This document shows, one piece after another, positions 1 through 42,229 of a stretch of 42,229 nt of DNA. Numbering within the stretch: position 1 is the stretch's first letter; the number at the start of each line of letters is the position of its first letter. Both the position numbers and the translations under genes were made by a program. Source of the stretch: Cytophagaceae bacterium (GTDB lineage: Bacteria > Bacteroidota > Bacteroidia > Cytophagales > Flexibacteraceae); assembly GCA_027485575.1 (NCBI GenBank), contig JAIXQU010000166.1, forward strand, positions 1-42,229. Reading direction: 5' to 3'. A model generated the notes under the pieces. The model did no database searches, was not told where the DNA came from, and worked only from the letters and a program-made list of their open reading frames with translations.

Positions 1-57
1 AATGCTTCAAAAATATATCAAAAACTAATTTAGAAAATAAACCAGCATATTTTTCTA

Positions 58-65
58 TAATTTTG
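58..65 (+). promoter_or_regulatory. candidate -7 promoter element for the TetR gene
   Basis: TAATTTTG matches the Bacteroidota -7 consensus TAnnTTTG exactly and lies about 45 bases before the TTG start at 111, giving a leader of roughly 40 nt. No good TTTG/TTG -33 element sits 19-21 bases upstream; the nearest is a TTTA at 29-32, so the assignment is weak. Confidence 0.25.
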
Positions 66-110
66 AGAATTGGTTCAGGTAAATAGTAGTCCTTATTTTT
101 CAAAAAATTC

Positions 111-701
111 TTGGGTAAAAACTCCGTCAGAAAAGAGCAGATTTTAGAATCAGCGGCAAAACTTTTTAGAAAAAAAGGGTTTAAAGCTACCTCTATGAGG
201 ATGATTGCTTCAAATCTTGGTCTGGAAGCAGCCAGCCTTTATAACCACATCCACTCAAAACAAAAAATTTTGGAGGAACTTCTATTGGGCATGGGTGGAA
301 GATTTATGGAGGGAATGAAAGAGGTGGAAGATTCAAAAAAAAATCCTCTGGAAAAGCTGGATTTACTAATTGGTCTTCACGTAAAGTTGACCCTCTCCTA
401 CCCCGAGCAAATCTCATTAATCACAGGTGATTGGGTACATCTGGAGGAACCAGCATTGACTCAATATAAAACCCTTAGAAATGCATATGAACTCAAATTT
501 AAAACCATCATTATTGATGGAATGAACGAAGGGTTAATCGAAAATATAGATATTGAAATGGCATTATTTTCAATATTGTCGTCTCTTCATTGGCTATACT
601 CCTGGTATGCCAGACATCCGGAAATGAAAGGTTCTGATATCGAAAGAGAAATAAAAAAATGCCTGATTTCCGGCCTTAAAAAAAGGGAAGAAAACCCTTA
701 G
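111..701 (+). CDS. TetR/AcrR-family transcriptional regulator
   Basis: A 196-residue protein, the usual TetR size. Residues about 7-54 form the N-terminal DNA-binding domain: a helix ending in KLFRKKGF, then the helix-turn-helix around TSMRMIASNLGLEAASLYNHI. The remaining all-helical part would be the ligand-binding and dimerisation domain. The start is a TTG; no ATG lies upstream in frame before the HTH, and the next internal Met (28) would remove half of it. The gene ends 21 bases before the E1 dehydrogenase gene on the same strand, so the two are probably co-transcribed. With a convergent acyl-CoA synthetase beyond, the context resembles TetR regulators that respond to acyl-CoAs and control fatty-acid or branched-chain amino-acid breakdown. 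That ligand is inference; no operator palindrome was recognised. Confidence 0.85.
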   Translation: MGKNSVRKEQILESAAKLFRKKGFKATSMRMIASNLGLEAASLYNHIHSKQKILEELLLGMGGRFMEGMKEVEDSKKNPLEKLDLLIGLHVKLTLSYPEQISLITGDWVHLEEPALTQYKTLRNAYELKFKTIIIDGMNEGLIENIDIEMALFSILSSLHWLYSWYARHPEMKGSDIEREIKKCLISGLKKREENP

Positions 702-722
702 ATTTGACACCAAATACACCAT

Positions 723-2810
723 ATGATTCAGGAAATTAAAAAAACTGAAAAACAGAAAATAGATAAATCCATCCTGATTAAAGGATATGAACTAATGGCC
801 ACAGCCAGAGAAATGAGCAGAATTTATGAAGATAATTTTAAGCTTGTTTCCAAATATGTTCATTCAACTTCAAAAGGACATGAGGCAATTCAGATTGCAG
901 CGGGGTTATTATTAAAAGACCAGGATTATGCCTATCCATACTACAGAGATGAATCTATGCTGTTGGGAATGGGCCTGCAACCTTATGAACTAATGCTTCA
1001 GCTTCTTGCCAAAAAGCAGGACCCATTTTCTGGGGGGAGAACCTATTATGGCCACCCTACCCTTAAAGTGGACGGCAAACCATTTATACCTCACCAATCT
1101 TCGGCAACCGGAATGCAAGGAATACCGGCAACCGGGGCTGCCATGGGTATCCAATACAGAGAAAATCAAAAAATAAAAAACTGGACCTCTAAGGAAAACC
1201 CCATTGTACTTTGTTCCTTCGGAGATGCTTCCATTACAGAAGGAGAAGTGTCTGAAGCTTTTCAAATGGCGGGTCTACACCAACTACCGGTTTTATATTT
1301 GGTTCAGGACAATGAATGGGATATTTCTGCTTCCGCAGATGAAATCAGGGCACAAAATGCATTTGAATTTATAAAAGGCTTTCATGGAATAGAGGCCATT
1401 TCGATTGATGGTTCCGATTTTATTCAAAGTTATCTGACATTAAAAAAGACCATTGAAACCATCCGAAAGGAAAGGAGACCATTTCTGGTCCATGCAAAAG
1501 TTCCTTTGTTGAACCATCATACTTCCGGGGTAAGAATGGAATGGTACAGGGATGATTTGGCAGATGACCAGAAACAAGACCCATTTCCAAAATTAAAGCA
1601 ACAACTTATTGATGCAGGAATTTCTGAAAGCAGGCTATTGGAAATTGAAGCCAAGGCTGCAATAAAAGTAAAAAATGATTTGCAAATAGCCCTTGAAGCC
1701 GAAGATCCAGAGCCGGAGGATTTGTTTACCCATGACTTCGCACCCAATCCAATACTAGAAGAAACTGGAACCAGAAGTCCGGAAAATGGACAAAAAGAGG
1801 TGATGGTAGACCAGGCTCTGCATGCCATTGAAGAATTGATGAAAGCAAATCCGGAATGCTTGCTATATGGTCAGGATGTGGGAATAAGACTTGGTGGAGT
1901 TTTCAGAGAGGCTGCTACCCTTGCGCAAAAATTTGGGGAAAACCGGGTTTTTAATACCGCAATCCAGGAAGCATTTATCGTAGGTTCAACTGCTGGTATG
2001 TCTGCAGTGGGTTTGAAACCGATAGTAGAAGTTCAATTTGCTGATTACATCTGGCCAGGTTTGAACCAGCTTTTTACAGAAATTAGTCGTTCCTGTTTCC
2101 TGAGCAATGGAAAATGGCCAGTGAGTATGATACTTAGAGTTCCAATCGGGGCTTATGGCAGCGGAGGGCCTTATCACTCTTCAAGTGTAGAGTCGGTCTT
2201 ATGCAATATCAAAGGGATAAAAATAGCCTACCCCAGCACAGGCGCAGATCTAAAAGGACTATTGAAAGCAGCCTACCTGGATCCAAATCCGGTTGTGATG
2301 CTGGAGCACAAAGGTTTGTATTGGTCAAAAAATCAGGGAACGGAGAGAGCCAAAAATATTGAACCGGCTGAGGACTATATCCTTCCTTTTGGCAAGGCCA
2401 ATCTGGTTCAGATTGCTGATAATGAACTGGCAAAAAAAGGAGAAACCCTCACGATTGTTACCTATGGAATGGGCGTGCATTGGGCTTTTGCGGCATCTTC
2501 AGAACTAACCCGGAATGTTGAAATTCTGGATTTGAGAACTCTATATCCCTTAGATGAGGCCAGTATTTTCAACTCAGTTAAAAAAACAGGAAGATGTCTT
2601 GTTTTAACCGAGGAGCCCGTCCAAAATTCATTTGCCCGTGGGCTTGCAGGGTTGATTCAGGAAAAATGCTTTTCAAGTCTTGATGCTCCTGTTATGACTT
2701 TGGGATCTGAGAATTTACCTGCCATTCCTTTAAATTCAACTTTAGAGGCGACAATGCTTCCTAATCCATTAAAGGTAAAGGCAAAAATCGAGGAATTGCT
2801 TGGCTACTAA
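723..2810 (+). CDS. fused 2-oxoacid (branched-chain type) dehydrogenase E1 alpha/beta
   Basis: A 695-residue thiamin-diphosphate enzyme joining both E1 subunits of a 2-oxoacid dehydrogenase complex, which decarboxylates 2-oxoacids and passes the acyl group to lipoyl-E2. Residues about 20-330 are the alpha half: the TPP motif starts with GDASITEG at 167 and ends at QDNEWD. This is a GDG...NN-type motif in which the third Gly is Ala and the first Asn is Asp. Residues about 360-690 are the beta half: LLYGQDVG, then FNTAIQEAFIVG with the Glu expected to activate TPP, and a C-terminal transketolase-like domain ending near MLPNPLKVKAKIEELL. Single-chain E1 of about 660-700 residues is common in Bacteroidota. 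Branched-chain 2-oxoacids are the likeliest substrate, but pyruvate cannot be excluded. No E2 or E3 gene is in the window. Confidence 0.85.
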   Translation: MIQEIKKTEKQKIDKSILIKGYELMATAREMSRIYEDNFKLVSKYVHSTSKGHEAIQIAAGLLLKDQDYAYPYYRDESMLLGMGLQPYELMLQLLAKKQDPFSGGRTYYGHPTLKVDGKPFIPHQSSATGMQGIPATGAAMGIQYRENQKIKNWTSKENPIVLCSFGDASITEGEVSEAFQMAGLHQLPVLYLVQDNEWDISASADEIRAQNAFEFIKGFHGIEAISIDGSDFIQSYLTLKKTIETIRKERRPFLVHAKVPLLNHHTSGVRMEWYRDDLADDQKQDPFPKLKQQLIDAGISESRLLEIEAKAAIKVKNDLQIALEAEDPEPEDLFTHDFAPNPILEETGTRSPENGQKEVMVDQALHAIEELMKANPECLLYGQDVGIRLGGVFREAATLAQKFGENRVFNTAIQEAFIVGSTAGMSAVGLKPIVEVQFADYIWPGLNQLFTEISRSCFLSNGKWPVSMILRVPIGAYGSGGPYHSSSVESVLCNIKGIKIAYPSTGADLKGLLKAAYLDPNPVVMLEHKGLYWSKNQGTERAKNIEPAEDYILPFGKANLVQIADNELAKKGETLTIVTYGMGVHWAFAASSELTRNVEILDLRTLYPLDEASIFNSVKKTGRCLVLTEEPVQNSFARGLAGLIQEKCFSSLDAPVMTLGSENLPAIPLNSTLEATMLPNPLKVKAKIEELLGY

Positions 2811-2863
2811 AACTTATTGATATCAGGAAAATACAAACTGGTGTTTTTTACCCTATTGAAAGA

Positions 2864-4621
2864 TCAACCTTCCCGGTAAATCCTTTCAACTTCCGAAGCG
2901 TATTTTATCATTAGGTTTTTCCGCTTCAATTTTAAGGTTGGTGTCATTTCTCCAGAATCGATTGACCATGGGCCTTCAACCACCTCGATTTTTTTAATCT
3001 TTTCATATTGGGCGAGGGTTGCGTTCGTTTTTTCCAGCTCCTTCTCAAACTTTGCTTTGATAACAAGCTGATTAAGCATATCCTTTGGGGTGGTAAAGGT
3101 TATGTCCTTAATCTTACACCATTCCTTCAGGCCATCCCAGGAAGGAACAATTATGGCCGCAGGAAACTTTTCGCCATCTCCTATTACCATGGCCTGCTCT
3201 ATCACAAGGCTTTCTTTTAGTTTATTTTCAATGAGCTGAGGGGCAATGTATTTTCCACCGGAGGTTTTGAACATTTCCTTTTTCCTGTCTGTAATCTTAA
3301 GAAATTTCCCTTCCTGAAATTCACCTATATCCCCTGTATGAAACCATCCATCTTCATCGATTACCTCTGCAGTCAAATCTGGCCTGTTAAAATACCCTTT
3401 CATCACATTAGGCCCTTTGGTCAGTATTTCGCCATCGGGTGCAATTTTCACTTCCACACCTTCCAAAATTGGCCCAACGGCACCAATTCTTCGATTGGCT
3501 TCTTCGTATCGGTTTACAGAAATAACCGGACTGGTTTCTGTCAATCCATAACCTTCCATTACTACTATCTGGGCCGCTGAAAACACCCTTGCAAGTCTTG
3601 GCTGAAGGGCCGCCCCACCTGAAACTATAAATTTCACCTCACCACCCAAGGCCTCTCTCCATTTGTTAAAAATAATTTTATTTGCCAGACTGAGCTGAAA
3701 ATTATACCAAAAGCCAAGATCCTTATTAATTTCATACCGCTGACCTAACCCTAAAGCCCAAAAAAACAATGACTTTTTGATTCCGGTAAGCGCCTGTCCT
3801 TTTGCTACTATTTTGTCATAAACTTTTTCCAAAAGCCTGGGGACTGTACAAAAAAGATTGGGGTGAACTTCTTTCAGATTGTCACCAATGGTATCCATCG
3901 ACTCTGCATAAGCCACTGAAATTCCAATACTTATATACAAATAGCTAAGCATGCGCTCATAAATATGGCACAAGGGTAAAAAACTTAATGCCTTGCTGTC
4001 ACTCGAAAGTGGGAAACAAGGTGTGCATTCTTTTACATTGGTATAGAGATTATTGTGGGTCAACATAACGCCTTTTGGCCTACCTGTTGTGCCTGAGGTG
4101 TAAATCAAAGTAAGCAAATCCTTTGAGGTTACTTTGGCCAACATTTCTTCCACTGTTTTATCCTCAACAGATTTTCCAGAATCAATAAATGAATCAAAAC
4201 CATTGAATTTTACTGAAGGTTCAAAAGTAACGACGCCTAAAAAATCAGGAAGCTCTTTCCCTGCCTTTTCTGCTTTAATGGCAAGCTCATCATTGGAAGA
4301 GAAAACCATTTTTACATGCGCATCCTGAAAAATAAACCCAATATCATCATCAGTAAGTGTAGCATAAACGGGGACAGAAACGGCCCCAAGATATTGGCAG
4401 GCATAGTCTACCATATTCCATTCAGGCCGGTTGTTGGATATGATTCCAACCTTATCATCTTTTCCTATCCCACTGGCATAAAGGGCTTTAGCCAGATTTT
4501 TGGATTTATGGATGATTTGTTCCACGGTCAGGTCATGCCAAATACCATCTCTTTTAAACTGATAAAGAACTTTATCTGGAAATAAAGTCTGGTATCTAAA
4601 CAAATTATCTATTAGGCGCAT
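2864..4621 (-). CDS. long-chain fatty-acid--CoA ligase (AMP-forming)
   Basis: A 585-residue member of the adenylate-forming ANL superfamily, closest to FadD/ACSL-type long-chain acyl-CoA synthetases, which activate fatty acids to acyl-CoA through an acyl-AMP intermediate. Visible motifs: the P-loop YTSGTTGRPKG at residues 174-184, the A5 motif GYGLTETSPV around 360, and TGDIGEF followed by KITDRKKEMFKTSGGKYIAP in the C-terminal hinge region; the catalytic Lys of the small domain lies near the end (TLKLKRKNL). The ATG at 4621 is well placed for the family N-terminus. No signal peptide or membrane segment is evident. It converges on the E1 gene with a 53-base gap. With TetR and E1 it suggests an acyl-CoA catabolic neighbourhood; chain-length preference cannot be read from the sequence. 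Confidence 0.88.
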   Translation of the reverse strand: MRLIDNLFRYQTLFPDKVLYQFKRDGIWHDLTVEQIIHKSKNLAKALYASGIGKDDKVGIISNNRPEWNMVDYACQYLGAVSVPVYATLTDDDIGFIFQDAHVKMVFSSNDELAIKAEKAGKELPDFLGVVTFEPSVKFNGFDSFIDSGKSVEDKTVEEMLAKVTSKDLLTLIYTSGTTGRPKGVMLTHNNLYTNVKECTPCFPLSSDSKALSFLPLCHIYERMLSYLYISIGISVAYAESMDTIGDNLKEVHPNLFCTVPRLLEKVYDKIVAKGQALTGIKKSLFFWALGLGQRYEINKDLGFWYNFQLSLANKIIFNKWREALGGEVKFIVSGGAALQPRLARVFSAAQIVVMEGYGLTETSPVISVNRYEEANRRIGAVGPILEGVEVKIAPDGEILTKGPNVMKGYFNRPDLTAEVIDEDGWFHTGDIGEFQEGKFLKITDRKKEMFKTSGGKYIAPQLIENKLKESLVIEQAMVIGDGEKFPAAIIVPSWDGLKEWCKIKDITFTTPKDMLNQLVIKAKFEKELEKTNATLAQYEKIKKIEVVEGPWSIDSGEMTPTLKLKRKNLMIKYASEVERIYREG

Positions 4622-4798
4622 GGTGGTTTGAACTGATCAAAGTCTCGAATACATCAAAATCATGCGCAACATATAAAATTGATCTTGATTAATAATTCAG
4701 AATATTTATTCCATTGGCCATGGTTCAGCCCGAAATTTACAACTAATTATTTTTCAATGACTTAATAATTGGCGTCTCTGATTTTATGAGATGAAAAA

Positions 4799-4826
4799 TT
4801 TAAGTATTTCTTAAGCCGATTTTCAT
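4799..4826 (+). promoter_or_regulatory. candidate OmpR-type response-regulator boxes upstream of the two-component operon
   Basis: TTTAAGTATTT (4799) is followed exactly 11 bp later by CTTAAGCCGAT (4810) and a weaker TTTCATG (4821). An 11-bp direct-repeat period is the geometry of PhoB/OmpR-family binding sites. The same kind of array lies at 6959-6991 after the kinase gene. A possible -7 element, TTGCTTTG, is at 4859-4866. Autoregulation by the adjacent regulator is inference. Confidence 0.45.
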
Positions 4827-4898
4827 GAAAAGCTTATCTGGAAGCCATTAGGTTTCACTTGCTTTGCAGTCAGAATATAGTGAAATTCTAATATTAAA

Positions 4899-5588
4899 AT
4901 GAACGAGTTAAGATTGTTGGTTTTAGAAGATGAACCCAAGGTAGGTGCATTTTTAAAAGAAGGCCTGGAAGAGCAAGGTTACATTGTAAATCTGGTAACG
5001 GATGGAATTCTAGGAAAGGCTGCTGTTGAAAAGTCAAAATACGATATGGCTATTTTAGATGTACTTGTACCCCACATTAATGGTCTTGAGCTTTGTTCTA
5101 TCATCCGGGAAAAGGACAAAAGCATTCCAATTCTAATGCTCACAGCGCTTGGAACAACTGAAAATAAACTAAAAGGATTTGAATCTGGTGCGGATGACTA
5201 TCTTGTAAAACCTTTTGAATTTGAAGAACTTCTGGCAAGAATAAAGGCTTTAACCCGGCGAGGGGCAGAAAGCCTGGAATCAGCCAATATGATTTCAGCC
5301 TTTGGACTTAGCCTTGATCTGGATAAAAAAAGAGCCAACCGGGGTGGGCAAACCATAAGCCTGACGGGTAAAGAATTTGGATTACTTGAATACCTGATGA
5401 AAGCAAAAGGAAGGGTGGTATCCAAGGAAGAAATTTCAGATAAAGTTTGGGGCGTGAATTTCGACACCGGTACAAATTTCGTTGAGGTTTATATCAACCT
5501 GCTGAGAAAAAAAGTAGATAAAGATTTTGATCAAAAGCTACTCCATACCCGATTTGGGCTCGGATATTGCTTTACCGATAAGCCATGA
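4899..5588 (+). CDS. OmpR/PhoB-family DNA-binding response regulator
   Basis: A 229-residue two-domain regulator. The receiver domain (about 1-120) has the acidic cluster E10-D11-E12, phosphoacceptor D54 (AILDVLVP), the conserved Thr in LMLTALGT and the Lys in DDYLVKPF. The C-terminal part (about 130-228) is a winged helix: LTGKEFGLLEYLMKAKGRVV and GTNFVEVYINLLRKKVD, ending in TRFGLGYCF. The stop overlaps the kinase start by 4 bp (ATGA), so regulator and kinase are translationally coupled. Sequence style resembles the CusR/ArlR-like group, but the signal is unknown; no metal-handling genes are adjacent. Boxes repeating every 11 bp upstream (4799) and after the operon (6959) are the natural target candidates. 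Confidence 0.93.
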   Translation: MNELRLLVLEDEPKVGAFLKEGLEEQGYIVNLVTDGILGKAAVEKSKYDMAILDVLVPHINGLELCSIIREKDKSIPILMLTALGTTENKLKGFESGADDYLVKPFEFEELLARIKALTRRGAESLESANMISAFGLSLDLDKKRANRGGQTISLTGKEFGLLEYLMKAKGRVVSKEEISDKVWGVNFDTGTNFVEVYINLLRKKVDKDFDQKLLHTRFGLGYCFTDKP

Positions 5589-6952
5589 CCATTCGGAATA
5601 AACTAACCTTACGGTTTTTCTTATTGGTTCTTGGAATCATTGGTGTTGCTTCCATTGTAATTTATATTTTTTCAGAACGACATAGAAAGGAAGATTTCTA
5701 TATCAGGCTGCGAAACAAGGCTGAGGCAACTGCCAAACTTTTAATTTCCGTGGATGAGATGAACGTTGATCTTCTCCACAAAATTGAAAAAGACAACCCA
5801 ATGACGCTTCCTGCAGAAGGAATTGTGGTTTGGAATTATAAAAATCATGTCCTTTTCGATACAGATAAAAAAGGTATCATCAAGCAGAATTCCTCTCTTT
5901 TAAACCAAATCAGGTTGGAAGGTGAAGTAAGAATGGAAAATGGCGATTATGAAATCCTCGGTTTTTTGTTTACTGATAAATACGACCGTTTTGTGGTATT
6001 GGCAGCTGCCAAAGATATTTATGGCAAAAACAGAATAAAAGATCTCAAATGGGTTATGGTTACAGTCTTTGGGTTTAGCCTTGGCTTTATCATTCTGGCA
6101 GGATGGTTTTATGCCGGTAGGGCTTTATTGCCCATTTCAATCATCATTGACAAAGTAAAACAGATCAAAATTTCCAGTCTGAACCTTAGGTTGGAGGAGG
6201 GAAACAAAGTGGATGAGTTATCTAAGCTTTCTCAAACTTTTAACAATATGTTGGCACGGCTTGAAGAAGGTGTAAAAATTCAGAAAGATTTTATTGCCAA
6301 TGCCTCACATGAAATGAGAACACCGCTTACTGCTATGACCGGTCAGTTGGAAGTAGCGTTGATGAAACAACGGACCGCAGAAAAATATAAAGAGGTATTG
6401 GAATCTGTTTTGGAGGACATAAAAAATCTAAACAAAACCTCAAACCGACTTTTGCTTTTGGCGCAGGCAAATACTGAAAATCTGGACCTTGAAATGGAAG
6501 AAATCCGGATTGACGACCTGGTTTGGCAAAGCAGAGAAGAATTGATAAAACTTCAACCCAACTATGAAATTATTGTCGATTTGGACATGAATCCAGCGTA
6601 TGAAAATCATCTTCAGATTATTGGAAATAGCCAACTTATAAAAACTGCCATAATCAACCTGATTGAAAATGGATGCAAATATTCTTTGAATCACAAAGCA
6701 GTCCTTACACTTAAAACTGAAAGATCAGGATTGACAATCATGATTTCTGATTCCGGAATTGGTATTCCAGACAAGGACCTCGACCATATTTTTCAGCCGT
6801 TTTACAGGGCATCTAACTCTACATCAGCCAGAGGGCATGGAATTGGACTTTCACTAGTTCAAAAAATTGTGCAAATCCACAAAGGAACCATCCGGGTAAA
6901 ATCGAAACTGGGCGAAGGCACCATTTTTACCATTGTATTTCCTGTATTATAA
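5585..6952 (+). CDS. membrane sensor histidine kinase
   Basis: A 455-residue kinase partnered with the preceding regulator. TM1 spans about 9-30 and TM2 about 155-177, enclosing an extracytoplasmic sensor region of about 125 residues that I cannot assign to a family. A HAMP linker follows (LLPISIIIDKVKQI to FNNMLARLEEGVKIQ). The H-box is FIANASHEMRTPL with phosphoacceptor H242. The ATPase domain shows the N-box LIENGCKYS, the G1 box DSGIGIPD, the F-box FQPFYRAS and the G2 box GHGIGLSLV, so it looks catalytically complete. The ATG overlaps the regulator stop. Domain order is that of CusS/ArlS-type sensors. Confidence 0.93.
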   Translation: MTIRNKLTLRFFLLVLGIIGVASIVIYIFSERHRKEDFYIRLRNKAEATAKLLISVDEMNVDLLHKIEKDNPMTLPAEGIVVWNYKNHVLFDTDKKGIIKQNSSLLNQIRLEGEVRMENGDYEILGFLFTDKYDRFVVLAAAKDIYGKNRIKDLKWVMVTVFGFSLGFIILAGWFYAGRALLPISIIIDKVKQIKISSLNLRLEEGNKVDELSKLSQTFNNMLARLEEGVKIQKDFIANASHEMRTPLTAMTGQLEVALMKQRTAEKYKEVLESVLEDIKNLNKTSNRLLLLAQANTENLDLEMEEIRIDDLVWQSREELIKLQPNYEIIVDLDMNPAYENHLQIIGNSQLIKTAIINLIENGCKYSLNHKAVLTLKTERSGLTIMISDSGIGIPDKDLDHIFQPFYRASNSTSARGHGIGLSLVQKIVQIHKGTIRVKSKLGEGTIFTIVFPVL

Positions 6953-6958
6953 TACCAA

Positions 6959-6991
6959 TTTAATTTCTTTTTAAGTTGAATTTAATCGGTT
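6959..6991 (+). promoter_or_regulatory. three TTTAA boxes with exact 11-bp period (candidate response-regulator site)
   Basis: TTTAATTTCTT (6959), TTTAAGTTGAA (6970) and TTTAATCGGTT (6981) are three direct copies at exactly 11-bp spacing, ending just before a possible -7 element TTCCTTTG at 7008-7015. The boxes resemble the TTTAAG/CTTAAG pair at 4799. From the last box to TTTG is 31 bp here; in the regulator promoter the corresponding distances are 42, 53 and 64 bp, that is 31 plus whole 11-bp steps, so the helical phase matches. This points to direct activation by the OmpR-type regulator. Confidence 0.5.
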
Positions 6992-7042
6992 GAATTCTTG
7001 CTTGCTTTTCCTTTGCATTGTACAAAAAAGCAAATTTCAACC

Positions 7043-7456
7043 GTGCAAAAAGGAGATATCTTTTCAAAAGTAAACAAATGGATCTTTTGCTCCTTCGGAT
7101 TATTAATATGCTTTTCCTCAGGCTATTTCATGTTTTACAACCAAAAAACAGAGGATGATTTAAAGAAAGTGAGAATTCTGGAAGAGTATTTATTGTCAGA
7201 AAAGCTAAATGCGGAAAGACAAGTACAAAAGCTTAACGAAATCAACGCAAGTCTATACATCGAAAATAAAGCCTTAAAAAAACAATTTGAATCTTTAGAA
7301 ATGAAGACAAAAAGCAACTCAAGTCTTGTGACTCAAAGACAAAAACCGAAAAAAGAAGGCCCGAATTTGCAGGAAGCCCACCTTACCAAAAGTAGCAAAA
7401 AAAATGAGGACCAACCAGACGGAACTGAAAACAGAATGACGATTTCGAGCCAATAA
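7043..7456 (+). CDS. small membrane-anchored coiled-coil protein, unknown function
   Basis: Not recognised as a known family. I choose the GTG at 7043 (137 residues). The in-frame TTG at 6998 would overlap the putative promoter and adds an unconvincing hydrophobic/Cys segment; GTG at 7043 leaves a leader of about 20 nt. The predicted protein has a short cytoplasmic N-terminus, one membrane span at about residues 12-32 (WIFCSFGLLICFSSGYFMF), a charged heptad-like coiled coil at about 34-85 (KKVRILEEYLLSEKLNAE and onward), and a polar, Lys/Glu/Ser-rich, probably disordered tail. It lies immediately downstream of the two-component operon behind three regulator-like boxes, so it may be a target of that system. 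The start codon is uncertain. Confidence 0.55.
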   Translation: MQKGDIFSKVNKWIFCSFGLLICFSSGYFMFYNQKTEDDLKKVRILEEYLLSEKLNAERQVQKLNEINASLYIENKALKKQFESLEMKTKSNSSLVTQRQKPKKEGPNLQEAHLTKSSKKNEDQPDGTENRMTISSQ

Positions 7457-7490
7457 AAGTAGTCAAACCTCAAAAAATCCTAAACCAACT

Positions 7491-7688
7491 ATGAAGCTCC
7501 TAAAAAAAATATATACTGAAGAAAACCAGCATGGTTATGCAGTATTAGAGGATACTTTTACCAAAGAAGAAACAATCATCACCATGCCTGCTGACCGTTA
7601 CACGAGATTTTTAAAGAAATTTAAAGACCTTGTTGGTCAGCAGGTGGAGGTGGCCAATGAATGGATTTTTCCTTTATCATCAAAATAG
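7491..7688 (+). CDS. 65-residue hypothetical protein
   Basis: A small basic/acidic soluble protein starting with ATG at 7491, 34 bases after the coiled-coil gene on the same strand and closed by a strong terminator at 7730-7761, which supports a real short operon end. It has no signal peptide and no membrane segment. The sequence (KIYTEENQHGYAVLEDTF, then ITMPADRYTRFLKKFKDL) reads as a small alpha/beta domain; I do not recognise a family. The tight fit between upstream gene and terminator is the main argument that it is coding. Confidence 0.6.
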   Translation: MKLLKKIYTEENQHGYAVLEDTFTKEETIITMPADRYTRFLKKFKDLVGQQVEVANEWIFPLSSK

Positions 7689-7729
7689 CGTACGCCAAAT
7701 TAAAAACTGGGGAGATTTTTTTCATGCAG

Positions 7730-7761
7730 AAAAGGCACCTTTACTAAGGGTGCCTTTTTTT
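7730..7761 (+). terminator. intrinsic terminator
   Basis: AAGGCACC (7732-7739) pairs with GGTGCCTT (7749-7756) around a 9-nt loop, with A-rich sequence before and a run of T after. It sits about 40 bases after the 65-residue ORF and ends the operon. Confidence 0.88.
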
Positions 7762-7825
7762 AACCATAGATTTGTAAATAAAAATTTAGAGATTTGAATT
7801 TCAATATCCAGCAAATAAATCGCTT

Positions 7826-8167
7826 ATGAATTTTCTAGTCAACATGCTCATTTCTGCCATAGCAGTCGGCATTTCGGCTTTCCTGATACCTGGCATTAAG
7901 GTAGATGGTTTTTTTGAAGCCGTAATCATTGCTGTGGTTCTGGCCATTTTAAACAGGATTGTAAAACCTGCTCTTGTCCTTTTCACTTTGCCGATTACCG
8001 TTTTAACATTGGGTCTTTTCTACCTTGTCATTAATGTCCTGATGGTTTATCTGGCAGATAGGATTGTGAGCCCTGGATTTGAGGTGAGCAATTTCATATC
8101 TGCTCTTTTGTTTAGCATTGTGCTTTCCATTGTCAATTCGGTGCTGGATTCTATGGCTGGCAAATAG
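7826..8167 (+). CDS. YvlD-like four-TM membrane protein (phage holin family IV superfamily)
   Basis: A 113-residue, almost wholly hydrophobic protein with about four transmembrane segments (about 3-20, 27-45, 52-75, 88-108). The pattern LIPGIKVDGFFEAVIIAVVL, NRIVKPALVLFTLPITVLTLG and FYLVINVLMVYLADRIV is typical of the YvlD/DUF-type 'phage holin family' of small inner-membrane proteins that are widespread in bacterial chromosomes and not phage-derived. The physiological role is unclear; Bacillus YvlD belongs to a cell-envelope-stress regulon. It appears monocistronic between a terminator and a convergent outer-membrane protein gene. The 252 bases following it (8168-8419) hold no gene I can support. 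Confidence 0.8.
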   Translation: MNFLVNMLISAIAVGISAFLIPGIKVDGFFEAVIIAVVLAILNRIVKPALVLFTLPITVLTLGLFYLVINVLMVYLADRIVSPGFEVSNFISALLFSIVLSIVNSVLDSMAGK

Positions 8168-8419
8168 CAGTTTTAAATTCCCAAAATACGCCTGAGCCGG
8201 GTTATTGTTGCAGCACTTGATCCTCTATAAAACGTAATCATATATTTAGGAATCCGGTTCCAAATGCGCTGGAATATTTTGATTTACTGGCAGAACATAT
8301 TAATCCCGGTTCAGGTCTGTCCATTTGTAGCCTCTCCTTTATTAACTCCCAGAGTTCATTCAAGATATTCGGAATAAATATGTAACAGATTGAGCTAAAG
8401 AGTTGTACACTAATTATTT

Positions 8420-9094
8420 CTACCAGTAGCTGATTCCAAAGTTGAGAAATCCAAAATTGCCCTTGCCGAATTCACCATGAATTGCCAAAGTCTGGTAAAC
8501 AAAATATTTTGCTCCTAAAACAAATCCAAAAGAGGGAGACCAGGTCGCTTCATAGTTTCTGGCAGATTCAAAACGGGTTTCTATATTCCAGGTTTGGCTT
8601 AGTAATCCAGCGGAAAAAGTAGAGTAAATATCCCATTTCTTAATGTCAAGTCCAGCCCCAAGATACTTATTAATCACATCGCTGCCATGAAATGTTATCC
8701 TCGCTCCCAGGGTCAGATTCCTTAGTTTGCTGGAATAGGTTTCACCAAGGTAACTATCGCTATAAGTTATTGACTGATATCCAAGATAAGGCCCGATTGC
8801 CCAATGGGGCTCCAATGAATATTCAGCAGCAGCCGAAATTGGCAAAAAAGAACTTCTGGTCCCATAGCTGGATTTATCACTGATGCCAAGACTTGTACTG
8901 AAATTTAACCAGACAGAACCTTTTGGAAAAGGCCATTTGCTTCCAGTGCCTGGAAGGCTTATTCCTAAAATTCCTCTTCCAAAATTTGAGTTTTCAAAAT
9001 TAGATGACTTGCTTGAGGCTGAAAATGCATTTGCATTATCCAGCACCATAAAGGAGGATACAAAAAGCGGAGTTAATAAGGAAATAGTTTTCAT
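8420..9094 (-). CDS. outer-membrane beta-barrel protein, function unknown
   Basis: The ATG at 9094 gives 224 residues beginning MKTISLLTPLFVSSFMVLDN with a signal peptide cleaved after about ANA. An upstream in-frame ATG at 9124 would only add a polar His/Tyr-rich stretch in front of the signal peptide and would run close to the -7 element, so I reject it. The mature part alternates hydrophobic and polar residues in short beta strands separated by Gly/Ser turns (LEPHWAIGPYLGYQSI, LRNLTLGARITFHG, YFVYQTLAIHGEFGKGNFG) and ends in an aromatic residue (SYW), as expected for an outer-membrane barrel of the small porin/OMP_b-brl type. Substrate and role cannot be inferred. It is transcribed alone. 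Confidence 0.7.
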   Translation of the reverse strand: MKTISLLTPLFVSSFMVLDNANAFSASSKSSNFENSNFGRGILGISLPGTGSKWPFPKGSVWLNFSTSLGISDKSSYGTRSSFLPISAAAEYSLEPHWAIGPYLGYQSITYSDSYLGETYSSKLRNLTLGARITFHGSDVINKYLGAGLDIKKWDIYSTFSAGLLSQTWNIETRFESARNYEATWSPSFGFVLGAKYFVYQTLAIHGEFGKGNFGFLNFGISYW

Positions 9095-9121
9095 ATGTGG
9101 ATGGTAGTAAAAATGATGATT

Positions 9122-9129
9122 CAAATTTA
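9122..9129 (-). promoter_or_regulatory. candidate -7 promoter element for the barrel gene
   Basis: On the minus strand this reads TAAATTTG, an exact TAnnTTTG match 28 bases before the chosen ATG at 9094. No clear -33 TTTG is seen; a TTTA lies 17 bases upstream. Confidence 0.3.
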
Positions 9130-9379
9130 ATCAATTTTCCAACATATAAACTTGATTACTAGGAAGATGTGAAGTTTTCTGTAAAAATGAAGGGAAATAA
9201 CACATTACAAACCAGAGCACACCTACCAAGAACACGCAAGGGATTCTTATTTAAAGAATTATAGATTTTTCCTTATTAAAAAAAGCTGGAAACAACTTGT
9301 GAGAAAATGATTAAAAATAAATGAAACCTAATTTTTAAACTCTCAGAAGGAAAAGCCAGATTTGCATCAAAAATCATCA

Positions 9380-10213
9380 ATGGATAAGGTTTGGTTTATA
9401 ACGGGTGTTTCCGGAGGACTTGGAAAATCAATAGCTAAGGCGGCAGCAGAACAAGGAAATGTGGTTGTTGGTAGTTTAAGAAATGAAGAACAATTTCAGG
9501 AATTCCTGGATTTGATTCCTGGAAAAACATTTCCTGTTCTTTTGGATGTCAGAGACTTGCAACAAAGCAAAACGGTAATTGATCAAATTATTTCTACCTA
9601 TGGCAAGATTGATGTGCTGGTAAATAATGCGGGTTACGGTTTAGTGGGTGCAATTGAGGAGCTCAGTCATGAAGAGCTTCGTGACCAAATGGAAGTTAAT
9701 TTCTTTGGAGCCTTGCAATTATGTCAACTCGTACTTCCTTCTATGCGTAAAAACAGGCTGGGTCATATTTTTAATATCTCGTCTATTGCCGGCTTAAATG
9801 GAAGCAATGCACTTGGCTTATACAATGCCAGCAAATTTGCCCTTGAAGGATTTTCAGAAGGGATGATGCTGGAAACCAAACATTTAGGAATTAAAGTTAC
9901 AATTGTTGAACCAGGTCCGTTCAGAACCAAATGGGCAGGTGGTGGTCTAATCCACGCCAAAAGAAATATACCTGACTACGAATCTGTTACTTCAGTTTTA
10001 AGGAGCCGTTTGGAAAAAGTAAATGGCAACCAACCCGGCGATCCAGACCGTGCTGCAAAATTAATTGTAGAGGTTGCCCTGACTGAAAACCCACCATTAA
10101 GACTTCTTTTGGGTGCATCCGGATATCAGGTTATAGAATCGAAGCTCAAAAGACTGACTGAAGAATTGATGACCTGGAAAGAAAAGGGAATTGCCACTGA
10201 TTTTGATTCATGA
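9380..10213 (+). CDS. short-chain dehydrogenase/reductase (SDR) oxidoreductase
   Basis: A classical SDR of 277 residues from the ATG at 9380; a TTG at 9362 would add six non-family residues. The Rossmann nucleotide-binding motif TGVSGGLG is at the N-terminus right after the first strand (KVWFIT), followed by NNAG, the catalytic Ser in ISSIAG and the YxxxK pair in LYNASKF. The acidic/basic pattern after strand 2 (GSLRNEEQF) suggests NADP(H), but this is not decisive. The C-terminus is long enough for a small-molecule reductase of the ketoreductase/oxidoreductase class; the substrate is unknown. The stop overlaps the next lipoprotein gene by 4 bp (ATGA), making SDR, lipoprotein and ruvB a probable operon. 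Confidence 0.85.
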   Translation: MDKVWFITGVSGGLGKSIAKAAAEQGNVVVGSLRNEEQFQEFLDLIPGKTFPVLLDVRDLQQSKTVIDQIISTYGKIDVLVNNAGYGLVGAIEELSHEELRDQMEVNFFGALQLCQLVLPSMRKNRLGHIFNISSIAGLNGSNALGLYNASKFALEGFSEGMMLETKHLGIKVTIVEPGPFRTKWAGGGLIHAKRNIPDYESVTSVLRSRLEKVNGNQPGDPDRAAKLIVEVALTENPPLRLLLGASGYQVIESKLKRLTEELMTWKEKGIATDFDS

Positions 10214-10659
10214 AACTGAAAACCATAAAGTTAAATTATAGAGTATTTTTTTGGTTTGGATTGATTTTAGCATTGGCATGCTCAAAAGATACCAATTTAA
10301 TTTCACCCATTCCTGATGTTATTGTCAGGGAGCAATTAAACCTGAATTCCGCTGAAGCCTTACCCCTAAAATCCAGAGACGGAACCTTTGTTTACATAAA
10401 AGGAGGCTTAAAAGGAATCATTGTTTACAGAAGATCACAGGACAATTTTTTGGCATTTGAACGAAAAAGCCCATACCGACTTGAAGATTCATGCGGAATA
10501 ATTTCAGGCCATAGCTCATATTTGTATATGATAGATTCGTGTCATAATTGTACTTTTGACTGGCAAGGACAGCCAACTGGCGGACCTTGCAAGGACATTA
10601 TGAAACAATATCAGGTTCAATATTTAAATAATTTTACTTTACTGATTACCAACCCTTAA
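10210..10659 (+). CDS. Rieske-like lipoprotein with degenerate cluster ligands
   Basis: 149 residues. The N-terminus has a lipoprotein signal (GLILALAC, lipidated Cys24). The C-terminal region has the layout of a Rieske [2Fe-2S] domain: an iron-binding-loop-like [10 protein letters not shown], then [20 protein letters not shown] and a closing beta strand with LLITNP. Aligned with the canonical CxH...CxxH pattern, the first Cys is Ser87, the first His is Tyr89, the second Cys is C111 and the second His is C114. C95 and C127 are also present. It probably keeps the fold but not a normal cluster. Similar degenerate Rieske-like proteins are known next to housekeeping genes in Bacteroidota. It overlaps the SDR stop by 4 bp and ends 2 bases before ruvB. 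Function unknown. Confidence 0.7.
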
Positions 10660-10661
10660 CC

Positions 10662-11690
10662 ATGAGAGAGGACTATTTAAGTGGAGAATCTGAGGGATTT
10701 TCACCCGCAGAAAAAGATATTGAAAGGGCTTTGCGGCCACTCAGTTTTGAAGATTTTACCGGGCAAAAACCGATTGTTGAAAACCTGAGAATTTTTGTTG
10801 GAGCTGCCAAAATGAGAGGAGAAGCTTTGGATCATGTTTTACTGCATGGCCCTCCCGGCTTGGGAAAAACTACACTTAGCCATATCATATCCAATGAGTT
10901 GAGGTCTCAGATTAAGATAACCTCCGGCCCTGTTATGGAACGTCCCTCGGATTTGGCTGGACTTTTGACCAATCTTCAAACCAATGATGTGCTTTTTATT
11001 GATGAAATCCATAGGTTGAATCCTGTAGTGGAGGAGTATTTATATTCTGCCATGGAAGACTATACGATTGACATTATGTTGGATTCCGGACCCAATGCCA
11101 GAACAGTTCAAATTGCCTTAAACCCCTTCACGCTTATTGGGGCCACAACCCGATCGGGTTTGCTCACATCTCCGCTTCGGGCCCGCTTTGGTATCAATTG
11201 CCGACTTGAATATTACGATGCCAAACTGTTAACCACCATTGTCTTACGATCTGCGCAATTGTTAAAAACGCCAATTGAAGAATCAGGCGCTTTTGAAATT
11301 GCAAGGAGAAGCCGGGGCACCCCAAGAATTGCCAACAATTTACTTAGAAGAACCAGAGACTTTGCTCAGATAAAAGGAGATGGAAAAATCACCCTTGACA
11401 TTGCCCAAATGGCATTAAAGGCACTACACGTAGACCATAATGGTCTGGATGAAATGGATAACCGGATTCTTAACACCATCATTCAGAAGTTCAAAGGTGG
11501 ACCAGTCGGTCTTTCAACCATTGCTACGGCAGTCGGCGAGGAATCCGAAACCATTGAAGAAGTATATGAACCATTTCTTATCCAGGAAGGATATATGAAA
11601 AGAACCAGTCGTGGAAGAGAAGCCACATCATTGGCCTACAAACATTTGGGGATTATTGAGCCCACCAGACAAGGTACCTTATTTGAATAG
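10662..11690 (+). CDS. ruvB: Holliday junction branch migration ATPase RuvB
   Basis: A 342-residue full-length RuvB, the hexameric AAA+ motor that with RuvA drives branch migration of Holliday junctions. Visible are the N-terminal SFEDFTGQ motif, Walker [10 protein letters not shown], Walker [10 protein letters not shown], the [17 protein letters not shown] sensor/arginine-finger region, sensor 2 in [17 protein letters not shown], and the C-terminal winged helix ending with YKHLGI. The ATG comes 2 bases after the lipoprotein stop. Neither ruvA nor ruvC is adjacent, which is usual for this phylum. Confidence 0.97.
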
Positions 11691-11711
11691 AGGAGTAAAA
11701 ACCTCCTTTTT
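11691..11711 (+). terminator. weak candidate intrinsic terminator after ruvB
   Basis: AGGAG (11691-11695) pairs with CTCCT (11703-11707) over a 7-nt loop and is followed by a T run. The stem is only 5 bp, possibly extended by a G-T and an A-T pair. It lies directly at the ruvB stop, between two convergent genes. Confidence 0.4.
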
Positions 11712-11739
11712 AGATATTATTCCCCAATTAGAGTAAGCC

Positions 11740-12129
11740 TTAAGCTACACTTCTTCTGGATTTTAAGTCCTGAATTTCTTCTACTATTTTTTGTTCATCC
11801 AATGGTTTGGAATAAAAGGAGTCAAATCCAAGGCTTAAAAACCTTGCTTCGTCCTTTTCCGAGCCATATCCTGTGGTAGCCAGAACTTTACAATCTGGCT
11901 GAAGCCTTTTGATTAAAGGTAAAATTTCAATTCCTGCTTCTGTATATTGTCCCAGATGAATATCTAATAGTACAAAATGAAAGCTTTCTCTTTGGACCCA
12001 GTAAATGGCTTCATCTTTTGTGCTGGCATGGCGGATTTTGCAATGCGGTTTTAATGCATTTGCCAGTGCCCATGCGTTTATAAACTCGTCTTCGACGAGC
12101 AATACGCTGACTTCGAATGGAGTATCCAT
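11740..12129 (-). CDS. single-domain response regulator (CheY-like)
   Basis: A 129-residue stand-alone receiver domain: acidic pocket E13-D14-E15 (LLVEDEF), phosphoacceptor D56 in FVLLDIHLG, conserved Thr in ATTGYG and conserved Lys in FYSKPLDE. There is no output domain, so it would signal by protein interaction or act as a phosphate sink. The start is 11 bases after the aspartate kinase stop on the same strand, implying co-transcription. The partner kinase is not in the window unless the sensor at 5585 cross-talks, for which there is no evidence. Confidence 0.88.
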   Translation of the reverse strand: MDTPFEVSVLLVEDEFINAWALANALKPHCKIRHASTKDEAIYWVQRESFHFVLLDIHLGQYTEAGIEILPLIKRLQPDCKVLATTGYGSEKDEARFLSLGFDSFYSKPLDEQKIVEEIQDLKSRRSVA

Positions 12130-12140
12130 GGTGGTTGGTT

Positions 12141-13409
12141 TTAGGTATCAGATCGGATCAACAATTGGCAAGTGTTGCGTGACCGTTGATCTAAGATACT
12201 GATATTAGCACCTTTAACGAAATTAATCGCCTCCTGGCTATAATTTTTAATGGTAATTAGTGTAAGATTGTCGTTGTGAAGTATAGAATATTGAGAGGCT
12301 AAATGTCTGGTTATTAGATCGAGTGTTTCTTTTTTTATTTCTGAGACCACTGAAATGCTGGTTGCTGAAATCTGAAGCATCTGAATCTTTAAATTTTCAC
12401 GATTGAACGCATGAAGCACCTCTGTAATATTTTTTTCATCCATAAAGGAGTAATCCTTAGAGGTAAATGAGACCAAAGTTTGTTTTTTCTTCACAATAAA
12501 GGCTGGCTCTGACCAATGTATATTTTCAGAACCAATCCGGGTTCCGGATTTTTCGGGTTCTAAAAAACTTCGGACGAAAAGCGGAATTCCCTTTTGAGCC
12601 AAAGGCCGGATTGTTTTTGGGTGGATTACTGTCGCACCATAATAGGTAAGCTCCGCTGCATCCTGATAACTTAGGATTGGCAACAAAACTGCACCTTGAA
12701 GCCATTTAGGGTCTGCATTCAAAACCCCGGGTACATCCTTCCAAATCGTAACTGATTCTGCATTGAGGCAATGGCCAAGCAAGGCTGCAGTATAATCTGA
12801 ACCTTCTCTTCCTAGGGTAGTTAAAAGGCCATTTTTTGCACCACCGATAAATCCCTGGGTTACCACAATTCCTTTTTTCAAAATTGGCTCCAGGTTCTTT
12901 CTGATACTTGAAACGGTTTCATCCATTTGAACCAAGCCTTCTCTCCAGGTCATATCGGTATGAATCAGAAAACGGGCGTTCTGCAAATTCACATTTACAC
13001 CCTTTTTCCGGAGATACAAGGACAAAATTAAGGTAGATAGATATTCTCCAAAAGTTACTATCTGGTCATATCCCAAATCAAAATCAATGCCTTTTGAATG
13101 GATGAGTTGAAATTCCAGTCTGGTAAAATATCTGGCCAGAGCATCTTTTGAATCAACATCTTCAATTCCAAACAGACCGCTGGTTATGGTTTCATGATAA
13201 TATTTCAGGTCGTTAAACTCTTTTTGATAGTCCTCTGCTTGCCAGGCTTTTTCAAAAAGAATTTCCAGGGCATTTGTTGTTTTACCCATGGCCGAAACAA
13301 CAACAACCAAATTGTTTTCCTGACCTTGATTTTGAATGATTTTACATGCGTTTCTAACACCATCAGCATCTTTTACTGATGCTCCACCAAACTTAAATAT
13401 TTTTACCAA
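12141..13409 (-). CDS. lysC: aspartate kinase (monofunctional)
   Basis: A 422-residue aspartokinase catalysing ATP-dependent phosphorylation of L-aspartate, the first step to lysine, diaminopimelate, threonine and methionine. The N-terminal signature is KIFKFGGASVKDADGV (a KFGG motif). The kinase core has VVVVSAMGKTTNAL, TQGFIGG and TTLGREGSDYTAALLG; the C-terminal part (about 300-422) carries the ACT-domain regulatory region. There is no homoserine dehydrogenase fusion. The start is the ATG at 13409. It is followed by a CheY-like gene 11 bases downstream. No lysine riboswitch is seen in the short leader. Confidence 0.93.
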   Translation of the reverse strand: MVKIFKFGGASVKDADGVRNACKIIQNQGQENNLVVVVSAMGKTTNALEILFEKAWQAEDYQKEFNDLKYYHETITSGLFGIEDVDSKDALARYFTRLEFQLIHSKGIDFDLGYDQIVTFGEYLSTLILSLYLRKKGVNVNLQNARFLIHTDMTWREGLVQMDETVSSIRKNLEPILKKGIVVTQGFIGGAKNGLLTTLGREGSDYTAALLGHCLNAESVTIWKDVPGVLNADPKWLQGAVLLPILSYQDAAELTYYGATVIHPKTIRPLAQKGIPLFVRSFLEPEKSGTRIGSENIHWSEPAFIVKKKQTLVSFTSKDYSFMDEKNITEVLHAFNRENLKIQMLQISATSISVVSEIKKETLDLITRHLASQYSILHNDNLTLITIKNYSQEAINFVKGANISILDQRSRNTCQLLIRSDT

Positions 13410-13470
13410 ACCGATGCCACTAATTAGATTACAAAGAAATGATGTTAAACTGAGCTTTCTAAGCGGATAA

Positions 13471-13504
13471 AAAAAAACCCTCGTTTTTGACGAGGGTTTT
13501 TTTT
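13471..13504 (-). terminator. intrinsic terminator of the giant gene
   Basis: ACCCTCG and CGAGGGT form a G/C-rich stem around a TTTTTGA loop, flanked by A and T tracts on both sides, so it is structurally bidirectional. It begins immediately after the giant gene's stop codon (13505) on the minus strand, and lies 61 bases upstream of lysC on the same strand, insulating the two. Confidence 0.92.
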
Positions 13505-16500
13505 CTATCTGATTACCAGATTTATACTTTTGGTTACAGGCACTTCTGCTTCACTCAAGGAAGAGATTTGAAGCCTGTAAATTCCAGCTGGATAACCTCT
13601 TAAATCAAGCTTGACTTTTTGGTTTCTGGAACCATTATTCAACTGACCAGCAACCTCTTGTCCCAAAATGTTCAAAACACTTAAATACACCATTTCGGTC
13701 AAACCAGAAAGGTCCAAAGTGAAATCTCCGTTTCCAGGATTTGGATAAACAGTTGGATTAAATACTTGAATCTCCGGATTACAATTAAGGGGAAGTGAAT
13801 TAAAAATATTTTTCTTGCCTGTTCCATCCATCATGGTTAATCGAACCTGGTTAAAGCCAGAAGGAATTTTAGGTAGCATTATTTTATAATCACGTTCCTC
13901 ACCTGAGTTTCCAGCAGCATTGGTAGTGGCAATGGACTCCCAATTTTTTCCATTGGCTGAAGCTTCAAGGGTAAATGTTTTGGAATCTTTTTCTCTAAGT
14001 GTTTTCCAGATAAACTCTGTTCCACTTTTCCCTTTACAATTCAAACTGAAGAAAGCAAGATTAATATCTAAAGGATTGTTCAATTCAGAAGCTCCGGTCC
14101 ATTCTGAAAATTGAGGAATTCCGGTTTTTGTGATGGTATTACCAATGTCATCCAACACTGCATTCTGCACTTCCCAGTTTACTCCATTGAATCTCCAGAG
14201 GTCCAGTTCGGGCTCATTGATCGTTCCACTTGCTGTTACAAGTTCGTCATCAAAATAATTGAACACTAACTTGGCATTCAAAGACGAGTTATTGGTTGGA
14301 TGAATTTCGTATCGTCTGTTCAAACCAAAGCCCGTTCCAAACACGATCTGGGTATGCTTCCGGATAACCTGAGTCGACCCCAAATTGGCACTGGAAAAAA
14401 GGATGGCTCCTAACCCTGCCACATCCACATTAAAGGGGGCATTCAGATTGCGTATTGCCTCAATGGTTCCTCCCGACAATCCGGTAACCCGATTGAACTC
14501 TGTTTCATTGATAAGGTTTCCAGTGGAGCCAAGGTCTAATTTGAATCCATTTAACTCTACACCTCCGGACAATAAATTCAATTGGTTACTTACCGTAATA
14601 TCAGAACCTAATATGACATTCTGTGATGAGGTTGTTTTATTGACAACCAGGTTATAAAAGCCCATATTACCAGACACTGTGGAATTATTCAGTCCCACAA
14701 AAGTCACCGGCAAACTATTCGGCGTCAACGACCCGTTCACTGTTATGTCACCACCGATATTCAATGATGACCCCGAGCCCAGCACCAATGTTGATCCTGA
14801 ATTCACAAGTAGGTTGGCATTTGTAGTCAACGAACCTGAAAGGGTACTGGAAGCACCATTGATTGCCAGAACACCATTGCCATTGATTGTATTCGAAGCG
14901 GCATTCAGGTCATTATTCACCGTCAGCGTATATCCGGTTGGAATGGTAACCAAGGCTCCAGTCAAAAGTACCAGATCATTACACTGCCCATTTCCTCCTG
15001 AAATAAATGTTGGCTGATTGGCAACACTACCAATAATCGCTTTATCTCCGGCTCCAGGCACTGAGGCCGGAATCCAGTTGCTTGCCAGATTCCAGTTGCT
15101 GTTGGTGGTACCTATCCATATTTTACCTCCAACGGATTGACCAAGCTGGAAGTCACCGAAAGTAGTTCCGGAAATTGAAATTCCTTGAGTGGACGTACTG
15201 GTAATGCTACCAACGGTTGGTTGTGTCCAGGCACTGCTGCTATACCGGGCAATCATAAAATTGAGCGGGTTGGCTGAAACATCCAGGTCGCTGCCAATAA
15301 ATGTAAAGTCTGCATTATAACCCGTAAATCCTGTTACTCCTGAATTTGTTAAGCTCCAGGATCTGTTTGCAGATTTGGTTTGGTCAATGCCCGAGGTGTA
15401 TACCTGAGGATGGTCTCCTGAACTTGTATTGGCTGTAATGAAACCTCCTGCATTGGTTATTCCTGTATAGTTAATTGTTACCGGAGTGTAAGCTGTGGCA
15501 TCGCCAATCTGGAATACAGTTGTGGTGGCAGATGCTGGAATTCCCCTGCTTAGGTTTCCTGAAACATAACTGGTTGCAGATCCTCCGGAAATGGCAGCCG
15601 TTGAATTGACAATCATCTGGTTGGCACCTGTGGAGAAAACTCCGGCAGTCAGTGTCAATTGGTTGGTTACAGTCAAAGAACTGGTTAACGTTTTGATGCC
15701 CGCTCCGTTTGCCGCCAGATTATAAAAGTTCGTTGAACCCGTTAATGTCTGGCTTCCTCCGTTCAGATTTACCGTTCCGCTTCCGGAACTAAATCCCCCT
15801 ACACCCACGGTATTTACCCAATTGCCCATCAGAGAAACGTTCTTATTGTTTGGGTTGGTCAGGACGCCCTGAGAGATCGTGAGGTTTCCATTGACCGTAA
15901 TGTTTGCATTTGGGAGATTCTTAGTGGCAGAGCCTGTGAGTTCTACATTGTTATAAGTGCTTTGTGTACTGATAGTGCCGTTGGTTGTACCTCCGAATTC
16001 GAAAGTACCGCCAGAGGAAGTGATGAATGCCGAATAATCACCACCTGGAAAAAGATACTGGTTAGTAGCCGTTGCTGTTTGCTGAATTCTACCTGTACCG
16101 GAAACAGTTCCGAAGTTATGGGCAATGGTATTTCCAAGATTGAGCGTTCCGTTAACAACAACTGAAACAGCATTTCTTGTATTTCCAGTAACATCAATTG
16201 TATGGCCAGCTGAGATTACAGCCTGGTTGAAGTTTGGAAATGTGAAAGCAGCAGCACCTGCATGTTGCAGAGTGGCATCGGTTGACCAGGAATTCGGATC
16301 GTCCCAATTACCTCCTAAGGTTGCGTTTCGGCTGTAGAACGTGCTTAAAGTTCCAAATTCTGTGGTTTCACCAACAGTAAAATCACCATCAAAGTAATTG
16401 ACCCCTGTGAGCGTAGATTTGTGGTTAATGGCATCAACTGTACTTGCTATTCCGGCATTTGGTGCCCAGGTGCTGGTTAAAAACCGGCCTGTTACATAGC

Positions 16501-19500
16501 TCGCTTCATTCCCTTCTACATCCAATGGCTCGTAAAAATACGTGTGGGTCACAACTGTGCTTCCATTAAAACCTGTTGAACTTACTCTCCAATAATATTC
16601 CAGTTCTTTATTGTCTGGATCGGTGGTCGCTGGATGCCTGGTATCTACTGATTTTAAAGTGATTGTTCCTGCTACAGTGTTTGAAGTAACATTGAAGCGA
16701 ACGGGAGTATATTTCAATGTAACTCCTATAGGAAAAGTAAAGTCGTGGGCACTTGCGGGATAAGATTTCGTAACACCCGCATCACTTGTAACTCCATTTA
16801 CCCGAATCATATTGGAACTTGAAAATAAGCCAGTGACCGCACTTGAAGCACCCAGGCTTAGTAGATTGTTATTGATGTAGAAAATACCATTCGCAATATT
16901 TAGATTTCCGGATAGAGTAACAGGAGATTCTGCCACAACCCCTGCTGAATTTGAAATCCTGATGCTTCCAAAATTGGCTGTGGCTCCTGACACTATGGAT
17001 TGGCTCACGCTACCCCCAAATACCAGAAAGCCAGTTCCGGTAGAAGTATGGCCACTATTGTTAACTACATCCAATAAAGTGGTGCAAAGGTTTGCTCCGG
17101 TATTGAAAGTACCCGTGTTCAGATTTAACTTCCCATTTACCTGCAAATTCGTATTTGACCCAAGTGTTATCTGACCTCCAGAAAATGAATTTTGAATTGT
17201 AAGTACCCCAAAGTTGGTGAGATTTCCCAAAACCCCTGATATGGATTGACTTGCTGTGGAACTTGAAAAAGTAGTTACCTGTGAGGAATTACCTGCCTGA
17301 TATCCCCCAGCATTTACACCGGTTGTAGCTAAAGGATTCTGGTTTACCAGATTACCTCCAATAGTTACATTTAATGAGTTTGCAATAAAAGAAGACCCAC
17401 CTTCTATCCGAAGTGTATTCTGAAGCGTCAAAGGATTATTGTTCAGGGTAAGACTTTTACTTGTGGTGGTACCGTCTATGGTAAGATTATTCAATGGAAC
17501 CTGAATATCAGCAACAAAGTTCATGGCAGCGGTAGTTGCACTGGTACCGATTTTTACTTCCCCACCCGTTACAGAGTTGGAAGATGGGTCTAGGAAAAGG
17601 TCTTTAAACAAACCGCTGGCAGCACCCACCCGATCAATAATCAAAGTAGAATTGCCAGACATGTTAAACTGGGAACCCGAATTCAAAATTTCTAGTTTGG
17701 CACGGTCGAGATTTGCGGACCCTGACTTACCCCTGATTGTCACTGTACTTGTTCCGGATTGGGTATATTTCAAAGAACCGAACTGGCTAAAAATCGATCT
17801 TCGGATCTGGCCGTTTACATTCAAAGCACCTGATCCCGAAATGGTTAGTTCCGGAATGCCATTGCTGGCGTATTCCAGGTCATTACTTTGGTTAAAAGCA
17901 CTGTTTCCAACGTTGATTATGCCTGCCAAAATGGTTAAATCACCTACGAGCTTTAATTCAGCATTAGCGGCATTTACATCGGCTATGGACACATTAGCTC
18001 CTGAATTATTCAATGTAAAGGCCCCGGTAGATGGAATGGTAAAATCAAATCCAGCGGTATTTGTTAATGTAATGCTTCCTGATTTTGACCACTTCAAATT
18101 TCCACTTTGAAGGTTTAGCCAATTGTTGGAAGGCGCAGAAAAAGTTCCAAGGGTGCTAACTTCCAGCTCTGTAGCCGAGCTCGTTCCTTTGTTGATAACG
18201 AGTCCGCTCAAGGAAACAGAAGCACCAGCATTGGAACCATTAAATACTTTGGAACCCGGCCCCTGAAAAGTAAGGGTTGCTTTTGATGCATTATTAAAGC
18301 TAATGACTCCTTCGTTAAAAAAGTTTCCATCCAAATTTAAGATGTGTGTTACAGCCCCTGTATTTGCCGTTTGAATGCCCCCGTTGGTGTTGATGGTGAT
18401 GTCGTCCTTTACATACAGGGTCTGGGCAAAGGCATCGCCGAATTCCAATCTGCCAGAGGTTGCCAACAAATCGAAATTGATGGTCAGATTACGGGAAGCG
18501 GCATTTGGAAGCAAAGCCTTTCCAGTACTGGAACCATTGATTTCCAAATTATTATAAATCAATAAATCTTTATCGGGGAAAGTGATCGAACGGGATGCAC
18601 CCGGATTGATCAAAAGGTCTTTATAGGTATCAATTGAAATCACATTTGGTGCATCGGTAACCGAAGGGATAGCAAAATCCTGTGAGCCCGTTGTGTAATA
18701 TTCCGTCTTTCCTCCTGTGCTCTGAAAAAACAATCCAAAGTCCCCTGCCGGAAAAACCGCCGAAGACACGGCCGAAGAAATCCTGATGGTACCCGAACCT
18801 CCTGCGGTCGCATAAGGAATGGCGCCAAAATTATTACCTGTGGTCGTTTGACAATCAAGTATAGAGCCCGAATTAACAATCAAACTTCCGGAAACCGTTC
18901 CGTTTGTGGTTACTGTTACGGTGTGGTTATTTGAACCTCCATCACCGATCAATACAGGAGAATTTGAGGAAGGGATACTGGCACTGGCCGCTCCCCCAAA
19001 TGCTATGTTTGACCAGGTTGAAGGCGTGTTCCAATTTCCATTTATTCTTGAGTAATAAGGAGTAACCACGCCAAAAGCGGAAGGATCCCCAGCTGTGTAA
19101 TCCCCATCTGTATAGCTGACACCCGTAAACGAGATATTTTGGCTTGATTCGTCAACTTTAGTAACATCATTTATGGTGGTATAGGCAATGGCCAAATCAT
19201 TGTAATATGCCGGAATGTAGGTTAGGATGGAACCTGTGGATATGGCTGTACCATAATTAAAAGTATAGTTAACCGAATTGGCTGGTATTCCAGAGAAACC
19301 GCTGGTCTTAATTTTCCAGTACAAATCGAAACAACTGGTGCTGGTTACATACAATTGTTTGGTTCCAACGGGTCTCACATCCAGGGCACCCCAGGTTGTA
19401 GGTGCAGATGAAAATTGAATGGTTGCCGGACTGTAGACGGTTCCATATCCAAAGGGAAATGTGACGGCTGCCGTTGAACTAAAGGTTTTTTTGATGCCCC

Positions 19501-22500
19501 CATCCGAAAGCAATCCATTTGTTTTAATAAATCGATTGGTGGAGAAGGAGCCGGTTATGCTGCTGCTTTCCGAAAGTACGATTTGTTTATTGCCAATGCT
19601 GGCGATCCGGTCGGTTGTAAGCCCGAGGTTTCCATTGATTTGAAGATTACTGAAAACGGTAATCTGTGTAGATCCTGCCGCCCCGTTGGTATTTGAGAAA
19701 TCCAGATTTCCAAAAATGGAAGTTGTTGTTCCTGAAATGGTTTGCCCTGTTGTACTGCTGTTTAATACAATCTTTCCTGTGCCGCTGTGGGTTCCGTTGT
19801 TTACAATGTTTCCTCCTACATTGATTGTCTTACCTGCATCGGCAAGCGTTCCGGCTGTCAGGGTTACATTGGCTCTGACTGTAATCGGGGTTAAGGTTCC
19901 GGCAAGTGTTAAAGTATTACCTGGTTTATTCACAAGCCAGGAACTTAAGCCCGTCCCTAAAGATCCACTGACGGAAAAAGTCTGTGCTCCTGACCCATTG
20001 AAGGTGGTTGTGTTCGTAGTGGATTGGTATGTACCTCCGGAGTTAATGGTAAAATTTCCTCCCACGGTCACATTTGAATTTAAGGCATCAAACACAGGAG
20101 CGTTGGTACCATTAATGGTGAAATTATTTAGAACCACCAAAGGCTGGGCTGAGGCAGTTCCTCCAAACCAATTCATTCCATTCAATCGGGCAGTTCCTCC
20201 AGCCCCTGCATTTCTTGAAATGGTCAGGTTATAAAATGGGGCTGTTGAACAGATGTCAAAATTAAAAGCGGCTGAAGGGGTAATGGTTACGTTTACGGTT
20301 CCGCCGGTAACTTCAAAATTATCTGGAGAACTTGCGATTAATATTCCACCGTTCAAGGTTGTACCACCAGCCACAGAGCGGGTAATATTGATGGTTCCTC
20401 CCGACATTTTGAAAACATTGTCGGGGTACCCAAGGTTGAAAACGGCAAAATCCGTCACCCATCCCCCAGCTGTATTGTTCAGATTAAATGTACCCCCTGA
20501 CTGAAAGTAAGATCCTCTGGGCACAGGGGTAAAATTGGAAGTCCGTAAAAGTTTGGCCGAAACGGTTCCTCCTTCAATTAATAACTGTCCCTCATCCCGG
20601 ATGGTAATGGTTCCGGCAGACCCAGACATTAAATCAACCGAACCTGCTGTTACCCGTAAGGTACCATACAAAACAATGGAGTTTGAACCATTAAAAGTAA
20701 TATTGGCTCCATCTACCCAAAGAGTAGGAACTGCAGTGGCGCTTCCCAGATCGTAATTGCCCCCAATATCTCCCATACTTGGAATGGTAACATTGGATCC
20801 TACATGGAAGGTTCCTCCAAGCACATCAAAAGTGTTTGCATTTGCCCAAAATAAGGGGCTGGCACCAGAAGCAGCTGACAAAAATAATTCGTAGCCAAGA
20901 TTCTTATTGACTACGAAAGTATAGAACTTGGAACTACTTCCGGAATTACATGTAAATGTAGTATTGGCACTTCTTCCTAGGAAGTTAATGGTTGCTGCTC
21001 CAGTGGTAGGTGTGCCATAAGCAACTCCGATGTTATTCAGGGTTATGGTTCCTGAATTGGTGAGATTTCCTGAAAGATTGATTACATGTGCATTGGTATT
21101 AAATAAACCTACGTTTAAGGTAGTGCCAGTTGCAACGGTTAAATTTCCAAGTATGTTTAAAGTTCTGGCTGTGGTCGAATTGCCTAAAGTAAAGGTTACC
21201 GTACCAGCACCTGTCTTTGCCATAGAAAGATTACCATTGATGGTAATATTATGATCCTGAACCACCGAAAAATTTGACCCGGTGGAATTTGTAATGACTA
21301 AATTGTTATAGTTGGCAAGTGCAGAACTCAGGATATTCACTCCGGATGGCAAGTCATAATATTCAAATGTTCCTCCGGAGGAGGCTGTAAAGTTTGTGAA
21401 ATTTGCCGTTGGGAGGGTTACAGTTGATTGTCTCAATAACCCTGAACCAGAAATCGGACCAAAACTATGTCCAGTAGTAGATCCCAGATCTAAAACAGCT
21501 CCATTTTCAATGTCCAAAGATCCGGTAAAAAGACCAGCAGCAGAATTGGTTACCGTTCTTCCATTCAGGATAAATACCTGATCACCTAATCCTGGAACAG
21601 CTCCATTAATGGATGTAGTTCCGGAAGGGTCTGTTGTCCAGGTACCTGGTGTATTCCAATCACCGGTCACATAGGAATAAAATGCATTTCTTACAGTTGG
21701 GTCAATTGCCGTCCAGGCACCTGTCAAAAATGTAGTTCCGGTAGTTGAGAACGGATTAGAGCCAGGAGCACTTGGCCCGGTTACAGGTGCAAGCGTAGAT
21801 CCGTTCCAAACCCTTGGCTCATAAGCACCTACGCTACCAATCACTTCGCCCGCATTGAATATGAAAGAAATATTTGCTGCAATGGCTGATAGATTGGAGG
21901 TAGAGATATCCCAATATTTTACCAAAGCATTGTTGTAGTATGGAACATTGGGTTGCTTTATCGGAACGGCTTTCATGGATATGGAACCCGTACCTGCAAC
22001 CGTGGCTGAAAGACCCGATATCGTAGCAGGGCTATAAAAGCCGATTGATCCCAATGGGAAAATACCTGAATTTTTTGAGGCTGACGACCATGAAAATCCA
22101 GTTAACTGTGCTGCTGAATTTCCATTTATGATCAAAGATCCTGAACCATTGGTTACAATCATTTGGTTTACACTGAAAGTACCGTTTGTATTTACTGTTC
22201 CTGCTTTAATTCTTCCACCGGCATTAAGCGTTAAATTTGCAGAACCTAAAGAAACCAATAGTGGAACGGTCAACCGCATGGTATCCGATACCGAGGTGTT
22301 TCCGGTTAATAACTTTGTTCCGGATCCTCCAAAATTTAATGTCCTGTAATTGGCAGATGCAAAAACGGTTTGGTCTCCTGCTCTGTTGTAGTTCACGGTA
22401 TTACCAGCAACGGTTGTGAATCCCGAAATTGCATTCGTGGATCCGTTTAAGGTTAATACGTTTCCGGCATTGGCCGACATGTTGATAGAACCAAGCCCGG

Positions 22501-25500
22501 ATAGATTTGCCGTTACCGTAATTGTTCTTGCGGCTCCTGTGTTGTAGGTCAGGCTGCCGGCATTTATTGTGAGGTTGTTGGCAACATTCAGTGTCGTGCT
22601 GTTCAGATTCAGAATGGCCCCGGATTTGTTCACCGTCATGTTGTAAAACGATCCATTGGAAACCGAAACAATAGTTGGAGAAGTGTTTGAAGCAAAAGTT
22701 TGTGTAGATGGAATCGTGCTGGTAAGTGTTCCGGTTGTTTGGATAAAATCGCCATTCACGGTAAAATCGCCAATGGTTTTGACCACATTGGTCCCTGAAA
22801 TTGTGAGGTTGTGGTAGGTGGTACTTAAGATGGTTTGGGTCGTTCCATTATACGTAACAATATTAGTGGCAGCGCTGGCATCTAAGGAGCCGGTTGTGCT
22901 AAAAGGGGTGTTGGTTCCGGCGTAGGTCAAAGCAGCCCCATTCGCGTTTGTCCATTGTTCACCTCCGGTGGTTCCGTCCAGGTTTCCTGTGATGATGGTT
23001 GATTTAGAATTCGTTACCGTGATTCCATCGCCGATTAATACATTACCTCCAAATGTTATGGCACCGGCTCCGGAACCATTGATGGCCTGATTGTTGGTTG
23101 AAAACAAGGTCGTTCCTGTACTGAGGTTGGATGCACCACTTGAGTTTTGGGTTATGCCGTTTCTGAATTCCCAGGTTGGATTTAAGGTAATACCCGAAAT
23201 GGTACCTGTCCCGGAAAGTGTAGTTAAACCTGAAACCAAAATAGCCCCTGTTCCACTTTTAGAAAAGGTCCCGGAAATGTTGAGGTTGTTGGTCGTAACG
23301 TCAAAAGTGGACCCTTGAAACGTAGTTCCGTTTGCTACGGTTAAGTCACCGGAAACAACGAGATTCTGGAAGATGGTCTTTGTGTTATTCCCACCCGTAT
23401 TAAGGTTAAAATACCCCGAGGTAGAACGGATATTTTGGGCGGCTGCTGCAGAATAGGTCACCGTATTTCCTCCGGCGTTCGCTGTAAGGGAACCTGTTGG
23501 GATAAAACTGCCACCTGCCGTATAAGTTAAGTTTGCGTTTACCCCATTGGTTAGGTTTGAGCCACCCGTTGTTCCGTTGCATGAGTTTGCAATGGTGAGC
23601 GTTCCGTTGTTGGTTAGGCTGATGTTGGCAATGGATATGGTGTTGATGGTGTAAGGGGATGTGCCATTTAAAGCCTGGTTGTTGGTAGAAAAGGTAACGG
23701 TCGGGGCAGTAAGACTGAATGTCGTTCCGTTATGGGTAATGCCATTTCGGAAATCAAAAGGCGAACTATTGGCTGATGAAAAGGAACAGCCAGCACCAAT
23801 GGTAACCTGTCCTGTAAATATGTTGGATCCGCCATTCGCATTATCAGAGAAGATCCCTGTACCCGAAAGATCAAGAGTGGAACCCGCCGTAAAGGCTGAA
23901 TTGTTGGTATTAAGCGTTCCGGTCACCGTAATGGCACCCGTTAGATTAATCGAACCAGTTGTACTGCAGGTCATTGTTCCGGCAATGGAAGATGTACCTG
24001 TAACTGAAGAACTAGCAGTCCCTGCCAGAGTCAAAGCCGTAGTACTGTTTGCCAGACTTAGATTTCCACCTATTGCGAGGCCCGCATTAAATGTAACGGT
24101 TCCAGCTGTTTTGGAAAGGTTAAGGTCAGAACTGGCGGTGGCAGCACCTGTAAAAGTAACGGCGCCAGCTCCCGAAATCGTTTGCGCTCCTGTGAAGGTA
24201 ACGGCTCCGGCACCGCTTTGATTAAAGGTTCCTGTTGCTATAATTCCTCCACCAAATTCCAGCGGAGCTGTACTGCTGACGGAAAATATTCCGGATGAAA
24301 CAGTTACCAATCCATCAAATCGCTTTAATCCACCGGCAACAGCCGAAATGGTTGTTCCCGTAGAAGAAGTAGTTCCTAAAACGGTAAATGTTCCTGTCTG
24401 GATAATGGTGGTGGTAAGCGTCATAGCCAGGGACTGCAGGGTAATATTGCCTCCTCCACTCACTGTAAAATTTCCCAACGAAGTAAGACCTGCACCCGTA
24501 AAATCAATGTTTCCAGTTGTTGTTAAATTACCATTGAAGGTAACGGGTACTGCACCGGAACTCGAAACTGTAATTCCGGTTGCCACTGTTGTTGCACCGA
24601 ATGAAAGGGCATTTCCCTGAAGGATTTGATTATTAGTAGAAAATGTGGTGAGACCACTACCCGTTATTGCAAACGTTCCATTATTGGTAATCCCTCCTCT
24701 GAATTCATAAGCTGGATTGGAAGAATTGGTAAAAGAACCTCCTATATTAAGGGTTACCAATCCATCAAAGCGATTTAACCCTGCGGCTGTTGCATCGGTA
24801 AAGCTACCAGTGATGTCTGTGGTTCCGGTAACTGTAAAATTACTTCCGACCGGACTTAAAGTAGACCCCGAATTAATGATCAGATTTCCACTGATTAGCC
24901 CTACACCCGTCACAGTTGCGGAGCTGGCATTCGAAAGAGTCAGGTCATTTGCAACCGTAAGAGTCGAACCAAAAGCGATTGCTCCAGCTGATTTATCTAA
25001 AATCAAAGAAGCAGAAGCTGTAGCAGTCCCCGTAAAAGTAACGGTTCCAGCGCCGGATATGGTTTGAACTCCTGTGAATGCGACGATACCTGTCCCAGAC
25101 TGGTTAAAAACTCCTGTCGCAAGGATTCCTGCCTGGAACTCTAAAGGAGCAGTACTGGAAGAAGACATGGTTCCGGATGTTACCGTAACCAAACCTACAA
25201 ATTTCTTTAAGCCAGCGGTGGCAGAAATAGCAGATGCACCTGTAGAAGCGGTGGTACCTAAAACGGTCAACGCTCCTGTCTGGCTGATGATGGTACCGTT
25301 TAAGCTTAGTGTCTGAACGGTGATATTTCCAACTCCACTGGCCGTAACGGCGCCAAAAGTAGTGGTACCCGCACCTGTAAAATCCAGGGTTCCCGTGGCA
25401 ATCAGGTTTCCGTTTAATGTAACTGGTACTGCCCCAGTTGTTGAAAGGGTAATTCCCGTATTAACGGTAACCGCATTAAAGGTGCAGAGATTACCTTGAA

Positions 25501-27331
25501 GAACCTGACTGTTTGTTGAGAAGGTAGAACCACCTGTGCCGGTAATCGTAAAAGTTCCGTTGTTGGTGATTCCTGACCTGAATTCCAATGGGGCATTACC
25601 ACTTACGGAAAAAGTTCCTGACGTTACCGTCACCAATCCCCGAAATTGTTTCAAACCAGCAGTTGCTGTTATAGGGGAAGTACCTGTCGAAGTGGTTGTC
25701 CCCAGAACAGTAAAAGTTCCTGTCTGGCTGATCGTGGTACCGTTCAAAACCAGGTTTTGAACGGTCGAACTTCCTGCGCCGCTGCACGTAGATGCATTTA
25801 ATGTTGTTGTACCTGCACCTGTAAAATTGATGCTCCCTGTGAGAACTAAATTTCCGTTTATCGTAACCGGTATAGTTCCTGAAGTTGAAACGGTAATCCC
25901 CGTATTTACAGTAACCGGACCAAATGTGAGTGCATTTCCCTGGATGGTTTGGCTTGCAGTAGTCGAAAAAGTAGTGACACCGGTTCCAGAAATGGAAAAG
26001 GTTCCATTGTTGGTAATTCCTGCTCTAAACTCAAAAGGTGCATTTCCCGAAGAGGTTAGGGATCCGGTTCCAGAAATGGTAGGAAGTCCCGTAAATAATT
26101 TCAGTCCTGTAGCTCCCGAAAAGGCAAGTGCTCCATTAATAGTGGAGGTAGTAGTTACAGTAAATGCTGCAGTATTGCTGTTTGTAATGGTAATTCCTGA
26201 AGAAATGGAAAGGTTTTGAAATGTGGTAGCACCAGCACCCGAAATGGTTTGGTTATTGGTGGTGAAGCTTAAGGCACCTGCACCAGTTTGGTTAAAGATT
26301 CCAGTTGCATCAATTCCTCCTCTAAACTCCATTGGGGCTGTATTACTGACAGAAAATGTTCCTGCCGCTATGGTTACCAATCCATCAAATCGCTTTAATC
26401 CACCGGCAACAGCTGTAATGGTCAAACTTCCAGAGAGACTGGACGTTCCCGTGTTGGTTAACGTTCCCGTATTACTCCAGGTCGTAGTTCCAGCACTTAT
26501 GGTAAGATTTGGAATGAGAATGTTTCCAGACCCACTTATTGTTTGAGTTGCGGAAAGTGTAATGGTTCCTGTTCCGGTTAAATTGAAAGTCCCGGCCGTT
26601 GCAATTCCACCGGCAAAGGAATAGTTTGAATTATTACTTGTACTTAAAGTTCCTCCGGCGGCAATGGTTACAGCCCCGGAAAAAACATTGCTTCCTCCAT
26701 CGTTTCCATCGGCCAAAGTCCCATTTATGGTGGTTGTGCCGTTAAGGGTTGTTGTGCCAGTATTGTTGTTGGTAATCGTTATTGAGGCATTAATGGTTAC
26801 AACACCAAGTGAAATTGCTGCCGCTCCTGCCAGAGTTTGGCTGTTTGTGGAAAATGTTTTTACCCCTGTACCGGCTAGTGAGCAAGTCCCATCATTGGTA
26901 ATGCCTCCTCTAAATTCATAGGGCGAATTATTCGTCGTGCTAAAAACCCCTCCTGAGTTAATTGTAACCATACCATCAAAACGGTTGGACCCAGCATTGG
27001 TGTTATCTGTTAGAGACCCACTGATATTGGTAGTCCCTGTAACAGTAATGTTGAAACCAGCTAAATTTAACGATCTTGTGGTATTTACAGTTAGCGAATT
27101 TAAACTTACTGTATTAATATCCAGCGTCATCGCCGTATTGATGATAACATCATCTCCTGCAATGGGTACTCCGGCTGGACTCCAGTTGCCAGCCGTGTTC
27201 CATGTGGCTCCTGTGGAGGTTTTTGTAACTCCAAACGCCTGACTGCCAGCAAAAAGCAAAAAGCTGAAAAACAGTAAGGTTGGAATGGAAAATGGAAAAT
27301 GGGATTTGCGAAAAAGTATTCGTTTTTTCAT
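13505..27331 (-). CDS. giant secreted repeat protein (adhesin-like) with T9SS type A sorting domain
   Basis: From ATG 27331 the protein has 4,608 residues. An in-frame ATG at 27445 is rejected because a consensus promoter (27396-27428) lies inside that extension and a clean signal peptide starts at 27331 (MKKRILFRKSHFPF, cut after about FAGSQAFG). W-rich modules of the type GNWNTPGTWTTDP, resembling G8-domain starts, begin near residues 44, 1892, 2767, 3676 and 4080. The N-terminal third contains at least ten copies of a unit with [YF]EFRxGIxxxGTF and TFSTNxQxxxG, in a Thr/Ser/Gly/Asn-rich beta-helix-like background. A beta-sandwich (about 4430-4525) precedes the sorting domain, which starts at VYPNPGNGDFTL (YPNP at 4529) and ends KSINLVIR. 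It would be exported by the Sec system, then T9SS, and anchored or released at the surface. Adhesion or gliding function is inference. Confidence 0.92.
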   Translation of the reverse strand: MKKRILFRKSHFPFSIPTLLFFSFLLFAGSQAFGVTKTSTGATWNTAGNWSPAGVPIAGDDVIINTAMTLDINTVSLNSLTVNTTRSLNLAGFNITVTGTTNISGSLTDNTNAGSNRFDGMVTINSGGVFSTTNNSPYEFRGGITNDGTCSLAGTGVKTFSTNSQTLAGAAAISLGVVTINASITITNNNTGTTTLNGTTTINGTLADGNDGGSNVFSGAVTIAAGGTLSTSNNSNYSFAGGIATAGTFNLTGTGTITLSATQTISGSGNILIPNLTISAGTTTWSNTGTLTNTGTSSLSGSLTITAVAGGLKRFDGLVTIAAGTFSVSNTAPMEFRGGIDATGIFNQTGAGALSFTTNNQTISGAGATTFQNLSISSGITITNSNTAAFTVTTTSTINGALAFSGATGLKLFTGLPTISGTGSLTSSGNAPFEFRAGITNNGTFSISGTGVTTFSTTASQTIQGNALTFGPVTVNTGITVSTSGTIPVTINGNLVLTGSINFTGAGTTTLNASTCSGAGSSTVQNLVLNGTTISQTGTFTVLGTTTSTGTSPITATAGLKQFRGLVTVTSGTFSVSGNAPLEFRSGITNNGTFTITGTGGSTFSTNSQVLQGNLCTFNAVTVNTGITLSTTGAVPVTLNGNLIATGTLDFTGAGTTTFGAVTASGVGNITVQTLSLNGTIISQTGALTVLGTTASTGASAISATAGLKKFVGLVTVTSGTMSSSSTAPLEFQAGILATGVFNQSGTGIVAFTGVQTISGAGTVTFTGTATASASLILDKSAGAIAFGSTLTVANDLTLSNASSATVTGVGLISGNLIINSGSTLSPVGSNFTVTGTTDITGSFTDATAAGLNRFDGLVTLNIGGSFTNSSNPAYEFRGGITNNGTFAITGSGLTTFSTNNQILQGNALSFGATTVATGITVSSSGAVPVTFNGNLTTTGNIDFTGAGLTSLGNFTVSGGGNITLQSLAMTLTTTIIQTGTFTVLGTTSSTGTTISAVAGGLKRFDGLVTVSSGIFSVSSTAPLEFGGGIIATGTFNQSGAGAVTFTGAQTISGAGAVTFTGAATASSDLNLSKTAGTVTFNAGLAIGGNLSLANSTTALTLAGTASSSVTGTSSIAGTMTCSTTGSINLTGAITVTGTLNTNNSAFTAGSTLDLSGTGIFSDNANGGSNIFTGQVTIGAGCSFSSANSSPFDFRNGITHNGTTFSLTAPTVTFSTNNQALNGTSPYTINTISIANISLTNNGTLTIANSCNGTTGGSNLTNGVNANLTYTAGGSFIPTGSLTANAGGNTVTYSAAAAQNIRSTSGYFNLNTGGNNTKTIFQNLVVSGDLTVANGTTFQGSTFDVTTNNLNISGTFSKSGTGAILVSGLTTLSGTGTISGITLNPTWEFRNGITQNSSGASNLSTGTTLFSTNNQAINGSGAGAITFGGNVLIGDGITVTNSKSTIITGNLDGTTGGEQWTNANGAALTYAGTNTPFSTTGSLDASAATNIVTYNGTTQTILSTTYHNLTISGTNVVKTIGDFTVNGDFIQTTGTLTSTIPSTQTFASNTSPTIVSVSNGSFYNMTVNKSGAILNLNSTTLNVANNLTINAGSLTYNTGAARTITVTANLSGLGSINMSANAGNVLTLNGSTNAISGFTTVAGNTVNYNRAGDQTVFASANYRTLNFGGSGTKLLTGNTSVSDTMRLTVPLLVSLGSANLTLNAGGRIKAGTVNTNGTFSVNQMIVTNGSGSLIINGNSAAQLTGFSWSSASKNSGIFPLGSIGFYSPATISGLSATVAGTGSISMKAVPIKQPNVPYYNNALVKYWDISTSNLSAIAANISFIFNAGEVIGSVGAYEPRVWNGSTLAPVTGPSAPGSNPFSTTGTTFLTGAWTAIDPTVRNAFYSYVTGDWNTPGTWTTDPSGTTSINGAVPGLGDQVFILNGRTVTNSAAGLFTGSLDIENGAVLDLGSTTGHSFGPISGSGLLRQSTVTLPTANFTNFTASSGGTFEYYDLPSGVNILSSALANYNNLVITNSTGSNFSVVQDHNITINGNLSMAKTGAGTVTFTLGNSTTARTLNILGNLTVATGTTLNVGLFNTNAHVINLSGNLTNSGTITLNNIGVAYGTPTTGAATINFLGRSANTTFTCNSGSSSKFYTFVVNKNLGYELFLSAASGASPLFWANANTFDVLGGTFHVGSNVTIPSMGDIGGNYDLGSATAVPTLWVDGANITFNGSNSIVLYGTLRVTAGSVDLMSGSAGTITIRDEGQLLIEGGTVSAKLLRTSNFTPVPRGSYFQSGGTFNLNNTAGGWVTDFAVFNLGYPDNVFKMSGGTINITRSVAGGTTLNGGILIASSPDNFEVTGGTVNVTITPSAAFNFDICSTAPFYNLTISRNAGAGGTARLNGMNWFGGTASAQPLVVLNNFTINGTNAPVFDALNSNVTVGGNFTINSGGTYQSTTNTTTFNGSGAQTFSVSGSLGTGLSSWLVNKPGNTLTLAGTLTPITVRANVTLTAGTLADAGKTINVGGNIVNNGTHSGTGKIVLNSSTTGQTISGTTTSIFGNLDFSNTNGAAGSTQITVFSNLQINGNLGLTTDRIASIGNKQIVLSESSSITGSFSTNRFIKTNGLLSDGGIKKTFSSTAAVTFPFGYGTVYSPATIQFSSAPTTWGALDVRPVGTKQLYVTSTSCFDLYWKIKTSGFSGIPANSVNYTFNYGTAISTGSILTYIPAYYNDLAIAYTTINDVTKVDESSQNISFTGVSYTDGDYTAGDPSAFGVVTPYYSRINGNWNTPSTWSNIAFGGAASASIPSSNSPVLIGDGGSNNHTVTVTTNGTVSGSLIVNSGSILDCQTTTGNNFGAIPYATAGGSGTIRISSAVSSAVFPAGDFGLFFQSTGGKTEYYTTGSQDFAIPSVTDAPNVISIDTYKDLLINPGASRSITFPDKDLLIYNNLEINGSSTGKALLPNAASRNLTINFDLLATSGRLEFGDAFAQTLYVKDDITINTNGGIQTANTGAVTHILNLDGNFFNEGVISFNNASKATLTFQGPGSKVFNGSNAGASVSLSGLVINKGTSSATELEVSTLGTFSAPSNNWLNLQSGNLKWSKSGSITLTNTAGFDFTIPSTGAFTLNNSGANVSIADVNAANAELKLVGDLTILAGIINVGNSAFNQSNDLEYASNGIPELTISGSGALNVNGQIRRSIFSQFGSLKYTQSGTSTVTIRGKSGSANLDRAKLEILNSGSQFNMSGNSTLIIDRVGAASGLFKDLFLDPSSNSVTGGEVKIGTSATTAAMNFVADIQVPLNNLTIDGTTTSKSLTLNNNPLTLQNTLRIEGGSSFIANSLNVTIGGNLVNQNPLATTGVNAGGYQAGNSSQVTTFSSSTASQSISGVLGNLTNFGVLTIQNSFSGGQITLGSNTNLQVNGKLNLNTGTFNTGANLCTTLLDVVNNSGHTSTGTGFLVFGGSVSQSIVSGATANFGSIRISNSAGVVAESPVTLSGNLNIANGIFYINNNLLSLGASSAVTGLFSSSNMIRVNGVTSDAGVTKSYPASAHDFTFPIGVTLKYTPVRFNVTSNTVAGTITLKSVDTRHPATTDPDNKELEYYWRVSSTGFNGSTVVTHTYFYEPLDVEGNEASYVTGRFLTSTWAPNAGIASTVDAINHKSTLTGVNYFDGDFTVGETTEFGTLSTFYSRNATLGGNWDDPNSWSTDATLQHAGAAAFTFPNFNQAVISAGHTIDVTGNTRNAVSVVVNGTLNLGNTIAHNFGTVSGTGRIQQTATATNQYLFPGGDYSAFITSSGGTFEFGGTTNGTISTQSTYNNVELTGSATKNLPNANITVNGNLTISQGVLTNPNNKNVSLMGNWVNTVGVGGFSSGSGTVNLNGGSQTLTGSTNFYNLAANGAGIKTLTSSLTVTNQLTLTAGVFSTGANQMIVNSTAAISGGSATSYVSGNLSRGIPASATTTVFQIGDATAYTPVTINYTGITNAGGFITANTSSGDHPQVYTSGIDQTKSANRSWSLTNSGVTGFTGYNADFTFIGSDLDVSANPLNFMIARYSSSAWTQPTVGSITSTSTQGISISGTTFGDFQLGQSVGGKIWIGTTNSNWNLASNWIPASVPGAGDKAIIGSVANQPTFISGGNGQCNDLVLLTGALVTIPTGYTLTVNNDLNAASNTINGNGVLAINGASSTLSGSLTTNANLLVNSGSTLVLGSGSSLNIGGDITVNGSLTPNSLPVTFVGLNNSTVSGNMGFYNLVVNKTTSSQNVILGSDITVSNQLNLLSGGVELNGFKLDLGSTGNLINETEFNRVTGLSGGTIEAIRNLNAPFNVDVAGLGAILFSSANLGSTQVIRKHTQIVFGTGFGLNRRYEIHPTNNSSLNAKLVFNYFDDELVTASGTINEPELDLWRFNGVNWEVQNAVLDDIGNTITKTGIPQFSEWTGASELNNPLDINLAFFSLNCKGKSGTEFIWKTLREKDSKTFTLEASANGKNWESIATTNAAGNSGEERDYKIMLPKIPSGFNQVRLTMMDGTGKKNIFNSLPLNCNPEIQVFNPTVYPNPGNGDFTLDLSGLTEMVYLSVLNILGQEVAGQLNNGSRNQKVKLDLRGYPAGIYRLQISSLSEAEVPVTKSINLVIR
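24303..24343 (-). repeat. exact 41-bp internal repeat, copy 1 (giant gene)
   Basis: These 41 bases are identical to 26373-26413, about 2.1 kb away in the same gene. The surrounding reading frame is similar but diverged, so this is a local remnant of a recent unit duplication or gene-conversion tract. Confidence 0.85.
26373..26413 (-). repeat. exact 41-bp internal repeat, copy 2 (giant gene)
   Basis: Second copy of the 41-base identity, encoding the AVAGGLKRFDGLVT stretch. A third, diverged relative is near 24757-24790. Confidence 0.85.
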
Positions 27332-27395
27332 AGACTTGTAGGGTAGACCAGAGATGTGAAACTCTGAGACAGAAATATTGATTCTTTGGAATATG

Positions 27396-27428
27396 CAAAA
27401 GTAACTGGAAAAGATACTATTTTCCAAA
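27396..27428 (-). promoter_or_regulatory. Bacteroidota-type promoter of the giant gene
   Basis: On the minus strand TTTG (27428-27425) is followed after 21 bases by TACTTTTG (27403-27396), exact matches to both the -33 and -7 consensus. Transcription would begin near 27390, giving a leader of about 60 nt to the ATG at 27331. This decides the start codon against the upstream ATG at 27445. Confidence 0.65.
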
Positions 27429-27563
27429 TCAAATTGATTTTTCATTTATATGTTTGGTATAAAACCAAGAAATAGGAAAGAAAAAAAAGCTGTATGCGTA
27501 TTCCGGATTATACTTTGACAAGAAAAAAAACTTTTATTTTTTTTTCTTAGTTAAAATTAATCG

Positions 27564-27594
27564 TTGCTATTCCGTCTTTTTAGTGGAATAGCAA
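27564..27594. repeat. perfect 10-bp inverted repeat
   Basis: TTGCTATTCC (27564-27573) and GGAATAGCAA (27585-27594) are exact complements across an 11-base loop. No T tract follows on either strand, so it is not a standard terminator; it may be a 3' mRNA structure for the cupin gene or a protein-binding dyad upstream of the giant gene. Confidence 0.6.
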
Positions 27595-27769
27595 TTCAGA
27601 ATTCGAATGCACTTTTATACAATGCCAAAAATGAAAGGTATTTAATTCAATATTTTATGGGAAGTGCTAAATAGCATTCACTTGTATGGTTTTGGAAAAA
27701 ATATTGAGAAAATGCATCAATCCTGATTTTGGGATAATGTACTTTTTTGCTCCAAAGAAGATCCAAAAT

Positions 27770-28258
27770 TTACCGGCACATTTCTTCAAGCAAATTTTTA
27801 TGCTGTGGGAAAATATTCTGGAAATATGCCTTTGATGGCATTTCGAAGTCTGAGAAATCAAAACCAGGGCTCACAGTACAGCCAACCAATGAAAAATCAC
27901 TTCCTTCCAAAGGCCTGCTGCCAAACCAGTTTCCCGCTTTTACCACGTAAGAAAGCACCTCGCCATTGGTAATATTCTGACCCAATTTGGTTTTTATTAG
28001 GTTGCCATTTGGTTCTATTTCAATAATTTCCAAGGGATCACCCAGATAAAAATGCCAGATTTCATCGGACTTAATTTTATGCAAGGCCGAAAACTGACCT
28101 TTTTCCAAAAGGAAATATATGCTGGTGGCATAAGATCTTTGTCCATCAAAACCAGCTGGTGAAAAACTTTCTGAAGAACGATAATGCTCAGCAAAATAGC
28201 CACCTTCCGGGTGAGTCAGCATTTTGAGATTTTCAATAATGGATTTAACGGTTTGCAT
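27770..28258 (-). CDS. cupin-fold protein of the DUF985 family
   Basis: A 162-residue protein of the DUF985 (cupin_5) family, recognised by the opening LKMLTHPEGGYFAEHYRSS, the central TSIYFLLEKGQFSALHKI with DEIWHFYLGDPLEI, the stretch VVKAGNWFGSRPLEG and the closing SLVGCTVSPGFDFSDFEM. Family members are single-domain cupins similar to epimerase/germin folds with unassigned reactions; the conserved His/Glu residues suggest a metal or sugar-like ligand site. The start ATG at 28258 fits the family. It lies 181 bases downstream of yidC on the same strand, separated by a long hairpin, so co-transcription is doubtful. Confidence 0.85.
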   Translation of the reverse strand: MQTVKSIIENLKMLTHPEGGYFAEHYRSSESFSPAGFDGQRSYATSIYFLLEKGQFSALHKIKSDEIWHFYLGDPLEIIEIEPNGNLIKTKLGQNITNGEVLSYVVKAGNWFGSRPLEGSDFSLVGCTVSPGFDFSDFEMPSKAYFQNIFPQHKNLLEEMCR

Positions 28259-28326
28259 AATTATAGGAACATTAATTTTTAATAAAATGTTTGATAAGGA
28301 TTGCGGCCAGGATGGCAGCGGATATC

Positions 28327-28375
28327 CTTTTTAGGATTTTTACTTTGGCTTTTGCAAAGTAAAAATCCTAAAAAG
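28327..28375. repeat. perfect 21-bp inverted repeat between yidC and the cupin gene
   Basis: The arm at 28327-28347 is the exact reverse complement of 28355-28375, with a 7-base loop GCTTTTG. It lies 65 bases after the yidC stop on the minus strand. The stem is A/T-rich and the sequence beyond it is not a T run, so it could be a transcription terminator of unusual form, an mRNA 3'-end stabiliser or a small palindromic repeat element. Confidence 0.75.
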
Positions 28376-28439
28376 ATAGAAGCAAACAGCCTGATAAGCC
28401 GCCTTGATTAAAACAAATTGTCGTTAGAAAAAACGGGGT

Positions 28440-30236
28440 TTATTTCCCCTTTTTGTTTTTGTCTTTTTCCTTTTGGGCATCCTGGGCCATGCGCATGGCT
28501 TCTTCCAAACGGGCAGCAAAACCAGATTTTTTCTTGGTTGCATTTTTTACTTTGTTGGCCTCAAGTTTTACCCGGAGCTGGTCTTCATCCACAAATCGTT
28601 TGATAACCTGCTGTTGCACAATACTTACTACGTTTGAAACCAAGTAGTAAAAACTAAGACCAGCTGGCAATGAATTCAAAATGAACATGAAAACAACCGG
28701 CATGATGTAGCTCATGGATTGCATCGGGCCGGCCACAGTGCTGGTTTGGTTGTTGTACCAGGTGAGCACCAAAGTAGAAGCTGTCATCAATATGGTGAAA
28801 AGACTTACATGGTCGCCATAGCCCGGAAGTTTGAATGGCAGGGTGGCGATGGAATCGTAGGTGCTTAAATCGGGTGCCCACCAGAAACTTTCCTGTCGGA
28901 GCTCGATGGCGTTGGGGAAAAAGTTGAACATGGCAAGCAAAATGGGCATTTGCAAAAGCAGAGGAATACAGCCACTTAGCGGATTGATGCCCACTTGCTG
29001 ATACAATTTCATCTGCTCTGCCTGGGCCTTTTGCATGTCATCTCCGGTTCGGGCTTTAATTTCATCCAACTCAGGTTTTAAGACCTTCATTTTGGCCATG
29101 GAGATGTAGGACTTGTAAGAGAGAGGCAAAAGCAAAAGCTTAATCAACAAGACAAGTATGATGATGATGATGCCATAATTTGAAACTACACCTTCCAGCC
29201 AATAGAACACATTGACCGTTATGAACCTGTTAACCAAGTTGATAACCGGCCAACCCAGATATACGTTTTTGTCATAATCGGGTGTTACAGCTTTTAGCGT
29301 CCTGAAATCATTTGGACCGAAATACCATTTGAAACCAAGCGTTTGGTTCACCATTGGCACTCCAAAAGAAGCTTCCATATTTTTGACGGAAGTGGTGTCG
29401 GCTTCGTTTGTTATTTGCTTGATTTTGAGGTTAGAGAATCCATAATTAGAGATTAGACCCGTGTTGAAAAACTTCTGTTTGAAGGAAAACCACTTAACCG
29501 GATTGTTGATTTCTGCCTTTTCCTCAGTCATTGATGTTTCAGTCAAATTGCTGAAACCTTCGACATCCTGAAAATAGTTGATGCAGGTGGTGGTTCGGTT
29601 CTGAAGTATGTCTTTTTCTAACTGATTGGCATTGAACACATAAGATAGTTCAGCCTGGGCTTTATCCGAAAGCTGCAATCCGGCAGTATTTACTGCATAT
29701 TTAACCGTGTAGCCTTTTGCAGGCAAGGTGAATTTTTGTTCTATTTTTCCTCCACCCGGAATGTTGCAAACGAAAGAAAAACTGCCTGAATCCTTGTCGA
29801 TTTTTACAGATTTCTGCTCGGAGGAATATGGAAGCTGACTGATGTTAAGCGACTTGCCTGCAACCGGAAGAATTAAATTCTGTGCAAACCGGCCATCAGA
29901 AATGAGTAAAAGTGGTTTTGCATCCCAGGTTTTGTAGTTTTTAAGTTCTACGGATTTAATTCTGGCTCCAATAGGAGAAATGGCCAATTTAATATCCGCG
30001 TTTTCCAGAAATACCGGAGCTGTATCGACCACCAACCCAGAATCAGAAATCCCTAATTTTTCAAGCGCTTTCAGGGCAACCTGTGATTCGGTAGATTTTG
30101 GTTTTGTTGAATCAACTTTAACAATTCTTGCTTTTTTGTTTTGAGGCAATTGAGATGGCTCTGGAGCAAAAAAGGTGAAATACACAAACAGTATTCCAAA
30201 AATGAGTACGAGGCCGGTGGCCTGATTTTTATCCAT
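28440..30236 (-). CDS. yidC: membrane protein insertase YidC
   Basis: A 598-residue YidC/Oxa1 insertase that folds and inserts inner-membrane proteins with or without SecYEG. The N-terminal TM (about 6-24, TGLVLIFGILFVYFTFF) is followed by a large periplasmic beta domain to about residue 340, typical of Gram-negative YidC. The conserved Oxa1 core follows: TMs at YGIIIIILVLLIKLLLLPL, NPLSGCIPLLLQMPILLAMF, the VSLFTILMTASTLVLTWY segment and MPVVFMFILNSLPAGLSFYY. A hydrophilic coiled region MAKMKVLKPELDEIKART sits between the first two core TMs. The C-tail is strongly basic (KKSGFAARLEEAMR to KDKNKKGK), as expected for ribosome contact. A consensus-like promoter precedes it at 30287-30318. Confidence 0.96.
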   Translation of the reverse strand: MDKNQATGLVLIFGILFVYFTFFAPEPSQLPQNKKARIVKVDSTKPKSTESQVALKALEKLGISDSGLVVDTAPVFLENADIKLAISPIGARIKSVELKNYKTWDAKPLLLISDGRFAQNLILPVAGKSLNISQLPYSSEQKSVKIDKDSGSFSFVCNIPGGGKIEQKFTLPAKGYTVKYAVNTAGLQLSDKAQAELSYVFNANQLEKDILQNRTTTCINYFQDVEGFSNLTETSMTEEKAEINNPVKWFSFKQKFFNTGLISNYGFSNLKIKQITNEADTTSVKNMEASFGVPMVNQTLGFKWYFGPNDFRTLKAVTPDYDKNVYLGWPVINLVNRFITVNVFYWLEGVVSNYGIIIIILVLLIKLLLLPLSYKSYISMAKMKVLKPELDEIKARTGDDMQKAQAEQMKLYQQVGINPLSGCIPLLLQMPILLAMFNFFPNAIELRQESFWWAPDLSTYDSIATLPFKLPGYGDHVSLFTILMTASTLVLTWYNNQTSTVAGPMQSMSYIMPVVFMFILNSLPAGLSFYYLVSNVVSIVQQQVIKRFVDEDQLRVKLEANKVKNATKKKSGFAARLEEAMRMAQDAQKEKDKNKKGK

Positions 30237-30286
30237 GGTTTAAAACGGAGTCTCTGTAAATCAGCGACTTTATCCAAAAATGGACG

Positions 30287-30318
30287 CAAAAGTACGGTTT
30301 TATCCCTTGAAAAACGAA
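30287..30318 (-). promoter_or_regulatory. candidate promoter of yidC
   Basis: On the minus strand TACTTTTG (30294-30287) matches TAnnTTTG exactly; 20 bases upstream is TTCG (30318-30315), one mismatch from TTTG. Predicted start near 30280, leader about 44 nt. Confidence 0.5.
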
Positions 30319-30398
30319 TGAAAATTAAAGCTAATGGAATGGAAACATTTTGACATATCAAAACAGGTTGTAAATCGCAGGACAATTCTGCCTTTTTT

Positions 30399-31553
30399 AT
30401 GCCAAAAGTTGATATTCAAAGCAAACTCCCCAATCTGCCAACGACGATTTTTACGACCATGAGCCAGCTGGCCAACCAACACAAAGCCATCAATCTTGGA
30501 CAAGGTTTTCCTGATTTTGGAATGGATCCGCAGCTTATTGATTTGGTAGAAAAAGCCATGCGAAACGGGCACAACCAATATGCACACACCTTTGGATTTC
30601 AGGGTCTTAGAGAAGTTCTGGCGCAGAAAATCAACACCTTGTATGGGAACCCAATTGATTCTGAAACAGAAATAACCATAACATCTGGTGGCACATATGC
30701 CATTTCGAATGCCTTGACATCGGTTTTGAGGGAAGGCGATGAGGTTATTTATTTTGAGCCTTGCTTTGACAGCTATGTACCCAATATCAAAGTAATGGGT
30801 GCAAAACCGGTGGCTATCTCGCTCAACTTTCCGGATTATTCTATTCCCTGGGAAAAAGTGCGGGAAAAAGTGAATCCCAGAACCAGGATGATTATGGTTA
30901 ATTCTCCTAACAATCCAACAGGAACATTGCTCGGCTTACAGGATTTGGAGGAATTGAAAAATATAACCAGAGGAACACAAATCATTATTTTGAGTGACGA
31001 GGTGTATGAGCACATTGTTTTTGATGGTGAGAAACACCACAGCATTTTGGCACATCCGGAGCTTTTTGACCGGTCGTTTGTCGCTTTTTCATTGGGCAAG
31101 GTTTGCCACTGTACTGGTTGGAAAATCGGTTATACGGTAGCTCCAGCCTATTTAACGAAAGAGTTTCGCAACCACCACCAGTTCAATGTATTCGCGGTAA
31201 ATACACCCATGCAGGTTGCCATGGCTGAATATCTTTCAAATCCGGAAACCTATCTGCAATTGCCCTCCGTTTTTCAGGCAAAACGGGATTATTTTGCCAG
31301 AGAAATGGAAGGTAGCATATTAAAACCTTTACCAAGTAAAGGCTCTTATTTTCAGTGTTTTACCTTTCCGGAAGCGCTAGGAATCAATTCCAGAAAAGTT
31401 GCTTTGGATTTGGTTGAAAAGATAGGAGTAGCGCTTATTCCGGTTTCTGCATTTTATCAGGATGAAACAGACCATAAAGTTTTGCGGGTTTGTATCGCGA
31501 AGAAGGAAGAAACGCTTAAGGAAGCGGCCAAGAGACTTTTGAATCTCCAATAA
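30399..31553 (+). CDS. PLP-dependent aminotransferase (methionine aminotransferase, YbdL-like)
   Basis: A 384-residue class I/II fold-type I aminotransferase. It opens with SKLPNLPTTIFTTMSQLA and INLGQGFPDF, the style of YbdL/kynurenine-type enzymes. PLP contacts are visible: SGGTYAISNAL (phosphate-binding loop), MVNSPNNPTG (substrate Asn), SDEVYEHIVF (Asp/Tyr) and the Schiff-base Lys, K234, in SLGKVCHCTGWKIGY. The TGWKIGY segment usually carries Arg (TGWR/TGWK variants exist). Family members transaminate methionine, and also aromatic amino acids, with 2-oxo acids, for example in methionine salvage. It is divergent from yidC over a 162-base intergenic region and ends 3 bases from the convergent porT stop. 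Confidence 0.9.
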   Translation: MPKVDIQSKLPNLPTTIFTTMSQLANQHKAINLGQGFPDFGMDPQLIDLVEKAMRNGHNQYAHTFGFQGLREVLAQKINTLYGNPIDSETEITITSGGTYAISNALTSVLREGDEVIYFEPCFDSYVPNIKVMGAKPVAISLNFPDYSIPWEKVREKVNPRTRMIMVNSPNNPTGTLLGLQDLEELKNITRGTQIIILSDEVYEHIVFDGEKHHSILAHPELFDRSFVAFSLGKVCHCTGWKIGYTVAPAYLTKEFRNHHQFNVFAVNTPMQVAMAEYLSNPETYLQLPSVFQAKRDYFAREMEGSILKPLPSKGSYFQCFTFPEALGINSRKVALDLVEKIGVALIPVSAFYQDETDHKVLRVCIAKKEETLKEAAKRLLNLQ

Positions 31554-31556
31554 TAT

Positions 31557-32342
31557 CTATTCAAAATTGAAATAGACTGTAATGGTGTGGGTAAACATCT
31601 TATTGATGCTTTTTGAATAAATGTTTGGATCTCGATTCCTTAGATTAGAAAAACCGTGCGAAAACCTGATTTCAGGTGAAAATTTGAAAAGCGGATAATA
31701 AAAATCAAAGCCAAAACCATACTCAAAATTAAAGTCAAAAGTTGTGGACCTTAGTCTGTCTTCCTGTATTTCACCTTTTTTGGAGCCAACCTCAATCCCG
31801 GGCTTAATACCCGCAATCATATACATCCTGGTATTGTTTCGCCTTTGAGATTTAAACTTCATTAAAATAGGCAATTCCAGAAAACTGAAGGTGGATTGCT
31901 TGAGTTCTGTAACAACAGAATCATTTTCGAATCTGAAACTGACAAATCTTTGGTAAAAAGAAACTGTTGGTAAAACCCTGACATCCAAAAGGTCAAAGAT
32001 TCTGACATTCAGAATAAAACCGGTAGTGAAACCCAAAGAAGCCTGTGGATTAATGGCAAGAAGTTTGTCGTATGGCTTAATGGTTGAATCTAAAACCTGG
32101 GCATTGAAAAAGGAAGAAGCCCTTGACCGAAAACCGGAACGGTTCAATGCAAGAAAAAATCCGTAGTGAAGTAATTTATCATCGTAGGCCACGAGATTTT
32201 GGCCCTTTCTCTTTACTGTTTTGGAATCTTCGCTACCAGACCTTTGAAATTGGTTCTGAGACTGGGCAAAGCAATTACCAGCCACAAAAAGTAGAATTAC
32301 ATAAAAATTTAAACAGACAAGTTTTGTGTAGTTTATCTTCAC
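31557..32342 (-). CDS. porT: PorT-family outer-membrane protein (T9SS component)
   Basis: A 261-residue protein with a signal peptide (LVCLNFYVILLFVAGNCFA, cut before QSQNQ) and a predicted eight-stranded outer-membrane barrel: ASLGFTTGFILNVRIF, LDVRVLPTVSFYQRFVSF, STFSFLELPILMKFKSQ, MYMIAGIKPGIEVG, FEYGFGFDFYYPLFKFSPEI and a final strand ending VYFNFE. This pattern and its position directly after ubiE match porT, required for type IX secretion in Porphyromonas and Flavobacterium and conserved in this order in many Bacteroidota. It would act in the secretion of T9SS cargo such as the giant protein at 13.5-27.3 kb. Start ATG is 28 bases after the ubiE stop. A generic PorT-like barrel is the alternative reading. 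Confidence 0.78.
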   Translation of the reverse strand: MKINYTKLVCLNFYVILLFVAGNCFAQSQNQFQRSGSEDSKTVKRKGQNLVAYDDKLLHYGFFLALNRSGFRSRASSFFNAQVLDSTIKPYDKLLAINPQASLGFTTGFILNVRIFDLLDVRVLPTVSFYQRFVSFRFENDSVVTELKQSTFSFLELPILMKFKSQRRNNTRMYMIAGIKPGIEVGSKKGEIQEDRLRSTTFDFNFEYGFGFDFYYPLFKFSPEIRFSHGFSNLRNRDPNIYSKSINKMFTHTITVYFNFE

Positions 32343-32370
32343 GGGTTGTTATAACGCAGAATCACAGATT

Positions 32371-33102
32371 TTATTTGAAACCTGTGTAAACCGAGCTAAT
32401 TCCAAAAGTTAAAGGTAAGGCCTTTGTATTTTTGAAACCGATTGATGTGAGTATTTTTACAAAATCGCTCCCTTCCGGAAATGCCAGAACAGATTCAGGC
32501 AGATATGTGTAGGCTGAAGAATCCTTTGAAAGTAAATTTCCAACCAGAGGCAAAAAGGTTCTATTGTAAAATCCATATAATCCCTTAATTATAAGGTTTT
32601 TAGGTTTTGAAAACTCAAGGATCATGATTTGTCCGTTTGGTTTCAAAACCCTCAGGATTTCTGATAAACCCAATTCAAGGTCCTGGAAATTACGAACCCC
32701 AAAGCTGACCATAACAGCATCAAAATGGTTATTTGGGAAAAGTAATTTTTCTGAGTCTCCCAAACATAATTCAATTTTGTGCTGCAGATTTTTTTCTACC
32801 AACTTCTTTCTCCCAAAACTTAACATACCCTCACTGATATCCACCCCAATTATTTTGTCTGGGTTTAAACTGAGTGCTTCAATGGCTAGATCGCCAGTTC
32901 CGGTAGCAATGTCAAGAATGAACTTTGGGTGATTTGGTTTCAATTGAGCGATGGCTTTTTTTCGCCACCAGATATCTATACCAAAAGATAAAAGTCTGTT
33001 CAGCAGATCATAACGCCAGGAAATATTGTCAAACATTGTAGCAACCTGCTCCTTCTTGGAAGCGGTTGAACTGGCATAAGGAACGACGGGAGTAGTTTGC
33101 AT
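32371..33102 (-). CDS. ubiE: demethylmenaquinone methyltransferase UbiE/MenG
   Basis: A 243-residue class I SAM-dependent methyltransferase of the UbiE/COQ5 family, making menaquinone from demethylmenaquinone (ubiquinone is absent in this phylum). The N-terminal family motif VATMFDNISWRYDLLNRLLS is followed by SAM motif I, LDIATGTGDLAIEAL, the acidic loop IGVDISEGML, PNNHFDAVMVSFGVRNFQD and LKPNGQIMILEFSKP. Length is normal. It is followed 28 bases later by porT on the same strand, a conserved pairing. Confidence 0.94.
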   Translation of the reverse strand: MQTTPVVPYASSTASKKEQVATMFDNISWRYDLLNRLLSFGIDIWWRKKAIAQLKPNHPKFILDIATGTGDLAIEALSLNPDKIIGVDISEGMLSFGRKKLVEKNLQHKIELCLGDSEKLLFPNNHFDAVMVSFGVRNFQDLELGLSEILRVLKPNGQIMILEFSKPKNLIIKGLYGFYNRTFLPLVGNLLSKDSSAYTYLPESVLAFPEGSDFVKILTSIGFKNTKALPLTFGISSVYTGFK

Positions 33103-33183
33103 TAAAAATAATTATGAGTTATGAAAGATGAATTATAAATGATTACCTATTCAAAACACAAATTCACATCCAATGGTTTGAAT

Positions 33184-33561
33184 TTATTGAGGAAATGAAT
33201 TGATAAGTTCCAGATCATCAATACCATTGAAGTCGACAACATTTCGAGTTATCAATTTTAAATTGTGTACAAGTGCTGTGGCAGCAATGATAGCATCGCC
33301 AAGCTTTATCCTTTTTTGTTTTCGGATTTGAATTGATTTTTGAATTACCGCTTCATCTAAAGATAGAATTTTCAAATCGGAAAAAAAAGAAATAAAACTT
33401 TCTTCTTCCTCGATAGAGTTTGAAAATCCCAGAACTTCAATTCTTGAAACATCACTTGAAAGCATGAAATTTTCTCCGATAACGTTGATCGTTTGTATTG
33501 GTAATTTTTTGCCAATCAGATCAATAATTACATTTGAATCTAATAAATATCCCTGTCCCAT
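33184..33561 (-). CDS. PIN-domain ribonuclease toxin (VapC-type)
   Basis: A 125-residue PIN domain. Acidic metal-binding residues are D8 (LLDSNVIIDLIG), E42 (SRIEVLGF) and D89 (IKLGDAIIAATA), with a fourth region LITRNVVDF (D110). The set looks complete, so the nuclease is probably active. VapC toxins cut tRNA or rRNA and are neutralised by a small antitoxin. The ATG at 33561 overlaps the end of the antitoxin gene by 22 bases, giving translational coupling typical of toxin-antitoxin pairs. The pair lies directly downstream of ileS. Confidence 0.85.
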   Translation of the reverse strand: MGQGYLLDSNVIIDLIGKKLPIQTINVIGENFMLSSDVSRIEVLGFSNSIEEEESFISFFSDLKILSLDEAVIQKSIQIRKQKRIKLGDAIIAATALVHNLKLITRNVVDFNGIDDLELINSFPQ

Positions 33562-33785
33562 TCTGATCTTGCCTGCTTTACATAAGCTTGCATTTCATCT
33601 GCCCTTTCCGGAGAAATATTGCCAATATATTTCAAAAGTTTTTTACCATTTGGCTCCTCGTTTCTATTTTCCTCTATTAAATCTGAACTTGAATATGCCA
33701 AAATTTCTAGTTCTTTTCCAACATAAGATTGCGGAACTTCAAAGCTTACAGTTCTTGAATTTGGAATCAATCTTGTTTTTACCAT
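33540..33785 (-). CDS. antitoxin partner of the PIN toxin
   Basis: An 81-residue protein from the ATG at 33785. The longer in-frame opening from 33872 reads backwards into ileS and is rejected. The N-terminal half (TRLIPNSRTVSFEVPQSYVG, then KELEILAYSS) looks like a small beta-rich DNA-binding or dimerisation fold with AbrB-like flavour; the C-terminal half (ERADEMQAYVKQARSEW) is a charged helix of the kind that wraps a PIN toxin. The start lies 4 bases after the ileS stop and the end overlaps the toxin by 22 bases, so ileS, antitoxin and toxin probably share a transcript. The family name is uncertain; the assignment rests on size, order and overlap. Confidence 0.72.
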   Translation of the reverse strand: MVKTRLIPNSRTVSFEVPQSYVGKELEILAYSSSDLIEENRNEEPNGKKLLKYIGNISPERADEMQAYVKQARSEWDRDIY

Positions 33786-33789
33786 CGCT

Positions 33790-36700
33790 TTAAGATTTAA
33801 CGATATCAAAGTTAACTGAAAGTTCATCCAATTCCAATATCTGGTCCAAACCTGAAATCTCCACAATTTCAAGTGAATTGGCTTGGGTTTCTATACAAAT
33901 ATATTCCCGATTAGCTTCAAGTGCTTTGGTTATCAAATCGTTGTTTGCTTTCTCAAACCTTATTTTTATCCGGTCCATCACTTCCAATCCCATGTCTTTC
34001 CTTTGGTTTTGAACCCGATTGACCACATCCCGGGCAATGCCTTCCATTCGAAGTTCATCAGAAATGGCAAGGTCTAATGCGACCGTGATTTCCTGATCAT
34101 TGGCAACCACCCAGCCTGGGATACTTTCTGAACGGACTTCAAGATCTTCAGCCACCAACGTCATTTTTTGCCCATCCAAATCAACCTCGAGACTTCCGGT
34201 TTTTTCATATTGATTGATTTGATTTTGAGTCAAACCTGCAACCAAATCCCCAAACGCCTTTAGTTTCGGTCCGAGTGATTTACCCAACTTTTTAAAATTC
34301 GGTTTGGCAGATTTTTCTACCAGGCCAGCCGTATCTTCAATGTATTCAAGCTTTTTGATATTGACTTCAGAAAGAATCAAATCCTCTACTTTTTCCAGAT
34401 TGGCTCTGAATTCCTTGGAAACTACGGGCACAAGCATTCTACCCAAGGGTTGTCGAACCTTCAGTTTGTGGTTTTTGCGCAAAGAATGCACCAATGAGGA
34501 AGTTCGCTGAGCCAGACCCATTGCCGCATCAAGCCCCGGATTAATTGCGGCTTTATCGGATTTCGGAAAATATGCCAAGTGAACTGATTTAACTTCATCA
34601 GATACATCCATCATGGCCTTATATAACCACTCACCAAAAAAAGGTGCGATGGGTGACATCAACTTACTTACCGTTAATAAACAATGTTGCAAAGTTTCAT
34701 AGGCGGCTTGCTTGTTCTCAGTCATTTCACCTCTCCAGAAACGTTTTCTGCCCAGGCGCACATACCAATTGGAGAGATGGTCACAAACAAAATCCTGAAT
34801 CGCTCTTCCTGCTTTTGTCGGCTCGTATTCTGCATAGTAGCCATCTACTTCTTCCACCAGGGAATTCAGTTTAGAAAGCACCCAACGGTCAATCTCAGTT
34901 AAAGAAGAGTAGGGCAAGCGATTGTTTTCCTGCACTTTATATCCATCAATGTTGGCATAAAGCGCAAAGAAATTATAGGTATTGGAAAGCGTTCCAAAAA
35001 ACTTGTTTCTTATTTCTGTAATTCCATCGAGGTTGAACTTAAGGTTGTCCCATGGATTTGAGTTTGTGATCATGTACCAACGCACAGGATCTGGTCCATA
35101 CTTTTGAATGGCTTCAAATGGATTGATAACATTGCCTGTTCGCTTCGACATCTTTTCACCGTTCTTGTCCAGAACCAAACCAGTGGAAACCACATTTAAA
35201 AAGGCAGGTGAAAGTTCATTGTTGATTTCAGCATCATCACTCAGCATTGCTGAAATTGCGTGGAGGGTGAAAAACCAGCCCCGGGTCTGGTCAACGCCCT
35301 CTGAAATAAAATCAGCAGGGAAGTTTTTATGGAAAACCTCCTGATTTTCAAATGGATAATGCCATTGGGCATATGGCATAGCACCTGAATCAAACCAAAC
35401 GTCAATGAGGTCAGCTTCTCTATTCATTGGCTTTCCAGTCGGAGAAACCAATACGATATGGTCTACAAATGGCCGGTGAAGGTCAAGTTCAACCTTAACT
35501 TCATCCCTATTCCGTGGCAAAGGAAGAATGGAATCCAACTCTACATTGTCTTGACCTGCTGACTTCTTAAGTTTTTGAATAATAGTGCCCTTAACTTTAT
35601 TCAGGTCTTGAAGTACTTCTTCATTTGTGAACCGAATCACTTCAAAACCATTTGCATTTAAAAATTCAGTTCTAAGTTGATCGTACTCTTTAAAATAGGG
35701 ATCTAAATGATATTCCCCATCAATTTCAATAACTAATTTTAATGGAATAGAAACAAAATCAACAATAAAGTCTAAAATAGCGTGCTGTCGCCGAAATTTT
35801 ACGCCGAGTGCTTGATTTCTAACAGTCTGCCATAGAACTTCTTCTGCTTCAGTTGGATTCTTTCGATTATCTCTTGCAAATCCTTTTAGGTTATTCCATG
35901 TTTTTGGACCAGTGGTAGCTATAAATTTGAGCCAGGTTCTTGGTTCCTGGTATTCTGACCTCACCCCTAGCCCCTCTCCGGAGGAGAGGGGAACATTGCC
36001 ATCATGTATTTCAAGTCCCTCTCCTCCGGAGAGGGATTTAGGGTGAGGTTCTGCTAACAGTAGAAACTCCTCATTTTTAGTAGTTTGTGCCTCATTTAGC
36101 TTTCCACTCTTATTTGCTTGTCGAACAAGCTCAACCAGCTGCGCTACAGAACCAATGCAAATTTCTTCCTTTCCATCTTCGGTTCTCCAAATTGGCAATG
36201 GCGTTCCCCAATATCGGCTCCTGCTTAAATTCCAATCTACGAGATTTTCAAGCCAGTTTCCAAATCTTCCGGTTCCTGTACTTTCCGGTTTCCAGTTGAT
36301 TTGCTTGTTAAGGGCTATCATTTTGTCCTTTACGGCAGTGGTTCTGATAAACCAGCTGTCTAACGGATAGTACAAAACAGGCTTGTCCGTTCTCCAGCAA
36401 TGCGGATAGGGGTGATCAAATTTTTGTACATTAAATGCCTTGTTTTCAGTTTTTAATTGAATTCCAATGCGCTCATCTACAGAAAGATATTTGTCTCTTC
36501 CTTGTTTTATTCTATCAGATTGCTTTTCAGCATCGGTCAAATATTGCTCCTTAACGGGCTCCAGTGCATAGTCCTTAACCTCTTTTACAAATCGACCTTG
36601 CTTGTTGACCAAAGGTATCGGCTTTCCATCTTCTCCGGAAACCATGATTGGTGGAATGCCATTTTGCTGGGCAACCCTGAAATCGTCGGCACCAAAAGTT

Positions 36701-37770
36701 GGAGCCGTGTGCACAACCCCTGTTCCATCTTCTGTGGTAACAAAATCGCCCAATATTACCCGAAAAGCAGGTTCAATTGGCTGCACATAAGGCATGAGTT
36801 GCTCGTATTCAATTCCTTCCAAATCAGAACCTTTACAATCTGAAACCACTTTCCAGGGAATCATTTTATCCGCCGGTTTGTAAGCAGAAAAGTCACCATC
36901 TTTTCCATTTTCAGGAAAATAAGATGATACTCTATCTCTGGCGCAAATAACTGAAATTGGCAAATAGGTGTAGGGATTAAAAGTTTCAATTAACTGATAA
37001 TCAATGTTTTTTCCAACGGTCAAGGCCGAATTGGAAGGAAGCGTCCAAGGCGTGGTGGTCCAGGCAAGGACGAATGCTTCATTTTCTGTTTTTTGGAATA
37101 AGAAATTTGATTTCTCGTTTTTCTTCACCTTAAACTGCGCCACAATGGACGTGTCCTTGACCTCTTTGTACGTCCCTGGTTGATTCAGTTCATGAGAACT
37201 TAACCCTGTTCCAGCAGCTGGAGAATAAGGCTGAATTGTATACCCCTTGTATAGCAAACCTTTGTCATACAGCTTCTTAAGCAGGAACCAAAGTGATTCA
37301 ATATAATCGTTTTTATAGGTAATGTATGGGTCTCCAAGGTCTACCCAATACCCCATCATTTCGGTAAGTTGGTTCCATTGGTCGGTAAATTTCATTACCG
37401 CCTCGCGGCATTTCTGGTTGTATTCTTCAACTGAAATTTTCTTTCCGATGTCATCTTTGGTGATGCCCAATTCCTTTTCAACCTGAAGTTCAATTGGCAA
37501 ACCATGGGTATCCCAACCTCCTTTTCGTTTTACCTGCTTTCCCTTCAAAGTTTGATACCGGCAAAAAATATCCTTAATGGTCCTGGCCATAACATGGTGG
37601 ATTCCAGGCGTTCCATTTGCAGAAGGTGGGCCTTCATAAAAAGTAAAGGTTTCCTGACCTTCCCGACTGGAAATAGATTCCTCAAAAATCTGGTTTTCCT
37701 TCCACCAGGTTAGTATTTCTTCAGATATTTTATAAAAATCAGGATTTGACAGTTGGGGATAAACACTCAT
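33790..37770 (-). CDS. ileS: isoleucyl-tRNA synthetase with in-frame DUF559 nuclease insertion
   Basis: 1,326 residues, against about 1,120-1,150 usual for Bacteroidota IleRS. The class I signature is GIHH at 56-59 (SANGTPGIHHVMARTIKD), a GxHH variant of HxGH. WFDSG is at 792-796 and KMSKR at 873-877, followed by the anticodon-binding domain and a C-terminal region. Between EEICIGSV (535-542) and ELDLHRPF (761-768), where relatives have a short linker, there are about 190 extra residues: a translated double palindrome (575-604) and a DUF559/Vsr-like domain (630-735) with NPTEAEEVLW (638-647), FRRQ (659-662), VDF (670-672), EIDGEYH (682-688) and VIRFTNEEVL (711-720). The frame is open throughout and no intein junction motif is visible, so a fused protein is expected. 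Upstream are a -7 element and a 5' hairpin. Confidence 0.93.
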   Translation of the reverse strand: MSVYPQLSNPDFYKISEEILTWWKENQIFEESISSREGQETFTFYEGPPSANGTPGIHHVMARTIKDIFCRYQTLKGKQVKRKGGWDTHGLPIELQVEKELGITKDDIGKKISVEEYNQKCREAVMKFTDQWNQLTEMMGYWVDLGDPYITYKNDYIESLWFLLKKLYDKGLLYKGYTIQPYSPAAGTGLSSHELNQPGTYKEVKDTSIVAQFKVKKNEKSNFLFQKTENEAFVLAWTTTPWTLPSNSALTVGKNIDYQLIETFNPYTYLPISVICARDRVSSYFPENGKDGDFSAYKPADKMIPWKVVSDCKGSDLEGIEYEQLMPYVQPIEPAFRVILGDFVTTEDGTGVVHTAPTFGADDFRVAQQNGIPPIMVSGEDGKPIPLVNKQGRFVKEVKDYALEPVKEQYLTDAEKQSDRIKQGRDKYLSVDERIGIQLKTENKAFNVQKFDHPYPHCWRTDKPVLYYPLDSWFIRTTAVKDKMIALNKQINWKPESTGTGRFGNWLENLVDWNLSRSRYWGTPLPIWRTEDGKEEICIGSVAQLVELVRQANKSGKLNEAQTTKNEEFLLLAEPHPKSLSGGEGLEIHDGNVPLSSGEGLGVRSEYQEPRTWLKFIATTGPKTWNNLKGFARDNRKNPTEAEEVLWQTVRNQALGVKFRRQHAILDFIVDFVSIPLKLVIEIDGEYHLDPYFKEYDQLRTEFLNANGFEVIRFTNEEVLQDLNKVKGTIIQKLKKSAGQDNVELDSILPLPRNRDEVKVELDLHRPFVDHIVLVSPTGKPMNREADLIDVWFDSGAMPYAQWHYPFENQEVFHKNFPADFISEGVDQTRGWFFTLHAISAMLSDDAEINNELSPAFLNVVSTGLVLDKNGEKMSKRTGNVINPFEAIQKYGPDPVRWYMITNSNPWDNLKFNLDGITEIRNKFFGTLSNTYNFFALYANIDGYKVQENNRLPYSSLTEIDRWVLSKLNSLVEEVDGYYAEYEPTKAGRAIQDFVCDHLSNWYVRLGRKRFWRGEMTENKQAAYETLQHCLLTVSKLMSPIAPFFGEWLYKAMMDVSDEVKSVHLAYFPKSDKAAINPGLDAAMGLAQRTSSLVHSLRKNHKLKVRQPLGRMLVPVVSKEFRANLEKVEDLILSEVNIKKLEYIEDTAGLVEKSAKPNFKKLGKSLGPKLKAFGDLVAGLTQNQINQYEKTGSLEVDLDGQKMTLVAEDLEVRSESIPGWVVANDQEITVALDLAISDELRMEGIARDVVNRVQNQRKDMGLEVMDRIKIRFEKANNDLITKALEANREYICIETQANSLEIVEISGLDQILELDELSVNFDIVKS
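35566..35883 (-). mobile_element. DUF559 (Vsr-like) endonuclease domain inserted in ileS
   Basis: Residues about 630-735 of the IleRS chain. They match the DUF559 pattern of small PD-(D/E)XK/Vsr-like nucleases: NPTEAEEVLWQTVRN, then FRRQ, VDF, a central EIDG followed by H688, a DQLRTEFL helix and VIRFTNEEV. All charged positions usually conserved are present, so the nuclease fold looks intact. Such domains occur as solitary genes and next to short palindromic repeats in many bacteria; here one sits inside an essential enzyme with no stop codon on either side. Confidence 0.8.
35959..36048. repeat. composite palindromic element translated within ileS
   Basis: Two arms, 35959-35992 and 36016-36048, are imperfect reverse complements of each other, both outer ends being CCTCACCC/GGGTGAGG-like. 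Each arm is itself a hairpin: CCCCTCTCC-GGA-GGAGAGGGG at 35971-35991 and CCCTCTCC-TCC-GGAGAGGG at 36017-36035. The 23 bases between the arms are unique. On the minus strand it encodes PHPKSLSGGEG and PLSSGEGLGVRS, peptides I recognise as the usual translation of this kind of dispersed palindromic repeat. It is G/C-rich against its surroundings. No second copy is in the window. Confidence 0.85.
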
Positions 37771-37793
37771 GCTTGAAGCTTTTTCAAAATAAA

Positions 37794-37816
37794 CCCATAG
37801 ATGGCTTATCTACGGG
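37794..37816 (-). promoter_or_regulatory. 5' hairpin of the ileS transcript
   Basis: On the minus strand CCCGTAGAT pairs with ATCTATGGG over a 5-nt loop (AAGCC), 9 pairs with one G-U. It falls at the predicted 5' end of the mRNA, so it may stabilise the message or modulate ileS translation. Confidence 0.45.
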
Positions 37817-37820
37817 CTCG

Positions 37821-37828
37821 CAAAAATA
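37821..37828 (-). promoter_or_regulatory. candidate -7 promoter element of ileS
   Basis: The minus strand reads TATTTTTG, an exact TAnnTTTG match; predicted start near 37814, leader about 44 nt. No convincing -33 TTTG was found. Confidence 0.45.
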
Positions 37829-37910
37829 GTGAAAAGGAAGGAAAGGACTGTTTTATAAGGAAAGATTGATTTCACTTAGTCAAAGTTTCCATGTTGTAAA
37901 GAAAGATTTG

Positions 37911-37961
37911 AAAAAAAACAAGCCAGTGTCGCCATAGATTGGAAACCAAAACAGCAGGCTT
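37911..37961 (-). terminator. weak candidate terminator of the TonB receptor gene
   Basis: On the minus strand AAGCC (37961-37957) can pair with GGCTT (37924-37920) over a long loop, followed by G and eight T (37918-37911). The T run is good but the stem is short. Confidence 0.3.
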
Positions 37962-37995
37962 ATTCCAGATTGACCAAAAGGAAAAAAACAATAAC

Positions 37996-40461
37996 CTATA
38001 GCTTAACAGAAACCCCAACTAAAAAATTCCTGCCAGCCTGAGGATAATAAAAATTTTCAGTAATGCGCTGGCCACCAGAAATATAACCAAATGTATATCC
38101 ATTTGTTTCATATTTTGAATCTAGTAAATTGTTCACCAAAACCTGAATAGATGCTTCTTTTATGAAGGGAAGATACAATCGGTAAGACGCCCGGAAATTC
38201 AAAAATTGGTAGGGATTTAAGGATTTGTTTTGAGACCCTGTATTGTCCAAAAAGGACCTGCCTACAAATTTTGCCATCAAGCCCGCCTCAAGATTTTTGA
38301 CCGGGTTCCATGATAGCTCAGATGCTGAAATGAAATTGGGTGTAAAAGCGATGGGCGTATTTTTTAATCCTTCTTTTTTTTGCTCACCCGTTTCATTGTC
38401 ATAGTCATCTATAAAATAGTTGAAGTTGGCAATGATGTTTCTGCTCAAAGCCAGGTTCCCGGAAATTTGAATTTCAGGTAGAATTTTATAGACTATATCC
38501 ATTTCAATTCCGGTACGGTAGCTTTCACTTACATTGCTTCTGATATATGCCCCGACGTCATTGATCTGACCTGTAAGCACAAGCTGATTCCTGTAAAACA
38601 TCCCATAAAAGTTAATGGCGGACCTGACCTTATTTTTTTCAAATCGCCAGCCAGCCTCAAGGTTATGAAGAACCTCAGATTTTGGTCGGCTCTGTGGACT
38701 GGAATTTACGAAATCATCTCTGACGGGCTCTCTCTCTGACCTTGCATATGAAAGATATACATTTTGGTGGGTTGACAATTGGTAGGTCAAACCGGCTTTG
38801 GGATTAAAAAAAATGAAATTTACAGATTGGGTTGTAGAATTCAGATTTTGGTCAAATCCCAAAAAACTATAATAAATATACCTCAACTGAAGATCGCCAT
38901 ATAACCTAAGGGCAGGTGTAAGTTGATATCCTATTTTGGCGTAATTGGAAACATCCGTTTTCCGGGCATTGTTAAAATAATATCTGAAAGTATTGTCCTT
39001 TAAAGTAGATGCTTTTGCCCAGACTATGTATCCAAAATGGTCCCCAATGTATTGGTTTGCAGAGCCGCCAAAGGTGAAATTTACTTTTTCCTTTTGGTAT
39101 TGAATTGAATATGTCGTTCCAAAAAAATGATTGTCCAGCCAGCGCTGTCTAATCAAATCTGTTGTTTGTAAAGTATCTCCTCCAATAATGGGTTGCTGGA
39201 TGCCATAGTCCAAATAGGATTGACCAACCTTAAATTCTTCATAATATCCCCTACCTCTGGTATAGTGCAATGCGGTATTTAAAAACCAATTTTTCCCAAT
39301 GTCATAACTATAAAAAAGCTGATAGTGATTTTGCTTATAATTGTCTGTTTGATTTTTATAAGTGAATGAATTGTAGGTCCTCGGATTAGAATTCACCAAC
39401 AAGGAAGAATCTGAAGATGTTAAAAAGTTTCTTGAAATATAATCCAGCAATTCCACGCTATTTCCCCTCAATCGGGCCTCCGGAATTCCATTCCAGGCCT
39501 GGTAGGTTTTTTCAGATCCGGAAATCATATTGAATTTAAGAATACTCTTTTTTCCATAATAACCACCTGATATGTAGCTACTTTTCAGGTCTGAATTTCC
39601 CCTGTCTATAAAACCATCAGAAGATATTCCTGAAAGCCTTGCATCAATTGCCCATTTTCCATTAATCAAACCTGTTCCAAGCAATACATTGTTTTTCAGC
39701 GTATTGAAGGACCCAAATGAGTTATTGGTTTCGGCATAAGCTTCCCTTCTTAAAGTACTTGTTTGAAAATTAAGACTAGCCCCAAATGCCGCAGATCCAT
39801 TGGTGGAGGTTCCAACACCTCTTTGAATCTGAAGATTGCTTACCGAAGAAGCAAAATCGGGCATGTTCACCCAAAATAAACCATGTGATTCGGCATCGTT
39901 TACGGGAATTCCATTCATGGTTACATTGATTCTTGTTGCATCGCTTCCACGTATGGAAATGCCGGTATATCCCACTCCGCCTCCTGCATCTGAGGTACTT
40001 ACCACCGAAGGGGTCATTTGTAACAGGATTGGAATGTCCTGACCAAGATTCACTTTTGCGATATCTTCTTTGTCAATCATGGTGCTTGTTGTCGGGTCGA
40101 GGGCATTACTTCGGGTGGCCTTCACGATAATTTCATCCGAAATCGAATTTTTTGGCTGAAGATTGATTTCAAATTCCTGATCAGCCTTCAGACTAATTTT
40201 TTCTGAAAAAGGAAAATACCCTACCAAATTGGCCTTCAGAACATAATTTCCGGATTTTAAATTAGAGAATTCATACTGGCCTTCCTGGCTGGAAATAACC
40301 TGCTTTCCTGTGCCTTCTATTCCAATAAAAACGGCTTCCAGATAAATCCCTGTGGAAACATCCTTTATTTTTCCTTTTAAAGTCAATTGACCATAAACCA
40401 ATGGAACCGACGAAATGAAAAGAAGGACACAAAAAATTTGAGATTTTAATCTTTTAAACAT
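37996..40461 (-). CDS. TonB-dependent outer-membrane receptor, thiamin-type (TPP-riboswitch controlled)
   Basis: 821 residues. A signal peptide (IFCVLLFISSVPLVYG) is followed by a carboxypeptidase regulatory-like beta-sandwich (about 23-105, LTLKGKIKDVSTGIYLEAVF and GQYEFSNLKSGNYVLKANLVGY), a plug domain (about 120-230, with ITLILQ-type strand, GISIRGSDATRINVTMNGIP and LQIQRGVGTSTNGSAAFG) and a C-terminal 22-strand barrel ending FYYPQAGRNFLVGVSVKL. It takes up a ligand across the outer membrane using TonB energy. The leader is a TPP riboswitch, and Bacteroidota receptors under THI elements are known (omr1-type), so thiamin or a precursor is the likely substrate. The ligand specificity is inferred from regulation only. 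No inner-membrane transporter follows within the operon. Confidence 0.92.
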   Translation of the reverse strand: MFKRLKSQIFCVLLFISSVPLVYGQLTLKGKIKDVSTGIYLEAVFIGIEGTGKQVISSQEGQYEFSNLKSGNYVLKANLVGYFPFSEKISLKADQEFEINLQPKNSISDEIIVKATRSNALDPTTSTMIDKEDIAKVNLGQDIPILLQMTPSVVSTSDAGGGVGYTGISIRGSDATRINVTMNGIPVNDAESHGLFWVNMPDFASSVSNLQIQRGVGTSTNGSAAFGASLNFQTSTLRREAYAETNNSFGSFNTLKNNVLLGTGLINGKWAIDARLSGISSDGFIDRGNSDLKSSYISGGYYGKKSILKFNMISGSEKTYQAWNGIPEARLRGNSVELLDYISRNFLTSSDSSLLVNSNPRTYNSFTYKNQTDNYKQNHYQLFYSYDIGKNWFLNTALHYTRGRGYYEEFKVGQSYLDYGIQQPIIGGDTLQTTDLIRQRWLDNHFFGTTYSIQYQKEKVNFTFGGSANQYIGDHFGYIVWAKASTLKDNTFRYYFNNARKTDVSNYAKIGYQLTPALRLYGDLQLRYIYYSFLGFDQNLNSTTQSVNFIFFNPKAGLTYQLSTHQNVYLSYARSEREPVRDDFVNSSPQSRPKSEVLHNLEAGWRFEKNKVRSAINFYGMFYRNQLVLTGQINDVGAYIRSNVSESYRTGIEMDIVYKILPEIQISGNLALSRNIIANFNYFIDDYDNETGEQKKEGLKNTPIAFTPNFISASELSWNPVKNLEAGLMAKFVGRSFLDNTGSQNKSLNPYQFLNFRASYRLYLPFIKEASIQVLVNNLLDSKYETNGYTFGYISGGQRITENFYYPQAGRNFLVGVSVKL

Positions 40462-40505
40462 GATTTTTCTTTAACCTTGGTAGTATAAAAATATTTGACT
40501 ACAGG

Positions 40506-40533
40506 CCAAATTGTCCATTTGAATGGCATTTGG
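40506..40533 (-). promoter_or_regulatory. candidate expression-platform hairpin of the TPP riboswitch
   Basis: A nested stem: CCAAAT/ATTTGG (40533-40528 with 40511-40506) outside and CCATT/AATGG (40526-40522 reading with 40519-40515) inside, with a 2-nt loop. It lies between aptamer and start codon (40461). There is no T run right after it, so control of translation or an anti-terminator partner is as likely as termination. Confidence 0.45.
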
Positions 40534-40539
40534 AAGAAA

Positions 40540-40619
40540 AATCCTTTCCCTTCGCCAGCATTACCTGGATCAGGTTCAACGGGTATGATCTCAGCCTTTT
40601 CGGCACCCCTAAGTCGGGA
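40540..40619 (-). ncRNA. TPP riboswitch (THI element)
   Basis: On the minus strand the aptamer shows in order GGGGTGCC, GGCTGAGATCATACCC, GTTGAACCTGATCCAGG, TAATGCTGGCG and AAGGGA, the hallmark conserved blocks of the thiamin-pyrophosphate riboswitch, including the GCTGAGA and ACCTGATC motifs. P2 (GGG/ACCC), P3 (GCC/GGC) and P4 (CCAG/CTGG) can be drawn. It is the only element in the 322-base region between the receptor and the divergent sigma factor, apart from promoters and hairpin. It should lower receptor expression when TPP is abundant. Confidence 0.96.
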
Positions 40620-40620
40620 G

Positions 40621-40628
40621 CAAATGTA
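40621..40628 (-). promoter_or_regulatory. -7 promoter element of the riboswitch/receptor transcript
   Basis: The minus strand reads TACATTTG, an exact TAnnTTTG match directly upstream of the aptamer; transcription would begin near 40614 at its 5' strand. The -33 region is only T-rich. Confidence 0.5.
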
Positions 40629-40783
40629 ATTCGTTTTTTTTTGAGAAAATTTAAAAACCAGGAAAAGAAAATTATATTTTTTTAATTTTCAATTGACTAT
40701 CAAAGGGTTACTAAAAGATTAAAATTTCATTGTAACCAAATGACAATCTTTCGCCACTATGGTAATACTTTGTACAAAGAGAA

Positions 40784-41344
40784 ATGAACATAAAGCCTCA
40801 TCAGGAATTTTTGGCTGCTTACAAACCGATGCATAAACGGTTTGTAAAATACTGTGATTCAGTTTCTTATGGGATTATGGAATCAAAAGATTTGGTTCAG
40901 GAAACCATTCTGGTTGTACTTCAAAAATGGGAACAATTCCAAAAAAAGGAATCACTTCCAGCATTTATGATTGGCACGGCGTCAAACCTGATCAAATCAC
41001 AATTGAGGAAAATGCAAAGGCAAACAAGGTTGGATTTAGAAAAGGAAGCCATTAAAAAAATGGAATCTAAAACCCAAAATCCGGAATTGGCTTATGACCT
41101 GCATTTGCTACACCTTGCTTTGGAAAAGCTCTCTGAAAAGGAAAAAGAAGGTGTTATTTTATATGAAATATCAGGTTTTACTATAAAGGAAATTGCTGAA
41201 ATTCAGCAGGAAACAGCGTCTGCCATCAAAACTCGATTAAGCCGCTCCAGACAAAAACTAAAGCAAATACTGCAAGATGATATATCAGAATTATCTCCAA
41301 AAAAATCCGCCCTCTTGCTTTACTCTTTATTTATGGCTTTATGA
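40784..41344 (+). CDS. RNA polymerase sigma factor, ECF-type (sigma-70 family)
   Basis: A 186-residue two-domain sigma factor. Region 2 (about 8-80) includes ESKDLVQETILVVLQKWEQF, the -10 recognition/core-binding helix. Region 4 (about 110-165) has LEKLSEKEKEGVILYEISGF and the helix-turn-helix TIKEIAEIQQETASAIKTRLSRSRQKLKQIL for -35 recognition. The region 2-4 linker is short and no sigma1.1/3 is present. The stop overlaps the next gene by 4 bp, typical of ECF sigma with its anti-sigma partner. The start ATG is the first plausible one; a TAATACTTTG stretch at 40763-40772 might be part of its promoter but would leave almost no leader. Confidence 0.88.
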   Translation: MNIKPHQEFLAAYKPMHKRFVKYCDSVSYGIMESKDLVQETILVVLQKWEQFQKKESLPAFMIGTASNLIKSQLRKMQRQTRLDLEKEAIKKMESKTQNPELAYDLHLLHLALEKLSEKEKEGVILYEISGFTIKEIAEIQQETASAIKTRLSRSRQKLKQILQDDISELSPKKSALLLYSLFMAL

Positions 41345-42156
41345 AAAAGTATTCAATAGAAGAGGCTCTGAATGAGCTCAGGGAAATGCCTGAGTCGATA
41401 AGTTTTGAGGAAGTGGCCCAAATTGCAGCTGTTTCATCTGTTTCTGTCCTATCTCTTTTTGGAGCTTTTAAATTGACAATCAAATATTTACACTTTAAAA
41501 TAATAATTCCTATGTTGTTTGCTACTTCCACAGCTTGCATCGCCATCTGGTATGCCAGCCAGTCCTTTTCTCCTGTTTTGCCACAAAATGGCAATCCAGA
41601 AAAACCGCTTGCCGAAAAAAAATCTGGTCCCACTGAAATGGAGAAAGATTCTCCTTTGATTCAGGCCAGTATGGGCGATTCTGCAAAAAGAAAAAAAATG
41701 GTCAAAAAGGTTGAAATCAGAACGATTCAAAACAACAGTTCCAAAACCAATGAAAATGCAGAACTTCCCCCTCTCCCACCTCTTCCGCCCTTACCACCTG
41801 CTGCTAAAAATGCTCCAAATTCTGGTAATTCTAAAACGAAAACCACGATTACAGAAGAAAGAAAAGTCACAATACAAGGAGGAGTTGAGGAAAGTGCTCC
41901 TGGTGAAGACCCATTTATTGCGGCACTACTGGAATACTTAACAAAGGAAGGATTGATAGGTAACCAGCAAAATTTTTCTCTGGAATTAGACCACAAACAT
42001 TTGGAAGTGAATGACAAAGAAGCCACCCAAAACCAGCATGAAATGGCCATGAAAATTTTTGCTGAACAAGATGGTCAGGTGTTTTCCAAAGGTTCTGAAA
42101 TAGAGGTAAGCAGAAAAAAAGGCAATTGGTCAATCTCTAAAAAGATTGAGGATTAG
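41341..42156 (+). CDS. membrane protein with proline-rich linker, putative anti-sigma partner
   Basis: 271 residues, not assignable to a named family. The N-terminal cytoplasmic part (1-50, SIEEALNELREMPESISFEE) is followed by one TM (about 52-72, IIIPMLFATSTACIAIWYAS), so the rest should be periplasmic. That part is Lys/Ser/Glu-rich, has a Pro-Leu stretch (PPLPPLPPLPP, about 142-153) that would form a rigid spacer, and ends with a charged region (DPFIAALLEYLTKEGLIG, then HEMAMKIFAEQDGQVF). Overlap of 4 bp with the sigma gene and the N-in/one-TM topology suggest an anti-sigma-type regulator, but the N-terminus lacks a recognisable zinc-binding ZAS motif. The function is therefore inferred from context. 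Confidence 0.72.
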   Translation: MKKYSIEEALNELREMPESISFEEVAQIAAVSSVSVLSLFGAFKLTIKYLHFKIIIPMLFATSTACIAIWYASQSFSPVLPQNGNPEKPLAEKKSGPTEMEKDSPLIQASMGDSAKRKKMVKKVEIRTIQNNSSKTNENAELPPLPPLPPLPPAAKNAPNSGNSKTKTTITEERKVTIQGGVEESAPGEDPFIAALLEYLTKEGLIGNQQNFSLELDHKHLEVNDKEATQNQHEMAMKIFAEQDGQVFSKGSEIEVSRKKGNWSISKKIED

Positions 42157-42229
42157 TTTATTTTTGTATTCCAATCTTACCCTTCTTTATTTTAACAATT
42201 GGCTAATCAGTATCAATTGACAACCAAAC

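Follow-up and report, generated by a model that had tools for sequence, protein, structure and literature searches.

Phased direct-repeat arrays as predicted operators flanking a CusR/CzcR-like two-component operon in a Cytophagaceae bacterium

The PmrA regulators read short direct repeats. YTTAAK half-sites have been tested for Salmonella PmrA and the Acinetobacter PmrA site has TTTAAG units repeated in direct orientation 5 bp apart (PMC10927774), while half-sites of the form CTTAAT/CCTAAG are known for Klebsiella PmrA (PMC3973317). The PHO box of PhoB and the arrays of Streptomyces PhoP are composed of 11-nt direct repeat units that are bound head-to-tail, sometimes as multiple units (PMC4415409). 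A further group of regulators, including CopR, PcoR and AgrR, recognizes inverted repeats, with a 6-4-6 arrangement in the case of AgrR (PMC7380067). Few two-component operators have been mapped in the phylum Bacteroidota, and we found no described operator of the kind reported below for this phylum in the open-access literature searched.

Two arrays around a two-component operon

We analysed a stretch of 42,229 nucleotides, referred to here as the window, from a draft genome of a Cytophagaceae bacterium (3.9 Mb, 198 contigs). Within it, a response regulator gene and a sensor histidine kinase gene overlap by four bases and the kinase has a CusS-like layout (Table 1). A preliminary description had placed boxes at 4799 and 4810 before the regulator gene and at 6959, 6970 and 6981 after the kinase gene, and TTTAAG/CTTAAG and TTTAAT/TTTAAG/TTTAAT, respectively, are indeed read at these positions. 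The 11-bp repeat that it reported also stands, but the unit is not one of two or three boxes, for weaker boxes in the same register complete four slots on each flank; the first of the downstream slots overlaps the kinase stop codon. The half-site in the window is YTTAAK/YCTAAK with N5 between slots, and the slots match it at 6, 6, 5 and 4 of six positions in the upstream array and at 5, 6, 6 and 6 in the downstream array. At both flanks the distance from the last slot to an TTNCTTTG octamer is exactly 21 bp. These octamers fit five of the six positions of the Bacteroidota -7 consensus TAnnTTTG, which has been described in Flavobacterium as the -7 box of sigma-A promoters (PMC9723704). From the last perfect box to the TTTG, the distance is 53 bp on the upstream side and 31 bp on the downstream side, a difference of 22 (2 x 11), and the earlier claim that these distances differ by multiples of 11 bp was thus borne out. 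Elsewhere in the window (13505-27445, minus strand) lies a gene for a very large secreted protein (4646 aa) that is repetitive, has a sorting-type domain at its C-terminus and by eye resembles cargo of type IX secretion.

Table 1. Features of the two-component locus, by position in the window
Feature	Position	Strand	Remarks
Long-chain acyl-CoA synthetase	2864-4621	opposite	Upstream; named by eye
Predicted operator array before regulator gene	4799..4837	+	Slots 4799 TTTAAG, 4810 CTTAAG, 4821 TTTCAT, 4832 GCTTAT; period 11 bp
Putative -7 element TTGCTTTG	4859..4866	+	21 bp past fourth slot, regulator side
Response regulator, OmpR/PhoB family, CusR/CzcR-like	4899..5588	+	TIGR01387, 233.3 bits; recognition helix NFVEVYINLLRKK
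Sensor histidine kinase, CusS/CzcS-like	5585..6952	+	HAMP, HisKA, HATPase_c; TIGR01386, 217 bits, under cut-off
Predicted operator array after kinase gene	6948..6986	+	Slots 6948 TATAAT, 6959 TTTAAT, 6970 TTTAAG, 6981 TTTAAT
Alternative -7 element CTTGCTTG	6997-7004	+	10 bp past fourth box, downstream array
Putative -7 element TTCCTTTG	7008..7015	+	21 bp past fourth box, downstream side
Coiled-coil protein, inner-membrane-anchored	7043..7456	+	137 aa, one TM, GTG start; first gene under downstream array
65-aa protein	7491..7688	+	Family unassigned; 34-bp gap to coiled-coil gene
Intrinsic terminator	7728..7760	+	15-bp stem, 3-nt loop, T-run; -18.8 kcal/mol, z -4.9
PF04020 membrane protein	7826-8167		Separate; downstream of terminator

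Both intergenic regions contain just 27-30% G+C, and boxes of this kind could be thought to be chance matches within AT-rich DNA. The looser pattern TTTAA-N6-TTTAA, with one mismatch allowed, indeed showed no enrichment in the window (17 found against 19.2 expected), whereas the stricter YTTAAK-N5-YTTAAK occurs three times against 0.35 expected from dinucleotide shuffles, with only 2 of 100 shuffles reaching three. Genome-wide, this motif has 23 matches on both strands, three of them in the window, compared with 53 for the backward-read control pattern; being rarer than its control, it is not part of the common AT-rich background. With no more than one mismatch allowed, the four-slot array has a single occurrence in the genome, at 6948. 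In Markov simulations of DNA of the same composition as the two intergenic regions, the upstream array had P = 0.0011 and the downstream array appeared in none of 20,000, and when an in-phase -7 element was included, the values were P = 0.0001 upstream and again 0 of 20,000 downstream. With P values of about 0.001 or less, a motif that is rare in the genome, and an architecture that is kept in relatives with zero matches at other periods, the probability that the boxes arose by chance appears negligible for this locus, and for the family as a whole that explanation is already refuted.

Recurrence beside related kinases

For comparison, loci were drawn by kinase similarity, nearly all from the same order of Bacteroidota; some close relatives are included and the locus counts in places do not represent independent events. 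Downstream of 64 kinases, pairs of YYTAAK hexamers were found 39 times at 11 bp, 26 times at 22 bp and 13 times at 33 bp, with at most five pairs at any other distance, and the signal was about zero within the kinase coding sequences and on the other strand of these first 64 loci. The motif had first been noticed in about 30 loci of the first set. A further set of 40 loci, which was collected later and hence is the fresh test, gave 40 pairs at 11 bp, 25 at 22 bp and 14 at 33 bp. We defined a strong array as four slots scoring at least 22/24 and located up to about 300 bp from the kinase stop codon, and such arrays follow the kinase at 44 of 103 loci, as opposed to none of 103 for four-slot arrays with periods of 8, 9, 10, 12, 13 or 14 bp. 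About half of the 103 related loci examined lack a strong array beside the kinase. In four cases (loci L151, L214, L215 and L072), an array lies upstream of the regulator and faces a divergent gene. Requiring three boxes and a TTTG in a strict pattern proved too rigid for use when tried over 59 relatives.

The array is also set at a characteristic distance from the promoter element. Thirty-three of the 44 arrays are followed after 10, 21 or 22 bp by a sequence that matches TAnnTTTG at 5/6 or better, and the distribution of gaps is sharply peaked, being exactly 10 bp in 24 of 41 arrays and 21-22 bp in 6 of 41. At 21 bp, the gap in the window thus exceeds the usual 10 bp by one turn, and this, together with the weaker match of the upstream array and the loci that lack a strong array, counts against the best explanation given below.

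The nearest orthologue by kinase (67% identical) is found at locus L071, in a metagenome-assembled genome labelled Hymenobacteraceae. It too has an acyl-CoA synthetase neighbour, and carries an nhaD-like antiporter gene between the synthetase and the regulator. An array with slot matches of 6, 4, 6 and 4 lies directly upstream of this nhaD-regulator-kinase operon and is followed, after 21 bp, by TTTCTTTG. The array has therefore been kept at the head of the operon in this lineage in spite of changed gene content, which fits autoregulation. The autoregulation predicted by the preliminary description is likewise favoured by the arrays with the same -7 spacing beside other related pairs. The nhaD-like gene of L071 would begin almost at the predicted transcription start (2021-2050, TTTCTTTGCATATGG), which suggests either that its mRNA has no leader or that the start was misplaced.

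Regulator class and proposed control

The arrays would be a variant of the tandem operators of the OmpR/PhoB family. The regulator belongs to this family by its receiver (PF00072) and winged-helix (PF00486) domains, both well over their gathering scores, and its closest protein family is the CusR/CzcR/CopR/PcoR/AgrR group, with TIGR01387 and TIGR01386 as the best NCBIfam matches of the pair. TIGR01387, although top-scoring, stays below its cut-off of 279.2 bits, and the scores for the PmrA (150.5 bits, cut-off 330) and QseB (149 bits, cut-off 345) equivalogs are likewise below theirs. Identity to the Escherichia coli regulators is 44% for CusR, 37% for QseB and 34% for BasR. Many relatives adjoin CzcCBA-type efflux genes, and RND efflux is present, for example, at L072, L113 and L143, whereas the window operon has no RND metal efflux genes within about 4 kb on either side. 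Moreover, its arrays are direct repeats, unlike the inverted repeats of CopR, PcoR and AgrR, and do not resemble the ATTACA/GACA-type inverted repeat of CusR/CzcR operators.

By predicted operator, the window operon is instead close to PmrA/BasR and QseB, with which it shares the half-site (direct YTTAAK repeats with a 5-bp spacer), the 11-bp period and the direct orientation. When E. coli sites were scored in the same way as a control, eptA and pmrR reached 12/12 and qseB and ygiW 11/12, but cusC and cusR only 8-9/12. The PmrA-type site at pmrR, a small membrane gene, offers a further likeness to the 7043 gene of the window. The differences are that the PmrA/BasR and QseB operators have two half-sites whereas the arrays here have four, that these E. 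coli regulators are just 34-37% identical to the window regulator, and that theirs is a sigma-70 promoter while the window has the Bacteroidota -7 element TAnnTTTG. The PhoB and Streptomyces PhoP arrays also share the 11-nt direct units, some of them multi-unit, but differ in sequence (CTGTCAT, GTTCACC), signal and regulator subfamily. The recognition helix, which presumably sets the DNA specificity, reads N-F-V-E-V-Y-I in the window regulator, N-T-L-E-V-H-I in BasR, N-A-V-E-V-H-V in QseB and N-A-I-D-V-A-V in CusR, and the window helix (N.VEVYI..LR.K) is nearer to BasR and QseB than to CusR at the E and Y/H positions. D/E-V-Y is found in the helix of all 84 readable relatives, whether or not an array was detected.

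We consider it highly probable, judging from the sequence comparisons, that the boxes are operators of the regulator encoded between them, serving autoregulation and activation of the 7043 unit. The kinase would phosphorylate the regulator, which would dimerise through its receiver domain and, by analogy with PmrA and PhoB, bind head-to-tail to the 11-bp repeats. Since the helical phase between each array and the -7 element downstream of it is fixed, the bound regulator would most likely recruit the primary sigma factor and thereby activate two promoters, one for its own operon (positive autoregulation) and one for the coiled-coil membrane protein together with the 65-aa protein. With a 10-bp gap, the promoter-proximal boxes would lie over the would-be -33 region, and a 21-bp gap would give the same phase one turn further out.

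Binding followed by repression, or by opposite effects at the two promoters, would be in keeping with a 21-bp gap where 10 bp is commonest, given that some OmpR-family regulators, such as MtrA, repress from shifted positions (PMC7380067). We regard this as unlikely because the array lies upstream of the -7 element and the start site and not over them, and because 21 bp preserves the helical phase of the 10-bp arrangement. There is also the question of which regulator reads the arrays. In E. coli, several regulators of the same cell, BasR and QseB among them, read PmrA-type half-sites; in the present genome, a paralogue (47% identical) with a similar DNA-binding domain is encoded on contig C154. 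Control by this or another OmpR-family regulator is nevertheless quite improbable, as the arrays recur beside kinases of the window kinase's family and the regulator at 4899 is the only one in the genome flanked by arrays. A truncated kinase (36% identical) lies on contig C151; it and the C154 regulator are both near contig ends and may represent one operon divided by assembly, and no four-box array is present beside either on the available sequence. Direct activation by the regulator at 4899 remains our preferred reading. As for the signal, one might guess at an ion or envelope stress, since the closest operon carries nhaD and other operons carry transporters, while the window has no metal genes.

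The coiled-coil gene and outputs in relatives

A genome scan for four slots with at most three mismatches returned nine matches, against a larger number for the backward control, and a phased -7 match of 5/6 (at 10, 21 or 32 bp) accompanies the four slots only at the two window arrays. The scan for a regulon suggested by the preliminary description thus recovered the arrays of the window but did not turn up another convincing array with an in-phase -7 element elsewhere, and since only these two combine both features, the predicted regulon probably comprises the regulator's own operon and the 7043 unit, with the operator confined to this locus. Matches in a sigma-70 promoter scan were no more frequent than in shuffles, as expected for Bacteroidota.

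The 7043 gene starts 28 bp past the -7 element. The gene for the 65-aa protein, for which 58 other genomes of the order yielded no relative, is probably co-transcribed with it because the gap is only 34 bp and the terminator, which closes this unit, stands behind the 65-aa gene. Membrane-anchored coiled-coil proteins recur as the first gene under arrays in relatives. Among the nine closest kinase relatives (42-67% identity; L071, L072, L073, L151, L152 and L213-L216), one lies directly under an array in six (L072, L151, L152, L213, L214 and L215), and the nearest orthologue (G002/L071) lacks the protein. Searched alone in the relatives, the 137-aa protein gave no convincing homologue, and the link came through its position and a profile. 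The TM-proximal profile (x-DSLLSxKL motif) matches the window protein with E ~0.002 among 4,027 frames, a score above those of all 2,000 shuffles of its own sequence, and this is the profile's only match in the whole genome. There is good support for the protein as the positional counterpart of the array-linked coiled-coil proteins, and modest support for its homology to them.

The direct control of the coiled-coil gene foreseen in the preliminary description is accordingly made more plausible by these recurrent first genes and by the repeated arrays and -7 spacing. The need for a GTG start, the lack of a Pfam family, the weak profile match and the absence from G002 would suit the alternative that the frame at 7043 does not represent a genuine output gene and that the downstream array serves another purpose or is a remnant; we give this very little weight, in view of the start position, the strong terminator that closes the unit, the unique profile match and the positional counterparts. 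The idea that every one-TM coiled-coil protein of Bacteroidota lies under an array was rejected, as just 3 of 16 further homologues had one. We also observed a broad unnamed family in the same order (L283-L298, e.g. G062:C130, G100:C217 and G118:C15), whose proteins of 290-330 aa carry a single TM helix at the N-terminus, a long coiled coil and a C-terminal domain of beta-rich appearance. Most members checked have no array, and those scanned had no Pfam or NCBIfam match over cut-off.

Reading of translations indicated that the first genes under arrays in relatives often encode TolC/CzcC-like, CzcB-like or CzcA-like efflux proteins, SulP-type transporters, MgtC-like, UspA or DabA-like proteins, or trehalose-phosphate synthase. 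It is possible, though we hold it with considerable doubt, that a CusR/CzcR-like lineage of Bacteroidota moved from inverted-repeat to PmrA-like direct-repeat recognition, that one rigid promoter code, with four half-sites repeated every 11 bp at a constant phase to the -7 element, plugs its sensor into varied outputs, and that the coiled-coil protein is a third component feeding back on the kinase. If so, a single sensor module would serve metal efflux, SulP-type and DabA-like transporters, MgtC-like proteins, UspA and trehalose synthesis. Apart from this reading, the fixed layout should allow regulon membership in a large family of Bacteroidota regulators to be read from sequence. It also sets DNA specificity apart from overall protein similarity, pairing a CusR-like protein with a predicted PmrA-like site, and the unnamed membrane coiled-coil family that it ties to these sensors is a lead for accessory or feedback components.

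Arrays before SulP-type transporter genes were seen at ten loci (L110, L126, L133, L136, L165, L229, L232, L236, L238 and L244), and before a gene for a DabA-like protein at L154; L219 has a carbonic-anhydrase-like protein, and one branch of the regulator family may control the uptake of inorganic carbon or anions. At L118, L158, L159, L164 and L169, which represent several genera, a gene for an MgtC-like membrane protein follows the kinase gene, and the array is at or overlaps the end of the kinase gene. In addition, four- or three-box arrays precede trehalose-phosphate synthase-like genes near related two-component operons at L166 (2979) and L074 (8860, minus strand).
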